A stretch of 64,000 nt of DNA from the NCBI GenBank assembly GCA_947650285.1, contig CANTFL010001471.1, positions 1 to 64,000 of the forward strand, read 5' to 3'. A program made the position numbers and the translations under genes. Source of the stretch: Hyaloperonospora brassicae. Taxonomy: Eukaryota > Oomycota > Peronosporomycetes > Peronosporales > Peronosporaceae. The notes under the pieces are model-generated. The model was not told the origin of the DNA. It was given only the letters and a program-made list of their open reading frames with translations, and searched no databases. This document shows, piece after piece, positions 1-64,000 of this stretch. Each line of letters opens with the position of its first letter. The stretch's first letter is position 1.

Positions 1-218
1 CGAGGCGTCTTTGATCGGTAGGAGCTAGCAATACCTGTGAAGGTAGCTACTCCTGAGCACTCTGTGCTGTGATTCTTTTGAATCGTTTGGTCCCTTAGGA
101 ACGGGGACCGTAAGCTCTCTGAGCTTGTTGACTCTCTGAGTCGGGTTCGTAGAACCAAAGTTGCTCGTAAGAGCGTTAAGTCTTCCTCTGACTTAAGGAG
201 CTGTGTAGCTCCGCTACA
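1..218 (+). repeat. 3' part of a gypsy LTR, cut by the window start
   Basis: This stretch matches the last part of the LTR of the chromovirus at 8188-15713, ending at the same GCTACA terminus (213-218). The sequence after it is not the primer-binding site seen in the full element. It is therefore either the 3' LTR of an element lying to the left or a solo LTR. It has only one copy of the 51-base motif that is tandemly doubled in the LTRs of the full element, so it belongs to another sub-lineage. Confidence 0.8.
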
Positions 219-2505
219 GGTAAGGCTAACTATTTCCTTTCGGCAACAAATTTATTCTGCATGAGCTTTTGAAAATCGCATGATGTTGATCTCTGTCAAG
301 AGACTCTATCATACCACTAATGGCGATCTCACTAAAGAAAAACTCATTCGCCTAACCACATTTTAATAAAAATCACTTAAATGGTAGTTACCACCACGCG
401 TGACATGAAGCTTTTTCCCTCATTAAGTTTGTTCATGTTGGGTGAAACGACCGTGGTCATTGACCGGACCGTGCATAAGTGTTACCATGTGTACTGGGGC
501 TAACTTATTACCATGTAACTGGTAAGCCCTTGTGCCGTAATAGTACAAGGATGTGCGCTCTTAAAACTTCGTGTACACCGTAAGTGCAGAGGAAGTGAAG
601 AATTTGATCATCATTTGCTCGAAAGGAATGAATTGTAAATCGATGTTTTTAAATATAGGTAAGCCTCATAAACAAACCCTCTTTATCTTACTTGCACTAG
701 ATCAAACTGCAAATTTCCAATGCAGAATCTCACTCACCACCCATGCGCGCGTCTAGCAGCGATTGGTGGCTTCTTCGGCTGATATCATGGCATATATCAA
801 CCAATTGTGAAGCAGTGCTGAATATTAACTCTAAATGTAATACTACATTAAAAGTTGGTTAGGAGATGTTGATGAATATTATCAACAAAGATTAAGTAAC
901 ATTTACATATTAATATCAATGACATGTAATGGGCTCACCCCGTTACATATTGTGGCTGTACTCTGCAGCGAGGAGGCAAGTCTCGCGCTGCAGGAGTCAA
1001 GAGGCGATGGTACGTGAGTGTCGAGAGGTGATGGTGCGTGCGTGTCAAAAGTCATCGTTGGTCAGGGTTCGTGCGGACAAGAGTCGTTATTGCTTCGAAT
1101 GGCGCTGTATGTATGTAGCACAGGTTTGATCGACTCAAAAGGTCAATGAGGGCTGGACGCGGTGTATATTGCTGACAACTTGATGAGGAAAGCGTCGTCG
1201 GCATAGTTTGTGCTGTTGCTCCGTTCTAGCAGTCTCAGCACCCAACACACAAGTCGATGTCGACGCGTAGCATGTAACTGATGCAGTATCCAGCATAAAA
1301 GTACATGCCTTTGCAATTATACGTGTCGTTGTTCGAATCGATCGTATGCGTTGGACCACCTGTCTTCATCACCGCAACACGTCGTACCATACAACCTGAG
1401 GAAAAAGACTCGTTATGCGCTACAGCTCCTTCGCTTCTGCTCGTACCGCTGGTCCTGACTGATCGTCTCACACGCAGATCGAGATCCAGACCCGGTGTCC
1501 TTTTTCTTGGATGCTGAGGCATCGCCACTGGTCCACAAAGCGTCTTCGCCTGTGCATTCGACTGGCGCCAAGCGTCACTCTCCTGATGGCCATCGCACGA
1601 GCGTGTTTGTCGCAAAAACGACGACTGCTGGCTCCGTGACGACTGCTGGCTCCGTGACGACTGTTGTCTTCATGACGACAGACTTATGCACGATTCCGTA
1701 GGCGTTCCCATCGCCGTGCGTCGAAAGCCTCCTCGCCTTCTGACGTACGGCACAAACGTACCCAACCGAGCGGGACTTGAAAACCGATCGATAGACGGGC
1801 CAACATATTGACTCGTTCAGGCACCATGTGTCTAGGAAAGATATACAGACGCACGTACACACCCTCGTAGCTATATCTCGTTGTGCACATGACGCGGACC
1901 TCGAGCAGTCAACTACAATAACTGCCTGTAGTGCCCTTCGCGTGCCTGTAGTGGTGGCACGGAAGGGACAAGGTGTGTTGCTTGCCTGGAAAAGAAAACG
2001 TACCTCGTACTTCAGTCGCTCTCGATCTTATTGAGTGCCATACGCGCACGGCGTCGTTGCAGACGACCCTTTCGCTTGCGCACCGCACACCTCTGTCGTG
2101 TTTCTTGTCATCGTGTCTCGACTCTACTACGTGCGCACGACGCCCGTCTTTTGGAGACGTCGCACATAAACGCGGATGTACGCAAGTGCCGCCTACGCCC
2201 GAACGTGCGTGACGCGCTGCCACGGCCCAATCAAGTGGCGCGTGCCAAGTTGGACGCGGATGTTCGAAAGGCGCGTCGCAGATAGGCGTGTTCCTGTCTC
2301 ATAGACTCCAGTGGCCTTGGAGTCACCCATTTGTGGCGGGAACCCAATACGCAAAAGTAGCCATCCGAATTCGCAGAGGTGCGTGCGCTATGCCGAGTCG
2401 TTTAACGTCCATGTGGAGAGTCATTGTGCAATTTACCACCTACAGCTCCGATCGATAGTAACACAACGGATCGATCCATCGGTCAACCAGCGAAGGAACC
2501 ACTTC
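219..2505. other. Unassigned DNA upstream of the PX-RING gene
   Basis: No gene recognised. Several short open frames occur on both strands, but none has a domain or a convincing start, and the frames overlap one another. Composition becomes richer in G+C from about 950 onward, approaching the gene. A short 18-base tandem repeat lies at 1621-1674. The last few hundred bases probably hold the promoter of the PX-RING gene. Confidence 0.5.
1621..1674. repeat. 18-base tandem repeat, three copies
   Basis: Two perfect copies of an 18-base unit (1621-1638 and 1639-1656), beginning ACGACTGCTGG, are followed by one degenerate copy (1657-1674). The unit is a multiple of three, but no surrounding reading frame is convincing. 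Confidence 0.7.
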
Positions 2506-2520
2506 CCCATTCACTCTGTC
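2506..2520 (+). promoter_or_regulatory. Possible initiator (Inr-like) of the PX-RING gene
   Basis: The sequence CCATTCACTCTG (2507-2518) resembles the oomycete initiator, whose core is a pyrimidine-rich TCA motif. It lies about 15-25 bases before the chosen ATG at 2533, which would give a very short 5' UTR as is common in oomycetes. The match is by eye only. Confidence 0.3.
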
Positions 2521-2532
2521 CACGACATCACC

Positions 2533-3489
2533 ATGAACAGATCCGTTGAGCCAGACCACGTGACGCCCCAACCGCCGAAACGACCGGCGTCGAAGATCTA
2601 CACGCTCAAAGAGCTGCGTCAGTGCACGGGGAGCGAGTTGCCACTTCGTCTGAGCGTCAGCGCAACCAAGAAAGAAGAGGGCTATGCCGTATACACGATC
2701 ACGACGTCGAGCTTGTCGACCCAGAACCGATGCCACGCATCGTACCGGTACTCGGAGTTCCTGGCATTTCGCACCCAAGTCGAAGAGCTGTGGACGTGCC
2801 ACGATGGCAAGTGTCAAGGATCATGCCAGTCCCTCCGCGACCTCATTGACGCGTGTTTCCCAAAGAAAGTGGGCCCCATGTCGACCTGGTCGTTCATGGT
2901 AGAAGACCGCAAGAACAAGTTCAAGAACGTGCTGATCCACTTGCTGCGGTCGGTACTGCTCCCCGGCAGCATTATGAAGTGCTTCCACGCACGTCAGCAA
3001 CTACCTCCTGCTCTCTTCAAGTTCCTGGGCATTGAGGACAACGCAGACAAGCGGTCGCTACTGCAGGTGTATGTGGACAACCACCAGCGTGGCATGAAGA
3101 AGTCTTCGAGTCACACGGCACTGTCGTCGCTGGAAGGCGTTGCGGCGAAAGCTTCGATGCAAAAGTCTGCAACGACGCCGAACTTGGCTCAGATGGAGCT
3201 TGATGCCGAAGAGAAAGGCGCGGCCAGCGATGTGGAGGAGCTAAAGTGCATGATCTGTCTCGACAACGTCGAGAATGATGTGCATGCTACTGGTCCACAG
3301 GGTCTTGTAACGCTCTCGTGCAAGCACGCGTATCACCGCGAGTGTATCTTTGAGTGGCTGCTATTTCAGTACCACTGCCCAATGTGCCGTGCACAGGTTG
3401 GTCCGCATGCCACGACAAACTACGCGTGCCCAAAGATGCAGGAACAGTGGTGGCTTGGCAACTTTAAGCAGAACCCACTCGCTGAGTAA
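2533..3489 (+). CDS. PX domain - RING-H2 finger protein
   Basis: A 318-residue protein, probably a membrane-recruited E3 ubiquitin ligase. The ATG at 2533 sits in a good context (CACCATGAA). The frame is open further upstream, but only from a GTG. Residues of about 22-155 form a PX (phosphoinositide-binding) domain with the typical RYSEF core at 72-76. After a Ser/Lys-rich linker comes a complete RING-H2 finger: Cys239, Cys242, Cys263, His265, His268, Cys271, Cys282 and Cys285. The tail after the RING (WWLGNFKQNP) is shared with the broken paralogue at 3977-5017. PX domains usually bind PI3P on endosomes, so action at endomembranes is likely, though the ubiquitin ligase role is inferred from the finger alone. 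No intron is needed. The pair of copies lies tail to tail. Confidence 0.85.
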   Translation: MNRSVEPDHVTPQPPKRPASKIYTLKELRQCTGSELPLRLSVSATKKEEGYAVYTITTSSLSTQNRCHASYRYSEFLAFRTQVEELWTCHDGKCQGSCQSLRDLIDACFPKKVGPMSTWSFMVEDRKNKFKNVLIHLLRSVLLPGSIMKCFHARQQLPPALFKFLGIEDNADKRSLLQVYVDNHQRGMKKSSSHTALSSLEGVAAKASMQKSATTPNLAQMELDAEEKGAASDVEELKCMICLDNVENDVHATGPQGLVTLSCKHAYHRECIFEWLLFQYHCPMCRAQVGPHATTNYACPKMQEQWWLGNFKQNPLAE

Positions 3490-3976
3490 GACAGTGCGTA
3501 CACTTCAGATCCTAACGATAATTTATTTCTTCGGACAACACCTTCACCATTTACACGGGACACGATGTCACGACCATCCTCTTTCCTTGCGGCATTGTAG
3601 TCTGCCGAAGGTTGCTGGTATGACCACAACAGCAAACAGCTAAATGTACTTGAGTTTTGATGTCGGTATTGTAGTAGTTGAACCGAGGGGGTCGCGCGAA
3701 ATCGCTCGATCAACATGATATCAATCTTCTTGCACGATACTTCGTCGCGCGACCGACTTCCGTCGCATCAAGTTGCTACGATTTTGGCTGCAGTCACGGC
3801 GAGATCAGTCTTACCAATGCATACAGCACTGGCACTTGAGCTAAGGTTTCATTCTAATACACGTTTACATCGACCGCAGTCGATTGACCGATCGAACAAC
3901 AAAGCGTTGTAAAGTCATACCCAGCAACTTGTTCGTTGCTGCATACAACCAACAGGCTGAAAGAAGCGCCAATGGC
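3490..3976. other. Intergenic spacer between convergent PX-RING copies
   Basis: A spacer of 487 bases between the stop codons of two convergently oriented paralogues. It should contain both 3' ends. No gene or clear repeat seen. Confidence 0.6.
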
Positions 3977-5017
3977 TTAACGAGCTGCAGGAGGCACTGG
4001 GTTCTCCTTAAAGTCGCTGAGCCACCATTGGACTTGATTCTTCTGGCGACAGTAGTTGGTTACAGCAGAAAACCCCACCTGAGCTCGACACACAGGGCAG
4101 TCGTACTGGAACAGCAACCATTCAAAAATGCATTTGCGGTGAAACGTGTGTTCGCGCTGCAGGACGATTGGTCTCTTGCTACTGCTTGTATCGACTTCAG
4201 CTGAAGCGCTCCAGCTCACGACGTCGAGACAGATAGCACATTGGTCGACGTCAGTCGGATCTCCGATAGACATACTTGGGACTAGCGATGACAAGTCACA
4301 AGTGACCAACGATCTCTTCCTCTGGTCTCGGGGCTCTGGCATCGATACGTTCGTAATGGTCGCCGCTTCCTTCTTGAGGCCCGGCTGGAGGCTGCCCACA
4401 AACACGTGCAGGAGTGAGCGCTTATCCGCGTCACGCTTGACACCGAGAAACTCGAAAAGATGGGGCGGTAGTCCCCGTCGTGCATGAGAGCACTTCATTG
4501 CACTGCCAGACAGCAGGACACATCGAAGCAAATGCACCAGCACGTTTTCCAGCTTAGCCCCGCGATGCTTGATAGCTCGAGATCGTTTTGACATCATACC
4601 GGGCGTCTCTTTGAAAAAAGCTGCCGTGGCATCACGAATAGCTTGGCACGAACCGCAGCAGTCCTTGTCGTTGCACGTCCACGACTCCTCCACCTTTCTG
4701 CGAAAAGCAAGGAACTCTGAATAGCGCGGTACGAGACTCGCCACCGTGTTGCGGTCGTCACGCTTACGATGGTACAGTTGTACGCCACGTAGTTTTCTTT
4801 CCTCGCGGCCGACGATACACGCGCGTGAAGGGGGATCTCTTGACGAACGTGGCCAGCCAGTGCTCGGAGCGTGTAGCTCTTGCAGTTGGTACGCTTTCCC
4901 GACGGTATATCTCGCTATCGAGTGCTTAAGTTGTTTGGCTCGGGGATGAATTGGTAGCTGTTCATGAGGCAAGAGGTGGTTCCAGACGAGATTGACAGAG
5001 TCTCGCGGGATCCGCAA
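3977..5017 (-). pseudogene. Decayed PX-RING paralogue
   Basis: Clearly a paralogue of the gene at 2533-3489: shared stretches include YSEFLAFR, CIFEWLLFQY and CPVCRAQV. Several lesions point to loss of function. The long open frame has no ATG before about residue 137 and begins with TTG, and the ATG equivalent to that of the intact copy is missing. Between about 4725 and 4865 the ancestral PX sequence lies in another frame (peptide ENYVAYNCTIVSV, matching EEGYAVYTITTSS of the intact copy). A 2-base insertion near 4725 returns it to the long frame. In the RING finger the third zinc ligand is Arg (CGC on the minus strand, 4154-4156) in place of Cys. The other seven ligands are kept. A transcribed, diverged protein cannot be excluded, because the long frame itself stays open. 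Confidence 0.75.
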
Positions 5018-6363
5018 ATGAAGGAATCCACGAACGTTCGTCTGAAGCCTTGACTACGTCCAGCTCAATTGATAGCTCGAGTGTCTGTCACAAGGGCCCC
5101 GTACTGATCTCGGACGCCCGTAGCTTCCACGATTGCCTATGGCAGTACGAGTGTCCTGCTCCTGCGCGAGAAAAGCGCCATCGGGTCTTGCAAGGTGACC
5201 ACGCCCCACTTCCTCGTGCGAACAAGAGATCAAGGCGTACTCGGTTTACCACGCGAGCCCCTTGTTGTCACCGCGCAGACTATTGGGAGGCACAACGACA
5301 CCACGAGACAAGTCCCATTGGCTACAGAGTGCGCGTCATGCAGGTCGTGCACGTCACTTACACCCATCTTTGTCCCATGACGAAGGGACCGACTGATCCG
5401 AAGTTCGACACCTTTTCTTCTTCGTCCGCCATGCGTGCGTGCGTCAGTGAGCAACGTCTGCTCCAGTCGCTGTGGGTTCGATTCTACGAGCGTTGTGTGT
5501 AGTTCCATTCATTGGAATGCGCCGGATATTGTATCAACGTGTGCACCTGACGCGCATCTTGATGATCGCCCATTGCTTCGAGAAGATAACGGACGCCTTG
5601 TCACCAAAGCATATGCCGGTTGTATTTTCTGCAAACTTCAGCTTTCGTTGTGGGTGTGACGCTGTGTCGTGACACCCACGCAGACAAACAAACTGCAGTC
5701 CGGTTTATGGCCTTAGGTCATCGTGCTACCTTTTTCGCAGGCTAACTCTAACTCGACTGTGCATAAAGTCCATATGCGTTGCATGCATAGATTTGCTCGC
5801 AGCCAAGTAAACAACTTATTGTGGCTGCCAGCAACCGCGTCGCAATGGGCAGAGCAGCCAGCATTGCGCAATCAGGTACATGGGACACGGGACGCGCAAC
5901 CTGAATGGCTGAACAATCCAATTCTAGTCAGCTTAAAAGCAGATAGACACGTACGACGTCATGGTCGGATCAAGCATCAGACGAGCGCCTGCATGCCACA
6001 GCAAGCTCGATAGCTCGATAGATCCTCCGTACCCAGCCGATGGATGCTTGTCCGACCTGCCTCGTCTACTGAAGGATCTGCGTCACAAGTACGCATGCAC
6101 GCGCGCACCACAACAAGAACGAGTCGTGGCAGCTGGATCCTTTGCAACACGCACCGAGTCAGCAATCATCCGCAGCTCTCTTTCGATTACCATTGTTCAC
6201 GCACGTCCTAAGTCCAGACGTACCGTCATGGCGACCGTATGCTGCTGAGCTTCTACCTGCGTCCTGGGCTCATGCCACGTACTTGCACTGTGTCCACAGC
6301 AGACCATCTATCTCGTCCATGACCTCAGCCTTGGACTCTCAGCTCTAGCACAGTGCACGCGAC
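5018..6363. other. Gene-less spacer
   Basis: Nothing recognised. A plus-strand open frame at 5050-5502 (150 codons) and smaller frames on both strands have no domain, no signal peptide and no paralogue here. The first part would contain the former promoter of the broken PX-RING copy. Confidence 0.5.
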
Positions 6364-7698
6364 CTAGCACAACACGAGACCAATCTTGTTGCTCTCCATG
6401 CGTGGGCAGCGCCAATTGTACAAGTAGTACATGAGGTCGCCATCCCCAGGGCCGAACTTGAGTTCTTGCAGGTACTCTGCGTTGTCCATGAGGTTGAGCG
6501 CGTTAAACACGTCAAAGCCCTCTTGCTTGGCCATGATCAGCGTGTCGTTTACAAGCTCTGCCAGCGACACCGTTGTAGCCACATTGTAGAACGAGTAGGC
6601 AGCATTCAGCTTACTATGCTTGTCATGGCCAATCACCGTCGATGGCAAGTGGTAGAAGCTCGTAAAGTCCGTGACCTCGTGAGTCTCGGGGTTCTCTACA
6701 ACGTACGCACTAAGAACACCGTCACGCGGAAGCATCCAGTGGGCCACGTCGTGCTGGTCGTAGTGTTGCACAAGGTCAAACTTGGCCAAGTACGTCTCCA
6801 AGAGCGCGGTCACGGGCGCGACATCCTTCTTCTCCATACGCCGGAACCCCAACACGTTCGTGGTCTCCGGTAGCTTGAACATCTTGATCGTACGCGTCAT
6901 CGTCATCCTCGGTGCAAGTCTCGAGAAGCCCACTTCAATCAGTTTCTTCGGGTTCAGCGACCGATGAAAGTAGCGGCACTGGGCGACGGGCATCGGCAGC
7001 ACAACGCCAGCCGTGTACACTGCTTGCCAGACATTACACAAGTTCACTCGACGTGTAATCTCCTTGATCAGCACGGGCGCTAGTCGTTTCGTCCGGAGTT
7101 TCTTGTGCACACAGAGGAAATTAATCTCTGCCATGGCCATGACACTTGTGTACGCACGCGTACGGACGGGAATCCCCGAGATAAAAGCCATGAGCTTCCT
7201 CGTCTTGGCGTTGCGGACACCCACGTGCCAGTGCTTGTGGTAACCCGGAGGGGTGAGTGCCCACTTGAGAAAGTCCACTGAGTAATCGAATCGAAACATA
7301 TTGTCGTCGTCTTCCACGTAGTTTTGCGTGAGCAGGTCGTACACTTCTTGAGCTGCTTGTGCGTCCGAAAGATCCAGTTCGCTCCAGACGAACCCCGATG
7401 CCATGTTGTACGGCTCTTGACGCACGTCTGAGATGCTTTTGGGCGGGTCAATGGCCCCGTGTTCCCGTGGGAACTCGTCCAACGCCGGCACTGGCTGCGT
7501 GTTCCAGAACTTGAAATCCTTCTGAGCGGCGAGCGCGTTGCGGTCGGACGCCGCCTGTCGCGCTTGCAGTTGCTGCTGCTGCTGCTGCTGGGACGTGGCC
7601 AGGTTGAGCTGCTTGAGCACCTCGAGGAACTCTTCTTGCTCTTCGACCGTCACGAGCTCGAGCTTGTCGTCGCGCGGCGATGGAGACGGACTCGTCAT
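6364..7698 (-). CDS. NMT1: Glycylpeptide N-tetradecanoyltransferase (N-myristoyltransferase)
   Basis: A 444-residue cytosolic enzyme (EC 2.3.1.97) that transfers myristate from myristoyl-CoA to the N-terminal glycine of target proteins, enabling membrane attachment. The first ATG of the frame is at 7698; the few codons upstream begin with TTG. Both family signatures are present: EINFLCVHK near residue 189 and KFGPGDGDLMYYLYNW near residue 414. The protein ends a few residues later in KIGLVLC. In this family the C-terminal carboxylate acts as the catalytic base, and the usual end is LL or LQ, so the terminal Cys is a small variation. The N-terminal part is disordered and contains a run of Gln coded by a CTG/CAG tract (about 7565-7595), a typically variable segment. 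Intronless, length normal, no lesions seen. Confidence 0.95.
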   Translation of the reverse strand: MTSPSPSPRDDKLELVTVEEQEEFLEVLKQLNLATSQQQQQQQLQARQAASDRNALAAQKDFKFWNTQPVPALDEFPREHGAIDPPKSISDVRQEPYNMASGFVWSELDLSDAQAAQEVYDLLTQNYVEDDDNMFRFDYSVDFLKWALTPPGYHKHWHVGVRNAKTRKLMAFISGIPVRTRAYTSVMAMAEINFLCVHKKLRTKRLAPVLIKEITRRVNLCNVWQAVYTAGVVLPMPVAQCRYFHRSLNPKKLIEVGFSRLAPRMTMTRTIKMFKLPETTNVLGFRRMEKKDVAPVTALLETYLAKFDLVQHYDQHDVAHWMLPRDGVLSAYVVENPETHEVTDFTSFYHLPSTVIGHDKHSKLNAAYSFYNVATTVSLAELVNDTLIMAKQEGFDVFNALNLMDNAEYLQELKFGPGDGDLMYYLYNWRCPRMESNKIGLVLC

Positions 7699-8187
7699 GC
7701 TAGATCGTTGATTTTCGTTTGTACGACGAGGTGATCCACTTGCTTGGTCGAGCAACAATCAGACGCCGACGAGGGGGGCACGTGAGGTTTTTTGTCGTTT
7801 TGTGTTGTTGTTCCTTTTGTAAAGTTTTGGCTTTTTTACTAGCTCTGATTTTTCATGCTATAGAAACGAAAATCTGCACCAGAATAATCGCAAATATAGA
7901 AAAGAATGAAAAGAAAAAATAATGCATCACTGATGTGTACTGTGCGACCAGATATACTCATACCTGCGACTATTCATATGCCATTCACGTGTATCTGCTG
8001 CGTTCCATCTCTTATTACATGAATAATAACCTTTTTTTCTGCATACGTCGACAGACCTTTTGCAAGTAGGAAAGGTGCAGGGATGCTTCTGGCCAGACCT
8101 AGCAGTGTATTCTATCTTAGTTTGGAATGGCCATGTTGCTTCTATCGATTGTCATACACAGTATCTAATGGTACGGTATTGTTATCT
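7699..8187. other. Promoter region of NMT and left flank of the gypsy element
   Basis: A spacer of 489 bases. The part next to the NMT start is mixed in composition, and the rest is AT-rich with T runs. No gene seen. The five bases just before the LTR (8183-8187, TATCT) resemble those just after the other LTR (15714-15718, TATTT) and may be an imperfect target-site duplication. Confidence 0.5.
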
Positions 8188-8709
8188 TGTAACGGATTTA
8201 CACGTCGACTGGTAGTCGACAATAGGTGTGGTACACACAAGGGATGGGATCTCCTTTAAAGTAATAATAGAACACAAGTGTCAATTGTTGAAGACTGATG
8301 TCTGTCAACCATTGATTACGAGATCGTTTAATAGGTTTATTTAAAACATTAGTGAGTAGGTTAATTACGGTGTTCTTTTAGGTTAAAAGAAGAAATAAAA
8401 TTCAGTTCCCATTTTGATCCAAAAGACACGTGCCTCTCTGAGGCGTCTTGCGATCGTTAAGGAGGTAGCAACGCCTTGTTAAGGCAGCTACTCCTTGTGC
8501 ACTCAGTTCGTTTGATTCTTTGAATCGTTTGGTCCCCCTGGAACAGGGACCGTAAGCTCTCTGAGCTTGTTGACTCTTTGAGTCGGGTTCTTTGAACCAA
8601 ACATTAGCTCTCGAGGCTGTTGACTCTTTGAGTCGGGTTCGTAGAACCAAAGTTGCTCATTGAGCGTTAAGTCTTCTTCTGACTCAAAGAGCTGTGTAGC
8701 TCCGCTACA
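8188..8709 (+). repeat. 5' LTR of the chromovirus
   Basis: A 522-base LTR, TG...CA bounded, aligned with 15193-15713. It contains a 51-base tandem duplication (8555-8605 and 8606-8656, each with the core TTGACTCTTTGAGTCGGGTTC), absent from the LTR pieces at 1-218 and 57402-57929. A palindromic GTCGAC pair lies near its start (8205-8221). Confidence 0.92.
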
Positions 8710-8711
8710 CT

Positions 8712-8720
8712 TGGTAGCAC
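8712..8720 (+). promoter_or_regulatory. Primer-binding site (initiator tRNA-Met-like)
   Basis: TGGTAGCAC begins two bases after the LTR end. Eukaryotic initiator tRNA-Met ends in GCUACCA, so the first seven bases pair perfectly. This is where minus-strand cDNA synthesis of such elements starts. Confidence 0.6.
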
Positions 8721-8768
8721 TAGTAGTCAATCTACGCCTGAGTCGGTAACGACTGATCCTCTGTGAGG

Positions 8769-9804
8769 ATGGAGCAATCCATACCCCTATCTGAGGCCCA
8801 AAAGGTTGCGCTTGAGAAGCTGACCGCGGTCCTAGGCCCTGAGTATGTGGAGCTTCTAGCTGCACAAGGTCCCGATGTGCTCAATGCACGAGTCGAGGCC
8901 TTCATGCACTACGAAACGGCTCTTATAGGGCAGGTTCAAAACCAAGTAGCGTCGTCTATGCCAACACGCTACGTGGCGATGCCAAATGAAGAGGCTAAGC
9001 CTCGTCCCCTTGGGGTGGACGTTATTCATTACTCCGGGAAGGAGGGGGGGAAACCTGACCCTCTGGATCCGTGATATTGAGATGGCCATGAGCTCTGGCC
9101 TTATCTCATTGGATTATCAGCGGGTCTCGCTGGCCATCCACAAGCTCGATGGAAGAGCTAGAGAATGGGCTCTGACGTGTGGCACGTCGGTCGACTTGGC
9201 GTTTCCCACATGGGATTCGATCAAGTTAGACCTATTGCGAGTTTTCTCGCCGCCTAACCAGGCCTATCGCGTGCGCTCACGCTTCTTGTCTACCCGTCAG
9301 GGTAAGAATGAGTTAACGGACTACGTCCAAGAGTTGAGAGCTCTGATGGCTGCTATGCAGTCTGATCCTCTCCCTGAGACAGTATATGTGACTATCTTCA
9401 TGGAAGGTCGTCGTAATGACGTTGCCAGGACCGATGTGTTTTGGGTCCATCCCTCTACTTTTGAGGAGGCTGTTAGCATCGCTCATAATGCTGAACACAA
9501 CTTCAAGTCGGCCAGACTTGGTTGGAATGGGTACAACCCAAGCTTTCAAAGGGCAACCTCTGCGGGTACCTCGGCTTACTGTAAGCCAGAACCTATGGAT
9601 CTAAGCCATGCTGAAGATGAAGGTGAAGCGGAGCTTCATGTTGCAGATCAACGACAGGAAGTGAAACGCTGTTATATGTGCGAAAGCACTAAACACTTGC
9701 GTCCCACTTTTCCTGTGCGTAAGCAACAACCGACTCCTATGGGTCGAAACCCCAGCCACAACCAGAAACCTGGTATGGCACGGGGGAACGTCGACACCCA
9801 GTAG
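8769..9804 (+). pseudogene. gag (nucleocapsid), frameshifted
   Basis: Gag-like protein starting at the ATG at 8769. The frame breaks at a run of seven G (9044-9050) and continues in the next frame to 9804. Removing one G would join the two parts, so this is most simply a homopolymer indel. The central region (WIRDIEMAMSSGL, FLSTRQGKNELTDYVQELR) is the capsid-type retrotransposon gag domain. Near the end is a zinc-knuckle remnant, CYMCESTKHLRPTF, in which the last ligand of the CCHC pattern is Phe (TTT) instead of Cys. The second copy has Tyr (TAT) at the same place. Confidence 0.85.
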
Positions 9805-9860
9805 GTGCGGGGCGGCCTACAGAGGTAGAACTGAGTTCTGTTGCTTCTCTACGAGTTAGA

Positions 9861-12800
9861 GTGAAACAGGGCTTAGCCCCACTGAGCTCTATGCCCGCCA
9901 GCACAGAGAGTGGATACAAGCCTGGCTTGTTAGTCGCCGACGCGAAGATTAAAGACTTTGAGAAGCATTGGTCGATCCTAATCGACTCCGGAGCATCATG
10001 CAATTATGATCGACGTCGTTCGTCTGAGGGAAGTCAGCGATATGCTGAAGCGCTCAAAGCGCATGAAGGTGATTCCATCACTGTTCGGTTAGCGACGGGT
10101 AGTCGCGTCACGGTGCCTTAAGTTCCGTTGAACTTAGGTGTGAAGTTTTTGGACTTTGACGGCATTGAACGCTGTCTTGTCCTCGATTTGGATTCGAGAT
10201 ACGATCTCATCCTGGGTATGGATTGGCTTGAACGCCATGAGCCATGGATAGATTGGAGGTCTAAGACCTTAGGCGCCACGCGCAATGTTTCTAGCGAAGC
10301 TTTGGAGAGTCATGAACCCACCTTTGCTAGGCAACAAAAGCGCTATTGGCGCGAGCCATTGACGGAAGATGTCAATGTGCCGGAGATTGGTATGTCAAAG
10401 TTAATTAACTCCAATGTCGATGACATCCATATTGAGCGGAGCTCCTTCACCGTATGTAAGGAGAGTTATACTCCGTTGAGTGATACTCGTTGTGATAATG
10501 AGTCACTGCATGCTGCAGGCATGGTTGACCTAGGGCCGAGACATCAAGAATGTAATCCCTCTGATGTGAGTTGGGTGGCACGTAAAATCCCACCGAGTGA
10601 GGGCGGCCGTGGTGGCACCTCACTGAATGTCGGTAATGACATTGATGGCGAGAAGCCAGAATGTTCAGGTCTAGGCCCGAATGTAGTACGTGAAGTGGTA
10701 CGTGTAAATTCACTGGGCGAAGTGTTCGGGTTACGTAACACTTTACCAGGTGTCGTTCAAGACATGAGCTCTCGTATAGAGCGTGCTACGATGAATAGCA
10801 ACCACGGGGACCCTAATGTCCCGGCCTCTAGGAGGCGTTAGGTTTCCTTGAGGAAACAATCTCATCGTAGGGTAGCAACTGTCAAGCGCCCAACGTCTAT
10901 GAAGTCACGAAGTGATAATAGTAATCATACACTATATACACTTGTCAACGGAGTGACTGGCCAGATTGATGGCAATATTAGTCTTGAGACTCTTCCATCC
11001 TTAGATACTCTCTTTGAACTAGACGAAATGTCTGACGGCGAATTTAGCCAAGCCTTACAGGCAGGAGAATTATACGGCTTAGTGGTCATGCGGTCGGATC
11101 TTGAGTTGAACTCCTCCTCGTTATTGGTCGAGTCTGTCCCTGAGGACACAAAGGCGGCATTGGATGCCCGTAGTGGACTGTCGATCCTTAAGGATCCTCT
11201 TGATCCGTTATATCCTTTGGTATAGGAGTTTCAGGACGTGATGTGTCACAACCCACCGTCCGTCTTGCCTCCCGATAGAGGTGTACGTCATGAAATTGAC
11301 TTGGTCCCTGGAACTAAATACTGCGTAACATGGCAATGGCCTTTACCGAAGGAACAGTGTGACGTCATGGACGACTTCTTTCGTGCAAAGCACGCGGCAG
11401 GAATTGTAAGTGGGAGCAAACCTCCACATTCCACACCGACCTTCTGTGTCAAAAGGACCAATGGGAAGTGACGCATTGTTCATGCTTAAAATAAGCTTAA
11501 TGCGGCCACCATCCCGTCTCAGACACCAATTCCGAGGAAGGGTGCTCTTCAGAATAATATGGTGGGATGTACAATGTACAGTGCGCTCGACTTAGTCGAT
11601 GGTTATTACCAACTTCTCATGCGAGAAAGCGATATTCCGCTGACAGCGGTCAGCACTCCAAGCGGTATGCTCTGGAAGTGGCTTGTTATGCAGCAAGAAA
11701 TTTATCAAATACCCCGGCTACATTCAATCGTCTTGTGAAACAATTGTTCAGACCTCATAGAGGTTATGCACAGACATACTTTGATGGCATCTTTGTCCAT
11801 AGTCGTGCTATGAACGGTCGTTTAGATGTGGACAATCACATTGAACCTTTACGAGCGGTGCTCGAGTGCATGCGCACGAATAAGTTGTACTCCAACGCGT
11901 CTAAGTGCATCTTTGGTGCAGAAGAGATTCCCTTTTTAGGGTGCTTTATTGGAAAGCGAGGCCTTAGAGCGGATCCCGCTAAGGTAAAAGCCATAGTTTA
12001 TTGGCCGGTTCCAAAGAACCAAATGGACTTACGTAAGTGGCTTGGCCTTGCCAATTACTTGCATAAGTACAGTGCGAACTACGCGATTATGGCTCGGCCA
12101 TTATCCAATCTCCGTAAAAAGGATGTGGATTGGTGCTGGATCAGCACCGAGCATGATGCTTTTCAAGCAGTAAAGGAGAGTCTCCTTCATGCGCCAACTT
12201 TGGATTTGCCTGATCCTGATCGATCTTTGAGTGTCGTCTGTGACGCATCTGACTTTGCCATAGGCAGCGCTTTGTTACAAACAGATAATGATGGACGGGA
12301 ACGCGTAATTGCGTTTGAGTCTCGGCAGCTGAAGGCTGCAGAAAAGAACTATCCTGTTCATGACAAAGAGCTACTTGCAATGAAGTACGCTCTCGTCAAA
12401 TTCAGAGTTCATCTTCTTGGCTCTAAGCCGTTTGTGATCGATACAGATCATGCGTCACTACGCACTGCGACCCAGTCGCCTCACCTCTCTCCGAGAATTG
12501 CTAGTTGGCTTTCCTTCTTTGCCGAGTATAAAGTCGAGGTGAAGTATAATCCGGGCAAGAAGAATGCTTTGGCTGATGCGTTATCACGCAGGCCTGACTA
12601 TGAGCTTGCTCATGTTACGACTCTATCGTCGTCGGTCACTGACCTAATCCGTACGGCATATGCCAAGGATGAACACTGTGTAGCTCTGCTACGTGCTCTA
12701 GGGAGCGACGAGTTCAAGGACTCAGACATAGAATTGTCGGCACGATTACGTGCGAGGTTACGTCGATATTCCATCGATCAAGGCCTATTGTGCTATAGAA

Positions 12801-14264
12801 TGGATGTGGAGGATACCCCTCGCATCTTTGTCCCTCATGATGAGGAGTTGAAGTATCGGATCCTCTATGAGTCACAAGATACTGCGTTGAGTGGTCATCT
12901 CGGTCGTGAGAAGACCTACGGATCAGTTAGCCAATGCTATTGGTGGCCCATACTATACAAATGGGTGAGCACATATGTGTGTACGTGTGAAACGTGTCAA
13001 CGGGTGAAAACCTCACCTCACGCGGCCGCGCCGCTGGCTAGTTTGCCTATACCCAAGGGGTGTTTAGAGTCCACCAGTATGGACTTCCTGTTCGGATTAC
13101 CGAAGGATTCGTATGGAAATACGGTTATTATGGTCTTTGTTGACCGCTTGATCAAGATGGCTAATTAAGCGGCGGTGCCGGATACCATTGATGGTGAAGG
13201 TACAGCGACGCTGTTTATCGATCGCGTGTTTCGACAACACGGTTTTCCGTTGGCAATTGTCTCTGATAGAGATCCTCGCTTCACTGGGAAGTTTTGGAAG
13301 TCCATCTTCAAGGTGCTCGGCACACGTTTGGACATGTCCACAGCGGATCCTCCGCAGACTGATGGTCAAACCGAGCGAGTGAATCGCATCATCGGTGACA
13401 TCTTGCGCACTGTTTGCGCTGAAACGTCTAATCGTTGGAGTTCGATGCTCGCTGTCGTTAAGTTTGCGTTGAATAACGCCGTGCATGCCTCCACCAGCTA
13501 CACACCGTTTTACGTGAATGATTTCACACACCCTCGCGTTCCGTTAACGCTACCACTACGTGGTTCAGGGATTGGTGCGGGAGGTGTTGCCGATCGGCTT
13601 GCTGATATCAGCCCTGCTACTGTTCAAAAACAGGTTTGCGAGTTTCTCGCAACGCGATTTCAAGACAAAGTTGCGCCCGCGCTTCATTGGACCATTCACG
13701 GTCGTCGCCAAGAAGGGACTTGCGTATACGCTCAACCTTCCGCGCAAACTGAGCACACACCCCGTGTTCTACGTTAGTTTGCTTAAGCCGTATCGGGATC
13801 CGTCCTACGTGAACTTGGAGGCGCTTGCGCCGGGTAGGTTGGCCTTGTCATCGGTTGCTGAATCCGTATCAGGAGGTCAATCTGAGCCTCCATCCGGGCT
13901 TGGCCCAATTCCAACGCCTGGACACGGACTCGCATCGCGTCAAACGCCTTCTGGGTCTTACCCAATGTCTCACGGAGACCACTCAGCTCGAGAAGCACCT
14001 TCTCATGCTCCTCCTTTGGTATACCGACCACTTCCGACGCTGCTCGATGAGCAAGGGAACCGCCAGTTCCATGTGGAGCGACTCCTGAAACGACGTCGTC
14101 GTCAGGGCCAATACCAGTATCTGGTAAAGTGGCGAGGGTACCCGGAGTCGGAGAACTCGTGGGAGTTTGAGACACCCCTTCGGCAGGTTTGCCCATACGC
14201 CTGGGATGTTTTTAAACATCGTGGCAGAGGTCATGCCTCGACCGAGAGCGCTTCTCACCAATAG
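9861..14264 (+). pseudogene. pol: protease, RT, RNase H, integrase, chromodomain (multiple stops)
   Basis: Domains in order: aspartic protease with active-site IDSGAS (Asp codon near 9984) and ILGMDWL downstream; reverse transcriptase (from about 11250); RNase H (VCDASDFAIGSALLQTD, about 12235); integrase with an HHCC finger (about 12895-13005) and DDE core (MDFLFG, SDRDPRF, TERVNR); then FIGPFTVVAKKGLAYTLNLPR and LLKPYRDPS; and a chromodomain at about 14067-14225 (HVERLLKRR, YLVKWRGYPESENSWE). In-frame stops occur at 10119, 10839, 11223, 11469, about 11483 and 13166. The frame shifts near 11690 and near 13655, the latter with apparent loss of a segment before the integrase C-terminus. The RT catalytic motif reads YFDG: the second Asp is Gly (GGC, 11786-11788). 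The element cannot move on its own. Confidence 0.9.
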
Positions 14265-15084
14265 TGGTGGAGGCAGGTGGGTAGTTGGGTACCGCTTGAC
14301 CAACACCCACATCAATCGGCACAGCCGGAGCATAGCGTGTGTGAGTTCGCAACTGGCCTCTGGCCTTAAGCTTGGCGTAATCATACCGAAGCTTTAGTTC
14401 TAGGCGAACATCTGCCACATCGGCACTTGCTCTGAGAGCTAAAACGCTGCTGAGGTGTCGTTTCCGATGCACCTAGCAAACGAAAGCGTTGTATTCTTCC
14501 TCCTGAGATTTTCCTGCGAGTAAGAGGATGGGTATGCCCTTCATCGACGGAACCGGTGCATCCCGTGCTTGCGTGTCAAGTCGAAACTTGTATTGACTTT
14601 GAGTCGTCAAGTGGGGTTACAGGTACCTCTTACAAAGTGCCTGTCGACTCGCCACCTCATCAGAAGATGTAGGCTCAGCGACAATGGCCCACGTTGCCAA
14701 AGAATGACCTGTCGCTTGACGTATACACTCTTCCACATTGAGTGGTGTGAACAGATAGCCACGACGACCCTCAAGAGTTGCAGCAAGCTACATACGGCGT
14801 TGAGGGATCTCCTCTCGTTGGATAGACAGCTGCTGTTGCTCACCAAGCGGATTAGTAATGATGGCATCGCCCACGATAAGTTTTTGATGCGGCGCCGATG
14901 GCGCGTTGGCTTCGCCACGCTCGGCAAATGGGTTTGATGCAGTATGAGGCGGTGCCTCTTGCACTGGTGAGTCGGACATTGTATTCTCTTCACTATGGAT
15001 ATCGGTGTCGCTACCATTATCCACCTCCACATCGATGCCAAGGTAAGACGAGAGAGTCGAGGACTCATGGGGTGGCAATGCCAT
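13783..15084 (-). pseudogene. Additional antisense ORF of the chromovirus (4 stops, single frame)
   Basis: On the strand opposite gag-pol, one frame runs 434 codons from an ATG at 15084 (MALPPHESS) to a TAA at 13783 (end RTDPDTA). It is interrupted only by TAG at 14788-14790, TAA at 14617-14619, TAG at 14473-14475 and TAA at 14212-14214, with no frameshift. About 20 stops would be expected by chance over this length. The second family copy (58040-59335, plus strand) has the same start region, the same end and about 432 codons. The protein has an acidic, Ser/Pro-rich N-terminal part, a basic middle (RKRHLSSVLALRA, LRYDYAKLKARGQL) and a C-terminal heptad-like segment (LSGLRETLGKTQKAF, LELGQARMEAQIDLLI) that should form a coiled coil. 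It overlaps the integrase end and chromodomain of pol (13783-14264). Function unknown; I recognise no family. Confidence 0.7.
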
Positions 15085-15180
15085 GATGTTATGTGTTTTG
15101 CCAACCGTAAGGTTGAAGCGCACACACACCGTCCTCTTCGAGAAAATAATTCGATTGACGTTTTGTGGAAACGTCAGTCT

Positions 15181-15192
15181 GGTGGGGGATGG
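15181..15192 (+). promoter_or_regulatory. Polypurine tract before the 3' LTR
   Basis: GGTGGGGGATGG directly precedes the TG of the 3' LTR, apart from two T the tract is purine, and it is where plus-strand priming is expected. The second copy has an equivalent G-rich tract on the minus strand just beyond 57929. Confidence 0.65.
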
Positions 15193-15713
15193 TGTAACGG
15201 ATTTACACGTCGACTGGTAGTCGACAATAGGTGTGGTACACACAAGGGATGGGATCTCCTTTAAAGTAATAATAGAACACAAGTGTCAATTGTTGAAGAC
15301 TGATGTCTGTCAACCATTGATTACGAGATCGTTTAATAGGTTTATTTAAAACATTAGTGAGTAGGTTAATTACGGTGTTCTTTTAGGTTAAAAGAAGAAA
15401 TAAAATTCAGCTCCCATTTTGATCCAAAAGACACGTGCCTCTCTGAGGCGTCTTGCGATCGTTAAGGAGGTATCAACGCCTTGTTAAGGCAGCTACTCCT
15501 TGTGCACTCAGTTCGTTTGATTCTTTGAATCGTTTGGTCCCCCTGGAACAGGGACCGTAAGCTCTCTGAGATTGTTGACTCTTTGAGTCGGGTTCTTTGA
15601 GCCAAACCTTATCTCTCGAGGCTGTTGACTCTTTGAGTCGGGTTAGTAGAACCAAAGTTGCTCATTGAGCGTTAAGTCTTCTTCTGACTTTGGAGCTGTG
15701 TATCTTCGCTACA
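15193..15713 (+). repeat. 3' LTR of the chromovirus
   Basis: A 521-base partner of 8188-8709. The first about 280 bases carry at most two differences from the 5' LTR. Most of the remaining changes lie in the last 150 bases, around the 51-base tandem duplication and the final 30 bases. Confidence 0.92.
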
Positions 15714-16361
15714 TATTTCGTGTAACTATCGCCTTGGCGGTAGAGCTGAATATAAAAGAGGTGAAACCGGCGGTGTCAAGATGACGCGTACACAACGTCG
15801 TAGCGATGTTTCAGGTATGGTTAGGTGCTACTGTACGACAAATGAGCAAATATCGCAAGAGCCGACATAACATAGAAGACTTGGAGGTTGCTGGTGCGGT
15901 TGGAGGTATGTGACGAAGTGACCCCCTTATGTGATACTGACACCAACAATATGTCAACATGGATAACATCTTGATTGATAATATTCTAAACATTCACCCA
16001 GCTGAGCAAAGATTGAAGAAGTATTAGCGGCAAAGATATTGTGCGGTACTGCTTCACTTGTTGATTGATATAGGCCATTACATCAATTTACTGAACAATT
16101 AATAGCTGCTAGACGCGCGCAATGGGTGTTGTGCAGGTAGCCAAATATGTGACTTGAACTTCATTGTAATCGAAGTAATATCAAAAAGGTATACTAGAAA
16201 AGACCTTGACTATCGATGAAGTACAATCATACTGACCTACCTCTGCATGCACAGTAGGCGTCACATTCCAAAGCACTAGCCTATGCTATGGTCATTGTAG
16301 GTAGCTTATGCTGTGTCGGTACAATCATCAATGCTCATGACACTTACTACGAAATTCAGTC

Positions 16362-16515
16362 CTACGAAAAAAGGAAGACGGAAACGGCGCGATCAACCAA
16401 TACAAGGCGCGACTGGTGGCGAGTAGATATGACCATGTCCTTGTACGTGACTGAAGTCTCACGTTTAGTTACAGTACTCAACATGACGAACAGAAAGGTG
16501 TTGCTGGTCGCAGGA
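16362..16515 (+). mobile_element. Ty1/copia reverse-transcriptase fragment
   Basis: One frame reads KKEDGNGAINQYKARLVAS (about 16368-16424). This matches the conserved copia RT start, in which a (D/E)G...YKARLVAKG motif precedes the RT core. After a frameshift the sequence continues as VSRLVTVLNMTNRK, corresponding to the following FAPVxRxxTxR region. Stops and the shift show it is dead. No LTRs were found around it. Confidence 0.6.
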
Positions 16516-16903
16516 TAAGCGTGGAATGTGCGCGATGGTAAATGCGATATACAGTGCTTACTTTAAATCATAGACGAATAACGCATACAGATTAATTTAC
16601 GAGTGCCAGATAGCATGAAGCCGAGTGAGGAAGAAGTATACAAGGTATGTCGATATTCATTTGACATCCTTTGTTGAAGTTGTGTGGTGCATCTCAATGT
16701 GAAAGGCACCGGCAGTGTATTGTTCCAAGGATCTGAAAGGACTTTCTGGATACATGGAAAGATCTACGAGTAAAGCGGAGGTCTCTTTACAAACCGCGGA
16801 ATCATCTTCACGAGAGTAAGTATCTACTAGACCATCAACGAAAACATGAGGCCACTTTTCATTCCAACTGCGTGGTCTGCGCTGATCTGTTTTCCAACAA
16901 ATT

Positions 16904-17349
16904 ATGCGTCCAATTTCTGCAATTTCTCGTCAGTGTAACAAACGTACACCGTCGAGACCAATTACGCGCTTACGAAAGGAGAGCGATGCGACAAATCAGT
17001 CGAACTCTGAGCTGAAGAACGACGAAGATGACACTGTACTCACGTTGTTTCAGAAGATGAGTGCAAGGCACGACGAAGTAGAGCATAAATATCGTCAGGT
17101 ACAACCATGGACCCGAGTGATCGACATGTTCCGTTCAAATTGTTTTGAGAGCACTAACGCACAATCAATGCGCCAGCGGTATACCAGAAGATGCTAGCAG
17201 GGTGGACGGCTCGACGTGTACCATTTGCGCTTCACATTTTGCATACAAGTCAGCGTGCACATGCTGATGCCAAAAAGTTTGTCCCAGGCATCCGAATCGC
17301 GCGTGCAGCTGTACAGCACGTTCGACAGACGCCTCAGCCACAACAATAA
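16904..17349 (+). CDS. Candidate small two-exon gene, or remnant
   Basis: Not recognised as a family. Exon 1 would run from the ATG at 16904 to 17098 (65 codons), the intron 17099-17187 (GTACAA...CTAAC...CCAG), and exon 2 17188-17349 (53 codons plus TAA), giving 118 residues. Support: an Inr-like TTTTCATTCCAACTG at about 16856-16870, a branch-site-like CTAAC about 30 bases before the acceptor, and an exon 2 with coding-like sequence (KMLAGWTARRVPFALHIL). An exon 1 frame without splicing meets a stop at 17195. Nearby coding-like pieces (a plus-strand frame with KLYVELCRAFFEWASS at about 17457-17505, and VKGTGSVLFQGSERTFWIHG at about 16699-16758) suggest a larger gene now in pieces. Confidence 0.3.
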
Positions 17350-19046
17350 AACAATGATGAGCGATTTTAACTTGTCACAGCGTTACTCGGTGCGGCCTGG
17401 GTTGCTGTTCCTGATGATATAACGTCAAAGATGATAATCCATTTGTTTATTGGCAGAAAGCTCTACGTTGAACTGTGTAGAGCTTTTTTCGAATGGGCAT
17501 CGTCGCTCTTGAAAGCGCTGGATATGACGGAAAAGATTCGACACATCGGTGGGTGAAGAGTGTCAGGGTGAGTAAGTTATGAAAGCACTTGGGATACAGA
17601 CTTAACCGCTTCGAACTACCTCCACCAGAATGCGGCAACTTGGTGGTCGACTTTACCACATATGTAAATTTTCATAACGATATGTACACGATCATTAAAG
17701 CGGCGGTAAACATTGCCAAAATTGTTTCATCAAAACGTTTAGTCTTTAATGTGGCCTCTTTTGCAACTAGAACACCAACCTCGGTTCAGTGATCTAGTCG
17801 AACGACGTATAATCGACATCATCGTCCAGCGTGCAGCCCATGAAAAATAGCACATGATGTTGATCAGGATCGGCTCATCTCGCCTTGGCTATACAGCACA
17901 CGCTGTAAAATTAATTGCGTGAGATCATGAATTTAGGGATGTTGAAAGGATTCATGCGATATTGGCCGCGATGTTGTTGCAGCAGTTGTAGAATCATGAA
18001 AGTATGATACTCGCGGTGCAGCTAGACACTATAAGCAAAACTACCCGGATCAAATTACAAGCGGATTCAGTCGTATTTTTGCGACAAAGAAAAGAAGATT
18101 TCTCTGGCAGGTAATAAACTTAAGCAAAAGTGGAAAGGTATACGCTGAGTTGACTCGTATTATCAGTTCAGATGGGTGATGGACAAAGATTAGGCAGTCA
18201 CCTCTTTATAGATTAGTCTCTGCTTCAACAAGCTGTGGGATGCGATGATCAAGATGTATCCACACGGCCAAACGATACACTTTTCGTGAAAAAGTTTGGC
18301 AAAGTTCCGTTCGAGATTTTCGTCGATAATAAAAGTTCACGAGATTACTCTCTTCGACGTCGACTACGCGCATTCGCTTCTAAGTAAGTGTTTTACGCCT
18401 CATACGGTAGCATGAAAACTACCGATTGGTAGCTTGTGGACTGCGCCTATAAGGCGGCAGTAATAAATAGGATAGACACAATTTGTTCAAAGTCCAAATG
18501 TTAAATGACATTTGTATAGTCAAATTAATACGAAGCGATAAGCAGTTGATGACCGATAAAATGCAAATGGGAATATTATTTCTAAATTTAAAAAAACCTC
18601 GAGTGATCGTATAATAGCAAGTGGTACTAAACGATGCAGCTATCTATGCATGCGCGTAGAGAATCTATTTTTGGATTCCACTGACTGCATGGCTAAGAAC
18701 CTTAATTTGGGCATAACGATGGCTTGTCACGATGACTCCAAATGCGATAAATTTGTAAAAGGGAAGGATGCACGTAGCTCTTAGCCTAAGAAAGACCACG
18801 TAATCTTTGTGATGGTTCAATAAGTCGACATAAAAATACTCCCTCATCGGCAATAGCATATGTTTATCTACAATTATCTGAAGGGTCCCACGAAGCCAAT
18901 GTTTATGCTCTGAACCAGGTCATATTTATATAATTGATACTAGGGTAAACCTTGTTCGAATCTCGTTTTGACCATCTGTAATAAGGGTGCCGCCAGCTGT
19001 TGGATTATGTTGCATCAATCAAGGTCATAGAGGTTACCTGGGGTAG

Positions 19047-19093
19047 TGGTGCAGTAGGCTGATTGTTTAGATGATGAATACCGGTTCGATCCC
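19047..19093 (+). repeat. Pol III A/B boxes: tRNA-derived SINE or tRNA relic
   Basis: TGGTGCAGTAG (19047-19057) fits the A-box consensus TRGYNNANNNG, and GGTTCGATCCC (19083-19093) fits the B-box GGTTCGANNCC. Their starts are 36 bases apart, within the range of tRNA-derived SINEs but shorter than in a standard tRNA. The T-stem does not pair well, so a functional tRNA is unlikely. No poly-A tail or target duplication was identified. Confidence 0.35.
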
Positions 19094-21475
19094 CTCAATG
19101 TGTAAAATCGCCGAGGGTGATAATTTTAGTACGATTATCACAGTTGCTAAAAACTGCCACTACTATTAAAAACCATGGTTGGAATATACCGAATATAGTG
19201 GGTTATTCACGCACCCGAATGCACCTAAAAACAACCAATCTATAAGGGTCGTGATGTGTTTGTAGAAATCGAAGTCCTGTCCAAAGATGGAGGTAGTTGT
19301 AATGATACTGTGTTGGTTGATCTCACTTGCAATAATTTGGTATCAAATAGTAGACAGCCAAAGATGGAACTTCTCCATCCAATGGAAAGGCTGGAAGGAT
19401 GAAATACACCAAACCCAATATGCTCTGGTGTATGCTGTATCTATATGGTAATATGATGACTTATTACTGAGATGCTGCCGAGTATGTATCATTCATTATT
19501 AATTGAAATGCCACGCATACCAACGCCAAGAGATCATCTTCGATGAAGGTTATCTAGGCAAAGAAGTAAGTGCACAAGACACAGTATTTTTGGCTCGCTT
19601 TCATAATTATGAGGCTACCTATAAAAAAAGATTATACTAGCACATTTGAACAGAGATTGTACTGTGGGTTAGGACTGAAAGACCAAGGGCTGCAAGATTA
19701 AAAACTACATGTCAATCGCTTCGTAATCGATGTCTAACGATCACCAAGCGATTACCATGTAGTTTTAGTTGCAAATGTCGATGCATATGGTGCCATAAAC
19801 AAAAAGATTGTCGCCGATGCGCTCGATTGTGAGGGGCATGTTGGAATGGAAGAGATCGCTGCGTTTTGCGCACTCATGCAACAGCAAAATGTGTCGCAAT
19901 GCGGGAGGAATGGAAGCAGAGAAACACGATGGCCACGAGAACGATTAATATGGAAACCCTTTTACATACAAGCAAAGCTGTACCACTCCTATATAAGGCA
20001 CCGCGTGCTTAAAACCTATTGATTGGCCAATCATCAGGATGGGTATCAATGGCTTGTAGTGACGTACTGCCTACATCAGCGTGGTAAACACATCTCAATC
20101 ATAGGCGACCGCGGTCCCGACGTATGCGTTCCCCGGGACGATATCACAACACCTACATCTATGACCTGTGGGGAGAGAGCTACGACCAACATGACATGTC
20201 TAGAATGAAAGAGAACCTTTCAACGCCTATTACTGCACCTATTGATATTTAAAACTCCGGAGCAATTGCCCACACCCAAGAAAGGTATCCATCCACACCT
20301 AAGGTCTCTATCAAAGCCTACTGAGAGTGGGGATGACGCCACGATTGTCTCAATATTCTCAGAATTAAGAAAACAAACACCGTATACTGTACGAGTGCGT
20401 CTGAAAGATTATTCCATTTTCTTAAACCTTCCTTTTTAGGAGATGACTGATGTTGAGAACCGCACGTACGTGATGTGTCTACAGGGTGTCATTTTTCGAT
20501 TGACGCCTCACCTTTTTCACCCGGCGGCTCAGACAACTTGAAAATTCATAGATTATATGGCAAGAGGTTCTTTTCGTCTTCAAACTACATCAAGCGTTAT
20601 CTACATGTTATCAACCCGGTTGTTTTGACACGATTTCTCACTCGATATATTGACGGTGTCTACATGCTAGGTATGAGATCCGGTGATGCCGCGCTTATCA
20701 TCAGTGCGACAAAGGAAGCCACCCGAAACCAATTGTATTCATTTTATAATTGTAACGCAGGTGCGGCGAGATCAAATTTAACTAGTGCGTGAGTACTTTT
20801 GCTACTACCGTGTGCCTAGTGGAGCTGAAACAAACGTGCATGCTACGAGGCACTCATTTGTGTCACAACTCGAGACGGCATTGCACATTCAGTGGGTAAG
20901 CTATTGTATTCCGTGCAGGGCGAGTTTTCATACCACATATTGTTACAATAAAATGAGCTATGGGCAAAAGATATAAGTTCAACGAGCACGAATGAAGTAT
21001 ACACTACGCAGTGAAGGCAATATGTGTAGGAGGATGTATTTTTGAAATAAAACTATGTGTGCAGTTGTCTAGCTTCCTAATAAATGCCAAATGTCAAATT
21101 TAAATGTTGTTCACATATGATTCATATAATGGGTGGGTCATTTATATGTAGGAAAAATAAAAAATCACCCGTTTAATCACAAAAATTAAAAAAGGCCACA
21201 GATACCTGGAAATAAAAATGTCTCACGTCCTAGTATACTTAAGTAAATATGGCACACACAAAATTAAACGCCCATAATCATTTTCGTTTTCCTATTTTAC
21301 AGTTGTGAACAACCCCCGCCCTGTTTTGGGAAGCCGCGGATATAGATCTGCCGTGGGCGTGCTGAACTCGCAGCCACCTCTTGCAGACGAAGACGCGATT
21401 CATGAGGACATAAACGCGTCTTCGTATCATCGATCGCGTTCGTAAACCCAGTCAGTCGGTGCTAATGTTGTTGAT

Positions 21476-21570
21476 ATGAATGTTATTGTTTTTGTTATTG
21501 TTATTGTTGTTTCAGTTGCTATTGTTGATGTCGTTGCTGCTGCTGTTGAGGCTGTTGTTGTAGGTGCTGC
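21476..21570. repeat. GTT/GCT trinucleotide-rich tract
   Basis: An imperfect run of GTT, GCT and ATT triplets within a G+C-richer patch (21300-21850) of the AT-rich region. On the minus strand it continues a Ser/Thr/Ala-rich open frame (21427-21771). The patch may be the relic of a low-complexity coding sequence; no family recognised. Confidence 0.45.
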
Positions 21571-24500
21571 GGTTGCTATCAATGTTGTTCTACTTGTGGG
21601 ATTGCGTTTCCGCACTAACCGTCGTTTATGCGTCGACGTTCGCCGAGTCCGTTCCGACGCCGGCGGAGTTTGAGTCGCAGTCAGACTCCGAGTCAGAGCT
21701 CGAGCCGTAGACGCAGCAGCCGGAGCAGCCGTAGATGACGATGCAGTCGCGTGTGGGAGAGGTAAAGACACGAGATGGAGTCGTTGCAGTGGATGGGTTC
21801 GCGTTTAAGAACTCTTGCAACACGCACGTGCTGATGTTCAATGATGGACAGTGTACGTGTGCGTGCTTGTGTAGCTAGAAAAACACGAGTGTGGTGCTGC
21901 TCCTACCGAGCTGCTTATAAGACTTATGACACGGTTTATTAAAACGATGGGATTTAAGCAACTTGTATTATGAATTGACAGCACCTACTGTGAGAGGTCA
22001 GAGTAGGTTGCACCGTGCTCATACAAATTGAGTTGAGAACCATCATAACCAGAACCAAAACTTGTATCGATGTGCTGCGCTTGAGTTAATTGTAGTGTGG
22101 CTGCATCATGATTCTCGACGTGAGAGGCAATTGAGTATACTAGGATGTGGGCATTTTTTATTTGTCATTATCTGAGGCGTTTTTTATATTTTCGAAATTA
22201 AATGGGACATACTATTTACTCTCCATATATATATATGTATTATGCGTCCAGTCACGAGTAAGTACTAAGCGTAATCATGCTTGATCAATTTGTACAAATT
22301 TACGATTTCTATGATCACTGATAGCTGTGTCATACCCTTACACTCACGATATCCATAACCGAAAGGATTGTAACTTCTCAACCCTAGCGGTCTCAGTGGC
22401 TACTTCCTCCAGTGACTTGTCAGTGGGTTGAAGAAATTTCGAACATCCTTGTATTTACGCTGATCGATGCACATCGTTTGATCTCTCGATGAAGAAATTA
22501 CGCTTCCTAAGAACACCGTCGCTTGTGGGCTATAAATACGTCAACTGCTTGTGAAGAGGCCAAGCCAAGTCAAAGCGGTCTTCAAGGGTGCCGTATCAGC
22601 TTATCTTCTCCGCATAACCGAGGCCAAACAATAATTACAGCGGCCAAAAATAGTGGCAGAGAGCCGGATGGATCAATGCTCAGGCGCGAGAAGCAGATAA
22701 CAAGCTGATTTGTACACTTCAGGCCTGCTCGTTGTTACCTACTTCTGTGTCGATGTCATCATCTTGAAGTACCGCGTACCTGTCATTGCAGGTTATCCCT
22801 TTAGCGACCGCAGAGAGAGAGGCGACTTATCGATTGTGTGATGAGGTAGGGCTTTGTCTTCTGCATCCGGCAATGATCTAGCGTCAAAAACATTGGCACC
22901 TCAAATTTCAGTGACTAATCAGGTGCGATTAGACCCAACCAGAAGCCTGTAGCTACTACGATGTAAGTCTCAGTGACGTTGTTATCTCCACAAATAAAAA
23001 TGACAGACTATGACTATATGCAGTGACACTTATTCGTGCATTAATTATCTCTTAGACACTCTATTGAGGTCCATCCGAGTGCTGAAAGAAGTCACGAATC
23101 CTATATTTAAAATTTATGAATGCTTAGACAAATTAAGTTACAATAGCATGCCTATGAGGCAGATGATGGCACTCTGTTTGGCGCTGAAGAGGTCACCCTA
23201 GAACAAGAACTATTAAATGATTTATTCATACAGTCGATTGACTTCAAGTAGCACCCGCATCCTTCCCTACCTAGGTGAAGGACTACAATGAAGCTCATAA
23301 CACTCAAGGACAAAAAAATGTTTCATTAAAGTACGTTGTCGTTAACGTGCGCTCGCAAGTCGTCCGCTTATGCTAAGAGACGGATTACAACGGCAACTTG
23401 TTTACCTTCTGTTTTGGGCATCCCCGTCATCGCGCAAACGTTTTGTCTCGACCATCTATCGAAACAGCATATGCAAATATGATCTTGATAAAAATACCGA
23501 TTAATTCACGCATGTGCCAGGTCGGCATTTCTTGTATATTATGACAATTTTTGATAAGGATGCAATTTCGTGAAGATAATGCTGCTCGTTTGAACTGGCT
23601 TTCTTCCTGGATCTCTTTCGCACCCCGGTATTTTTCTGCGGGGTACGCAGCGGGACGCTATCGTTAATCTTGGCCACACCATCATTATCAAAACTACTTT
23701 TTAAGGCAAAAGTACGCCACTGATAGAATTCATGTGACGGTCATGTCATATCTGCACTACTTGTATTACCGTGGCTTTGGCGTAGATAGCTAGGGCACGA
23801 TGCAATTTTATGATCACTTTTAGAAATGAAGACGTGCGGCACAGACTTAAGCGACCTGAACTGCCTAAACCCACTAAGAAGATAAACGCTACCGAGTAAT
23901 AGTCTCTAGATATAGTCCTTGTGCCACTCCTTACCCTAATACCAACTGGTACGGCGACAGAAGCAGTCCTATCGCAGACTATATTGTAACTTTTTATATC
24001 GACCCCGCTGTGTAGAAACCTATGCGAAAACGATTAATTCCTTTATAAATTAACTATATTGATCATTCTAGATAAGACGACAAGCAAAAAAACCGCCTGA
24101 TGATTACAAAATGTATAATGGCAGATACAATTAATATTCCAGTTTATTTGTTGGCCCAGCTCCGGATAGGACGCCACACGCCTCGTTCTAAGCAAGTTAG
24201 ACAAAGAGTACGCGGCCGCGCTATCCACTATGCTATTTTTGCTTTTTAAATTGTGACACCACGAAGGTCAGTGCTGCGTTATTTCCAACCGCTTGACACT
24301 AGCATCGGCTTACAAATTTAAATTTCGCAGTGTGTTTACCCAACGCGATGTTATGCGCAAATAAGACCCCCTATTTTAGTAAGCTCAGTATGTGATTTTT
24401 AGTAAAAAGGTAAGTTGCTTATCTATAGGAATAAACTTTTTCAAAATGAAGAGCCCTTTATTGACGCTGTACAGCTGGAATTTGTTGTTTAAGGCATATA

Positions 24501-27500
24501 CATGGCAAGAAATGACGTTTTGGACCGAGACCGAGTCGAATAGGGGACATGTTGCCACCCTATTTATTCCGTACATCAATGTCTGAGCCATAGTGAAGAC
24601 AGGATCTATAGACGTAACGGAAAGTTTTATGCGTCACAAATTGGTTTCCCCCTGATTAACGTTTACATTTCTATTGACGAATACGTGCACAAGGCGCAAT
24701 ATCAGCAGCTTACTTATCTCATCCCACTACAGGATGAGCCTGTTATGCTTTTGTGTATAGCATTGCACGCCGCATGTACAGCCCGATCGTTCTTACACAG
24801 TCTTAATGTCGTCATGATACGCCTGTTCTTTTCAAGATACTTAATTAGAGTTTCTCGGTTGACGTCCTGGAAGCTGTAATTGATGAGCTGTGGATGGTTG
24901 ATATATAAATTTTTATGTGTTTGTTTTCTAAAATGACGATATATGGGTAATTGCTTGAATACATATTGATCGCATCGTAGCGGTCGCGTGATCTCCCGTC
25001 CAATTCGTTGATACATTGATAATGTGAACACTTTATAAGTGAAAGATTTTGGATAAACTGAATTAGGTATATACACGTAACATATCGGTGTGACGGGTTC
25101 ATTTATTTTCGCATTTAGATACGGTTTCAGCGTGTAAACCTCAATAAATTATTCCGATTACGGTTTGTGCGGAGCAACCAGTTAAGCTAACCGTCCAGCG
25201 CACTTCCGACTTAGCACACTTCATACTATTTGATGCACTGCGGTCACCAAGTTGTTGACCGTAGCGACTACTTAAGGCTGCCTTCATGCCCAGATCACTG
25301 GAAGGTTGAGTAACGCGAAACTTTTTGTTTAATACTAATCGCGTACTACGTACTCATGGATCGAATAATTTGTTGAAGGCGTTGTATACTTGATCTTCAG
25401 TAACACTTGTCACTTGCTTGTGCAAGGTAAGAAATAATGAAATCGAAATCATTTGGTGTCAAACGCGTACTAGACGCATTTTGGCCCCCGATAGGGGCCT
25501 CTTCGGTGGCTGAATCAATCGAGAAGTGAGACGTAGCTCTATCCTACACATAACGACTTTAACATTTTTGAATTAATGCAACCACGTGAATCACCCACTA
25601 CATCAACTCTAAATGGCAGCTGGTGCCTACACTGTCCAAATAGGTGTCCGCTGTAATAGCTTAATTTTAACACAACGCGCTCCAGCGTTCACGGTAATGA
25701 GAAATCTAGATATAGAGAGCAAAATATTGACGACGAAGACCTAAACGAGGAACTGCGTGACGAAGTCGCATTCTTTTTATCGTTTGAGGGTGAGCGGCGG
25801 CGTGCTAGCTAAATTGAAAAGTGCAAAAAGGGCATCTTCTATAGCTTCAATCGCAATTAGCTGAAAGAACTTCGCATCATAGATTTGCTCTTGTATCTAC
25901 GATTATATTGGGCAAACAACATTAAATTACGTATTGCGGCGTCCCGCGGGCCTCATGCGGGACAGAACAGATGAAGTAGATGTAGGACGGGAGGGTGTTA
26001 TCTAGCGTCTCCCCGACAGGTGAATATGAATTGAATTTTTCATACGCAGACCGCCTCCATAGAGTGAGCAAGATGATACAGCAGTAGTCGCCCAAGTATG
26101 GTGAATGGCATGATGGCTGCATCAAAAGATCGTATGTGTAATAAGAAATTATGTATAGATGATGTCGAAAACTTTTTTGCCGTTATTTTTTTCTTTTTCT
26201 CTAGCTATAATTGTGACCCCACAAATTTTGCAACGGCTCCAATTTCTCTTGGTGGCGGTTTCTTTTGGTTAATCTATTGCGCCTTAAGGAACGGGCTTTC
26301 ACGACAATGTCGCCACACATCGACTTAACGCTCCTTTTCATTACGACTGTAAGATTCTTACCAAGCTTGCCGTCTAGAGGCTTCTTATTCTCTTGTCCAC
26401 GGCATCTGACAGCAACCGATTTAAGTTCGTGTCTGGGCAATCCATCGAGAAAGCAATGGAAATATAAACTGTCGCCAAGCCATCAGTGACGACTGATGTA
26501 TCTAAACATAGGAAATAGCGGTTTTGTCTAAAACTAGCAAGAGTATTGATCTCAGATCCGTCATGTTGTTCAAGATGTGCTAATGGCTCAGGTTTGACAG
26601 CAGGTGATTACAATGGGCTAGGTATCTCATTGGATATAACGTTATGGTTGTTTGTTTAACAAGCTTATATCGGGTCGTCGTTATGTAGTTTTTGAAATAA
26701 ACAAGGGTTCCTGTTGGCGCCATTTCTATTGATTCTTGCGCTAATTTTATATTGAATTATGTTCGTGCTCGCACTTGTATGTTGGTCTAGTGCTTCGTTC
26801 TGGTGGTTGAACAGCCTATATTACAGATCCGGATATGCTGAAGGTACGGTGCTCTGCTTGGGATGATGCACCAACATCTGACCTGTCTTTTACTTCCCGG
26901 ACATTATTTACTTTTGCTCTGATATCTCTATCGACCGCACCGTAGTCTTGTTAGAATATTGAGCCACAATAAATGAAGCAAAGTATAAATCGCGGATATT
27001 GGGTCTTTGCTCGAGATGGTATATTGCAAATTATTTGCTGAGGTATAAACAACAGCAAAACAAGTCACCATGATTGTCCTCGGCAGATTTTAGCTTTTGT
27101 GATGTCTCGCCTAGTCATGATTAATATACCTTGCATCATAACGATGATTGCACCTCGCTTCATCATGATAGCTGATGTCGCGTGTTGACTTCTCCAAGTC
27201 CACTTTCATATACAAATGTGACACTGCAAGGAACATCAACACCAAAATCAACGTAAACATTTCTAAACCGTTGTTAGGGTTGGCGTATTTGTCATCACGC
27301 CCAACAAGTATTACTGCTTCAATCATATGATCCTGATTGTATGATTAAATCGAACAGCCTCATGTTGCTTGAATCAGATGATATGTGCAGGTACCTTTCA
27401 GTTCCAGGTAAAACATATCGGCACAGCGAAATTGCGTTAATTCGTAAATTATGATTGTTTATGAGCTCGACTTTTCTTGAATCGATATGTGACTCACAAC

Positions 27501-30500
27501 GTATATTAATAATCCTGATTAGCTCAAGATCTCTATGCATAAGATCCTTTAAGTATCGCGACAATGCTGTTCTTCTGGGGTATCACCAAACAATTATAAT
27601 TTGTTGATAAGATCTTTAAGGTTGGGCCAACGCCTTGGACGTCAATCGCGCTCAATTATTTTTACCGACCATATTGCGCTACCAATTTATGATATTAGGT
27701 TGTTGATACAGTGTGTATGTACCATACCATTTCGCTTGCAGCCATGACAGTCGGTCAATGGTCCGCGAAGGTCTTCTTTAGTATCTTCTAAATAGTGGTT
27801 TTTTTGGGAAACCGCACGCGTACTATTTATTGTCCGCGGTGAGATCCTTTACCAAAAATAGATTTTGCTTCTATGTGGGAAATCGCTAATGATCTGTCTC
27901 AGTTTACGCTGCCGATATACGGCGATTATAGATGTAACGATCGTGACAAGAAATCATTACGTTACGTCCTTAAAAGACAGTCGCTCATTATACAGACAGG
28001 AGTGCAAATTTGGACATTTAAGACTTTCTGGAGGACTGAAGACACATAGAACTTCTGGTGGATGTATACACCGTACCGGATCGCTTCACGTTATCAGAGG
28101 GTGCTATTGGCTAGATAGTGACATTTTTAACTTCGAGAATCACCACGTGGTGACTCAATTCTTGGGTTTTGGTTAAGTGGAATTGATTTCATTTGCGCCA
28201 ACCAAAAATGTCTTCTCCATTCTGACCGGAAGAGCCAGCATTGAGATCGCTTGTGCCAAGCGCTATTTAATGATATTTGTCTTTCCTTTACAATTTGTGG
28301 GGGCTTCCAAGATATGCTTCGTCTCTATTATTTTTTTCTTGACACCATTCCTGTACGCTGCATAGCGTTGACACAACTATTTGCTGTTGGAACCACAAAT
28401 TGTCCTGCGTCTGAAATCTGTGAATCTCTACGATGGCCTGCCTACAGATGGCGACTCGCACCTGAAGTATTTAACATACACATTACCACGCATCTATCTT
28501 TTAAAGTACAATGCAAACACGTGTAGGTCAAAGTAGAGTGATATTGCGTCGCAGGGATATGTGGTCGACATTCTCTCGTCTTAAAATGATAAGGCGAATA
28601 CCTTCGACAGGACATACAAAAGACAACAATCGGCCACCTCGATTAGGTACCATTTGGTTAAGTGGAACGACCTTCGTGTATCAAAGCTACCTTTTCACAG
28701 GTCATGCAGACCGCATTTTGGCTAGAAGACAACAATTTGTTAACAACTGGGCTGCAGAAAAACCACTCCTCACCTGATCCTGACTGTCCACTTATTGCGT
28801 CATCACGTCATGTATTTCAGATCTGTCCAAGAGCACAAGCAATAGAAGCATCGAATTATTGAATCTGGGTCAAGCCAATTGATTTTAATGAGGTCACGTC
28901 CGTGGTTGAATCTTTACTATGACTTTGATTAACTATCCGCGTAATCTATTTGTGATTATAACGAATCGGTTTTTCTACAAAATAATTATAGCTCCCTTAT
29001 ATAAAGTGTTTAAAAAATCTTTAGAATCAGGCGTTTCACGGTAGCGACGACTGCCACACAATTTAGGTAGACAGAGTGTTTGTCAAGAAAAAGGGAGATC
29101 TGGCCTTCGATTACGAAGTACATGTGACTGCTTCGTCGGACCAGCTTGAGGATCCCTAAATCAACTTCGTGGCTCGACGTATATACCCGAGTCAGGGCCC
29201 TCGTGCGATCCGCTCTTTAAAAGGATCTGCTACGCCAAGTTTAGCCAGTATCCACGTGAGCTATATATACGAGCAAAGGCACATAGTCCTGTACATGTTC
29301 TTTATTTTTAAATCATCCGGCGGCAGAACAGGGGTCAGGTCGATTCGGGTCGTTGGTTGTAAAAGAATTAATATAAGATAAACATTTGGCGGCGGTTTTC
29401 TAAACAGCAAAAATGAAATTTGGCTCATAACGTGCGACAAATTTGCTGTATCGTTCCGAGGACTCGTACAAGGATTTGGCAAGCTCAGCTTTCAAATCTC
29501 GTGACGCTATAGATTGTCGGGGATGGAAAGGTAGAAATAAGAGGCTACGTCTGTGTCGGTATCTATTACTGATTAAGATCTTATCACAAAAGCGTGACGC
29601 CCGAGATATTGCTGCAGACTTTGCTGTGGTGTTTGGTAAGCTGAATACGCCTCTACAGATAGAGATGTGTTTTACAGCAGCTACCGATGCGGTTGACAAA
29701 GAAGTATTGGCTGGAATGTTCACCTTCTACTCCGTCCATCTATTTTGATCTGTATAATCGCATCCTAATTGCGATACAACTACTTGTGCACAATTTAACT
29801 GCGGTGGATCTCGCGGCACATCTCAGGTATATTTCCCTGGCTTCACAGCGTTCCATCCTTACATGTTTTCCTCGATTACATTCACCTGTCCTAAATGGCA
29901 ACCGACAGGATAATATCATCCCTTCTAAGCGACGCATCCATTAAGTCGCTGTCAAAAGGATAGTTTGCATCGGCAATCGTACTCGAAGGTGTCTCACCGG
30001 GTAAAAAGAAATGAGCATATGCAATTATTGAAGAGATAACGAATGCTTAATTATTTCAAGGTGCAGCGTACAATGAAGATGTATTTGATGCCAAACGAAA
30101 ATGTCATTTGTCAATGATTGTAGAGTATCTAATTACGCTTGAATAAGAATCCGAAAGTCACTTTCTTTTGAGGAAAATCACTGTACTGACCACATTGACA
30201 AATGTCAAGACGCCATTCCATGAACCCGGCCTGATAAATCATGGCCAGGCACGACGCAATACAAAAAGTAATCTAACGATTTTTCCGAGTGACCAAAAGT
30301 GCATTCGCTGGGATGAAACAAGAAATTGAACATTGAAGTTCGGTCTCACAGTGTCAGACCACTATCTGCCTACTATGCTTATAATACTGAGAAAGCTTTG
30401 TACTGGTAAAATCAACGAACCCATTGCACATCTCGGAAGCCGTATCAATTTTCAGATTCGAGCAAAAGTTATACCTCAACGAGATCAACTACCATCCCGA

Positions 30501-30814
30501 CTATCAGCATACTTATGTTTATCATATTCCCGAGTATTTAGCGCAGCATCACAAGCAATGCAGATGTTCATTGGTCTTTTGTTGAGGCACCCCGCCTTAG
30601 ATAGAGACTTACGATGCAACACATTATATATTTATATGAATGGTGTAAAGTATCTGAAATTGATATTGAAGAAAAGATACTAGAAACTTTAGCAGTCTGA
30701 TGGCCTTTGGAAGATGATAATATCGTCCACGCTGGTCGAAAATTAAATTTGAGCAATACATAAATGCTAAATTGTGATTTACGAAGTGGACGGCGTTTGA
30801 AGTAATAAGTAGGC

Positions 30815-30985
30815 GTATACATGGATGATATAAATGTCACGGGTGCAACGATCGATGTTATGGACAAGTTTTTCACGTATATGCACGTACTTGAGCTAGA
30901 AGGTCTTGTCGTTTCGTCGAGGTATGAGGTATGTATTATCGACATTGTAATGGTGGGAGCGTCAAAATCGAGAGCAAATTAGTAC
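30815..30985 (+). mobile_element. Reverse-transcriptase-like fragment with YMDD
   Basis: A plus-strand frame beginning VYMDDINVTGATIDVMDKF contains a YMDD box followed by residues resembling the copia segment after the catalytic box. The frame is closed by stops just upstream and by TAG downstream. A relic; assignment to copia is tentative. Confidence 0.4.
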
Positions 30986-33900
30986 TCAGATGCTCGACAA
31001 ACACAACTAGTCATCTTTTAAGGGTGTCCATGTTTCTATTGGTAAAAAATGTATCTACTTTTTCAGAGGAACCTACAATACTGCACACCAGGTCCACCGC
31101 CCTTTTTCAGACAGTACCTTTAAAATTGTAATAAAATGATGACAGTCTATAATGTCAAATGCTCTGTAAGCGTCCGTACATCACTCCATCGTCCACAATT
31201 TCGATCGGTGTTGCCGTGCACTGAATTTTATATATTGGATGCTGGCTAAGCCTGTTGACCGTTGCACCGGTTACACAAAGCTCGACGTTTCTTCCGTTAC
31301 TTCTTGAAGACTAAGAACTTTTATTCTTTAGCTTATCTTATCTAGTGATTCAGGCTTCGCCGGAGATGTAGACAATCAGAAGTATATCTCCATAAGCATA
31401 TATTATGTTAGGGAGGGCACCACCGTAAACTGGCTGCGGTTAATTAATCGACTGCAGAAGATAATCTTGTGTCTGCTGCAGCTGATGGTGTGGATATAAT
31501 AATAAGAAGCTGATGCTGGAGACTAGCATGCAAGTCAAGCCGCGGTCGTCCTGTGCATCGACAACAATGGATCTATACAAAATATTGACAGCGAGAGAGC
31601 AATTTGACCGGGTATACTGTTAATAATTAGATTGAGCATTCACACGGCTACGTTAAAAAAATCAAGCGATCGATGGAGTTCGCATATGTATTTACTGGCG
31701 AAGCAGAACTTCAGTTGTAAGTACTGGTGTTTACTTGCTAATAAAAAGCCCAATATATATTCCCGAACTTTGATGCGGAACTATATTTACAAGGTCGGCG
31801 CTGGAGAGGTGAATGAAAAGTGCCTGCGTCTAGCAAAAGCATTTAGCGTTCTAACAAGCCTAAAGTATGCGGAACCAGCGCTTAAATCATACGCTAATAG
31901 AAGCATGATAAACGCAGTAGGTTACTAATGCATGCACGTATGTATTACAAATTAATATGTACGGCACAGTGGTGATTGTAACATGCCACAATTACTTTCT
32001 GCTTATGGCAACTAGTGATAAATGGATCGACTAACTTGCCAGCACGGTGGGCAGCCCGGACGTTATAGTGATTCGGCTACGTTTAGATTATTTGGGGAAT
32101 TCAAATAGGTTACAACGACGATACTGGTTAAAATATCGATTAAGAGCACATTATCTCAGAACAAGTTTATGAGAACCGGTACGATTAGGCTAATGCAGAG
32201 CGAGCGCCAATATCCGATGTATCGTCGTTGAAGCCAGAGATTGAGGGGGCAATGTTGTTTCCAATGAGGGGACCTGAAATAGCAGATAAGTCAATCGTAA
32301 ATATCTTACAAACTCCCGCTAACAGTATACTATGGACCGATAGATTCATTGAACCGTATGTAGCGTATGACGTGAACAAAGCCACGCAAAAGAGCCACTC
32401 GTCATCAAATTTGAAAATACCGCGCTGGGTGTAATGTTACATGACAGGCACTGTGAACATGAAACTGTACACGTGAAAAGATATCGCGCAATGGCACGTT
32501 CTACTTTAAAGCTGCACAGACGACGGCTAGGCTGTTGACAAAAGTACGCGGAAGTCTGTAATAAAGGCAGTCGTAAATATGAACACTATGGCAGTAGGTT
32601 GGCAAGTGAAGCAGCAGTCATCAGTGTAAATTTTATCTTCTAACTCGTGATTTGCGGATACATATGAATGGCGCATTATCGATGCTTATCGAAAAAATCT
32701 GCAATGTGGCTTGGGGGTTATTGTGACGCAGAATAATGAGATGCTCACGGAAAATCAAGGCGCTGTCCATCAAATTGAGTGAGGGACCTCGAGTAGCCAG
32801 AAGATCTTTGGCGTAAAGCTAAGATTATGCGTAGCTGGAGCAAGAAATAGTGAAACCGTAGATGCTGGTAGCAGAGGACATGATGAAAACGTGCTCATAC
32901 ATAGCTCGCCAGAGTCCCGGCTTCTTTGATGCAGGAGAAGTTGACTTGATGTAGGCTTAAGTGTAGTAGGTGGAGTGTAAGACGTGTAATTGCGACGTGA
33001 ACGCACTTAGATTGATCCCACGAAATGTAAAGGGTCGAAAAGGTTCCACTTTGGGTCAATCTGGATTTCATTGCGGAACAGACATGTTATGAACAGAGTG
33101 TTGAAGGAACACACGTAGCCCAAACATGTCGATGTGAACGACTCACGAGAAAAATTGACAACGAGGAAGTAAAATGAAATGCAAAGTTTAGTATATAATC
33201 TCGATTTGTGCCTAGATATCTAATAAAAGCATGAAGATGCAACAGAAGAAGATTTTTGGAGTCATCTCTTCAACTACTCTCCAAAAGCAGCTGAATACAA
33301 AACTTCCAAATCTATAAAACAATCAAACAAGATAAACACGATGTTCAAATTGTTCATGAGTATTCCATCGTCAGCAAATCAGACGACTAAGGATCGATCA
33401 GTCCCGGCGGTCAAAACTACTTTTTCGTAGCGATTGTAAAAACGAAAATATATGTGGTGATTGAGCGAAGTACTGAACAACGCATTATTGCACAGGAGTG
33501 AGAACCAACTTGTTTCGAAAATCAAATGTTATTTACTGCATTCAAAAAATCCTCCTTAGCCCTCGACGTCGCCTTGGGTCTCTTCCGCATTCTGCAGCAC
33601 GCAACATGCCTATCTGCCACGCGATTGGCTTCAGCTAAAATATGAATGCGCGTTGTCAGCATCAGCGCTTGGACGTGTCGATGAAGCGTCGAAGCTGTAC
33701 GACTTGAGAGCAAATGTTGTCGTCACTTTTGCGGCCCGTTATGAGCTTTGATAGCACTTGGATGTGTCTAGTGAACATTGGCAACCGTTGTTCACAGAAG
33801 GCCTAGCAGAAAGCGTCAAGGGACTACCGTCCGCATACTAGTGTACATCTATCCGTTCGCACACCGAGAAACTGATTTTGTCACGGGTTTGTGCTAGATC

Positions 33901-34353
33901 ACTGAGTGCTTCATGAACGTCAACACCCGCAGCAGATCGTTTGGGAGTACCGACCGTGTTTCAGCCTGCCTTTTCTGACCCCATCGCTCGTCCGTCGGGC
34001 ACGCTGCGTGCGATAGAGTTGGTGCTACTACGACATTGAGCTCAGAATACCGTAAAACGCAGGCGTATTATAGTCACGTCTTTGGTCCGAGTGTGGAGTG
34101 CAAATAGGTCGACACTCTTGAATTCGGATCAGCAAAACATCTGCATCTTGTTACTGGCCAGTACCAGTGGCTCGCGTGTCGCCACGTTTATCGGCTGTCC
34201 GTACTTCAAAGGACACTGTAATTTCTTGCTGTATTCATTGAAGGGATACAATCCCTCTCCAATCCGATCGTCACACGATCACGACTCTGGCCACGAATAC
34301 TTTCGGGCGCTAATCACATTGGAACTCCCCCCCACAAGTCATCAGAGGTCGAT

Positions 34354-35716
34354 ATGCCGCACTCGAATCGGTCTCGCGACGCCCGCTGGCGCGCCGTCCG
34401 CTCCTCGTGGCGACAACTGCTGCCGCTTGTGGCCAAGCTGCTTGCTGCTTTGTCCGTAGTGAGCTATCTGTATTGGAATATGAGCGTCATCACGCATTTA
34501 TCGGTCGTGCCCTCTCTGCGATCTGAGAGCGCAGGGGGCGTCACCCAGGAACTGCGTGACAGCGTTGCCGCTACTCAAGAGGGCAACGAGATTGAGATCG
34601 ACTTGGAATCGTGGCTGACGCCAGAGTACTATCGCAAAGATGTATGTTTGCGATGCGGTCGGGATATGCCTATCATAACGTGCTAACGTGGCTTTCGGTC
34701 ATTGTGTTTCATCGTATAGGACGGCTGCGACTTCTCGGCGGCTGTGGCCATGTTCAAGCCGGACGAGCTCGAGCTGAACTGCAATAACATCGATCAACTG
34801 GAGGTCGGCGAGTTTATTGGCAAAGGCTTTTGGAGAGAGGTGTTCAAGACCAAGTGGAATGGTCCGGCAGTACATGTTTATCGTTGCTGACAATGGTTCC
34901 TATTGATAATCTAACAAGTGAATGTTTTGGCTGTCGTCGGGTTGTTGCTACAATGATGCAGGACGGGACGTGGCAGTCAAACGCGTGAAGAAGCATCTGC
35001 TGACTCGACCGGACATCGTCTATCGTCACGTGGAAGAGTGCTCGGCCATCTTTCCGATACGCAACGAGCCCAACATCGTGAAGCTCGTGGGCTGGTGTGG
35101 GACGACGGTGGTGGTGGACTACGTCCCGCATCAGCTTGATACACTACTGTTTGATTCCGAGGAACCAGTGCCGGTCCGTCGTGCGTTGGAGCTGGCGCGC
35201 GATGCTGCCCTAGGCGTCGCACAGCTGCACAGTGCCCCGGGAGGTCCGTTTGCGCACGCTGATATACAAGCTCGCCAGTTCTTAATTGATGCGAACGGCA
35301 CTCTGAGGCTAAACGACTTCAACCGTGTGAAATATACTGGACCGCGTCTCGTGAACGGTGTGGCAACCAGTGAAAAGTGTATGTTTGAGACTTCAGTCGC
35401 CAAAGGAAAATGGCGATCGCCAGAAGAGTACCAGTTCCTGCCACTTGATGAAAAACTAGACATCTACAGCTTGTCACTGGTGCTTTGGTCCCTACGAGCT
35501 CGGACGAAGCCATATCCAGATTTTGAGAGAGCGGAGACTTACCGGAAGGTTCCAACAGGTGTGCGACCTCCGCTGGAAGAAATGAGCGACTACCCTCAAC
35601 AAATGCAGGACCTCATTGTCCGAGGCTGGGATTCGGATCCGAAGAAGCGACCGAGCGCCAAGGAAATGGCAGACGAGATTGAGCTTATCTTGAAAAGCTA
35701 CGACGGCGACAGATAG
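34354..35716 (+). CDS. Membrane-anchored atypical protein kinase (three exons)
   Basis: Predicted 394 residues. Exons: 34354-34641, 34720-34861 and 34962-35716. Intron 1 (GTATGT...CTAACG...GTATAG) and intron 2 (34862-34961, branch-like CTAAC, acceptor GATGCAG) follow GT-AG, but the intron 2 donor GTCCGG is unusual. Residues 22-48 form one hydrophobic segment (VAKLLAALSVVSYLYW), probably a signal anchor, so the kinase domain would be lumenal/extracellular or cytosolic depending on orientation. The kinase domain starts with GKGFWREV (130-137), then Lys150 in VAVK. The catalytic loop is HAD (242-244) followed by IQARQ, so the Asp is kept but the usual Arg, Lys and Asn are not. The DFG motif is DFN (262-264), and APE is SPE. 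Retained Lys, HxD and DF Asp residues leave activity possible. This resembles a kinase type I associate with oomycetes. Substrates unknown. Confidence 0.8.
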
Positions 35717-35894
35717 GACAATCGATTTCTCTCATGCTTGGACACGCGGAGACGACTACTGCTAAATAAGTAAGAGAAAGCCTTGTCATTTGTCCGTGCA
35801 AGCAGTTGGTGCCGTTTCGTGTCATTAGACCCATCAAGCAGTTCCAGTATTTGATCGTGCATTGATCTTCACGAGCGTATCCTCTCTGAAGCTG

Positions 35895-36503
35895 CTAAAA
35901 TGGCATGAAGCGCATTATGTACGCTCGCTTTTCTTTCGCAGTACACGCTACAACATCTGATTGTGCAAATGATACAGCTACACGTACTTTGTTTGCTGTG
36001 GACTGCGCCGTCAGTACAGTGCGAAATAACCTGCTCGCCGCTTGTATGTCAGTGTCGTGGCCATCACCACGAGACCAAAACGGGCCTTGTGCCATGTTTG
36101 TGATACACATGGCGGCACTATCGCTGCTAAACGAGACGGTCGGCAAAATTGGATCGACAACAGCTTCGCCCACGCTTGAGGGTCCATAAAGATGATAGAA
36201 GGAACTCACTGACAATAGAACAGACTGTCCATGGGCGCTGCGCAGGAACTCATTTCCAATGAGCGAGATCAGGAAAACACGATATGTGGACCGTTCGTTG
36301 TCAGCTGAAGGATTTATGTACCCACTCGTTGTGTCACATTGCCGGCTGCAACAAACAATCGAGAACTCGCCGGTAGTACTTCTGTCGCCATCATGAAAAT
36401 CAGTTGCAGAACACCCACTTTCATTATTGTCCATTTCAGCCAATCGGCATCCTTGTTGAAGTCGTCGTCGGCGTCTCCCATCCAGAGCCTCAGTTGCCAT
36501 CAT
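35895..36503 (-). CDS. Hypothetical protein, weakly like proteasome assembly chaperone 4
   Basis: An open frame of 202 codons from the ATG at 36503 (another ATG at 36434), transcribed away from the WDTC1-like gene. The N-terminal half is low in recognisable features and may be 5' UTR or contain an intron. The C-terminal third (PTVSFSSDSAAMCITNM, then AASRLFRTVLTAQSTANKVRVAVSF, here split) has a pattern of small-residue strand, helix and strand that recalls PAC4/PSMG4 chaperones, which help form the proteasome alpha ring. This is a resemblance seen by eye, not an established homology. Its start lies only 21 bases from the divergent ATG at 36524, so if both are genes they share a very tight promoter or the true start is downstream. 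Confidence 0.33.
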   Translation of the reverse strand: MMATEALDGRRRRRLQQGCRLAEMDNNESGCSATDFHDGDRSTTGEFSIVCCSRQCDTTSGYINPSADNERSTYRVFLISLIGNEFLRSAHGQSVLLSVSSFYHLYGPSSVGEAVVDPILPTVSFSSDSAAMCITNMAQGPFWSRGDGHDTDIQAASRLFRTVLTAQSTANKVRVAVSFAQSDVVACTAKEKRAYIMRFMPF

Positions 36504-36523
36504 TCGAACCGTCGAGACCCCCA

Positions 36524-38599
36524 ATGGATGTCTCCCGTCGTGCCCCACGCGGTCGACTGGACCGTTACTGGAAGCACACTCACGTGCCTGTGAGTCTCCC
36601 GGACCTTTTGTTCGAGCGCGAAGTGCGGGGCAACGCCTGTGCGATCGACGCCGCGTGCCACGGCCACGGGAGTTTCGTCCGTCGTCTGCAGTGTGAAGCC
36701 ATTTTGAAAGGCCACGAAGGCTGTGTCAATACGTTGCAGTGGAATGCGACTGGAACGCTCCTGGCATCCGGTTCCGATGACCGAAAGGTGCTGGTATGGA
36801 ATTACGGGCAACATACGCAACAGCAAGTGATTGAGACTGGCCATCAGCTCAATATCTTTGCCGTGCGCTTTGTCCCGGGCACTGACGACCATGTGCTGGC
36901 CACAGGTGCCATGGACCACGACGTTCGTATCCATTACGCGCCGTTCCATGAATCGTCGTCAAAGCTCTACCGCGTGCATCGAGACCGGGTCAAAGATATT
37001 GGCACCTCGTGGGCTGTGCCCAAAGTGTTTTGGACCGCAGCAGAGGATGGTATCGTGTACCAGTTTGACCTTCGAGCGCTGCCTACCACTAGCGGATCAT
37101 GTGATACGTGTGAGACGTCTGGCGTGTTGATTAATTTGGGAAAAGACAGGAACGGTCATGTGCTAAAAGCAATGGGTATGACAGTGCATCCATTAGACCC
37201 GACAAAAGTAGCACTGGCCTGTGGAGACTTTTACACGAGAATGTACGATCGGCGCATGCTAAGAGTGCAGCAAAACATTTCGTCAGCGAGAACTGCTGAA
37301 GCTACTAGTCCTGTAGAGGTTTTTGCACCGCCGCATCTGCACTTGGATGCTTATTGCAGTTACAGAACAAGACGATTACATGATAAGAGCCATGGCACAA
37401 GCATCGAGTTCAACAGTGACGGATCTGAGATTCTTGCCAACTATCACAATGATCACATTTATCTCTTCAAGGTGGGGGACGCAGACAAAACTGTAGTGTA
37501 TCGCAAGGACAATAAGATTCAGCCTCAAATTCAGCCGCTCGCGTGGCTTGATGGAGCGTACATGGATGAGCCTGACTTGCCGTCAGACTTACATATCGAA
37601 GAAATACAAATGATGTGTGATCGGGGGAAGAGAGCAATGGAAGAGCACAAGTACACACGCGCGTTGAAGTCGCTAAATTTGGCATGTGCTACTCGCAAAG
37701 TGACAGAAATGACGACGACGCAGCAAAAAGAGCTTCATCATGACTGCGCCAAGGCCTACCTAGGAAGACGATGGAACGCAGACTGCTATCTGGCTGCTGT
37801 GCAATGCAAGATGGCGCTAGATCTCGATCCGAATGACCGTGAAGTTGAACTGACATATATTAAAGCGCTGAGTGCAGCAAAACGGCACTCTCAAGCAAGG
37901 TGGCAGGCCCGACGGTACAAGGAAAAGTACGTCGATCGCCAAGCCGACGTTGATCAATTCTTGAAGAACAGTAATGAGACTGTTAGCGCCGAGCGCTCGG
38001 TGCGACCCAATGCCCAGTTGTATAGGTCATCGGATGAAGACGATCAAAGCAGCAGCGAGGAAGAAGCTCAGAATGGCAACCGAGATGATGAACTCGGTGA
38101 CAATTTGCCGGCTGATGACGACAGTTTTTGGGATGGCAAGCTGGTGAACAGTACACCAGTAAATTGTGATGTCATCCGTCGCTACATCGGGTATTGCAAT
38201 GTGCAAACGGACATCAAAGAGGCCGCTTTTTTTGGACGAAACGACGCGTACATCATTGCTGGAAGCGACGACGGGCGAGCGTTGGTGTGGGAAAAAGCGA
38301 CTGGGGAGCTGGTGAACGCAATCAAGGCGGACGCGAATATTGTAAATTGTGTCCAGCCTCATCCTTTTGACGCATGTCTAGCGACAAGCGGAATTGAAAA
38401 CGTGATTCGCTTGTGGAGTCCGACGGGCGGCATGGACAGTACCCCGACACAATATGAGCTGGAGGACATTATGACTAGAAATCAGAGTCAAATGGATGAC
38501 ATGGCGGTTTCGTTCGAAGGAGCTCTTCACAATATGGTCCGTGTGGTCTTCCAGTCAGAGGGAGATCAACAAGCGGTTCAAGACTGTGTGACCAGTTAG
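36524..38599 (+). CDS. WDTC1: WD40-TPR protein, WDTC1/DCAF9 type
   Basis: A 691-residue intronless protein, close to the length of animal WDTC1. The first ATG is at 36524; the frame is open upstream only from TTG. An Inr-like CATCATTCGAACC lies at about 36498-36510. Residues of about 65-350 hold WD40 repeats (LKGHEGCVNTLQWN, SGSDDRKVLVWN, GHQLNIFAVRFVPG, HRDRVKDIGTSW, DRRML). Residues of about 357-470 hold TPR-like helices (RGKRAMEEHKYTRALKSLNLA, here one motif; then CKMALDLDPND). Next comes an acidic Ser/Glu linker of about 500-540. The C-terminal WD40 repeats (AGSDDGRALVWEKATGE, SGIENVIRLWSP) close the propeller. In animals and plants this family serves as a substrate receptor for CUL4-DDB1 ubiquitin ligases and may affect chromatin and metabolism. 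That role is inferred here from architecture. Confidence 0.88.
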   Translation: MDVSRRAPRGRLDRYWKHTHVPVSLPDLLFEREVRGNACAIDAACHGHGSFVRRLQCEAILKGHEGCVNTLQWNATGTLLASGSDDRKVLVWNYGQHTQQQVIETGHQLNIFAVRFVPGTDDHVLATGAMDHDVRIHYAPFHESSSKLYRVHRDRVKDIGTSWAVPKVFWTAAEDGIVYQFDLRALPTTSGSCDTCETSGVLINLGKDRNGHVLKAMGMTVHPLDPTKVALACGDFYTRMYDRRMLRVQQNISSARTAEATSPVEVFAPPHLHLDAYCSYRTRRLHDKSHGTSIEFNSDGSEILANYHNDHIYLFKVGDADKTVVYRKDNKIQPQIQPLAWLDGAYMDEPDLPSDLHIEEIQMMCDRGKRAMEEHKYTRALKSLNLACATRKVTEMTTTQQKELHHDCAKAYLGRRWNADCYLAAVQCKMALDLDPNDREVELTYIKALSAAKRHSQARWQARRYKEKYVDRQADVDQFLKNSNETVSAERSVRPNAQLYRSSDEDDQSSSEEEAQNGNRDDELGDNLPADDDSFWDGKLVNSTPVNCDVIRRYIGYCNVQTDIKEAAFFGRNDAYIIAGSDDGRALVWEKATGELVNAIKADANIVNCVQPHPFDACLATSGIENVIRLWSPTGGMDSTPTQYELEDIMTRNQSQMDDMAVSFEGALHNMVRVVFQSEGDQQAVQDCVTS

Positions 38600-39383
38600 G
38601 AAAAGATCTCGTCGCTGTCACGTTATTATTTTGCAGCAGTTTATAAGCTCTTATCTCGACTCTAGCCGCAACAAAGATGTGAGATCTACCATTTTCCTTT
38701 CTGAGATACTATCACTTGTAGCTTTGCTTTCAAGGCTCGCACAAAATGTTATAGCTTTGACTCCGGTCATTAATCAGCGAGCGCTTTGCAACGTACAGGA
38801 GTACTATAGGTGCGGGGCTTCCTGAAATCTACAACTAGAAAGAGTGGACGTAGCAAATGGAGGAAAGAGTCAATCTGGTCATAGCTTACCACGACCCACG
38901 TATGTTATAATCGTCACAACTAGGTACAGCCCAGTCCCACCGAGGTAGCCTTGACCCACCACTAGAAGACCAAAGTCCGTCTCTTGTATCACTCGCGGGT
39001 CAAAGCAAGCAGACAAGTTATTACCCTGCAAATAAGTTATTAAACTGCAAATACGCTATTTATGTACGATATGTATTTGGTTCCTGTCGGGATGACTTTT
39101 TACACCAGTGTTCAGACGCCTCGACCATTCCAAATAATCTCGAGAACTGTTCGACCAGATTTCGGGTCGCAGTGCTTATTCCACTCTTCGAGACCATTCG
39201 AAGGAAACCGTCAAGGGCTTATGACATATTTAAATTTGTCTCAATCCCTACATCTATGGCTTCAAGCACTTCTTTTCGAGCCATCAATATATTTTTCTGA
39301 ACGGCGCCAACACGTCACATCCAAGCTGTTCATACATTAATACATTCATCATCCGCGTTCGTGTGCAGTACTCCAACGAACAT
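38600..39383. other. Spacer between WDTC1-like gene and the tandem array
   Basis: 784 bases, no gene recognised. The left end should hold the 3' end of the WD40-TPR gene. A short open frame at 39062-39340 has no support. The array homology begins at about 39384. Confidence 0.5.
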
Positions 39384-39713
39384 TTGCATACCATCATAGC
39401 AGGGCACTTGAACGTCACACAAAGGGGGTTGTGTTTATTCCCCCCCCCAGCCACCAGACACTCACATCGTCCACACATCAACAACAACAATACAGCCACA
39501 TGTTTTGATCGCCGCTCGAGACTGACTGACTGACAGGCTGACTGACTGACTGACTGACTGGCTGATGTCGGTACATAACGACAAGATAACCGACATCGCG
39601 GTCACTGACATCGGCCACCAGACAAAACCAGACACCTCCACCATCTTGCTCGTGGTCGCCTTCTAGCATGCACCGTCGGTTCCAGCCACCAGTCCGTGGC
39701 CATCCATCGACGA

Positions 39714-39737
39714 TCATCTCTCTGTCACCATTTATCC
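39714..39737 (+). promoter_or_regulatory. Possible Inr plus flanking element of the array gene
   Basis: TCATCTC (39714-39720) followed by CCATTTATCC (39728-39737) resembles the paired initiator and flanking promoter region of oomycete genes. It recurs in every unit and would give a 5' UTR near 390 bases. An alternative TTCATTCCACTCCC site, present from unit 2 on (for example 41078-41091), lies about 680 bases upstream of the ATG. Confidence 0.25.
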
Positions 39738-40114
39738 GAGACCATATCCACGAAACGCACGGCGGAATCCAAACTTCGCTCGCTCGCTTGAAGCTCCCTT
39801 CCACGATCGTGACTCGAAACGCGATCCAAACACGATCCAAACACGCGCACGTTTCAACCATACACTCGATCCGCTTGGTCTACTCCATCAATCGAAGCAG
39901 TCTCGATGACGCTTCGTGACGAGTCACTCGTCGCAACACCAGCCCACTCGCCAGCTCGTCTATCCACCCTGCTCCTCACTCACTCACTCACTCACAAACC
40001 GACTGGCACTACCACACCACCACGTAGCGACCAAGTACTCCACCTGACCAACTCACCGGACAACCGACCAACCGACCGACCGACCAACCAACTGACCGAC
40101 AAGCCGACTCGATC

Positions 40115-40483
40115 ATGAAGCTCAACACTTTCGGCGTCACCGCGCTAGTCGCTGTAGCAAGCGTCACATCCGCCACCGACTTCCAGCCAGCACTACGAGC
40201 ACTTGCCGCGGCGGAACCAGCTGCACCCAACGCTGACATGCTCACCGCGGGCCCGACCGAGAGACAATCGCCTTCTGTTGAGGCTGCTGCAGCTACGGGC
40301 AAGCAGTCCACCGCCGTCGTCGACGCTGAAGGCAAGAAGTCCAAGGAGTGGTGGGGAGGAGGCTTGGGATGGGGAGGAGGCTTGGGATGGGGACGTCCAT
40401 GGGGTGGCTTTGGTGGATACGGTGGATACGGCGGTGGCTGGGGTGGATACGGCGGTGGATACGGTGGCGGATGGGGATGGTAG
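40115..40483 (+). CDS. Secreted Gly/Trp/Tyr-rich protein, array copy 1
   Basis: 122 residues. Residues 1-20 are a clear signal peptide (Lys2, hydrophobic VTALVAVA, cleavage after SVTSA), so the protein is secreted. Mature part: an Ala/Pro-rich acidic spacer (21-77), then a tail from Trp79 with repeated GGLGWG, GGYGG and GGGWG blocks ending GWGW, containing eight Trp and four Tyr and no Cys. RALA (28-31) and TER (48-50) are at best degenerate versions of the RxLR and EER effector motifs. A structural wall protein, an effector or an antimicrobial-type peptide are all possible; I know no assigned function. This copy has Gln64 (CAG) and Gly7. Upstream it differs from all others by one extra A in the repeated GATCCAA motif (about 39841), an extra CTC before the TCAC run, and the C run at 39437-39445. 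Confidence 0.88.
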   Translation: MKLNTFGVTALVAVASVTSATDFQPALRALAAAEPAAPNADMLTAGPTERQSPSVEAAAATGKQSTAVVDAEGKKSKEWWGGGLGWGGGLGWGRPWGGFGGYGGYGGGWGGYGGGYGGGWGW

Positions 40484-41761
40484 ACGGCACGACTCTTGGA
40501 CACCGCGCTCGCTGACATGCTGCCACACACTCAGACGGACAGACGCACGAACGAGCCGACACTCCAGCCGAGCGAACAGAATCAGCATGCACCTTCCGCC
40601 GCCTCGCTTTTGTTCGCGGAGCTGTTTGTCGGTACTTCGGTCGCCGCTTGGCCCAGCATGTCGTGTCGACGATGGACGACTCGACCACCTTCTCGCTCAG
40701 CGGTGTGGCTTCGTAAAAGCTCGCCGCTACATATTGTCGAGCTTTGCAACCAGTAGTCAACCACCTCGTTACGATCAACACGATTTCGTATCAGCACGTT
40801 CAGATCACCTTGTTCAGACCATCACGTCCGTATCTGCGCGATCTTATCTACATGTCCACAACTGCTCGTTCTTCGAGTCAACACGTTCTCTCCTAGCGCT
40901 ACGGTCATGCTCCGTTCGGTCGCTCCGCTCGGTCGCTCCTTCCGTACTCGTCAATCGCCAGATAGTGTAGTAGTCGCCCGTGCTCGAACAAACAACAGAC
41001 AAATGCTGCGCTGCGGCATTCGTACCCCTTGCATAACGTCATAGCAGGGCACTTGAACGTCACAGTAAGGTCCTTGTGTTCATTCCACTCCCAAGCCACC
41101 AGACATCACATCGTCCACACATAACAACAACAATACAGCCACCTGCTTCGATCACCGCTCGAGACTGACTGACTGACTGACAGGCTGACTGACTGACTGA
41201 CTGACTGACTGGCTGATGTCGGTACATAACGACAAGATCACCGACATCGCGGTCACTGACATCGGCCACCAGACAAAACCAGACACCTCCACCATCTTGC
41301 TCGTGGTCGCCTTCTAGCATGCACCGTCGGTTCCAGCCACCAGTCCGTGGCCATCCATCGACGATCATCTCTCTGTCACCATTTATCCGAGACCATATCC
41401 ACGAAACGCACGGCGGAATCCAAACTTCGCTCGCTCGCTTGAAGCTCCCTTCCACGATCGTGACTCGAAACGCGATCCAAACACGATCCAACACGCGCAC
41501 GTTTCAACCATACACTCGATCCGCTTGGTCTACTCCATCAATCGAAGCAGTCTCGATGACGCTTCGTGACGAGTCACTCGTCGCAACACCAGCCCACTCG
41601 CCAGCTCGTCTATCCACCCTGCTCACTCACTCACTCACTCACAAACCGACTGGCACTACCACACCACCACGTAGCGACCAAGTACTCCACCTGACCAACT
41701 CACCGGACAACCGACCAACCGACCGACCGACCAACCAACTGACCGACAAGCCGACTCGATC

Positions 41762-42130
41762 ATGAAGCTCAACACTTTCGCCGTCACCGCGCTAGTCGCT
41801 GTAGCAAGCGTCACATCCGCCACCGACTTCCAGCCAGCACTACGAGCACTTGCCGCGGCGGAACCAGCTGCACCCAACGCTGACATGCTCACCGCGGGCC
41901 CGACCGAGAGACAATCGCCTTCTGTTGAGGCTGCTGCAGCTACGGGCAAGCAGTCCACCGCCGTCGTCGACGCTGAAGGCAAGAAGTCCAAGGAGTGGTG
42001 GGGAGGAGGCTTGGGATGGGGAGGAGGCTTGGGATGGGGACGTCCATGGGGTGGCTTTGGTGGATACGGTGGATACGGCGGTGGCTGGGGTGGATACGGC
42101 GGTGGATACGGTGGCGGATGGGGATGGTAG
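41762..42130 (+). CDS. Secreted Gly/Trp/Tyr-rich protein, array copy 2
   Basis: Same protein as copy 1 except Gly7 is Ala (GCC) in the signal peptide, a change seen in no other copy and unlikely to harm secretion. It shares Gln64, the CTC codon before Thr44-Ala45, and the downstream GATGGACGAC with copy 1 only, so copies 1 and 2 form one subgroup at the left end. Confidence 0.88.
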   Translation: MKLNTFAVTALVAVASVTSATDFQPALRALAAAEPAAPNADMLTAGPTERQSPSVEAAAATGKQSTAVVDAEGKKSKEWWGGGLGWGGGLGWGRPWGGFGGYGGYGGGWGGYGGGYGGGWGW

Positions 42131-43405
42131 ACGGCACGACTCTTGGACACCGCGCTCGCTGACATGCTGCCACACACTCAGACGGACAGACGCACGAACG
42201 AGCCGACACTCCAGCCGAGCGAACAGAATCAGCATGCACCTTCCGCCGCCTCGCTTTTGTTCGCGGAGCTGTTTGTCGGTACTTCGGTCGCCGCTTGGCC
42301 CAGCATGTCGTGTCGACGATGGACGACTCGACCACCTTCTCGCTCAGCGGTGTGGCTTCGTAAAAGCTCGCCGCTACATATTGTCGAGCTTTGCAACCAG
42401 TAGTCAACCACCTCGTTACGATCAACACGATTTCGTATCAGCACGTTCAGATCACCTTGTTCAGACCATCACGTCCGTATCTGCGCGATCTTATCTACAT
42501 GTCCACAACTGCTCGTTCTTCGAGTCAACACGTTCTCTCCTAGCGCTACGGTCATGCTCCGTTCGGTCGCTCCGCTCGGTCGCTCCTTCCGTACTCGTCA
42601 ATCGCCAGATAGTGTAGTAGTCGCCCGTGCTCGAACAAACAACAGACAAATGCTGCGCTGCGGCATTCGTACCCCTTGCATAACGTCATAGCAGGGCACT
42701 TGAACGTCACAGTAAGGTCCTTGTGTTCATTCCACTCCCAAGCCACCAGACATCACATCGTCCACACATCAACAACAACAATACAGCCACCTGCTTCGAT
42801 CACCGCTCGAGACTGACTGACTGACTGACAGGCTGACTGACTGACTGACTGACTGGCTGATGTCGGTACATAACGACAAGATAACCGACATCGCGGTCAC
42901 TGACATCGGCCACCAGACAAAACCAGACACCTCCACCATCTTGCTCGTGGTCGCCTTCTAGCATGCACCGTCGGTTCCAGCCACCAGTCCGTGGCCATCC
43001 ATCGACGATCATCTCTCTGTCACCATTTATCCGAGACCATATCCACGAAACGCACGGCGGAATCCAAACTTCGCTCGCTCGCTTGAAGCTCCCTTCCACG
43101 ATCGTGACTCGAAACGCGATCCAAACACGATCCAACACGCGCACGTTTCAACCATACACTCGATCCGCTTGGTCTACTCCATCAATCGAAGCAGTCTCGA
43201 TGACGCTTCGTGACGAGTCACTCGTCGCAACACCAGCCCACTCGCCAGCTCGTCTATCCACCCTGCTCACTCACTCACTCACTCACAAACCGACTGGCAC
43301 TACCACACCACCACGTAGCGACCAAGTACTCCACCTGACCAACTCACCGGACAACCGACCAACCGACCGACCGACCAACCAACTGACCGACAAGCCGACT
43401 CGATC

Positions 43406-43774
43406 ATGAAGCTCAACACTTTCGGCGTCACCGCGCTAGTCGCTGTAGCAAGCGTCACATCCGCCACCGACTTCCAGCCAGCACTACGAGCACTTGCCGC
43501 GGCGGAACCAGCTGCACCCAACGCTGACATGCTTACCGCGGGCCCGACCGAGAGACAATCGCCTTCTGTTGAGGCTGCTGCAGCTACGGGCAAGGAGTCC
43601 ACCGCCGTCGTCGACGCTGAAGGCAAGAAGTCCAAGGAGTGGTGGGGAGGAGGCTTGGGATGGGGAGGAGGCTTGGGATGGGGACGTCCATGGGGTGGCT
43701 TTGGTGGATACGGTGGATACGGCGGTGGCTGGGGTGGATACGGCGGTGGATACGGTGGCGGATGGGGATGGTAG
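43406..43774 (+). CDS. Secreted Gly/Trp/Tyr-rich protein, array copy 3
   Basis: First copy with Glu64 (GAG) in place of Gln and CTT at Leu43. The downstream sequence reads GATGGAAGAC. The encoded protein is identical to that of copies 4 to 7. The upstream spacer keeps the CAACAACAACAATACAGCC form also seen in unit 2. Confidence 0.88.
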   Translation: MKLNTFGVTALVAVASVTSATDFQPALRALAAAEPAAPNADMLTAGPTERQSPSVEAAAATGKESTAVVDAEGKKSKEWWGGGLGWGGGLGWGRPWGGFGGYGGYGGGWGGYGGGYGGGWGW

Positions 43775-45043
43775 ACGGCACGACTCTTGGACACCGCGCT
43801 CGCTGACATGCTGCCACACACTCAGACGGACAGACGCACGAACGAGCCGACACTCCAGCCGAGCGAACAGAATCAGCATGCACCTTCCGCCGCCTCGCTT
43901 TTGTTCGCGGAGCTGTTTGTCGGTACTTCGGTCGCCGCTTGGCCCAGCATGTCGTGTCGACGATGGAAGACTCGACCACCTTCTCGCTCAGCGGTGTGGC
44001 TTCGTAAAAGCTCGCCGCTACATATTGTCGAGCTTTGCAACCAGTAGTCAACCACCTCGTTACGATCAACACGATTTCGTATCAGCACGTTCAGATCACC
44101 TTGTTCAGACCATCACGTCCGTATCTGCGCGATCTTATCTACATGTCCACAACTGCTCGTTCTTCGAGTCAACACGTTCTCTCCTAGCGCTACGGTCATG
44201 CTCCGTTCGGTCGCTCCGCTCGGTCGCTCCTTCCGTACTCGTCAATCGCCAGATAGTGTAGTAGTCGCCCGTGCTCGAACAAACAACAGACAAATGCTGC
44301 GCTGCGGCATTCGTACCCCTTGCATAACGTCATAGCAGGGCACTTGAACGTCACAGTAAGGTCCTTGTGTTCATTCCACTCCCAAGCCACCAGACATCAC
44401 ATCGTCCACACATCAACAATGCAGCCACCTGCTTCGATCACCGCTCGAGACTGACTGACTGACTGACAGGCTGACTGACTGACTGACTGACTGGCTGATG
44501 TCGGTACATAACGACAAGATAACCGACATCGCGGTCACTGACATCGGCCACCAGACAAAACCAGACACCTCCACCATCTTGCTCGTGGTCGCCTTCTAGC
44601 ATGCACCGTCGGTTCCAGCCACCAGTCCGTGGCCATCCATCGACGATCATCTCTCTGTCACCATTTATCCGAGACCATATCCACGAAACGCACGGCGGAA
44701 TCCAAACTTCGCTCGCTCGCTTGAAGCTCCCTTCCACGATCGTGACTCGAAACGCGATCCAAACACGATCCAACACGCGCACGTTTCAACCATACACTCG
44801 ATCCGCTTGGTCTACTCCATCAATCGAAGCAGTCTCGATGACGCTTCGTGACGAGTCACTCGTCGCAACACCAGCCCACTCGCCAGCTCGTCTATCCACC
44901 CTGCTCACTCACTCACTCACTCACAAACCGACTGGCACTACCACACCACCACGTAGCGACCAAGTACTCCACCTGACCAACTCACCGGACAACCGACCAA
45001 CCGACCGACCGACCAACCAACTGACCGACAAGCCGACTCGATC

Positions 45044-45412
45044 ATGAAGCTCAACACTTTCGGCGTCACCGCGCTAGTCGCTGTAGCAAGCGTCACATCC
45101 GCCACCGACTTCCAGCCAGCACTACGAGCACTTGCCGCGGCGGAACCAGCTGCACCCAACGCTGACATGCTTACCGCGGGCCCGACCGAGAGACAATCGC
45201 CTTCTGTTGAGGCTGCTGCAGCTACGGGCAAGGAGTCCACCGCCGTCGTCGACGCTGAAGGCAAGAAGTCCAAGGAGTGGTGGGGAGGAGGCTTGGGATG
45301 GGGAGGAGGCTTGGGATGGGGACGTCCATGGGGTGGCTTTGGTGGATACGGTGGATACGGCGGTGGCTGGGGTGGATACGGCGGTGGATACGGTGGCGGA
45401 TGGGGATGGTAG
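45044..45412 (+). CDS. Secreted Gly/Trp/Tyr-rich protein, array copy 4
   Basis: Coding sequence as copy 3. Its spacer is shortened by loss of repeated CAA triplets and reads ATCAACAATGCAGCC (about 44411), making this the shortest period (1638 bases from copy 3 to 4). Confidence 0.88.
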   Translation: MKLNTFGVTALVAVASVTSATDFQPALRALAAAEPAAPNADMLTAGPTERQSPSVEAAAATGKESTAVVDAEGKKSKEWWGGGLGWGGGLGWGRPWGGFGGYGGYGGGWGGYGGGYGGGWGW

Positions 45413-46683
45413 ACGGCACGACTCTTGGACACCGCGCTCGCTGACATGCTGCCACACACTCAGACGGACAGACGCACGAACGAGCCGACACTCCAGCCGA
45501 GCGAACAGAATCAGCATGCACCTTCCGCCGCCTCGCTTTTGTTCGCGGAGCTGTTTGTCGGTACTTCGGTCGCCGCTTGGCCCAGCATGTCGTGTCGACG
45601 ATGGAAGACTCGACCACCTTCTCGCTCAGCGGTGTGGCTTCGTAAAAGCTCGCCGCTACATATTGTCGAGCTTTGCAACCAGTAGTCAACCACCTCGTTA
45701 CGATCAACACGATTTCGTATCAGCACGTTCAGATCACCTTGTTCAGACCATCACGTCCGTATCTGCGCGATCTTATCTACATGTCCACAACTGCTCGTTC
45801 TTCGAGTCAACACGTTCTCTCCTAGCGCTACGGTCATGCTCCGTTCGGTCGCTCCGCTCGGTCGCTCCTTCCGTACTCGTCAATCGCCAGATAGTGTAGT
45901 AGTCGCCCGTGCTCGAACAAACAACAGACAAATGCTGCGCTGCGGCATTCGTACCCCTTGCATAACGTCATAGCAGGGCACTTGAACGTCACAGTAAGGT
46001 CCTTGTGTTCATTCCACTCCCAAGCCACCAGACATCACATCGTCCACACATAACAACAATGCAGCCACCTGCTTCGATCACCGCTCGAGACTGACTGACT
46101 GACTGACAGGCTGACTGACTGACTGACTGACTGGCTGATGTCGGTACATAACGACAAGATAACCGACATCGCGGTCACTGACATCGGCCACCAGACAAAA
46201 CCAGACACCTCCACCATCTTGCTCGTGGTCGCCTTCTAGCATGCACCGTCGGTTCCAGCCACCAGTCCGTGGCCATCCATCGACGATCATCTCTCTGTCA
46301 CCATTTATCCGAGACCATATCCACGAAACGCACGGCGGAATCCAAACTTCGCTCGCTCGCTTGAAGCTCCCTTCCACGATCGTGACTCGAAACGCGATCC
46401 AAACACGATCCAACACGCGCACGTTTCAACCATACACTCGATCCGCTTGGTCTACTCCATCAATCGAAGCAGTCTCGATGACGCTTCGTGACGAGTCACT
46501 CGTCGCAACACCAGCCCACTCGCCAGCTCGTCTATCCACCCTGCTCACTCACTCACTCACTCACAAACCGACTGGCACTACCACACCACCACGTAGCGAC
46601 CAAGTACTCCACCTGACCAACTCACCGGACAACCGACCAACCGACCGACCGACCAACCAACTGACCGACAAGCCGACTCGATC

Positions 46684-47052
46684 ATGAAGCTCAACACTTT
46701 CGGCGTCACCGCGCTAGTCGCTGTAGCAAGCGTCACATCCGCCACCGACTTCCAGCCAGCACTACGAGCACTTGCCGCGGCGGAACCAGCTGCACCCAAC
46801 GCTGACATGCTTACCGCGGGCCCGACCGAGAGACAATCGCCTTCTGTTGAGGCTGCTGCAGCTACGGGCAAGGAGTCCACCGCCGTCGTCGACGCTGAAG
46901 GCAAGAAGTCCAAGGAGTGGTGGGGAGGAGGCTTGGGATGGGGAGGAGGCTTGGGATGGGGACGTCCATGGGGTGGCTTTGGTGGATACGGTGGATACGG
47001 CGGTGGCTGGGGTGGATACGGCGGTGGATACGGTGGCGGATGGGGATGGTAG
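46684..47052 (+). CDS. Secreted Gly/Trp/Tyr-rich protein, array copy 5
   Basis: Coding sequence as copies 3 and 4. The spacer shares the AACAATGCAGCC form with units 4 and 6, but reads ATAACAACAATG. This is the last unit with CCCAGCATG downstream of the gene (47221). Confidence 0.88.
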   Translation: MKLNTFGVTALVAVASVTSATDFQPALRALAAAEPAAPNADMLTAGPTERQSPSVEAAAATGKESTAVVDAEGKKSKEWWGGGLGWGGGLGWGRPWGGFGGYGGYGGGWGGYGGGYGGGWGW

Positions 47053-48326
47053 ACGGCACGACTCTTGGACACCGCGCTCGCTGACATGCTGCCACACACT
47101 CAGACGGACAGACGCACGAACGAGCCGACACTCCAGCCGAGCGAACAGAATCAGCATGCACCTTCCGCCGCCTCGCTTTTGTTCGCGGAGCTGTTTGTCG
47201 GTACTTCGGTCGCCGCTTGGCCCAGCATGTCGTGTCGACGATGGAAGACTCGACCACCTTCTCGCTCAGCGGTGTGGCTTCGTAAAAGCTCGCCGCTACA
47301 TATTGTCGAGCTTTGCAACCAGTAGTCAACCACCTCGTTACGATCAACACGATTTCGTATCAGCACGTTCAGATCACCTTGTTCAGACCATCACGTCCGT
47401 ATCTGCGCGATCTTATCTACATGTCCACAACTGCTCGTTCTTCGAGTCAACACGTTCTCTCCTAGCGCTACGGTCATGCTCCGTTCGGTCGCTCCGCTCG
47501 GTCGCTCCTTCCGTACTCGTCAATCGCCAGATAGTGTAGTAGTCGCCCGTGCTCGAACAAACAACAGACAAATGCTGCGCTGCGGCATTCGTACCCCTTG
47601 CATAACGTCATAGCAGGGCACTTGAACGTCACAGTAAGGTCCTTGTGTTCATTCCACTCCCAAGCCACCAGACATCACATCGTCCACACATAACAACAAT
47701 GCAGCCACCTGCTTCGATCACCGCTCGAGACTGACTGACTGACAGGTGACAGGCTGACTGACTGACTGACTGACTGGCTGATGTCGGTACATAACGACAA
47801 GATAACCGACATCGCGGTCACTGACATCGGCCACCAGACAAAACCAGACACCTCCACCATCTTGCTCGTGGTCGCCTTCTAGCATGCACCGTCGGTTCCA
47901 GCCACCAGTCCGTGGCCATCCATCGACGATCATCTCTCTGTCACCATTTATCCGAGACCATATCCACGAAACGCACGGCGGAATCCAAACTTCGCTCGCT
48001 CGCTTGAAGCTCCCTTCCACGATCGTGACTCGAAACGCGATCCAAACACGATCCAACACGCGCACGTTTCAACCATACACTCGATCCGCTTGGTCTACTC
48101 CATCAATCGAAGCAGTCTCGATGACGCTTCGTGACGAGTCACTCGTCGCAACACCAGCCCACTCGCCAGCTCGTCTATCCACCCTGCTCACTCACTCACT
48201 CACTCACAAACCGACTGGCACTACCACACCACCACGTAGCGACCAAGTACTCCACCTGACCAACTCACCGGACAACCGACCAACCGACCGACCGACCAAC
48301 CAACTGACCGACAAGCCGACTCGATC

Positions 48327-48695
48327 ATGAAGCTCAACACTTTCGGCGTCACCGCGCTAGTCGCTGTAGCAAGCGTCACATCCGCCACCGACTTCCAGCC
48401 AGCACTACGAGCACTTGCCGCGGCGGAACCAGCTGCACCCAACGCTGACATGCTTACCGCGGGCCCGACCGAGAGACAATCGCCTTCTGTTGAGGCTGCT
48501 GCAGCTACGGGCAAGGAGTCCACCGCCGTCGTCGACGCTGAAGGCAAGAAGTCCAAGGAGTGGTGGGGAGGAGGCTTGGGATGGGGAGGAGGCTTGGGAT
48601 GGGGACGTCCATGGGGTGGCTTTGGTGGATACGGTGGATACGGCGGTGGCTGGGGTGGATACGGCGGTGGATACGGTGGCGGATGGGGATGGTAG
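48327..48695 (+). CDS. Secreted Gly/Trp/Tyr-rich protein, array copy 6
   Basis: Coding sequence as copies 3-5. It is distinguished by a rearranged microsatellite (GACAGGTGACAGG, about 47741) upstream and is the first unit with CTCAGCATG in place of CCCAGCATG downstream (48863), a variant carried by all later units. Confidence 0.88.
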   Translation: MKLNTFGVTALVAVASVTSATDFQPALRALAAAEPAAPNADMLTAGPTERQSPSVEAAAATGKESTAVVDAEGKKSKEWWGGGLGWGGGLGWGRPWGGFGGYGGYGGGWGGYGGGYGGGWGW

Positions 48696-49975
48696 ACGGC
48701 ACGACTCTTGGACACCGCGCTCGCTGACATGCTGCCACACACTCAGACGGACAGACGCACGAACGAGCCGACACTCCAGCCGAGCGAACAGAATCAGCAT
48801 GCACCTTCCGCCGCCTCGCTTTTGTTCGCGGAGCTGTTTGTCGGTACTTCGGTCGCCGCTTGGCTCAGCATGTCGTGTCGACGATGGAAGACTCGACCAC
48901 CTTCTCGCTCAGCGGTGTGGCTTCGTAAAAGCTCGCCGCTACATATTGTCGAGCTTTGCAACCAGTAGTCAACCACCTCGTTACGATCAACACGATTTCG
49001 TATCAGCACGTTCAGATCACCTTGTTCAGACCATCACGTCCGTATCTGCGCGATCTTATCTACATGTCCACAACTGCTCGTTCTTCGAGTCAACACGTTC
49101 TCTCCTAGCGCTACGGTCATGCTCCGTTCGGTCGCTCCGCTCGGTCGCTCCTTCCGTACTCGTCAATCGCCAGATAGTGTAGTAGTCGCCCGTGCTCGAA
49201 CAAACAACAGACAAATGCTGCGCTGCGGCATTCGTACCCCTTGCATAACGTCATAGCAGGGCACTTGAACGTCACAGTAAGGTCCTTGTGTTCATTCCAC
49301 TCCCAAGCCACCAGACATTCACATCGTCCACACATCAACAACAACAATACAGCCACCTGCTTCGATCACCGCTCGAGACTGGCTGACTGACTGACTGACA
49401 GGCTGACTGACTGACTGACTGACTGGCTGATGTCGGTACATAACGACAAGATAACCGACATCGCGGTCACTGACATCGGCCACCAGACAAAACCAGACAC
49501 CTCCACCATCTTGCTCGTGGTCGCCTTCTAGCATGCACCGTCGGTTCCAGCCACCAGTCCGTGGCCATCCATCGACGATCATCTCTCTGTCACCATTTAT
49601 CCGAGACCATATCCACGAAACGCACGGCGGAATCCAAACTTCGCTCGCTCGCTTGAAGCTCCCTTCCACGATCGTGACTCGAAACGCGATCCAAACACGA
49701 TCCAACACGCGCACGTTTCAACCATACACTCGATCCGCTTGGTCTACTCCATCAATCGAAGCAGTCTCGATGACGCTTCGTGACGAGTCACTCGTCGCAA
49801 CACCAGCCCACTCGCCAGCTCGTCTATCCACCCTGCTCACTCACTCACTCACTCACAAACCGACTGGCACTACCACACCACCACGTAGCGACCAAGTACT
49901 CCACCTGACCAACTCACCGGACAACCGACCAACCGACCGACCGACCAACCAACTGACCGACAAGCCGACTCGATC

Positions 49976-50344
49976 ATGAAGCTCAACACTTTCGGCGTCA
50001 CCGCGCTAGTCGCTGTAGCAAGCGTCACATCCGCCACCGACTTCCAGCCAGCACTACGAGCACTTGCCGCGGCGGAACCAGCTGCACCCAACGCTGACAT
50101 GCTTACCGCGGGCCCGACCGAGAGACAATCGCCTTCTGTTGAGGCTGCTGCAGCTACGGGCAAGGAATCCACCGCCGTCGTCGACGCTGAAGGCAAGAAG
50201 TCCAAGGAGTGGTGGGGAGGAGGCTTGGGATGGGGAGGAGGCTTGGGATGGGGACGTCCATGGGGTGGCTTTGGTGGATACGGTGGATACGGCGGTGGCT
50301 GGGGTGGATACGGCGGTGGATACGGTGGCGGATGGGGATGGTAG
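49976..50344 (+). CDS. Secreted Gly/Trp/Tyr-rich protein, array copy 7
   Basis: Protein identical to copies 3-6, but Glu64 is written GAA, a synonymous change shared only with copies 8 and 9. It has a private TTCTCTCTCAGC downstream (about 50552). Confidence 0.88.
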   Translation: MKLNTFGVTALVAVASVTSATDFQPALRALAAAEPAAPNADMLTAGPTERQSPSVEAAAATGKESTAVVDAEGKKSKEWWGGGLGWGGGLGWGRPWGGFGGYGGYGGGWGGYGGGYGGGWGW

Positions 50345-51620
50345 ACGGCACGACTCTTGGACACCGCGCTCGCTGACATGCTGCCACACACTCAGACGGA
50401 CAGACGCACGAACGAGCCGACACTCCAGCCGAGCGAACAGAATCAGCATGCACCTTCCGCCGCCTCGCTTTTGTTCGCGGAGCTGTTTGTCGGTACTTCG
50501 GTCGCCGCTTGGCTCAGCATGTCGTGTCGACGATGGAAGACTCGACCACCTTCTCTCTCAGCGGTGTGGCTTCGTAAAAGCTCGCCGCTACATATTGTCG
50601 AGCTTTGCAACCAGTAGTCAACCACCTCGTTACGATCAACACGATTTCGTATCAGCACGTTCAGATCACCTTGTTCAGACCATCACGTCCGTATCTGCGC
50701 GATCTTATCTACATGTCCACAACTGCTCGTTCTTCGAGTCAACACGTTCTCTCCTAGCGCTACGGTCATGCTCCGTTCGGTCGCTCCGCTCGGTCGCTCC
50801 TTCCGTACTCGTCAATCGCCAGATAGTGTAGTAGTCGCCCGTGCTCGAACAAACAACAGACAAATGCTGCGCTGCGGCATTCGTACCCCTTGCATAACGT
50901 CATAGCAGGGCACTTGAACGTCACAGTAAGGTCCTTGTGTTCATTCCACTCCCAAGCCACCAGACATTCATATCGTCTACACATCAACAACAACAATACA
51001 GCCACCTGCTTCGATCACCGCTCGAGACTGACTGACTGACTGACAGGCTGACTGACTGACTGACTGACTGGCTGATGTCGGTACATAACGACAAGATAAC
51101 CGACATCGCGGTCACTGACATCGGCCACCAGACAAAACCAGACACCTCCACCATCTTGCTCGTGGTCGCCTTCTAGCATGCACCGTCGGTTCCAGCCACC
51201 AGTCCGTGGCCATCCATCGACGATCATCTCTCTGTCACCATTTATCCGAGACCATATTCACGAAACGCACGGCGGAATCCAAACTTCGCTCGCTCGCTTG
51301 AAGCTCCCTTCCACGATCGTGACTCGAAACGCGATCCAAACACGATCCAACACGCGCACGTTTCAACCATACACTCGATCCGCTTGGTCTACTCCATCAA
51401 TCGAAGCAGTCTCGATGACGCTTCGTGACGAGTCACTCGTCGCAACACCAGCCCACTCGCCAGCTCGTCTATCCACCCTGCTCACTCACTCACTCACTCA
51501 CAAACCGACTGGCACTACCACACCACCACGTAGCGACCAAGTACTCCACCTGACCAACTCACCGGACAACCGACCAACCGACCGACCGACCAACCAACTG
51601 ACCGACAAGCCGACTCGATC

Positions 51621-51989
51621 ATGAAGCTCAACACTTTCGGCGTCACCGCGCTAGTCGCTGTAGCAAGCGTCGCATCCGCCACCGACTTCCAGCCAGCACT
51701 ACGAGCACTTGCCGCGGCGGAACCAGCTGCACCCAACGCTGACATGCTTACCGCGGGCCCGACCGAGAGACAATCGCCTTCTGTTGAGGCTGCTGCAGCT
51801 ACGGGCAAGGAATCCACCGCCGTCGTCGACGCTGAAGGCAAGAAGTCCAAGGAGTGGTGGGGAGGAGGCTTGGGATGGGGAGGAGGCTTGGGATGGGGAC
51901 GTCCATGGGGTGGCTTTGGTGGATACGGTGGATACGGCGGTGGCTGGGGTGGATACGGCGGTGGATACGGTGGCGGATGGGGATGGTAG
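51621..51989 (+). CDS. Secreted Gly/Trp/Tyr-rich protein, array copy 8
   Basis: Carries Thr18 to Ala (GCA) two residues before the predicted signal cleavage site, shared only with copy 9, plus GAA at Glu64. Ala at this place keeps a small residue and should still allow cleavage. The upstream spacer has private changes (ATTCATATCGTCTACACATC, about 50966; CATATTCACG, about 51254). Confidence 0.88.
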   Translation: MKLNTFGVTALVAVASVASATDFQPALRALAAAEPAAPNADMLTAGPTERQSPSVEAAAATGKESTAVVDAEGKKSKEWWGGGLGWGGGLGWGRPWGGFGGYGGYGGGWGGYGGGYGGGWGW

Positions 51990-53273
51990 ACGGCACGACT
52001 CTTGGACACCGCGCTCGCTGACATGCTGCCACACACTCAGACGGACAGACGCACGAACGAGCCGACACTCCAGCCGAGCGAACAGAATCAGCATGCACCT
52101 TCCGCCGCCTCGCTTTTGTTCGCGGAGCTGTTTGTCGGTACTTCGGTCGCCGCTTGGCTCAGCATGTCGTGTCGACGATGGAAGACTCGACCACCTTCTC
52201 GCTCAGCGGTGTGGCTTCGTAAAAGCTCGCCGCTACATATTGTCGAGCTTTGCAACCAGTAGTCAACCACCTCGTTACGATCAACACGATTTCGTATCAG
52301 CACGTTCAGATCACCTTGTTCAGACCATCACGTCCGTATCTGCGCGATCTTATCTACATGTCCACAACTGCTCGTTCTTCGAGTCAACACGTTCTCTCCT
52401 AGCGCTACGGTCATGCTCCGTTCGGTCGCTCCGCTCGGTCGCTCCTTCCGTACTCGTCAATCGCCAGATAGTGTAGTAGTCGCCCGTGCTCGAACAAACA
52501 ACAGACAAATGCTGCGCTGCGGCATTCGTACCCCTTGCATAACGTCATAGCAGGGCACTTGAACGTCACAGTAAGGTCCTTGTGTTCATTCCACTCCCAA
52601 GCCACCAGACATTCACATCGTCCACACATCAACAACAACAATACAGCCACCTGCTTCGATCACCGCTCGAGACTGACTGACTGACTGACAGGCTGACTGA
52701 CTGACTGACTGACTGGCTGATGTCGGTACATAACGACAAGATAACCGACATCGCGGTCACTGACATCGGCCACCAGACAAAACCAGACACCTCCACCATC
52801 TTGCTCGTGGTCGCCTTCTAGCATGCACCGTCGGTTCCAGCCACCAGTCCGTGGCCATCCATCGACGATCATCTCTCTGTCACCATTTATCCGAGACCAT
52901 ATCCACGAAACGCACGGCGGAATCCAAACTTCGCTCGCTCGCTTGAAGCTCCCTTCCACGATCGTGACTCGAAACGCGATCCAAACACGATCCAACACGC
53001 GCACGTTTCAACCATACACTCGATCCGCTTGGTCTACTCCATCAATCGAAGCAGTCTCGATGACGCTTCGTGACGAGTCACTCGTCGCAACACCAGCCCA
53101 CTCGCCAGCTCGTCTATCCACCCTGCTCACTCACTCACTCACTCACTCACTCACAAACCGACTGGCACTACCACACCACCACGTAGCGACCAAGTACTCC
53201 ACCTGACCAACTCACCGGACAACCGACCAACCGACCGACCGACCAACCAACTGACCGACAAGCCGACTCGATC

Positions 53274-53642
53274 ATGAAGCTCAACACTTTCGGCGTCACC
53301 GCGCTAGTCGCTGTAGCAAGCGTCGCATCCGCCACCGACTTCCAGCCAGCACTACGAGCACTTGCCGCGGCGGAACCAGCTGCACCCAACGCTGACATGC
53401 TTACCGCGGGCCCGACCGAGAGACAATCGCCTTCTGTTGAGGCTGCTGCAGCTACGGGCAAGGAATCCACCGCCGTCGTCGACGCTGAAGGCAAGAAGTC
53501 CAAGGAGTGGTGGGGAGGAGGCTTGGGATGGGGAGGAGGCTTGGGATGGGGACGTCCATGGGGTGGCTTTGGTGGATACGGTGGATACGGCGGTGGCTGG
53601 GGTGGATACGGCGGTGGATACGGTGGCGGATGGGGATGGTAG
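53274..53642 (+). CDS. Secreted Gly/Trp/Tyr-rich protein, array copy 9 (last)
   Basis: Protein identical to copy 8. The upstream TCAC run is two repeats longer than in other units, giving the longest period (1653). The unit breaks off at about 53911, so its downstream region is followed by unrelated AT-rich DNA. If the polyadenylation signal lies beyond that point, this copy would use a different 3' end. Confidence 0.86.
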   Translation: MKLNTFGVTALVAVASVASATDFQPALRALAAAEPAAPNADMLTAGPTERQSPSVEAAAATGKESTAVVDAEGKKSKEWWGGGLGWGGGLGWGRPWGGFGGYGGYGGGWGGYGGGYGGGWGW

Positions 53643-53911
53643 ACGGCACGACTCTTGGACACCGCGCTCGCTGACATGCTGCCACACACTCAGACGGACA
53701 GACGCACGAACGAGCCGACACTCCAGCCGAGCGAACAGAATCAGCATGCACCTTCCGCCGCCTCGCTTTTGTTCGCGGAGCTGTTTGTCGGTACTTCGGT
53801 CGCCGCTTGGCTCAGCATGTCGTGTCGACGATGGAAGACTCGACCACCTTCTCGCTCAGCGGTGTGGCTTCGTAAAAGCTCGCCGCTACATATTGTCGAG
53901 CTTTGCAACCA

Positions 53912-56900
53912 ATATGCAATCACTGCGTTGTTTTTAAGAGGCAGTTATTCAGATGAGGTTAAAAGACACTGATTCTTGCAGCAATGGATTTTTTTCGCCC
54001 GGTTGAACTAGACAATATGACAGGCAGTTACCCTATTTGACCCTAGTATCTGCGGCATACCAAATATTTGCAATCACAAATTTAAAGCGGTTCTTCGCAG
54101 GGAGTCGTCGTTTAACGCAATGAAAATAGTATCGGACAAACATCAAACAATGTTGATAGAAAAAGGATGAGACGGGGAATAAAATAGCAGGGGTGCAGCT
54201 TTTCATCGAGAATTCAAGTGCACAGCAAACCTCGTCTCAAGTGTGATAAGAATGCAAATATAGGCTGCGGTCGAAGGACATTGCAACTACGCAACCGATG
54301 CTCGATCGCCAACTAGCAAGATCATAATTAACAAAAACATTATTTTAAAATACAAAGCATCGTATCGATCGCAGATCTTTTTTCAATACGATACGATACC
54401 ATCAGGCGAGCCGAGACGGCGACGTTGCATGGACTGGTATAAAAATAGCGCCTTTGTCCATACATTTATTTGTGCCGGATGCTGAGGATCTAGTCGACAC
54501 GATTGCATGAGCTGAGACTTCGGCAGTCGACTAAAGGTGATGGGAGATCGTTACAGTCTCAAATCCACCAGATGAAGCAAATGATACAATACTATGATTT
54601 ATAAGACGAATCAGTAGTAGTTTTGGTGTGTGTGATCATTTGAAGAGGTCTAATGCGAATGTGTCAAAATTTGTACGGCCGGGCATGCGTGAATACCAAA
54701 CAAGGTATTCTTGAAAAGGTGGGCGACTGTGTAAAACAACGAATATGTGATTGGTCATCGACTTGGCGATATAAAAGTAGTGGCATGATTTTTGTATGTA
54801 GAGATCCAAGAAGTCTAGCAGTGAAGAGGTAGACAGGACTTCATGCGGCGTCAACTTACTTCGCCGTATTCAGTATACGTACTTTTATCGTGTATCATCG
54901 ATTTTTTGGGACCTACTGCACAGAGATCGAACAACTGTCTTTCATAGCCGCTCATCAATAATTTTCTACAGAAGAATTTGAAAAGGTTGAAACTCATTCT
55001 ACAGTAAATGGAAGTGCTGCTATGGTAGCTTTTTAAACAAAAAGCACGTCGTGTACAATTTTTATCGTCCTCGCGAACACGCACTTGTAGCCTATAACGC
55101 TTCTCGAAGACTCAGCTGCGACGCATAGAGTTACGGATACACGAAAGACATAGCAAAGCGGCAAAAGCGATGCTGTTTTTATGCGTGCTCATGGAACACA
55201 TCTGTGTTACTGACGTCTGGTACTATATGTGAGACCATCTATGTAGACAGATTTGCACTGAAAGGCTCAAACAAAACGATGGAATGCAACAGAGGACAGA
55301 AGGACGCGAGCGGAAGTTGCAGTCTCTCTTATGGCTTCGTTAGTTGACAAGCCTATAAAAATATGAGTAACAGCGGTCATTGGAAATATCAGTTTCTATA
55401 CAGTCACTTATCAAACGTATTTGATATCATGATTGATCTGCATAGTGCATAGCTTATGCCTGAACGGTCGTTGTCATCTACAACGAATACCTTTAGTACA
55501 TCAGCTGTTTCTAGCGTCGGATGCTAGGTATAGTTCTGAATGCGATCGAATTTGTCTTGAGAAGATAAGAAGCGTGCGGTTAAAGAAGAATTACGTTCAA
55601 TCGAATTGAACACAATAGACGTAGTGTTGCGTGCGCAAATAAGGCTTTGTCCCAACTGCATTGTGCAAACTTATTGAATCAATTGTGACACCAAGTTCTT
55701 GTCAATATACTTGGATAAAAAACGGTGGAATACCATTATGTTATATTGAGGATTTCATCGTCGAAGGTAATTTATTCGACAACATTATAGTTCCGTCGAA
55801 AAGCTGCAGACAACGGATAGACTGTATCCATACATTTATCCCTTGTCTTCGGATCGATGATGTATCAATAATGCAAAATAATGATACGCTACTAACGCGA
55901 TACCCGAGTCAAGACTAACGTGATGTTGCTTGAAAGCTTTGATAAACTTGCCATAAAATGAACGGCAATGTGCTCCTTAGTCCAGATTTGCGGTACAAAT
56001 CCACACGCGACGTGAGCAATTCATTTATCGCGGCGTCTTTAGTCAATACATCACCAATGAAGGATTCGATCCTGGATGAGGATTGTATCACAAGAATAAG
56101 AGTTATGCCAAATGATTCGGACATCAGTATATCTAGTAAGATTGACTTATACAAGAGCTACCAAGGAGGTATGTAATACGAGTCAGGTAGGTTCGTGTTT
56201 CTGTATGATGTCATGTCTAGGTTAATCATAATTAGATTTGGTTGTCAGTTAACAAATTTGGCGCAACGATGTGGAACGTTGAGCATTCGCGGCATTTCTG
56301 TGGTGTCAACGTTTTGTTCTTTGTATCTATTGATCACAAACTGATTGATGACAAGGGTTGTGGATGAAGCGTGTGCCATGGCGCATGGAAAGCTTTATGG
56401 CCGAAACTAGTCAAGTGAAGGGAGTAGATAACACGTCAGCTAACATAATTTGCTCGGTCTCACTAATGCCCGATACCCGTGCTGTTGAAGAGGCTTTATT
56501 AATACAACGATATTGAATACAGTGTCAACGTCGTTTGTGGAATCAATTAGTTTTTGAAACACAGTGCACAAGCGTATTTGCTACTTCAACTCATTTCCAC
56601 AAACTACAGAAGTCTAATGCAATCACTGCTGTAATCTTTTATTGCAAGGAGATAGACTGTGTCGTAGATGCAGCTATTTGAATTGTTAACTCGTTGTGTA
56701 GATCATATAGCTTCATTCGTCAAGAGGACGCGATGTTAACTTTGCAGACCCACACCATTCAGTCAGCAAACTAGGGAATGAATTAGCAACGTTCTTGTTA
56801 TTTGACGTCGTGACGCACCAAAAAAAGAGCAGGCGCCCATACAAACGTTTCTTAAATACTTTTGTTCATAACAGGTAGGTGTTGTGGCAGGAGAATCAGC

Positions 56901-57401
56901 TTACTTAATTATTTGGCACATGCATTCACTTTGAATCGTACGTTTCTTGACCTTTTCATCATATTTTCTAATGGCCCATTTGGAGAAACCATAACAATAG
57001 TTAAGCAGCTAAATTTGCTCGCCTTCTCTTATAATTGTTACGCTTAATCCGAAAACCCGACTCTAGAGATTTTAAGCCGCGTAGCCCATCTGGTCACACT
57101 GGGATGGTCTGCGAAGACATTTACGCTGTTTCAACGAGCTATCATGACATGTTTTTTACCGGTAATTCTCATCTTTTTGTAAAAACGACTAATCGGTCTC
57201 GGCAATATTTTAATATTTGTTTTTTTCAACTCCTAAGCGTCGTGCTCAGAAAATTCTTGAACCCTTGTAGCGCCACATTCTCTGGTTTTACGACCTAACT
57301 TCACGCTTACTCACTACGAGACTCAATAGAAAATTGGAAACACTTCTCTATTGATTACAGAAGGGACCCTCGGCGTCGACCGTAGAACACTGGACGGATC
57401 T
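53912..57401. other. AT-rich spacer, no gene recognised
   Basis: About 3.5 kb of AT-rich DNA between the array and the second chromovirus. Short open frames (for example 55661-55918 and 55958-56176 on the plus strand) have no domain or signal peptide. A local run of CGATACGATACGATACC-like repeats occurs near 54385-54402. Probably old mobile-element debris. Confidence 0.5.
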
Positions 57402-57929
57402 TGTAGCGGGATACACAGCTCCTTAAGTCAGAGGAAGACTTTAATGCTCTACGAGCAACTTTGGCTAAAAGAACCCGACTCAAAGAGTCAACAAGCTCAG
57501 AGAGCTTACGGTCCCGATTCCAGAGGGACCAAACGATTCAAGAGAATCACAGCACAGAGTGCACTAGGAGTAGCTGTCTTTATAGGGGTTGCTAGGTCCT
57601 AATGATCAAAGACGCCTCGTGAGGCACGTGTCTTTCGGATCAAAATGGGAACTGAACCTTATTATATTTATCTAAAAGAACACCTCAGAACAACGTACTT
57701 AACCTAGTCACTAATGTTCTAATAAGCACCTCTCGCAATATCTAGCAATCAATGGTTGACAAACATCAGTCTTCAACAATTTATACGGTGTTCTAGTATC
57801 ACCTTAAATGGGATCCCATTCCTTGTGTGCACCACACCTAGTGTCAATTTCCAGTCGATGCGTAACTCCGTTACACCTTGTGTGCACCACACCTATTGTC
57901 ACTACCAGCCGACGTGTCATCCCGTTACA
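57402..57929 (-). repeat. 3' LTR of the second chromovirus copy
   Basis: A 528-base LTR, read on the minus strand from TGTAAC (57929) to GCTACA (57402). Its first about 55 bases are tandemly doubled (57876-57929 and 57821-57875, both ending in TGTAACGG on the minus strand), and the two copies have diverged, so the duplication is old. It lacks the 51-base duplication of the copy-1 LTRs. Confidence 0.85.
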
Positions 57930-58039
57930 CCCTCCACCACCACACTGACGTTATAACAAAACGTAAATCAAATTCTTTTCTCGAAGAGGACGGTGTGTGT
58001 GTGCCCTTTAACTTCACGGTTTTCAAAGCAAAAAACATC

Positions 58040-59335
58040 ATGTCATCGCCACCCGAATAGTCTTCGAATCTTTTTTTCTTACCTCGGAATTGGTGTAGAG
58101 GTAGAGTATGGTAGCGATACCAATGTCCATGGTAAAGAGAGGACAACTGCACGACTCACCAGTGCAAGAGGCAACGCCGCATACTGCACTGAACCCATTT
58201 GCCGAGCGTGCCGAAGTCAAGGCACCCTCGGCCCAGCATCAAACACCTAAAGTGGCCGATGCAATCATCACCAATCCGCTCAATGATCAAAAGCAGTTAA
58301 TTATCTGACAAGAGGATAGTGATCGGATCCATACTCAGCTTGCTGCAACTCTTGTGGGTCGCCTTGGAAATGTGTTCACTCCACTTAGTGTGAAAAAACG
58401 TATACGTCAAACGGCAGGCCGTTCGTTGGTAGCGTGAGCCATTGAAGCTGAACCCACATCCCCAGAAGAGGTTGAGAGTCGACAGGCACTTCAAAAAAAG
58501 TACTCGCAGCCTTATTGGTAGACATAAAGTTGATTAAAGTTGAGACTTAACACGCAAGCACGGGGTGCACCGGTTTCACCGATAAAGCGTATACCCACCC
58601 TACGATTCGCAGGCGAATCACTGGAGGAACAAAACAACGCGTTTGTTCGAAGGGTGCACCGGAAACGACACCTCATCAGCGTGTTAGCTCTAAGAGCAAG
58701 TGTTAATGTGGAAGACGTTCGTCTAGAGCGAAAGCTTCAATATGACTACGCCAAGCGTAATGCCAGAGGCCAGTTGCGAACTCGCATTCGATATGCTCCG
58801 GCTGTGCCGGCTGATGTTAGTGTCGGTCAAGCGGAGACCAACTATCCACCCGATTACACCACTATTGGTGAGAAGCGTTCTCTCTCTGAGGATGACCCTT
58901 GCCGCGATGTTTCAAAACATTCAAGGCGAATGGCAATCCTGCCGAAAGGGCGTCTTAAAATTATATGCATTTCAGACTTCCCTCGCCACTTCACCAGATA
59001 CTGGTATCGACAATGATGACGTCGTCGTTTCAGGAGTCTCTACACATGAAACTGGCGGTTTACTTGATCATCTAGCAGATTCGGGGGAGGTAGGTACACA
59101 GAAATATTATCTTGAGATTCTGCGTCGCGAAGTAAGCTGTCTCCGCGAGATCTTGGGTAAAAACCGGAGTGCTCTCAGCGCAACAAAAGCTCGCCTTCAG
59201 ACGGTAGAGTTGAGTCAAACCCGCATGGAGGCTCAGATTGACATCCTGGTTCTAATTAAGAAGCCGATGGATATGCCACATGTCGCAGTGCAAGCGACTC
59301 ATAGTTCACGAGGGACGGATCCCGATACGGCTTAA
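58040..59335 (+). pseudogene. Additional antisense ORF of the second chromovirus copy
   Basis: Counterpart of 13783-15084. It starts MSSPPE at 58040 and ends GTDPDTA at 59335, about 432 codons, but broken by a stop after the first six codons, further stops, and frameshifts between about 58060 and 58150 and near 58975. Conserved blocks include DSPVQEATPHTALNPFAER, RKRHLISVLALRAS, NARGQLRT, RYAPAVPADV and TTIGEKRS. The C-terminal coiled-coil-like part reads CLREILGKNRSALSATKARL and continues with RMEAQIDIL. Similarity to copy 1 is about three residues in four over the best 86 codons. Confidence 0.68.
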
Positions 59336-62300
59336 GCAAGCCAACGTAGAACACCGGGTGTGTGTGAAATTCGCGCGGAAGATTGAGCGTATAATCAGGT
59401 ACCTTATGAACGACGACCTTGAATGGTCCAATATAGCGCACTACAACTTCGTCTTGAAGACAGCAGACACTACATTTGTAAGTAGGTTTTAGCATTAATA
59501 ATACTTTGTCTCCGACCTCATAATTTATAATTCATGCCTCTGCCTTTGGCATCGGCTTGTTGCCTTTGTATGTCTTGACTATCAGCCAGGGTTACGCACA
59601 TGTCGTAAGGCATTTAATCGCGCTGCGAGAAACTCACTCACCTGTTTTTAAACAGTAGCAGGGATGATATCATCAATCCGATCGGCCAACCCTCCCCCAT
59701 AAAGCTTTAAACCGCGTAGTGATAGCATGAACGGAACGCGAGGGTATGTGAGACCATTCAAGTAGAATAGTGTGTAGCCGGTGGAGGCATGCACGGCGTT
59801 ATTCAACGCAAAATCAACGACAGGGAGCATCGCACTCCGACGCTTGGGCGTTTCAGCGCAAACACTTCGCAAGATGTCACCGATGATGCGTATCACGCGT
59901 TCAATTTGACCGTGTCTCCAACTTATCCGCTGTTGACATGTCCGATCGTGTGCCGAGCACCTTATAGATGGACTTCCAAGAAATTACCATTGATGCGAGG
60001 GTCTATACTAGAGATAATTGACAAAGGCATACCGTTTTGTCGAAACACTCAGTCGATAAACAGCGAAGCTATACCTTCACCATCGATAAAATCCGGCACC
60101 GCCGCTAAATGAGCCATCTTGCTCAAACGGTCAACATAGACCACGATACCCGTATCGTCATACGAATCTATCGGTAAACCGAACAGGAAGTCCATACTGA
60201 TGGACTCACAACACCTTTTGGTTACATGCAGGCTAATGAACGGCGCTGCTGCGTGAGCTGAGGATTTCACCCGTTGATACGTTTCGCACGTAAGCACATA
60301 GGTACCGACCCATTCGACAGTTTTGGCCACCAAAAGCATTGGATAACTGAGCCATAGGTATTCTCAAGATCGAGATGAACACTCGACGCAGTATCATGTG
60401 CATCATAGAGGATTCAACACTTCAATTCCTCATTATGAGGGGAACGATGAGAGGAGTATGATCAACATCCGTGATATAGCGCAGTATGCCTTAATCGATG
60501 GAATGTCAACGTAGCCTCGCACGTAATCTTGTCGACAAATCCATGTCTGATTCCTCAAACTCTTCGGTCCCAAGAGCACGTAGCAGAGCTACACAGTGTT
60601 CATCCTTGGCATATGCCGTACGAATTAGGTCAGTGACCGACGACGACAGAGTCGTCACATGAGCGAGATCATAATCAGGCATGCGAGATAATTTATCAGC
60701 CAAAGCACTCTGCGTCTCCGGCTTACACTTCACCTCGAAGTTGTACTAGGCAAATAAGGAAAGCCAACTAGCCGTTCTCGATACGAGACGAGGAGACTGG
60801 GTCGCAGTGCGTAATGACGCATGATAGTTATGCTTACAAACGGCTTAGAGACAAGCAGATGAACTCTGAATTTGACCAGAGCATACTTCATTGCAAGTAG
60901 TTCTGTTCCATTTACTAGGTAGCTCTTTTTTGCTGCTTTCAGCTGTCGATACTCAAACGCAATGACGCATTCCCGTACATCAATATCTGTTTGTAATAGA
61001 GCACTGCCTATGGCTAAGTCAGTTGCGTCACAGACGACACTGAAAGGCCGATCAGGCAAAGCCAAGATTGGTGCATGAAGGAGACTCTCCTTTACTGATT
61101 GAAAATCATCATGCTCGGTGCTAGTACAGCACCATTCCACATCCTTTTTCCGGAGATTAGATAATGACCAATCCATATCTGCGTAATTCGCACTGTACTT
61201 TCAATATTGGATTGGCAAGGCCAAGACACTTACATAAGTCCTTTTAGTTATTGGAGCCGGCCAATCAGCTATGGCTTTAACCTTAGCGGGATCTGCTCTA
61301 GAGCCTAGCCTCCCAATGAAGAACCCTAAAAAGGGAATCTCTGCTGCACCAAAGATGCATTTAAGTGCGATGAAATGTAACTTATTCGTGCGCATGCACT
61401 CAAAATCCCCTCGTAGATAGTCAATGTGATTGTCCACTTCCGAAACGCCGTTCACAGCACGACTATGGACAAAGATGTCGACAAATTACGTCTGTGCATA
61501 ACCTCGGTGAGGTCTGAGCAATCCTGTCACAAGACGATTGAATGTAGCCGGGGCATTTGATAAACCTTGCGGCATAACAAGCCACTCCCAGAGCATACCG
61601 CTCAGAGTGCTGACCGCTGTCAGCGGAATGTCGCTTTCTCGCATGAGCAGCTGGTAAGAACCATCGACTAAGTCGAGCGCACTGTACATTGTACATCCCA
61701 CCATATTGTTCTGAAGAACATCTTTTCTCGAAATCGGTATCTGAGCCGGGATGTTGGCCCCATTAAGCTTATTGTAAGCATGAACAATGCGCCACTTCCC
61801 ATTGAGCTTTTTGACATATAAGTTCGGTGTGGAATGAGGATATATGCTCTCACCTACCATTCCTGCCGCGTGCTTTGCACGAAAGAAGCCGTCAATGACG
61901 TCACACTGTTCTTTTGGTGAAGGGACATTGCCGTGTTACGCAGAATCTAATTCCAAGAACCAAGTCAATTTCATGACGCACACATCTGTCGAGAGATAAG
62001 ACAAACGGTGGGTCGTGACACAATGCGTACTGAAAATCCTTTACCAAAGGATAGAACGGATCCATAGGATCCTTGAAAATCAAAATACCACTACACGCAC
62101 TAAGTGCCGTTCTTGTGTCTTCCAGGACTGAATCGTTCAATAACGAGGATAACTTTTAGCTCAACATCAGGTCAAGTGACCACGAAATCGGATTACTCTC
62201 TTGTCTTCAAGGATCAACTAAATTACCGAACTGACATTTCGTCTAGCTTAAATAGAGTGTCCAAGGAAAAAGAAATCTCTAGGCTAATCATGCCATCAAC

Positions 62301-63340
62301 ATGGCCAGACACTCCGTTGACAAGCGCATATAGTATATTTGTACGATTATCAATTCGTGACGTCCTGGACGATGGACACTTCAAATTTGCCACCTGAAGC
62401 CAGGGTTGTTTTCTCAAAGGAATCTTTCGCCTCCTAGAGGCCTAGAAAGTAGGGTCCTTATAGTTGCCAATAATCTTAGCACGCTCTATACGAGAGCTTA
62501 TATATTAAGTGACATTTGGGGAAGCGTTACATCACTCGAAAATTTCACCCAGTGGATTCGAACGTGCCACTTCCCGTGCATTATGTAAAACTATTTCTGA
62601 ATGTTTCGGCTTCTCGCCAACAATGTCAAATCCGACATTCAGTTAGTTGTCATCGCGGCCGCCTTCACTCGGTGAATTTTCACGTGCCACCCCACTCACA
62701 CCAAAGTAATTACATTCTTGATGACTCGGGCTTAGGCCAACCATATCTACAGTGCGCAGTGTCTCATTATCGTAACGAGTATCACTCAACAAAGAACTAG
62801 TTGCTTCACATACGGCGAAAGAGTACCGCCTAAAATTCATGTCATTGATATTAAAGTTAACGAAATCGGACATACTAATGTCCAGCACGTTGACATCCTC
62901 TGTTATTGGCTCGCGCCAATAGTGATTTTTTTGCCTAGCAAAGGTGAGAAAATGACTCTCCATAGATTCTCTAGGAACATTGCGCGTTGTGCCTGAGGTC
63001 TTAGACCCCCTATTGTTCTATGGCTCATGTAGTTTAATCTATACCATACCTATGATGAAATTACATTTTAAATTCGAAGTGAGGACAAGACAGCGTTCAA
63101 TGCTGTCAAAGTTCAAAACCTTTACTCCAATGTTTAATGGAACTTTAGGAAAAGCGAAGCGATTACCAGTCGCTAAACAAACGGTGATCAAATCACCTTC
63201 ATGCGCTTTTGAGCGCTTCAGCGTATCGCTGACTTACCTCAAGGGAACGACGTCGAGAATAATTGCATGATGCTCCAGAATCGACTCAAATCAACTGCTG
63301 CCTCAGCGACTAACAAGCCAGGCTTTTATCCACGCTCTGT
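58960..63340 (-). pseudogene. pol of the second chromovirus copy (heavily broken)
   Basis: Read on the minus strand from right to left: protease VDSGASCN (near 63270-63287); the RT block NGKWRIVHAYNKLNGANIP (around 61790), which keeps the Trp that is a stop in copy 1; RNase H VVCDATDLAIGSALLQTD (about 61000); integrase finger CETYQRVKSS and core MDFLFGLPIDSYD (about 60190); LLKPYRDPSLVN (about 59300); and a chromodomain remnant FHV-stop-RLLKRRR with YQYLVKWRG (about 58990-59050). Many stops and shifts. It serves mainly to show what copy 1 has lost. Confidence 0.85.
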
Positions 63341-63419
63341 GATGATAGGCTCAGAGCTCCTTGGGGATTAGCCCTGCTTTTCTCTACCTTTTAGAGAAGT
63401 GACCGAACACAGTTCTACC

Positions 63420-64000
63420 CTAGCAGACCACCTCGCGTCCACTGAGATTCGACGTTCCCCGTGCCATTCCTAGATTCCGGTTGGGGCCGGGGTTTCGACT
63501 TATATGAATATGGCGCTGTTTGCGCAAAGGATAAGTGGGACGCAAGTGTTTAGTGCTATTGCACGTGTAACAGCGTCTCGTTTCCTGTTGTTGCTCCACA
63601 ACCTGAACCTCAGTTTCACCTTCATCTTCAGCATGGCTGAGATCCATCGGTTTAGGCTGACAGTTAGCCAAGGTGCATGTAGAAATTTTTATCGCAAAGA
63701 TGGGGTTGTAACCATTCCAACCAATTCTGGCCGACTAAAAGTTGTGATCAACAATTTGATCGATGCTCACAGCCTCTTTAAAAAGTAGAGGGATGGACCG
63801 AAAGACCTCAATTCTGGCCACGCCAGTACGAAGACCTTCCATTAAGACAGTCACACAGACTGTCTCAGGGAGATGGTCAGACTGCATAGCAGCCATCAGT
63901 GTTCTCAGCTCTTGGACATAGTCCATTAAGTCATTCTTACCCTGAATGGTATACAAGAAGAGTGAGCGCACGCGATAAGACTAGTTAAGCAGAGAGAAAA
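63420..64000 (-). pseudogene. gag of the second chromovirus copy, partial
   Basis: Contains QGKNDLMDYVQELRTLMAAM (about 63890-63950) and the zinc-knuckle remnant CYTCNSTKHLRPTY, in which the final Cys is replaced by Tyr. The N-terminal part is beyond the window. Stops separate the two parts. Confidence 0.8.

What the first reader, a model, noticed from the sequence alone, without database searches (positions are those of the whole stretch)
13783..15084. Long antisense gene inside an oomycete chromovirus, kept in two independent copies
Seen: between chromodomain and 3' LTR, on the strand opposite gag-pol, a frame of 434 codons stays in register with only four stops in copy 1. Copy 2 (58040-59335) has a matching start, end and length. 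In an 86-codon block that lies almost wholly outside the pol frame (14212-14472 against its partner in copy 2), I counted by hand about 6, 16 and 22 differences at antisense codon positions 1, 2 and 3, with 14 codons differing only silently. Known: some plant gypsy and copia elements carry additional ORFs, a few of them antisense (for example in the Retand group). Inference: this family encodes an unrecognised antisense protein with a C-terminal coiled coil. I know of no description of this in oomycetes.
Basis: partly seen in the sequence, partly recalled or inferred. Interest (0 to 1): 0.87.

Follow-up and report, generated by a model that had tools for sequence, protein, structure and literature searches.

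The report
Hidden reverse-strand gene in oomycete transposons
A family of jumping genes in downy mildews and Phytophthora carries, on the strand opposite its known genes and partly on top of one of them, a real gene for an unknown coiled-coil protein that evolution has kept.

Summary
On the minus strand at 13783-15084, opposite the pol chromodomain and ending 108 bases from the 3' LTR, lies a 433-codon frame with four stops. Of 30 near copies read, 3 are fully open; open copies of more distant subfamilies (61-67% DNA identity outside pol) keep the same length. Outside pol, dN/dS is 0.21-0.46, while changes private to one copy look neutral. A search found 99 relatives, the named ones from Peronospora, Hyaloperonospora and Phytophthora, none characterised. 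In 16 of 16 tested, the matching part still reads backwards as a chromodomain, so the overlap probably predates these genera. AlphaFold predicts a disordered acidic tail, a folded domain with no solved relative found, a disordered basic linker opposite the chromodomain, and a coiled coil opposite the pol linker. A second chromovirus family here has an antisense frame of 534 codons in the same place without detectable similarity; its selection test is undecided. Likely role: nuclear, dimeric accessory regulator, comparable to Grande gene23 or HBZ. Transcription and function are untested.

The parts
13783..15084 (-). Antisense frame of copy 1 (433 codons plus stop; broken here by stops at codons 99, 156, 204, 291)
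14851..15084 (-). Acidic, disordered N-terminal tail (codons 1-78)
   Evidence: model (pLDDT below 50 over most of it); net charge -9 to -13 over residues 1-75 in four homologues
14359..14850 (-). Predicted folded central domain (codons 79-242), wholly outside pol
   Evidence: dN/dS 0.20 and 0.14 for codons 101-250 in two pairs, the lowest of three segments
14017..14358 (-). Disordered linker with basic, NLS-like cluster (codons 243-356); the part at 14067-14183 lies opposite the chromodomain
   Evidence: chromodomain position
13858..14016 (-). Predicted coiled coil (codons 357-409), opposite the pol linker between integrase SH3 domain and chromodomain
13560..14264 (+). 3' end of pol: Tf2-1-like SH3 domain and chromodomain; pol stop ends at 14264
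14067..14183 (+). Chromodomain (Pfam Chromo, E 7.6e-13)
8188..8709 (+). 5' LTR of copy 1; flank 8183-8187 TATCT
15193..15713 (+). 3' LTR of copy 1 (97.5% identical to the 5' LTR); flank 15714-15718 TATTT, a target-site duplicate with one mismatch
15181..15192 (+). Polypurine tract next to the 3' LTR
   Evidence: sequence; read by eye
8986..9804 (+). gag (Retrotrans_gag, Ty3 capsid)
11567..13168 (+). pol: end of the reverse transcriptase (29.2 bits, just under Pfam's cut-off of 29.6), RNase H, integrase zinc-binding domain (pol frame broken in this copy)
58040..59335 (+). Antisense frame of copy 2 (inverted element, 7 in-register stops, indels)

Best explanation
The frame is a genuine accessory gene of a chromodomain-bearing Ty3/Gypsy retrotransposon family, encoded antisense to gag-pol between pol and the 3' LTR, with its last 160 codons laid over the end of pol. 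Shown by sequence: it was kept open and under purifying selection at the protein level while the element multiplied, and single copies decay about neutrally after insertion. Predicted: a soluble protein with an acidic disordered tail, a folded domain of unknown type, a basic NLS-like linker and a C-terminal coiled coil that should make it a dimer. Inferred: it is transcribed from the 3' LTR side (within the LTR or the 108 bases between LTR and ATG), enters the nucleus, and tunes transcription or chromatin state of the element's own copies, as an HBZ- or gene23-like regulator. My confidence in the coding gene is about 0.97, in the dimer about 0.8, in a nuclear regulatory role about 0.5.
For: Open frames in many copies, while the two other frames of the same strand carry 5-11 and 20-29 stops in 30 copies. 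dN/dS outside pol: 0.36, 0.36 and 0.45 (three A-B pairs), 0.21-0.24 (A-C, B-C), 0.46 (copy 1 - copy 2); four of the other five frames 0.78-2.02, the mirror frame 0.31-0.59, but that frame has 18-24 stops per copy over the whole length. Private changes among 35 A copies: 83/82/78 by codon position, 9 nonsense of 242 classified (3.7%) against 3.8% expected. ATG context AACACCATGG in 32 of 41 ATG-bearing copies, and the same bases in one subfamily C copy. Homologues across genera. Chromodomain readable backwards in 16 of 16 homologues tested (16 chosen of 127 held), score 172-273 against at most 146 in 120 shuffles; for 10 of 10 tested the score beat a substitution null at P at most 0.002, the count of kept pol residues at P at most 0.018. 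Models. Highest 19-residue mean hydropathy 1.64 in 57 proteins, so no clear membrane segment.
Against: No transcript, protein or localisation data were available. Upstream of the ATG, 10 copies were scanned: no INR or FPR in 5 A copies, both only at about -670 in L022, FPR alone at -64 in 3 B copies, INR at -224 and FPR at -194 in copy 2; the loose DPEP motif occurs in all 10 and means little. The NLS is only a pattern match, 44 of 57 proteins by a loose rule of my own. No fold match suggests DNA binding. The protein evolves faster than pol (pol outside the overlap 0.05-0.11), so it may be dispensable. Half of the stops (33 of 66) lie at codons shared by two or more of the 30 copies, which could mean that some broken copies were copied on; chance placement gives a mean of 29, so independent hits suffice. 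Differences shared by three or more A copies are not clearly constrained either: 12/23/20 by position, 19 silent, 33 replacement, 3 nonsense. The subfamily C copies and most A/B comparison copies were chosen because they were open.
Confidence: 0.55

Rival explanations
1. The antisense protein is real but works in the particle or pre-integration complex, for example as a coiled-coil cofactor of the integrase-chromodomain that helps nuclear entry or target choice.
For: The gene is superimposed on the chromodomain, and a second chromodomain family in the genome has an analogous antisense frame. Basic linker and coiled coil. PMC7264820 raises nuclear import for plant antisense proteins.
Against: No sequence or fold link to capsid, integrase or import factors was found. 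Physical overlap of genes does not show that products meet.
Confidence: 0.25
2. The product that matters is the antisense RNA: it pairs with pol mRNA and feeds small-RNA silencing, and the open frame is incidental.
For: Sense and antisense small RNAs are reported over Gypsy elements in P. infestans (PMC3522703, passages read).
Against: Protein-level selection outside pol, conserved ATG context, and alignable full-length proteins across genera. A pure RNA role predicts none of these.
Confidence: 0.04
3. A host gene was captured in reverse orientation and the protein keeps its host function.
For: Relatives are listed as ordinary hypothetical genes in several genomes.
Against: All 16 homologues tested carry the backward chromodomain, so they look element-borne; no convincing Pfam family of their own. 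The searches scored only about 8000 candidates each, so a distant host relative could be missed.
Confidence: 0.05
4. The frame is open only as a by-product of pol codon usage or base composition.
For: 160 of 433 codons overlap pol.
Against: 273 codons lie outside pol and are open and constrained there. Shuffles reach at most 300 codons.
Confidence: 0.01
5. It is an envelope-like protein.
For: Position between pol and 3' LTR.
Against: Antisense orientation and no clear hydrophobic segment in 57 proteins; no dedicated membrane or signal predictor was run.
Confidence: 0.02

Closest known systems
Antisense additional ORFs of LTR retrotransposons (aORF-3R): Grande gene23, RIRE2, PvRetro13 ORF2, Boty brtn (PMC7264820, parts 1 and 2 of 3 read; brtn also in passages of PMC8365987)
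   Same: Antisense, between pol and 3' LTR, present in many copies, no clear homologues; the review reports the gene23 product as nuclear and transcribed from its own promoter.
   Different: Oomycete chromovirus; these proteins were not compared by sequence here; 160 codons overlap pol including the chromodomain, which the parts I read do not describe for the known cases.
Retand TRP28 proteins (PMC11963269, abstract, passages and discussion read)
   Different: Retand is a non-chromovirus lineage; no TRP28 (PF04195) among the families listed for 48 homologues at E up to 1 (25 of 27 families shown).
HTLV HBZ (recalled; mentioned in PMC11963269)
   Same: Antisense gene at the 3' LTR end; acidic N-terminal part, basic region, C-terminal zipper (HBZ layout recalled).
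   Different: No bZIP match; long folded middle domain; unrelated element.
Chronos and Archon, oomycete Ty3/Gypsy groups (PMC5348765, abstract start and passages read)
   Same: Oomycete element with a chromodomain at the end of pol (Chronos).
   Different: Chronos carries an extra RNase H, not found in the pol frame scanned here; the word 'antisense' occurs 0 times in that paper.

Membership tests
Antisense additional ORF (aORF-3R) of LTR retrotransposons | Antisense to gag-pol, between pol and 3' LTR | tested here: met
   but it also overlaps pol by 160 codons
Antisense additional ORF (aORF-3R) of LTR retrotransposons | Present in many copies and conserved as protein | tested here: met
   conserved less than pol
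Antisense additional ORF (aORF-3R) of LTR retrotransposons | Antisense transcription from its own promoter | not testable with these tools
   no RNA data; motif scan negative or weak
Retand antisense protein | TRP28 domain PF04195 | tested here: not met
   not among the families matched at E up to 1 by 8 proteins, nor among the 25 of 27 families shown for 48 homologues
HBZ-type antisense regulator | bZIP domain | tested here: not met
   no bZIP family among those listed; a coiled coil without it
HBZ-type antisense regulator | Nuclear protein that represses sense transcription | not testable with these tools
   needs expression experiments
Chromovirus (Ty3/Gypsy with chromodomain) | gag, RT, RNase H, integrase, then C-terminal chromodomain, between LTRs | tested here: met
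   RT hit just under Pfam's cut-off and integrase core seen only in L061 (below cut-off), as copy 1 is broken
Chromovirus (Ty3/Gypsy with chromodomain) | RT groups with the chromovirus clade in a tree | not tested
   no RT tree was built
Chronos | additional archaeal/plant-type RNase H | tested here: not met
   only the element's own RNase H families in the 11567-13168 frame; other pol pieces of this broken copy showed none
Envelope-like ORF | transmembrane segment | tested here: inconclusive
   highest 19-residue mean hydropathy 1.64 in 57 proteins, no dedicated predictor was run

The most novel reading that the evidence does not exclude
Antisense coiled-coil genes laid over the chromodomain are a general and possibly repeatedly invented feature of oomycete chromoviruses. 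At least two families with unalignable antisense proteins share the same plan, in which each strand's structured part lies opposite the other strand's disordered part, and the protein acts with or against the chromodomain to set where and when the element is active.
Probability: 0.35. Interest if true: 0.87.

Novelty: new variant of a known kind. Interest (0 to 1): 0.77.

Why it matters
Antisense genes of retroelements are known, but their function is open outside the HTLV group (recalled). Here is a protein family with relatives in Peronospora, Hyaloperonospora and Phytophthora that shares its DNA with the chromodomain, so the conflict between two reading frames can be measured. It also suggests that some 'hypothetical proteins' in oomycete genomes are transposon products, and predicts that stranded RNA data will show antisense transcription from these elements.

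Tried and rejected

The segregation of constraint inside the overlap is a trend, not a proof. pN/pS in the coiled-coil segment is 0.21-0.50 antisense and 1.25-2.2 for pol; in the chromodomain segment 0.75-2.0 antisense and 0.33-0.88 for pol. With fixed differences only, the coiled-coil trend holds (5 v 1, 7 v 3, 9 v 4) but the chromodomain counts are too small (1 v 2, 2 v 1, 1 v 3). For the second family the selection test is undecided: silent/replacement codons 4/7, 9/6 and 10/9 outside pol in three pairs; position counts against five copies vary from 4/4/4 and 2/9/4 to 20/22/39. Its profile does not align with family 1 (hhalign probability 0.4%; hmmsearch E 0.47-1.9), but that profile holds only 3 near-identical rows, and no protein search was left to look for its relatives.

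Selection of copies: one search used 30 of 40 scored copies plus copy 2. One search gave 30 more loci, 19 of them duplicates, 11 added. The 13 subfamily C loci were picked because they were listed with no stop; in 4 of them (L063, L066, L067, L069) the start codon fell outside or at the edge of the fetched stretch.

Full report
Observation. The minus-strand frame at 13783-15084 exists as described: 434 codons including the stop, four internal stops. The element around it is a chromodomain-bearing Ty3/Gypsy retrotransposon with LTRs at 8188-8709 and 15193-15713 (97.5% identical), flanked by TATCT and TATTT, with gag, RNase H, integrase zinc-binding, SH3 and chromodomain hits. Pol ends at 14264, so codons 1-273 of the antisense frame are free of pol and codons 274-433 overlap it. 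The second copy is inverted, so its frame reads on the plus strand.

Copies. The window's genome (100.56 Mb, unnamed) holds 746 candidates, 40 scored, all at 89-100% identity. Of 30 fetched, 3 are fully open, the others have 1-8 stops, and 30 of 30 plus copy 2 keep the ATG. Of 66 stops, 33 fall at codons hit in two or more copies, against 29 expected by chance placement. A protein search lists 102 matches, of which 31 cover at least 429 of 433 residues without a stop. Three subfamilies emerge among the copies compared: A (copy 1), B (83-89% DNA identity to A outside pol) and C (61-67% to A), with the same frame length; the copies fetched from C were chosen as open. Searches with more distant proteins give 95-104 matches each.

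Selection. Outside pol, dN/dS in the antisense frame is 0.36-0.45 for three open A-B pairs, 0.21-0.24 for A or B against C, 0.32 within C, 0.30-0.45 for open copies against copy 2 and 0.46 for copies 1 and 2. Four of the other five frames give 0.78-2.02. The fifth, the mirror frame, gives 0.31-0.59 but is full of stops. dS for A-C is about 1.3, near saturation. Among 35 A copies, changes private to one copy fall evenly on codon positions (83, 82, 78) with the neutral share of stops; changes shared by three or more A copies are also not clearly constrained (12, 23, 20). So single copies decay freely, and the constraint shows between subfamilies, that is, while elements were passing on. Pol itself is more constrained (0.05-0.11 outside the overlap).

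Relatives. A search of the protein database found 99 relatives at E up to 0.01 (7993 candidates scored): Peronospora destructor, P. effusa, P. matthiolae, Hyaloperonospora arabidopsidis and H. brassicae, and Phytophthora ramorum, P. cactorum, P. idaei and P. citrophthora, besides unnamed sources. A Phytophthora profile (32 proteins) added P. sojae, P. nicotianae, P. rubi, P. palmivora and P. fragariaefolia. None in these lists has an informative name, except that P0110 is also named for a Tf2-1-like SH3 domain: it is a chimeric model that carries an integrase SH3 piece. Thirteen proteins align with P0001 at 33-74% identity, with shared motifs in the central domain. Because DNA of these species was not at hand, I asked whether the proteins can lie opposite a chromodomain in the same frame relation. 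In 16 of 16 tested, the homologous stretch is the best place for a backward-read chromodomain, score 172-273 against at most 146 in 120 shuffled proteins; the genome's own open copy gives 52 of 52 residues. In 10 of 10 the score is better than substitutions alone would leave (P at most 0.002), even with 39 of 53 residues changed. The null uses a simple substitution model. I infer that the overlap is older than the split of these genera.

Structure. AlphaFold2 on 48 homologues (mean pLDDT 65, pTM 0.37): folded 79-242 (block means mostly 88-93, 67-78 around residues 101-120), coiled coil 357-409 (87-97 from 361 on), most of the rest disordered; a second model of the N-terminal half agrees. No solved structure matches either model and no viral one the first. 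In window coordinates the coiled coil lies opposite the pol linker between SH3 and chromodomain, and the chromodomain lies opposite the antisense protein's disordered linker. Substitution patterns inside the overlap point the same way but on few sites. The N-tail is acidic and the linker basic; an NLS-like cluster is found by pattern in 44 of 57 proteins.

Expression. The ATG stands 108 bases from the 3' LTR in the favourable context AACACCATGG (32 of 41 copies). The oomycete motifs INR and FPR (definitions from PMC3599244, abstract and passages read) are absent upstream in 5 of 10 copies scanned and isolated or distant in the rest, but that paper reports them for a minority of genes. Transcription is therefore not shown.

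A second case. As a control I searched the genome for Pfam Chromo (150 of 2539 candidates scored) and read the DNA opposite other chromodomains. One of the first five loci (L077) belongs to the first family and is broken. The other four are a distinct chromovirus family. Of its six separate loci read in all, three (L079 complete, L075 and L076 cut at the end) have an open antisense frame of up to 534 codons over the chromodomain, and three (L078, L080, L081) are broken. In L079 the frame has 0 stops against 14 and 34 in the other two frames of that strand. The best 81 of 3740 candidates were scored, and 67 of 81 have no stop. It has an acidic, serine-rich start, a coiled-coil-like end (weak leucine-zipper match, E 0.003, below Pfam's cut-off) and a basic C-terminus, but no detectable similarity to the first protein. 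Its selection test is undecided. So my intended negative control was not one, and the antisense gene may be a general feature of these elements.

Verdict. A real, selected antisense gene; function inferred. By layout it works like the antisense accessory genes of Grande, Retand, Boty or HTLV; it shares none of the domains tested with Retand or HBZ. The class is known (PMC7264820), while this family, its host group and its overlap with the chromodomain were not described in anything I saw in my searches.

Noticed in passing
L079 1006-2607 (minus strand), also L074, L075, L076, L078, L080, L081: Second chromovirus family in the same genome with a 534-codon antisense frame opposite its chromodomain, not detectably similar to the first; 3740 candidates, 67 of the best 81 without a stop.
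   Followed up: partly
window 39500-53900: Nine tandem, nearly identical units of about 1.64 kb, each with a 122-codon plus-strand frame whose start looks like a signal peptide and whose end is rich in glycine, tryptophan and tyrosine; looks like an amplified small secreted protein gene.
   Followed up: no
subfamilies A and C; L052: Outside pol, A and C differ far more (dS about 1.3) than in pol (dS about 0.31), and L052 is A-like outside pol but equally near C in the overlap: a hint that the antisense region is exchanged between elements as a module.
   Followed up: no
P0110, P0112 (database proteins): Gene models that fuse the antisense protein to other pieces: P0110 has a sense Tf2-1 SH3 domain; the start of P0112 looks by eye like another retrotransposon's pol end. 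Probably annotation or rearrangement products.
   Followed up: no
P0114, P0115, P0116 and others: Phytophthora sojae and other genomes list relatives of this transposon protein as hypothetical genes; their C-terminal parts read backwards as a chromodomain.
   Followed up: partly
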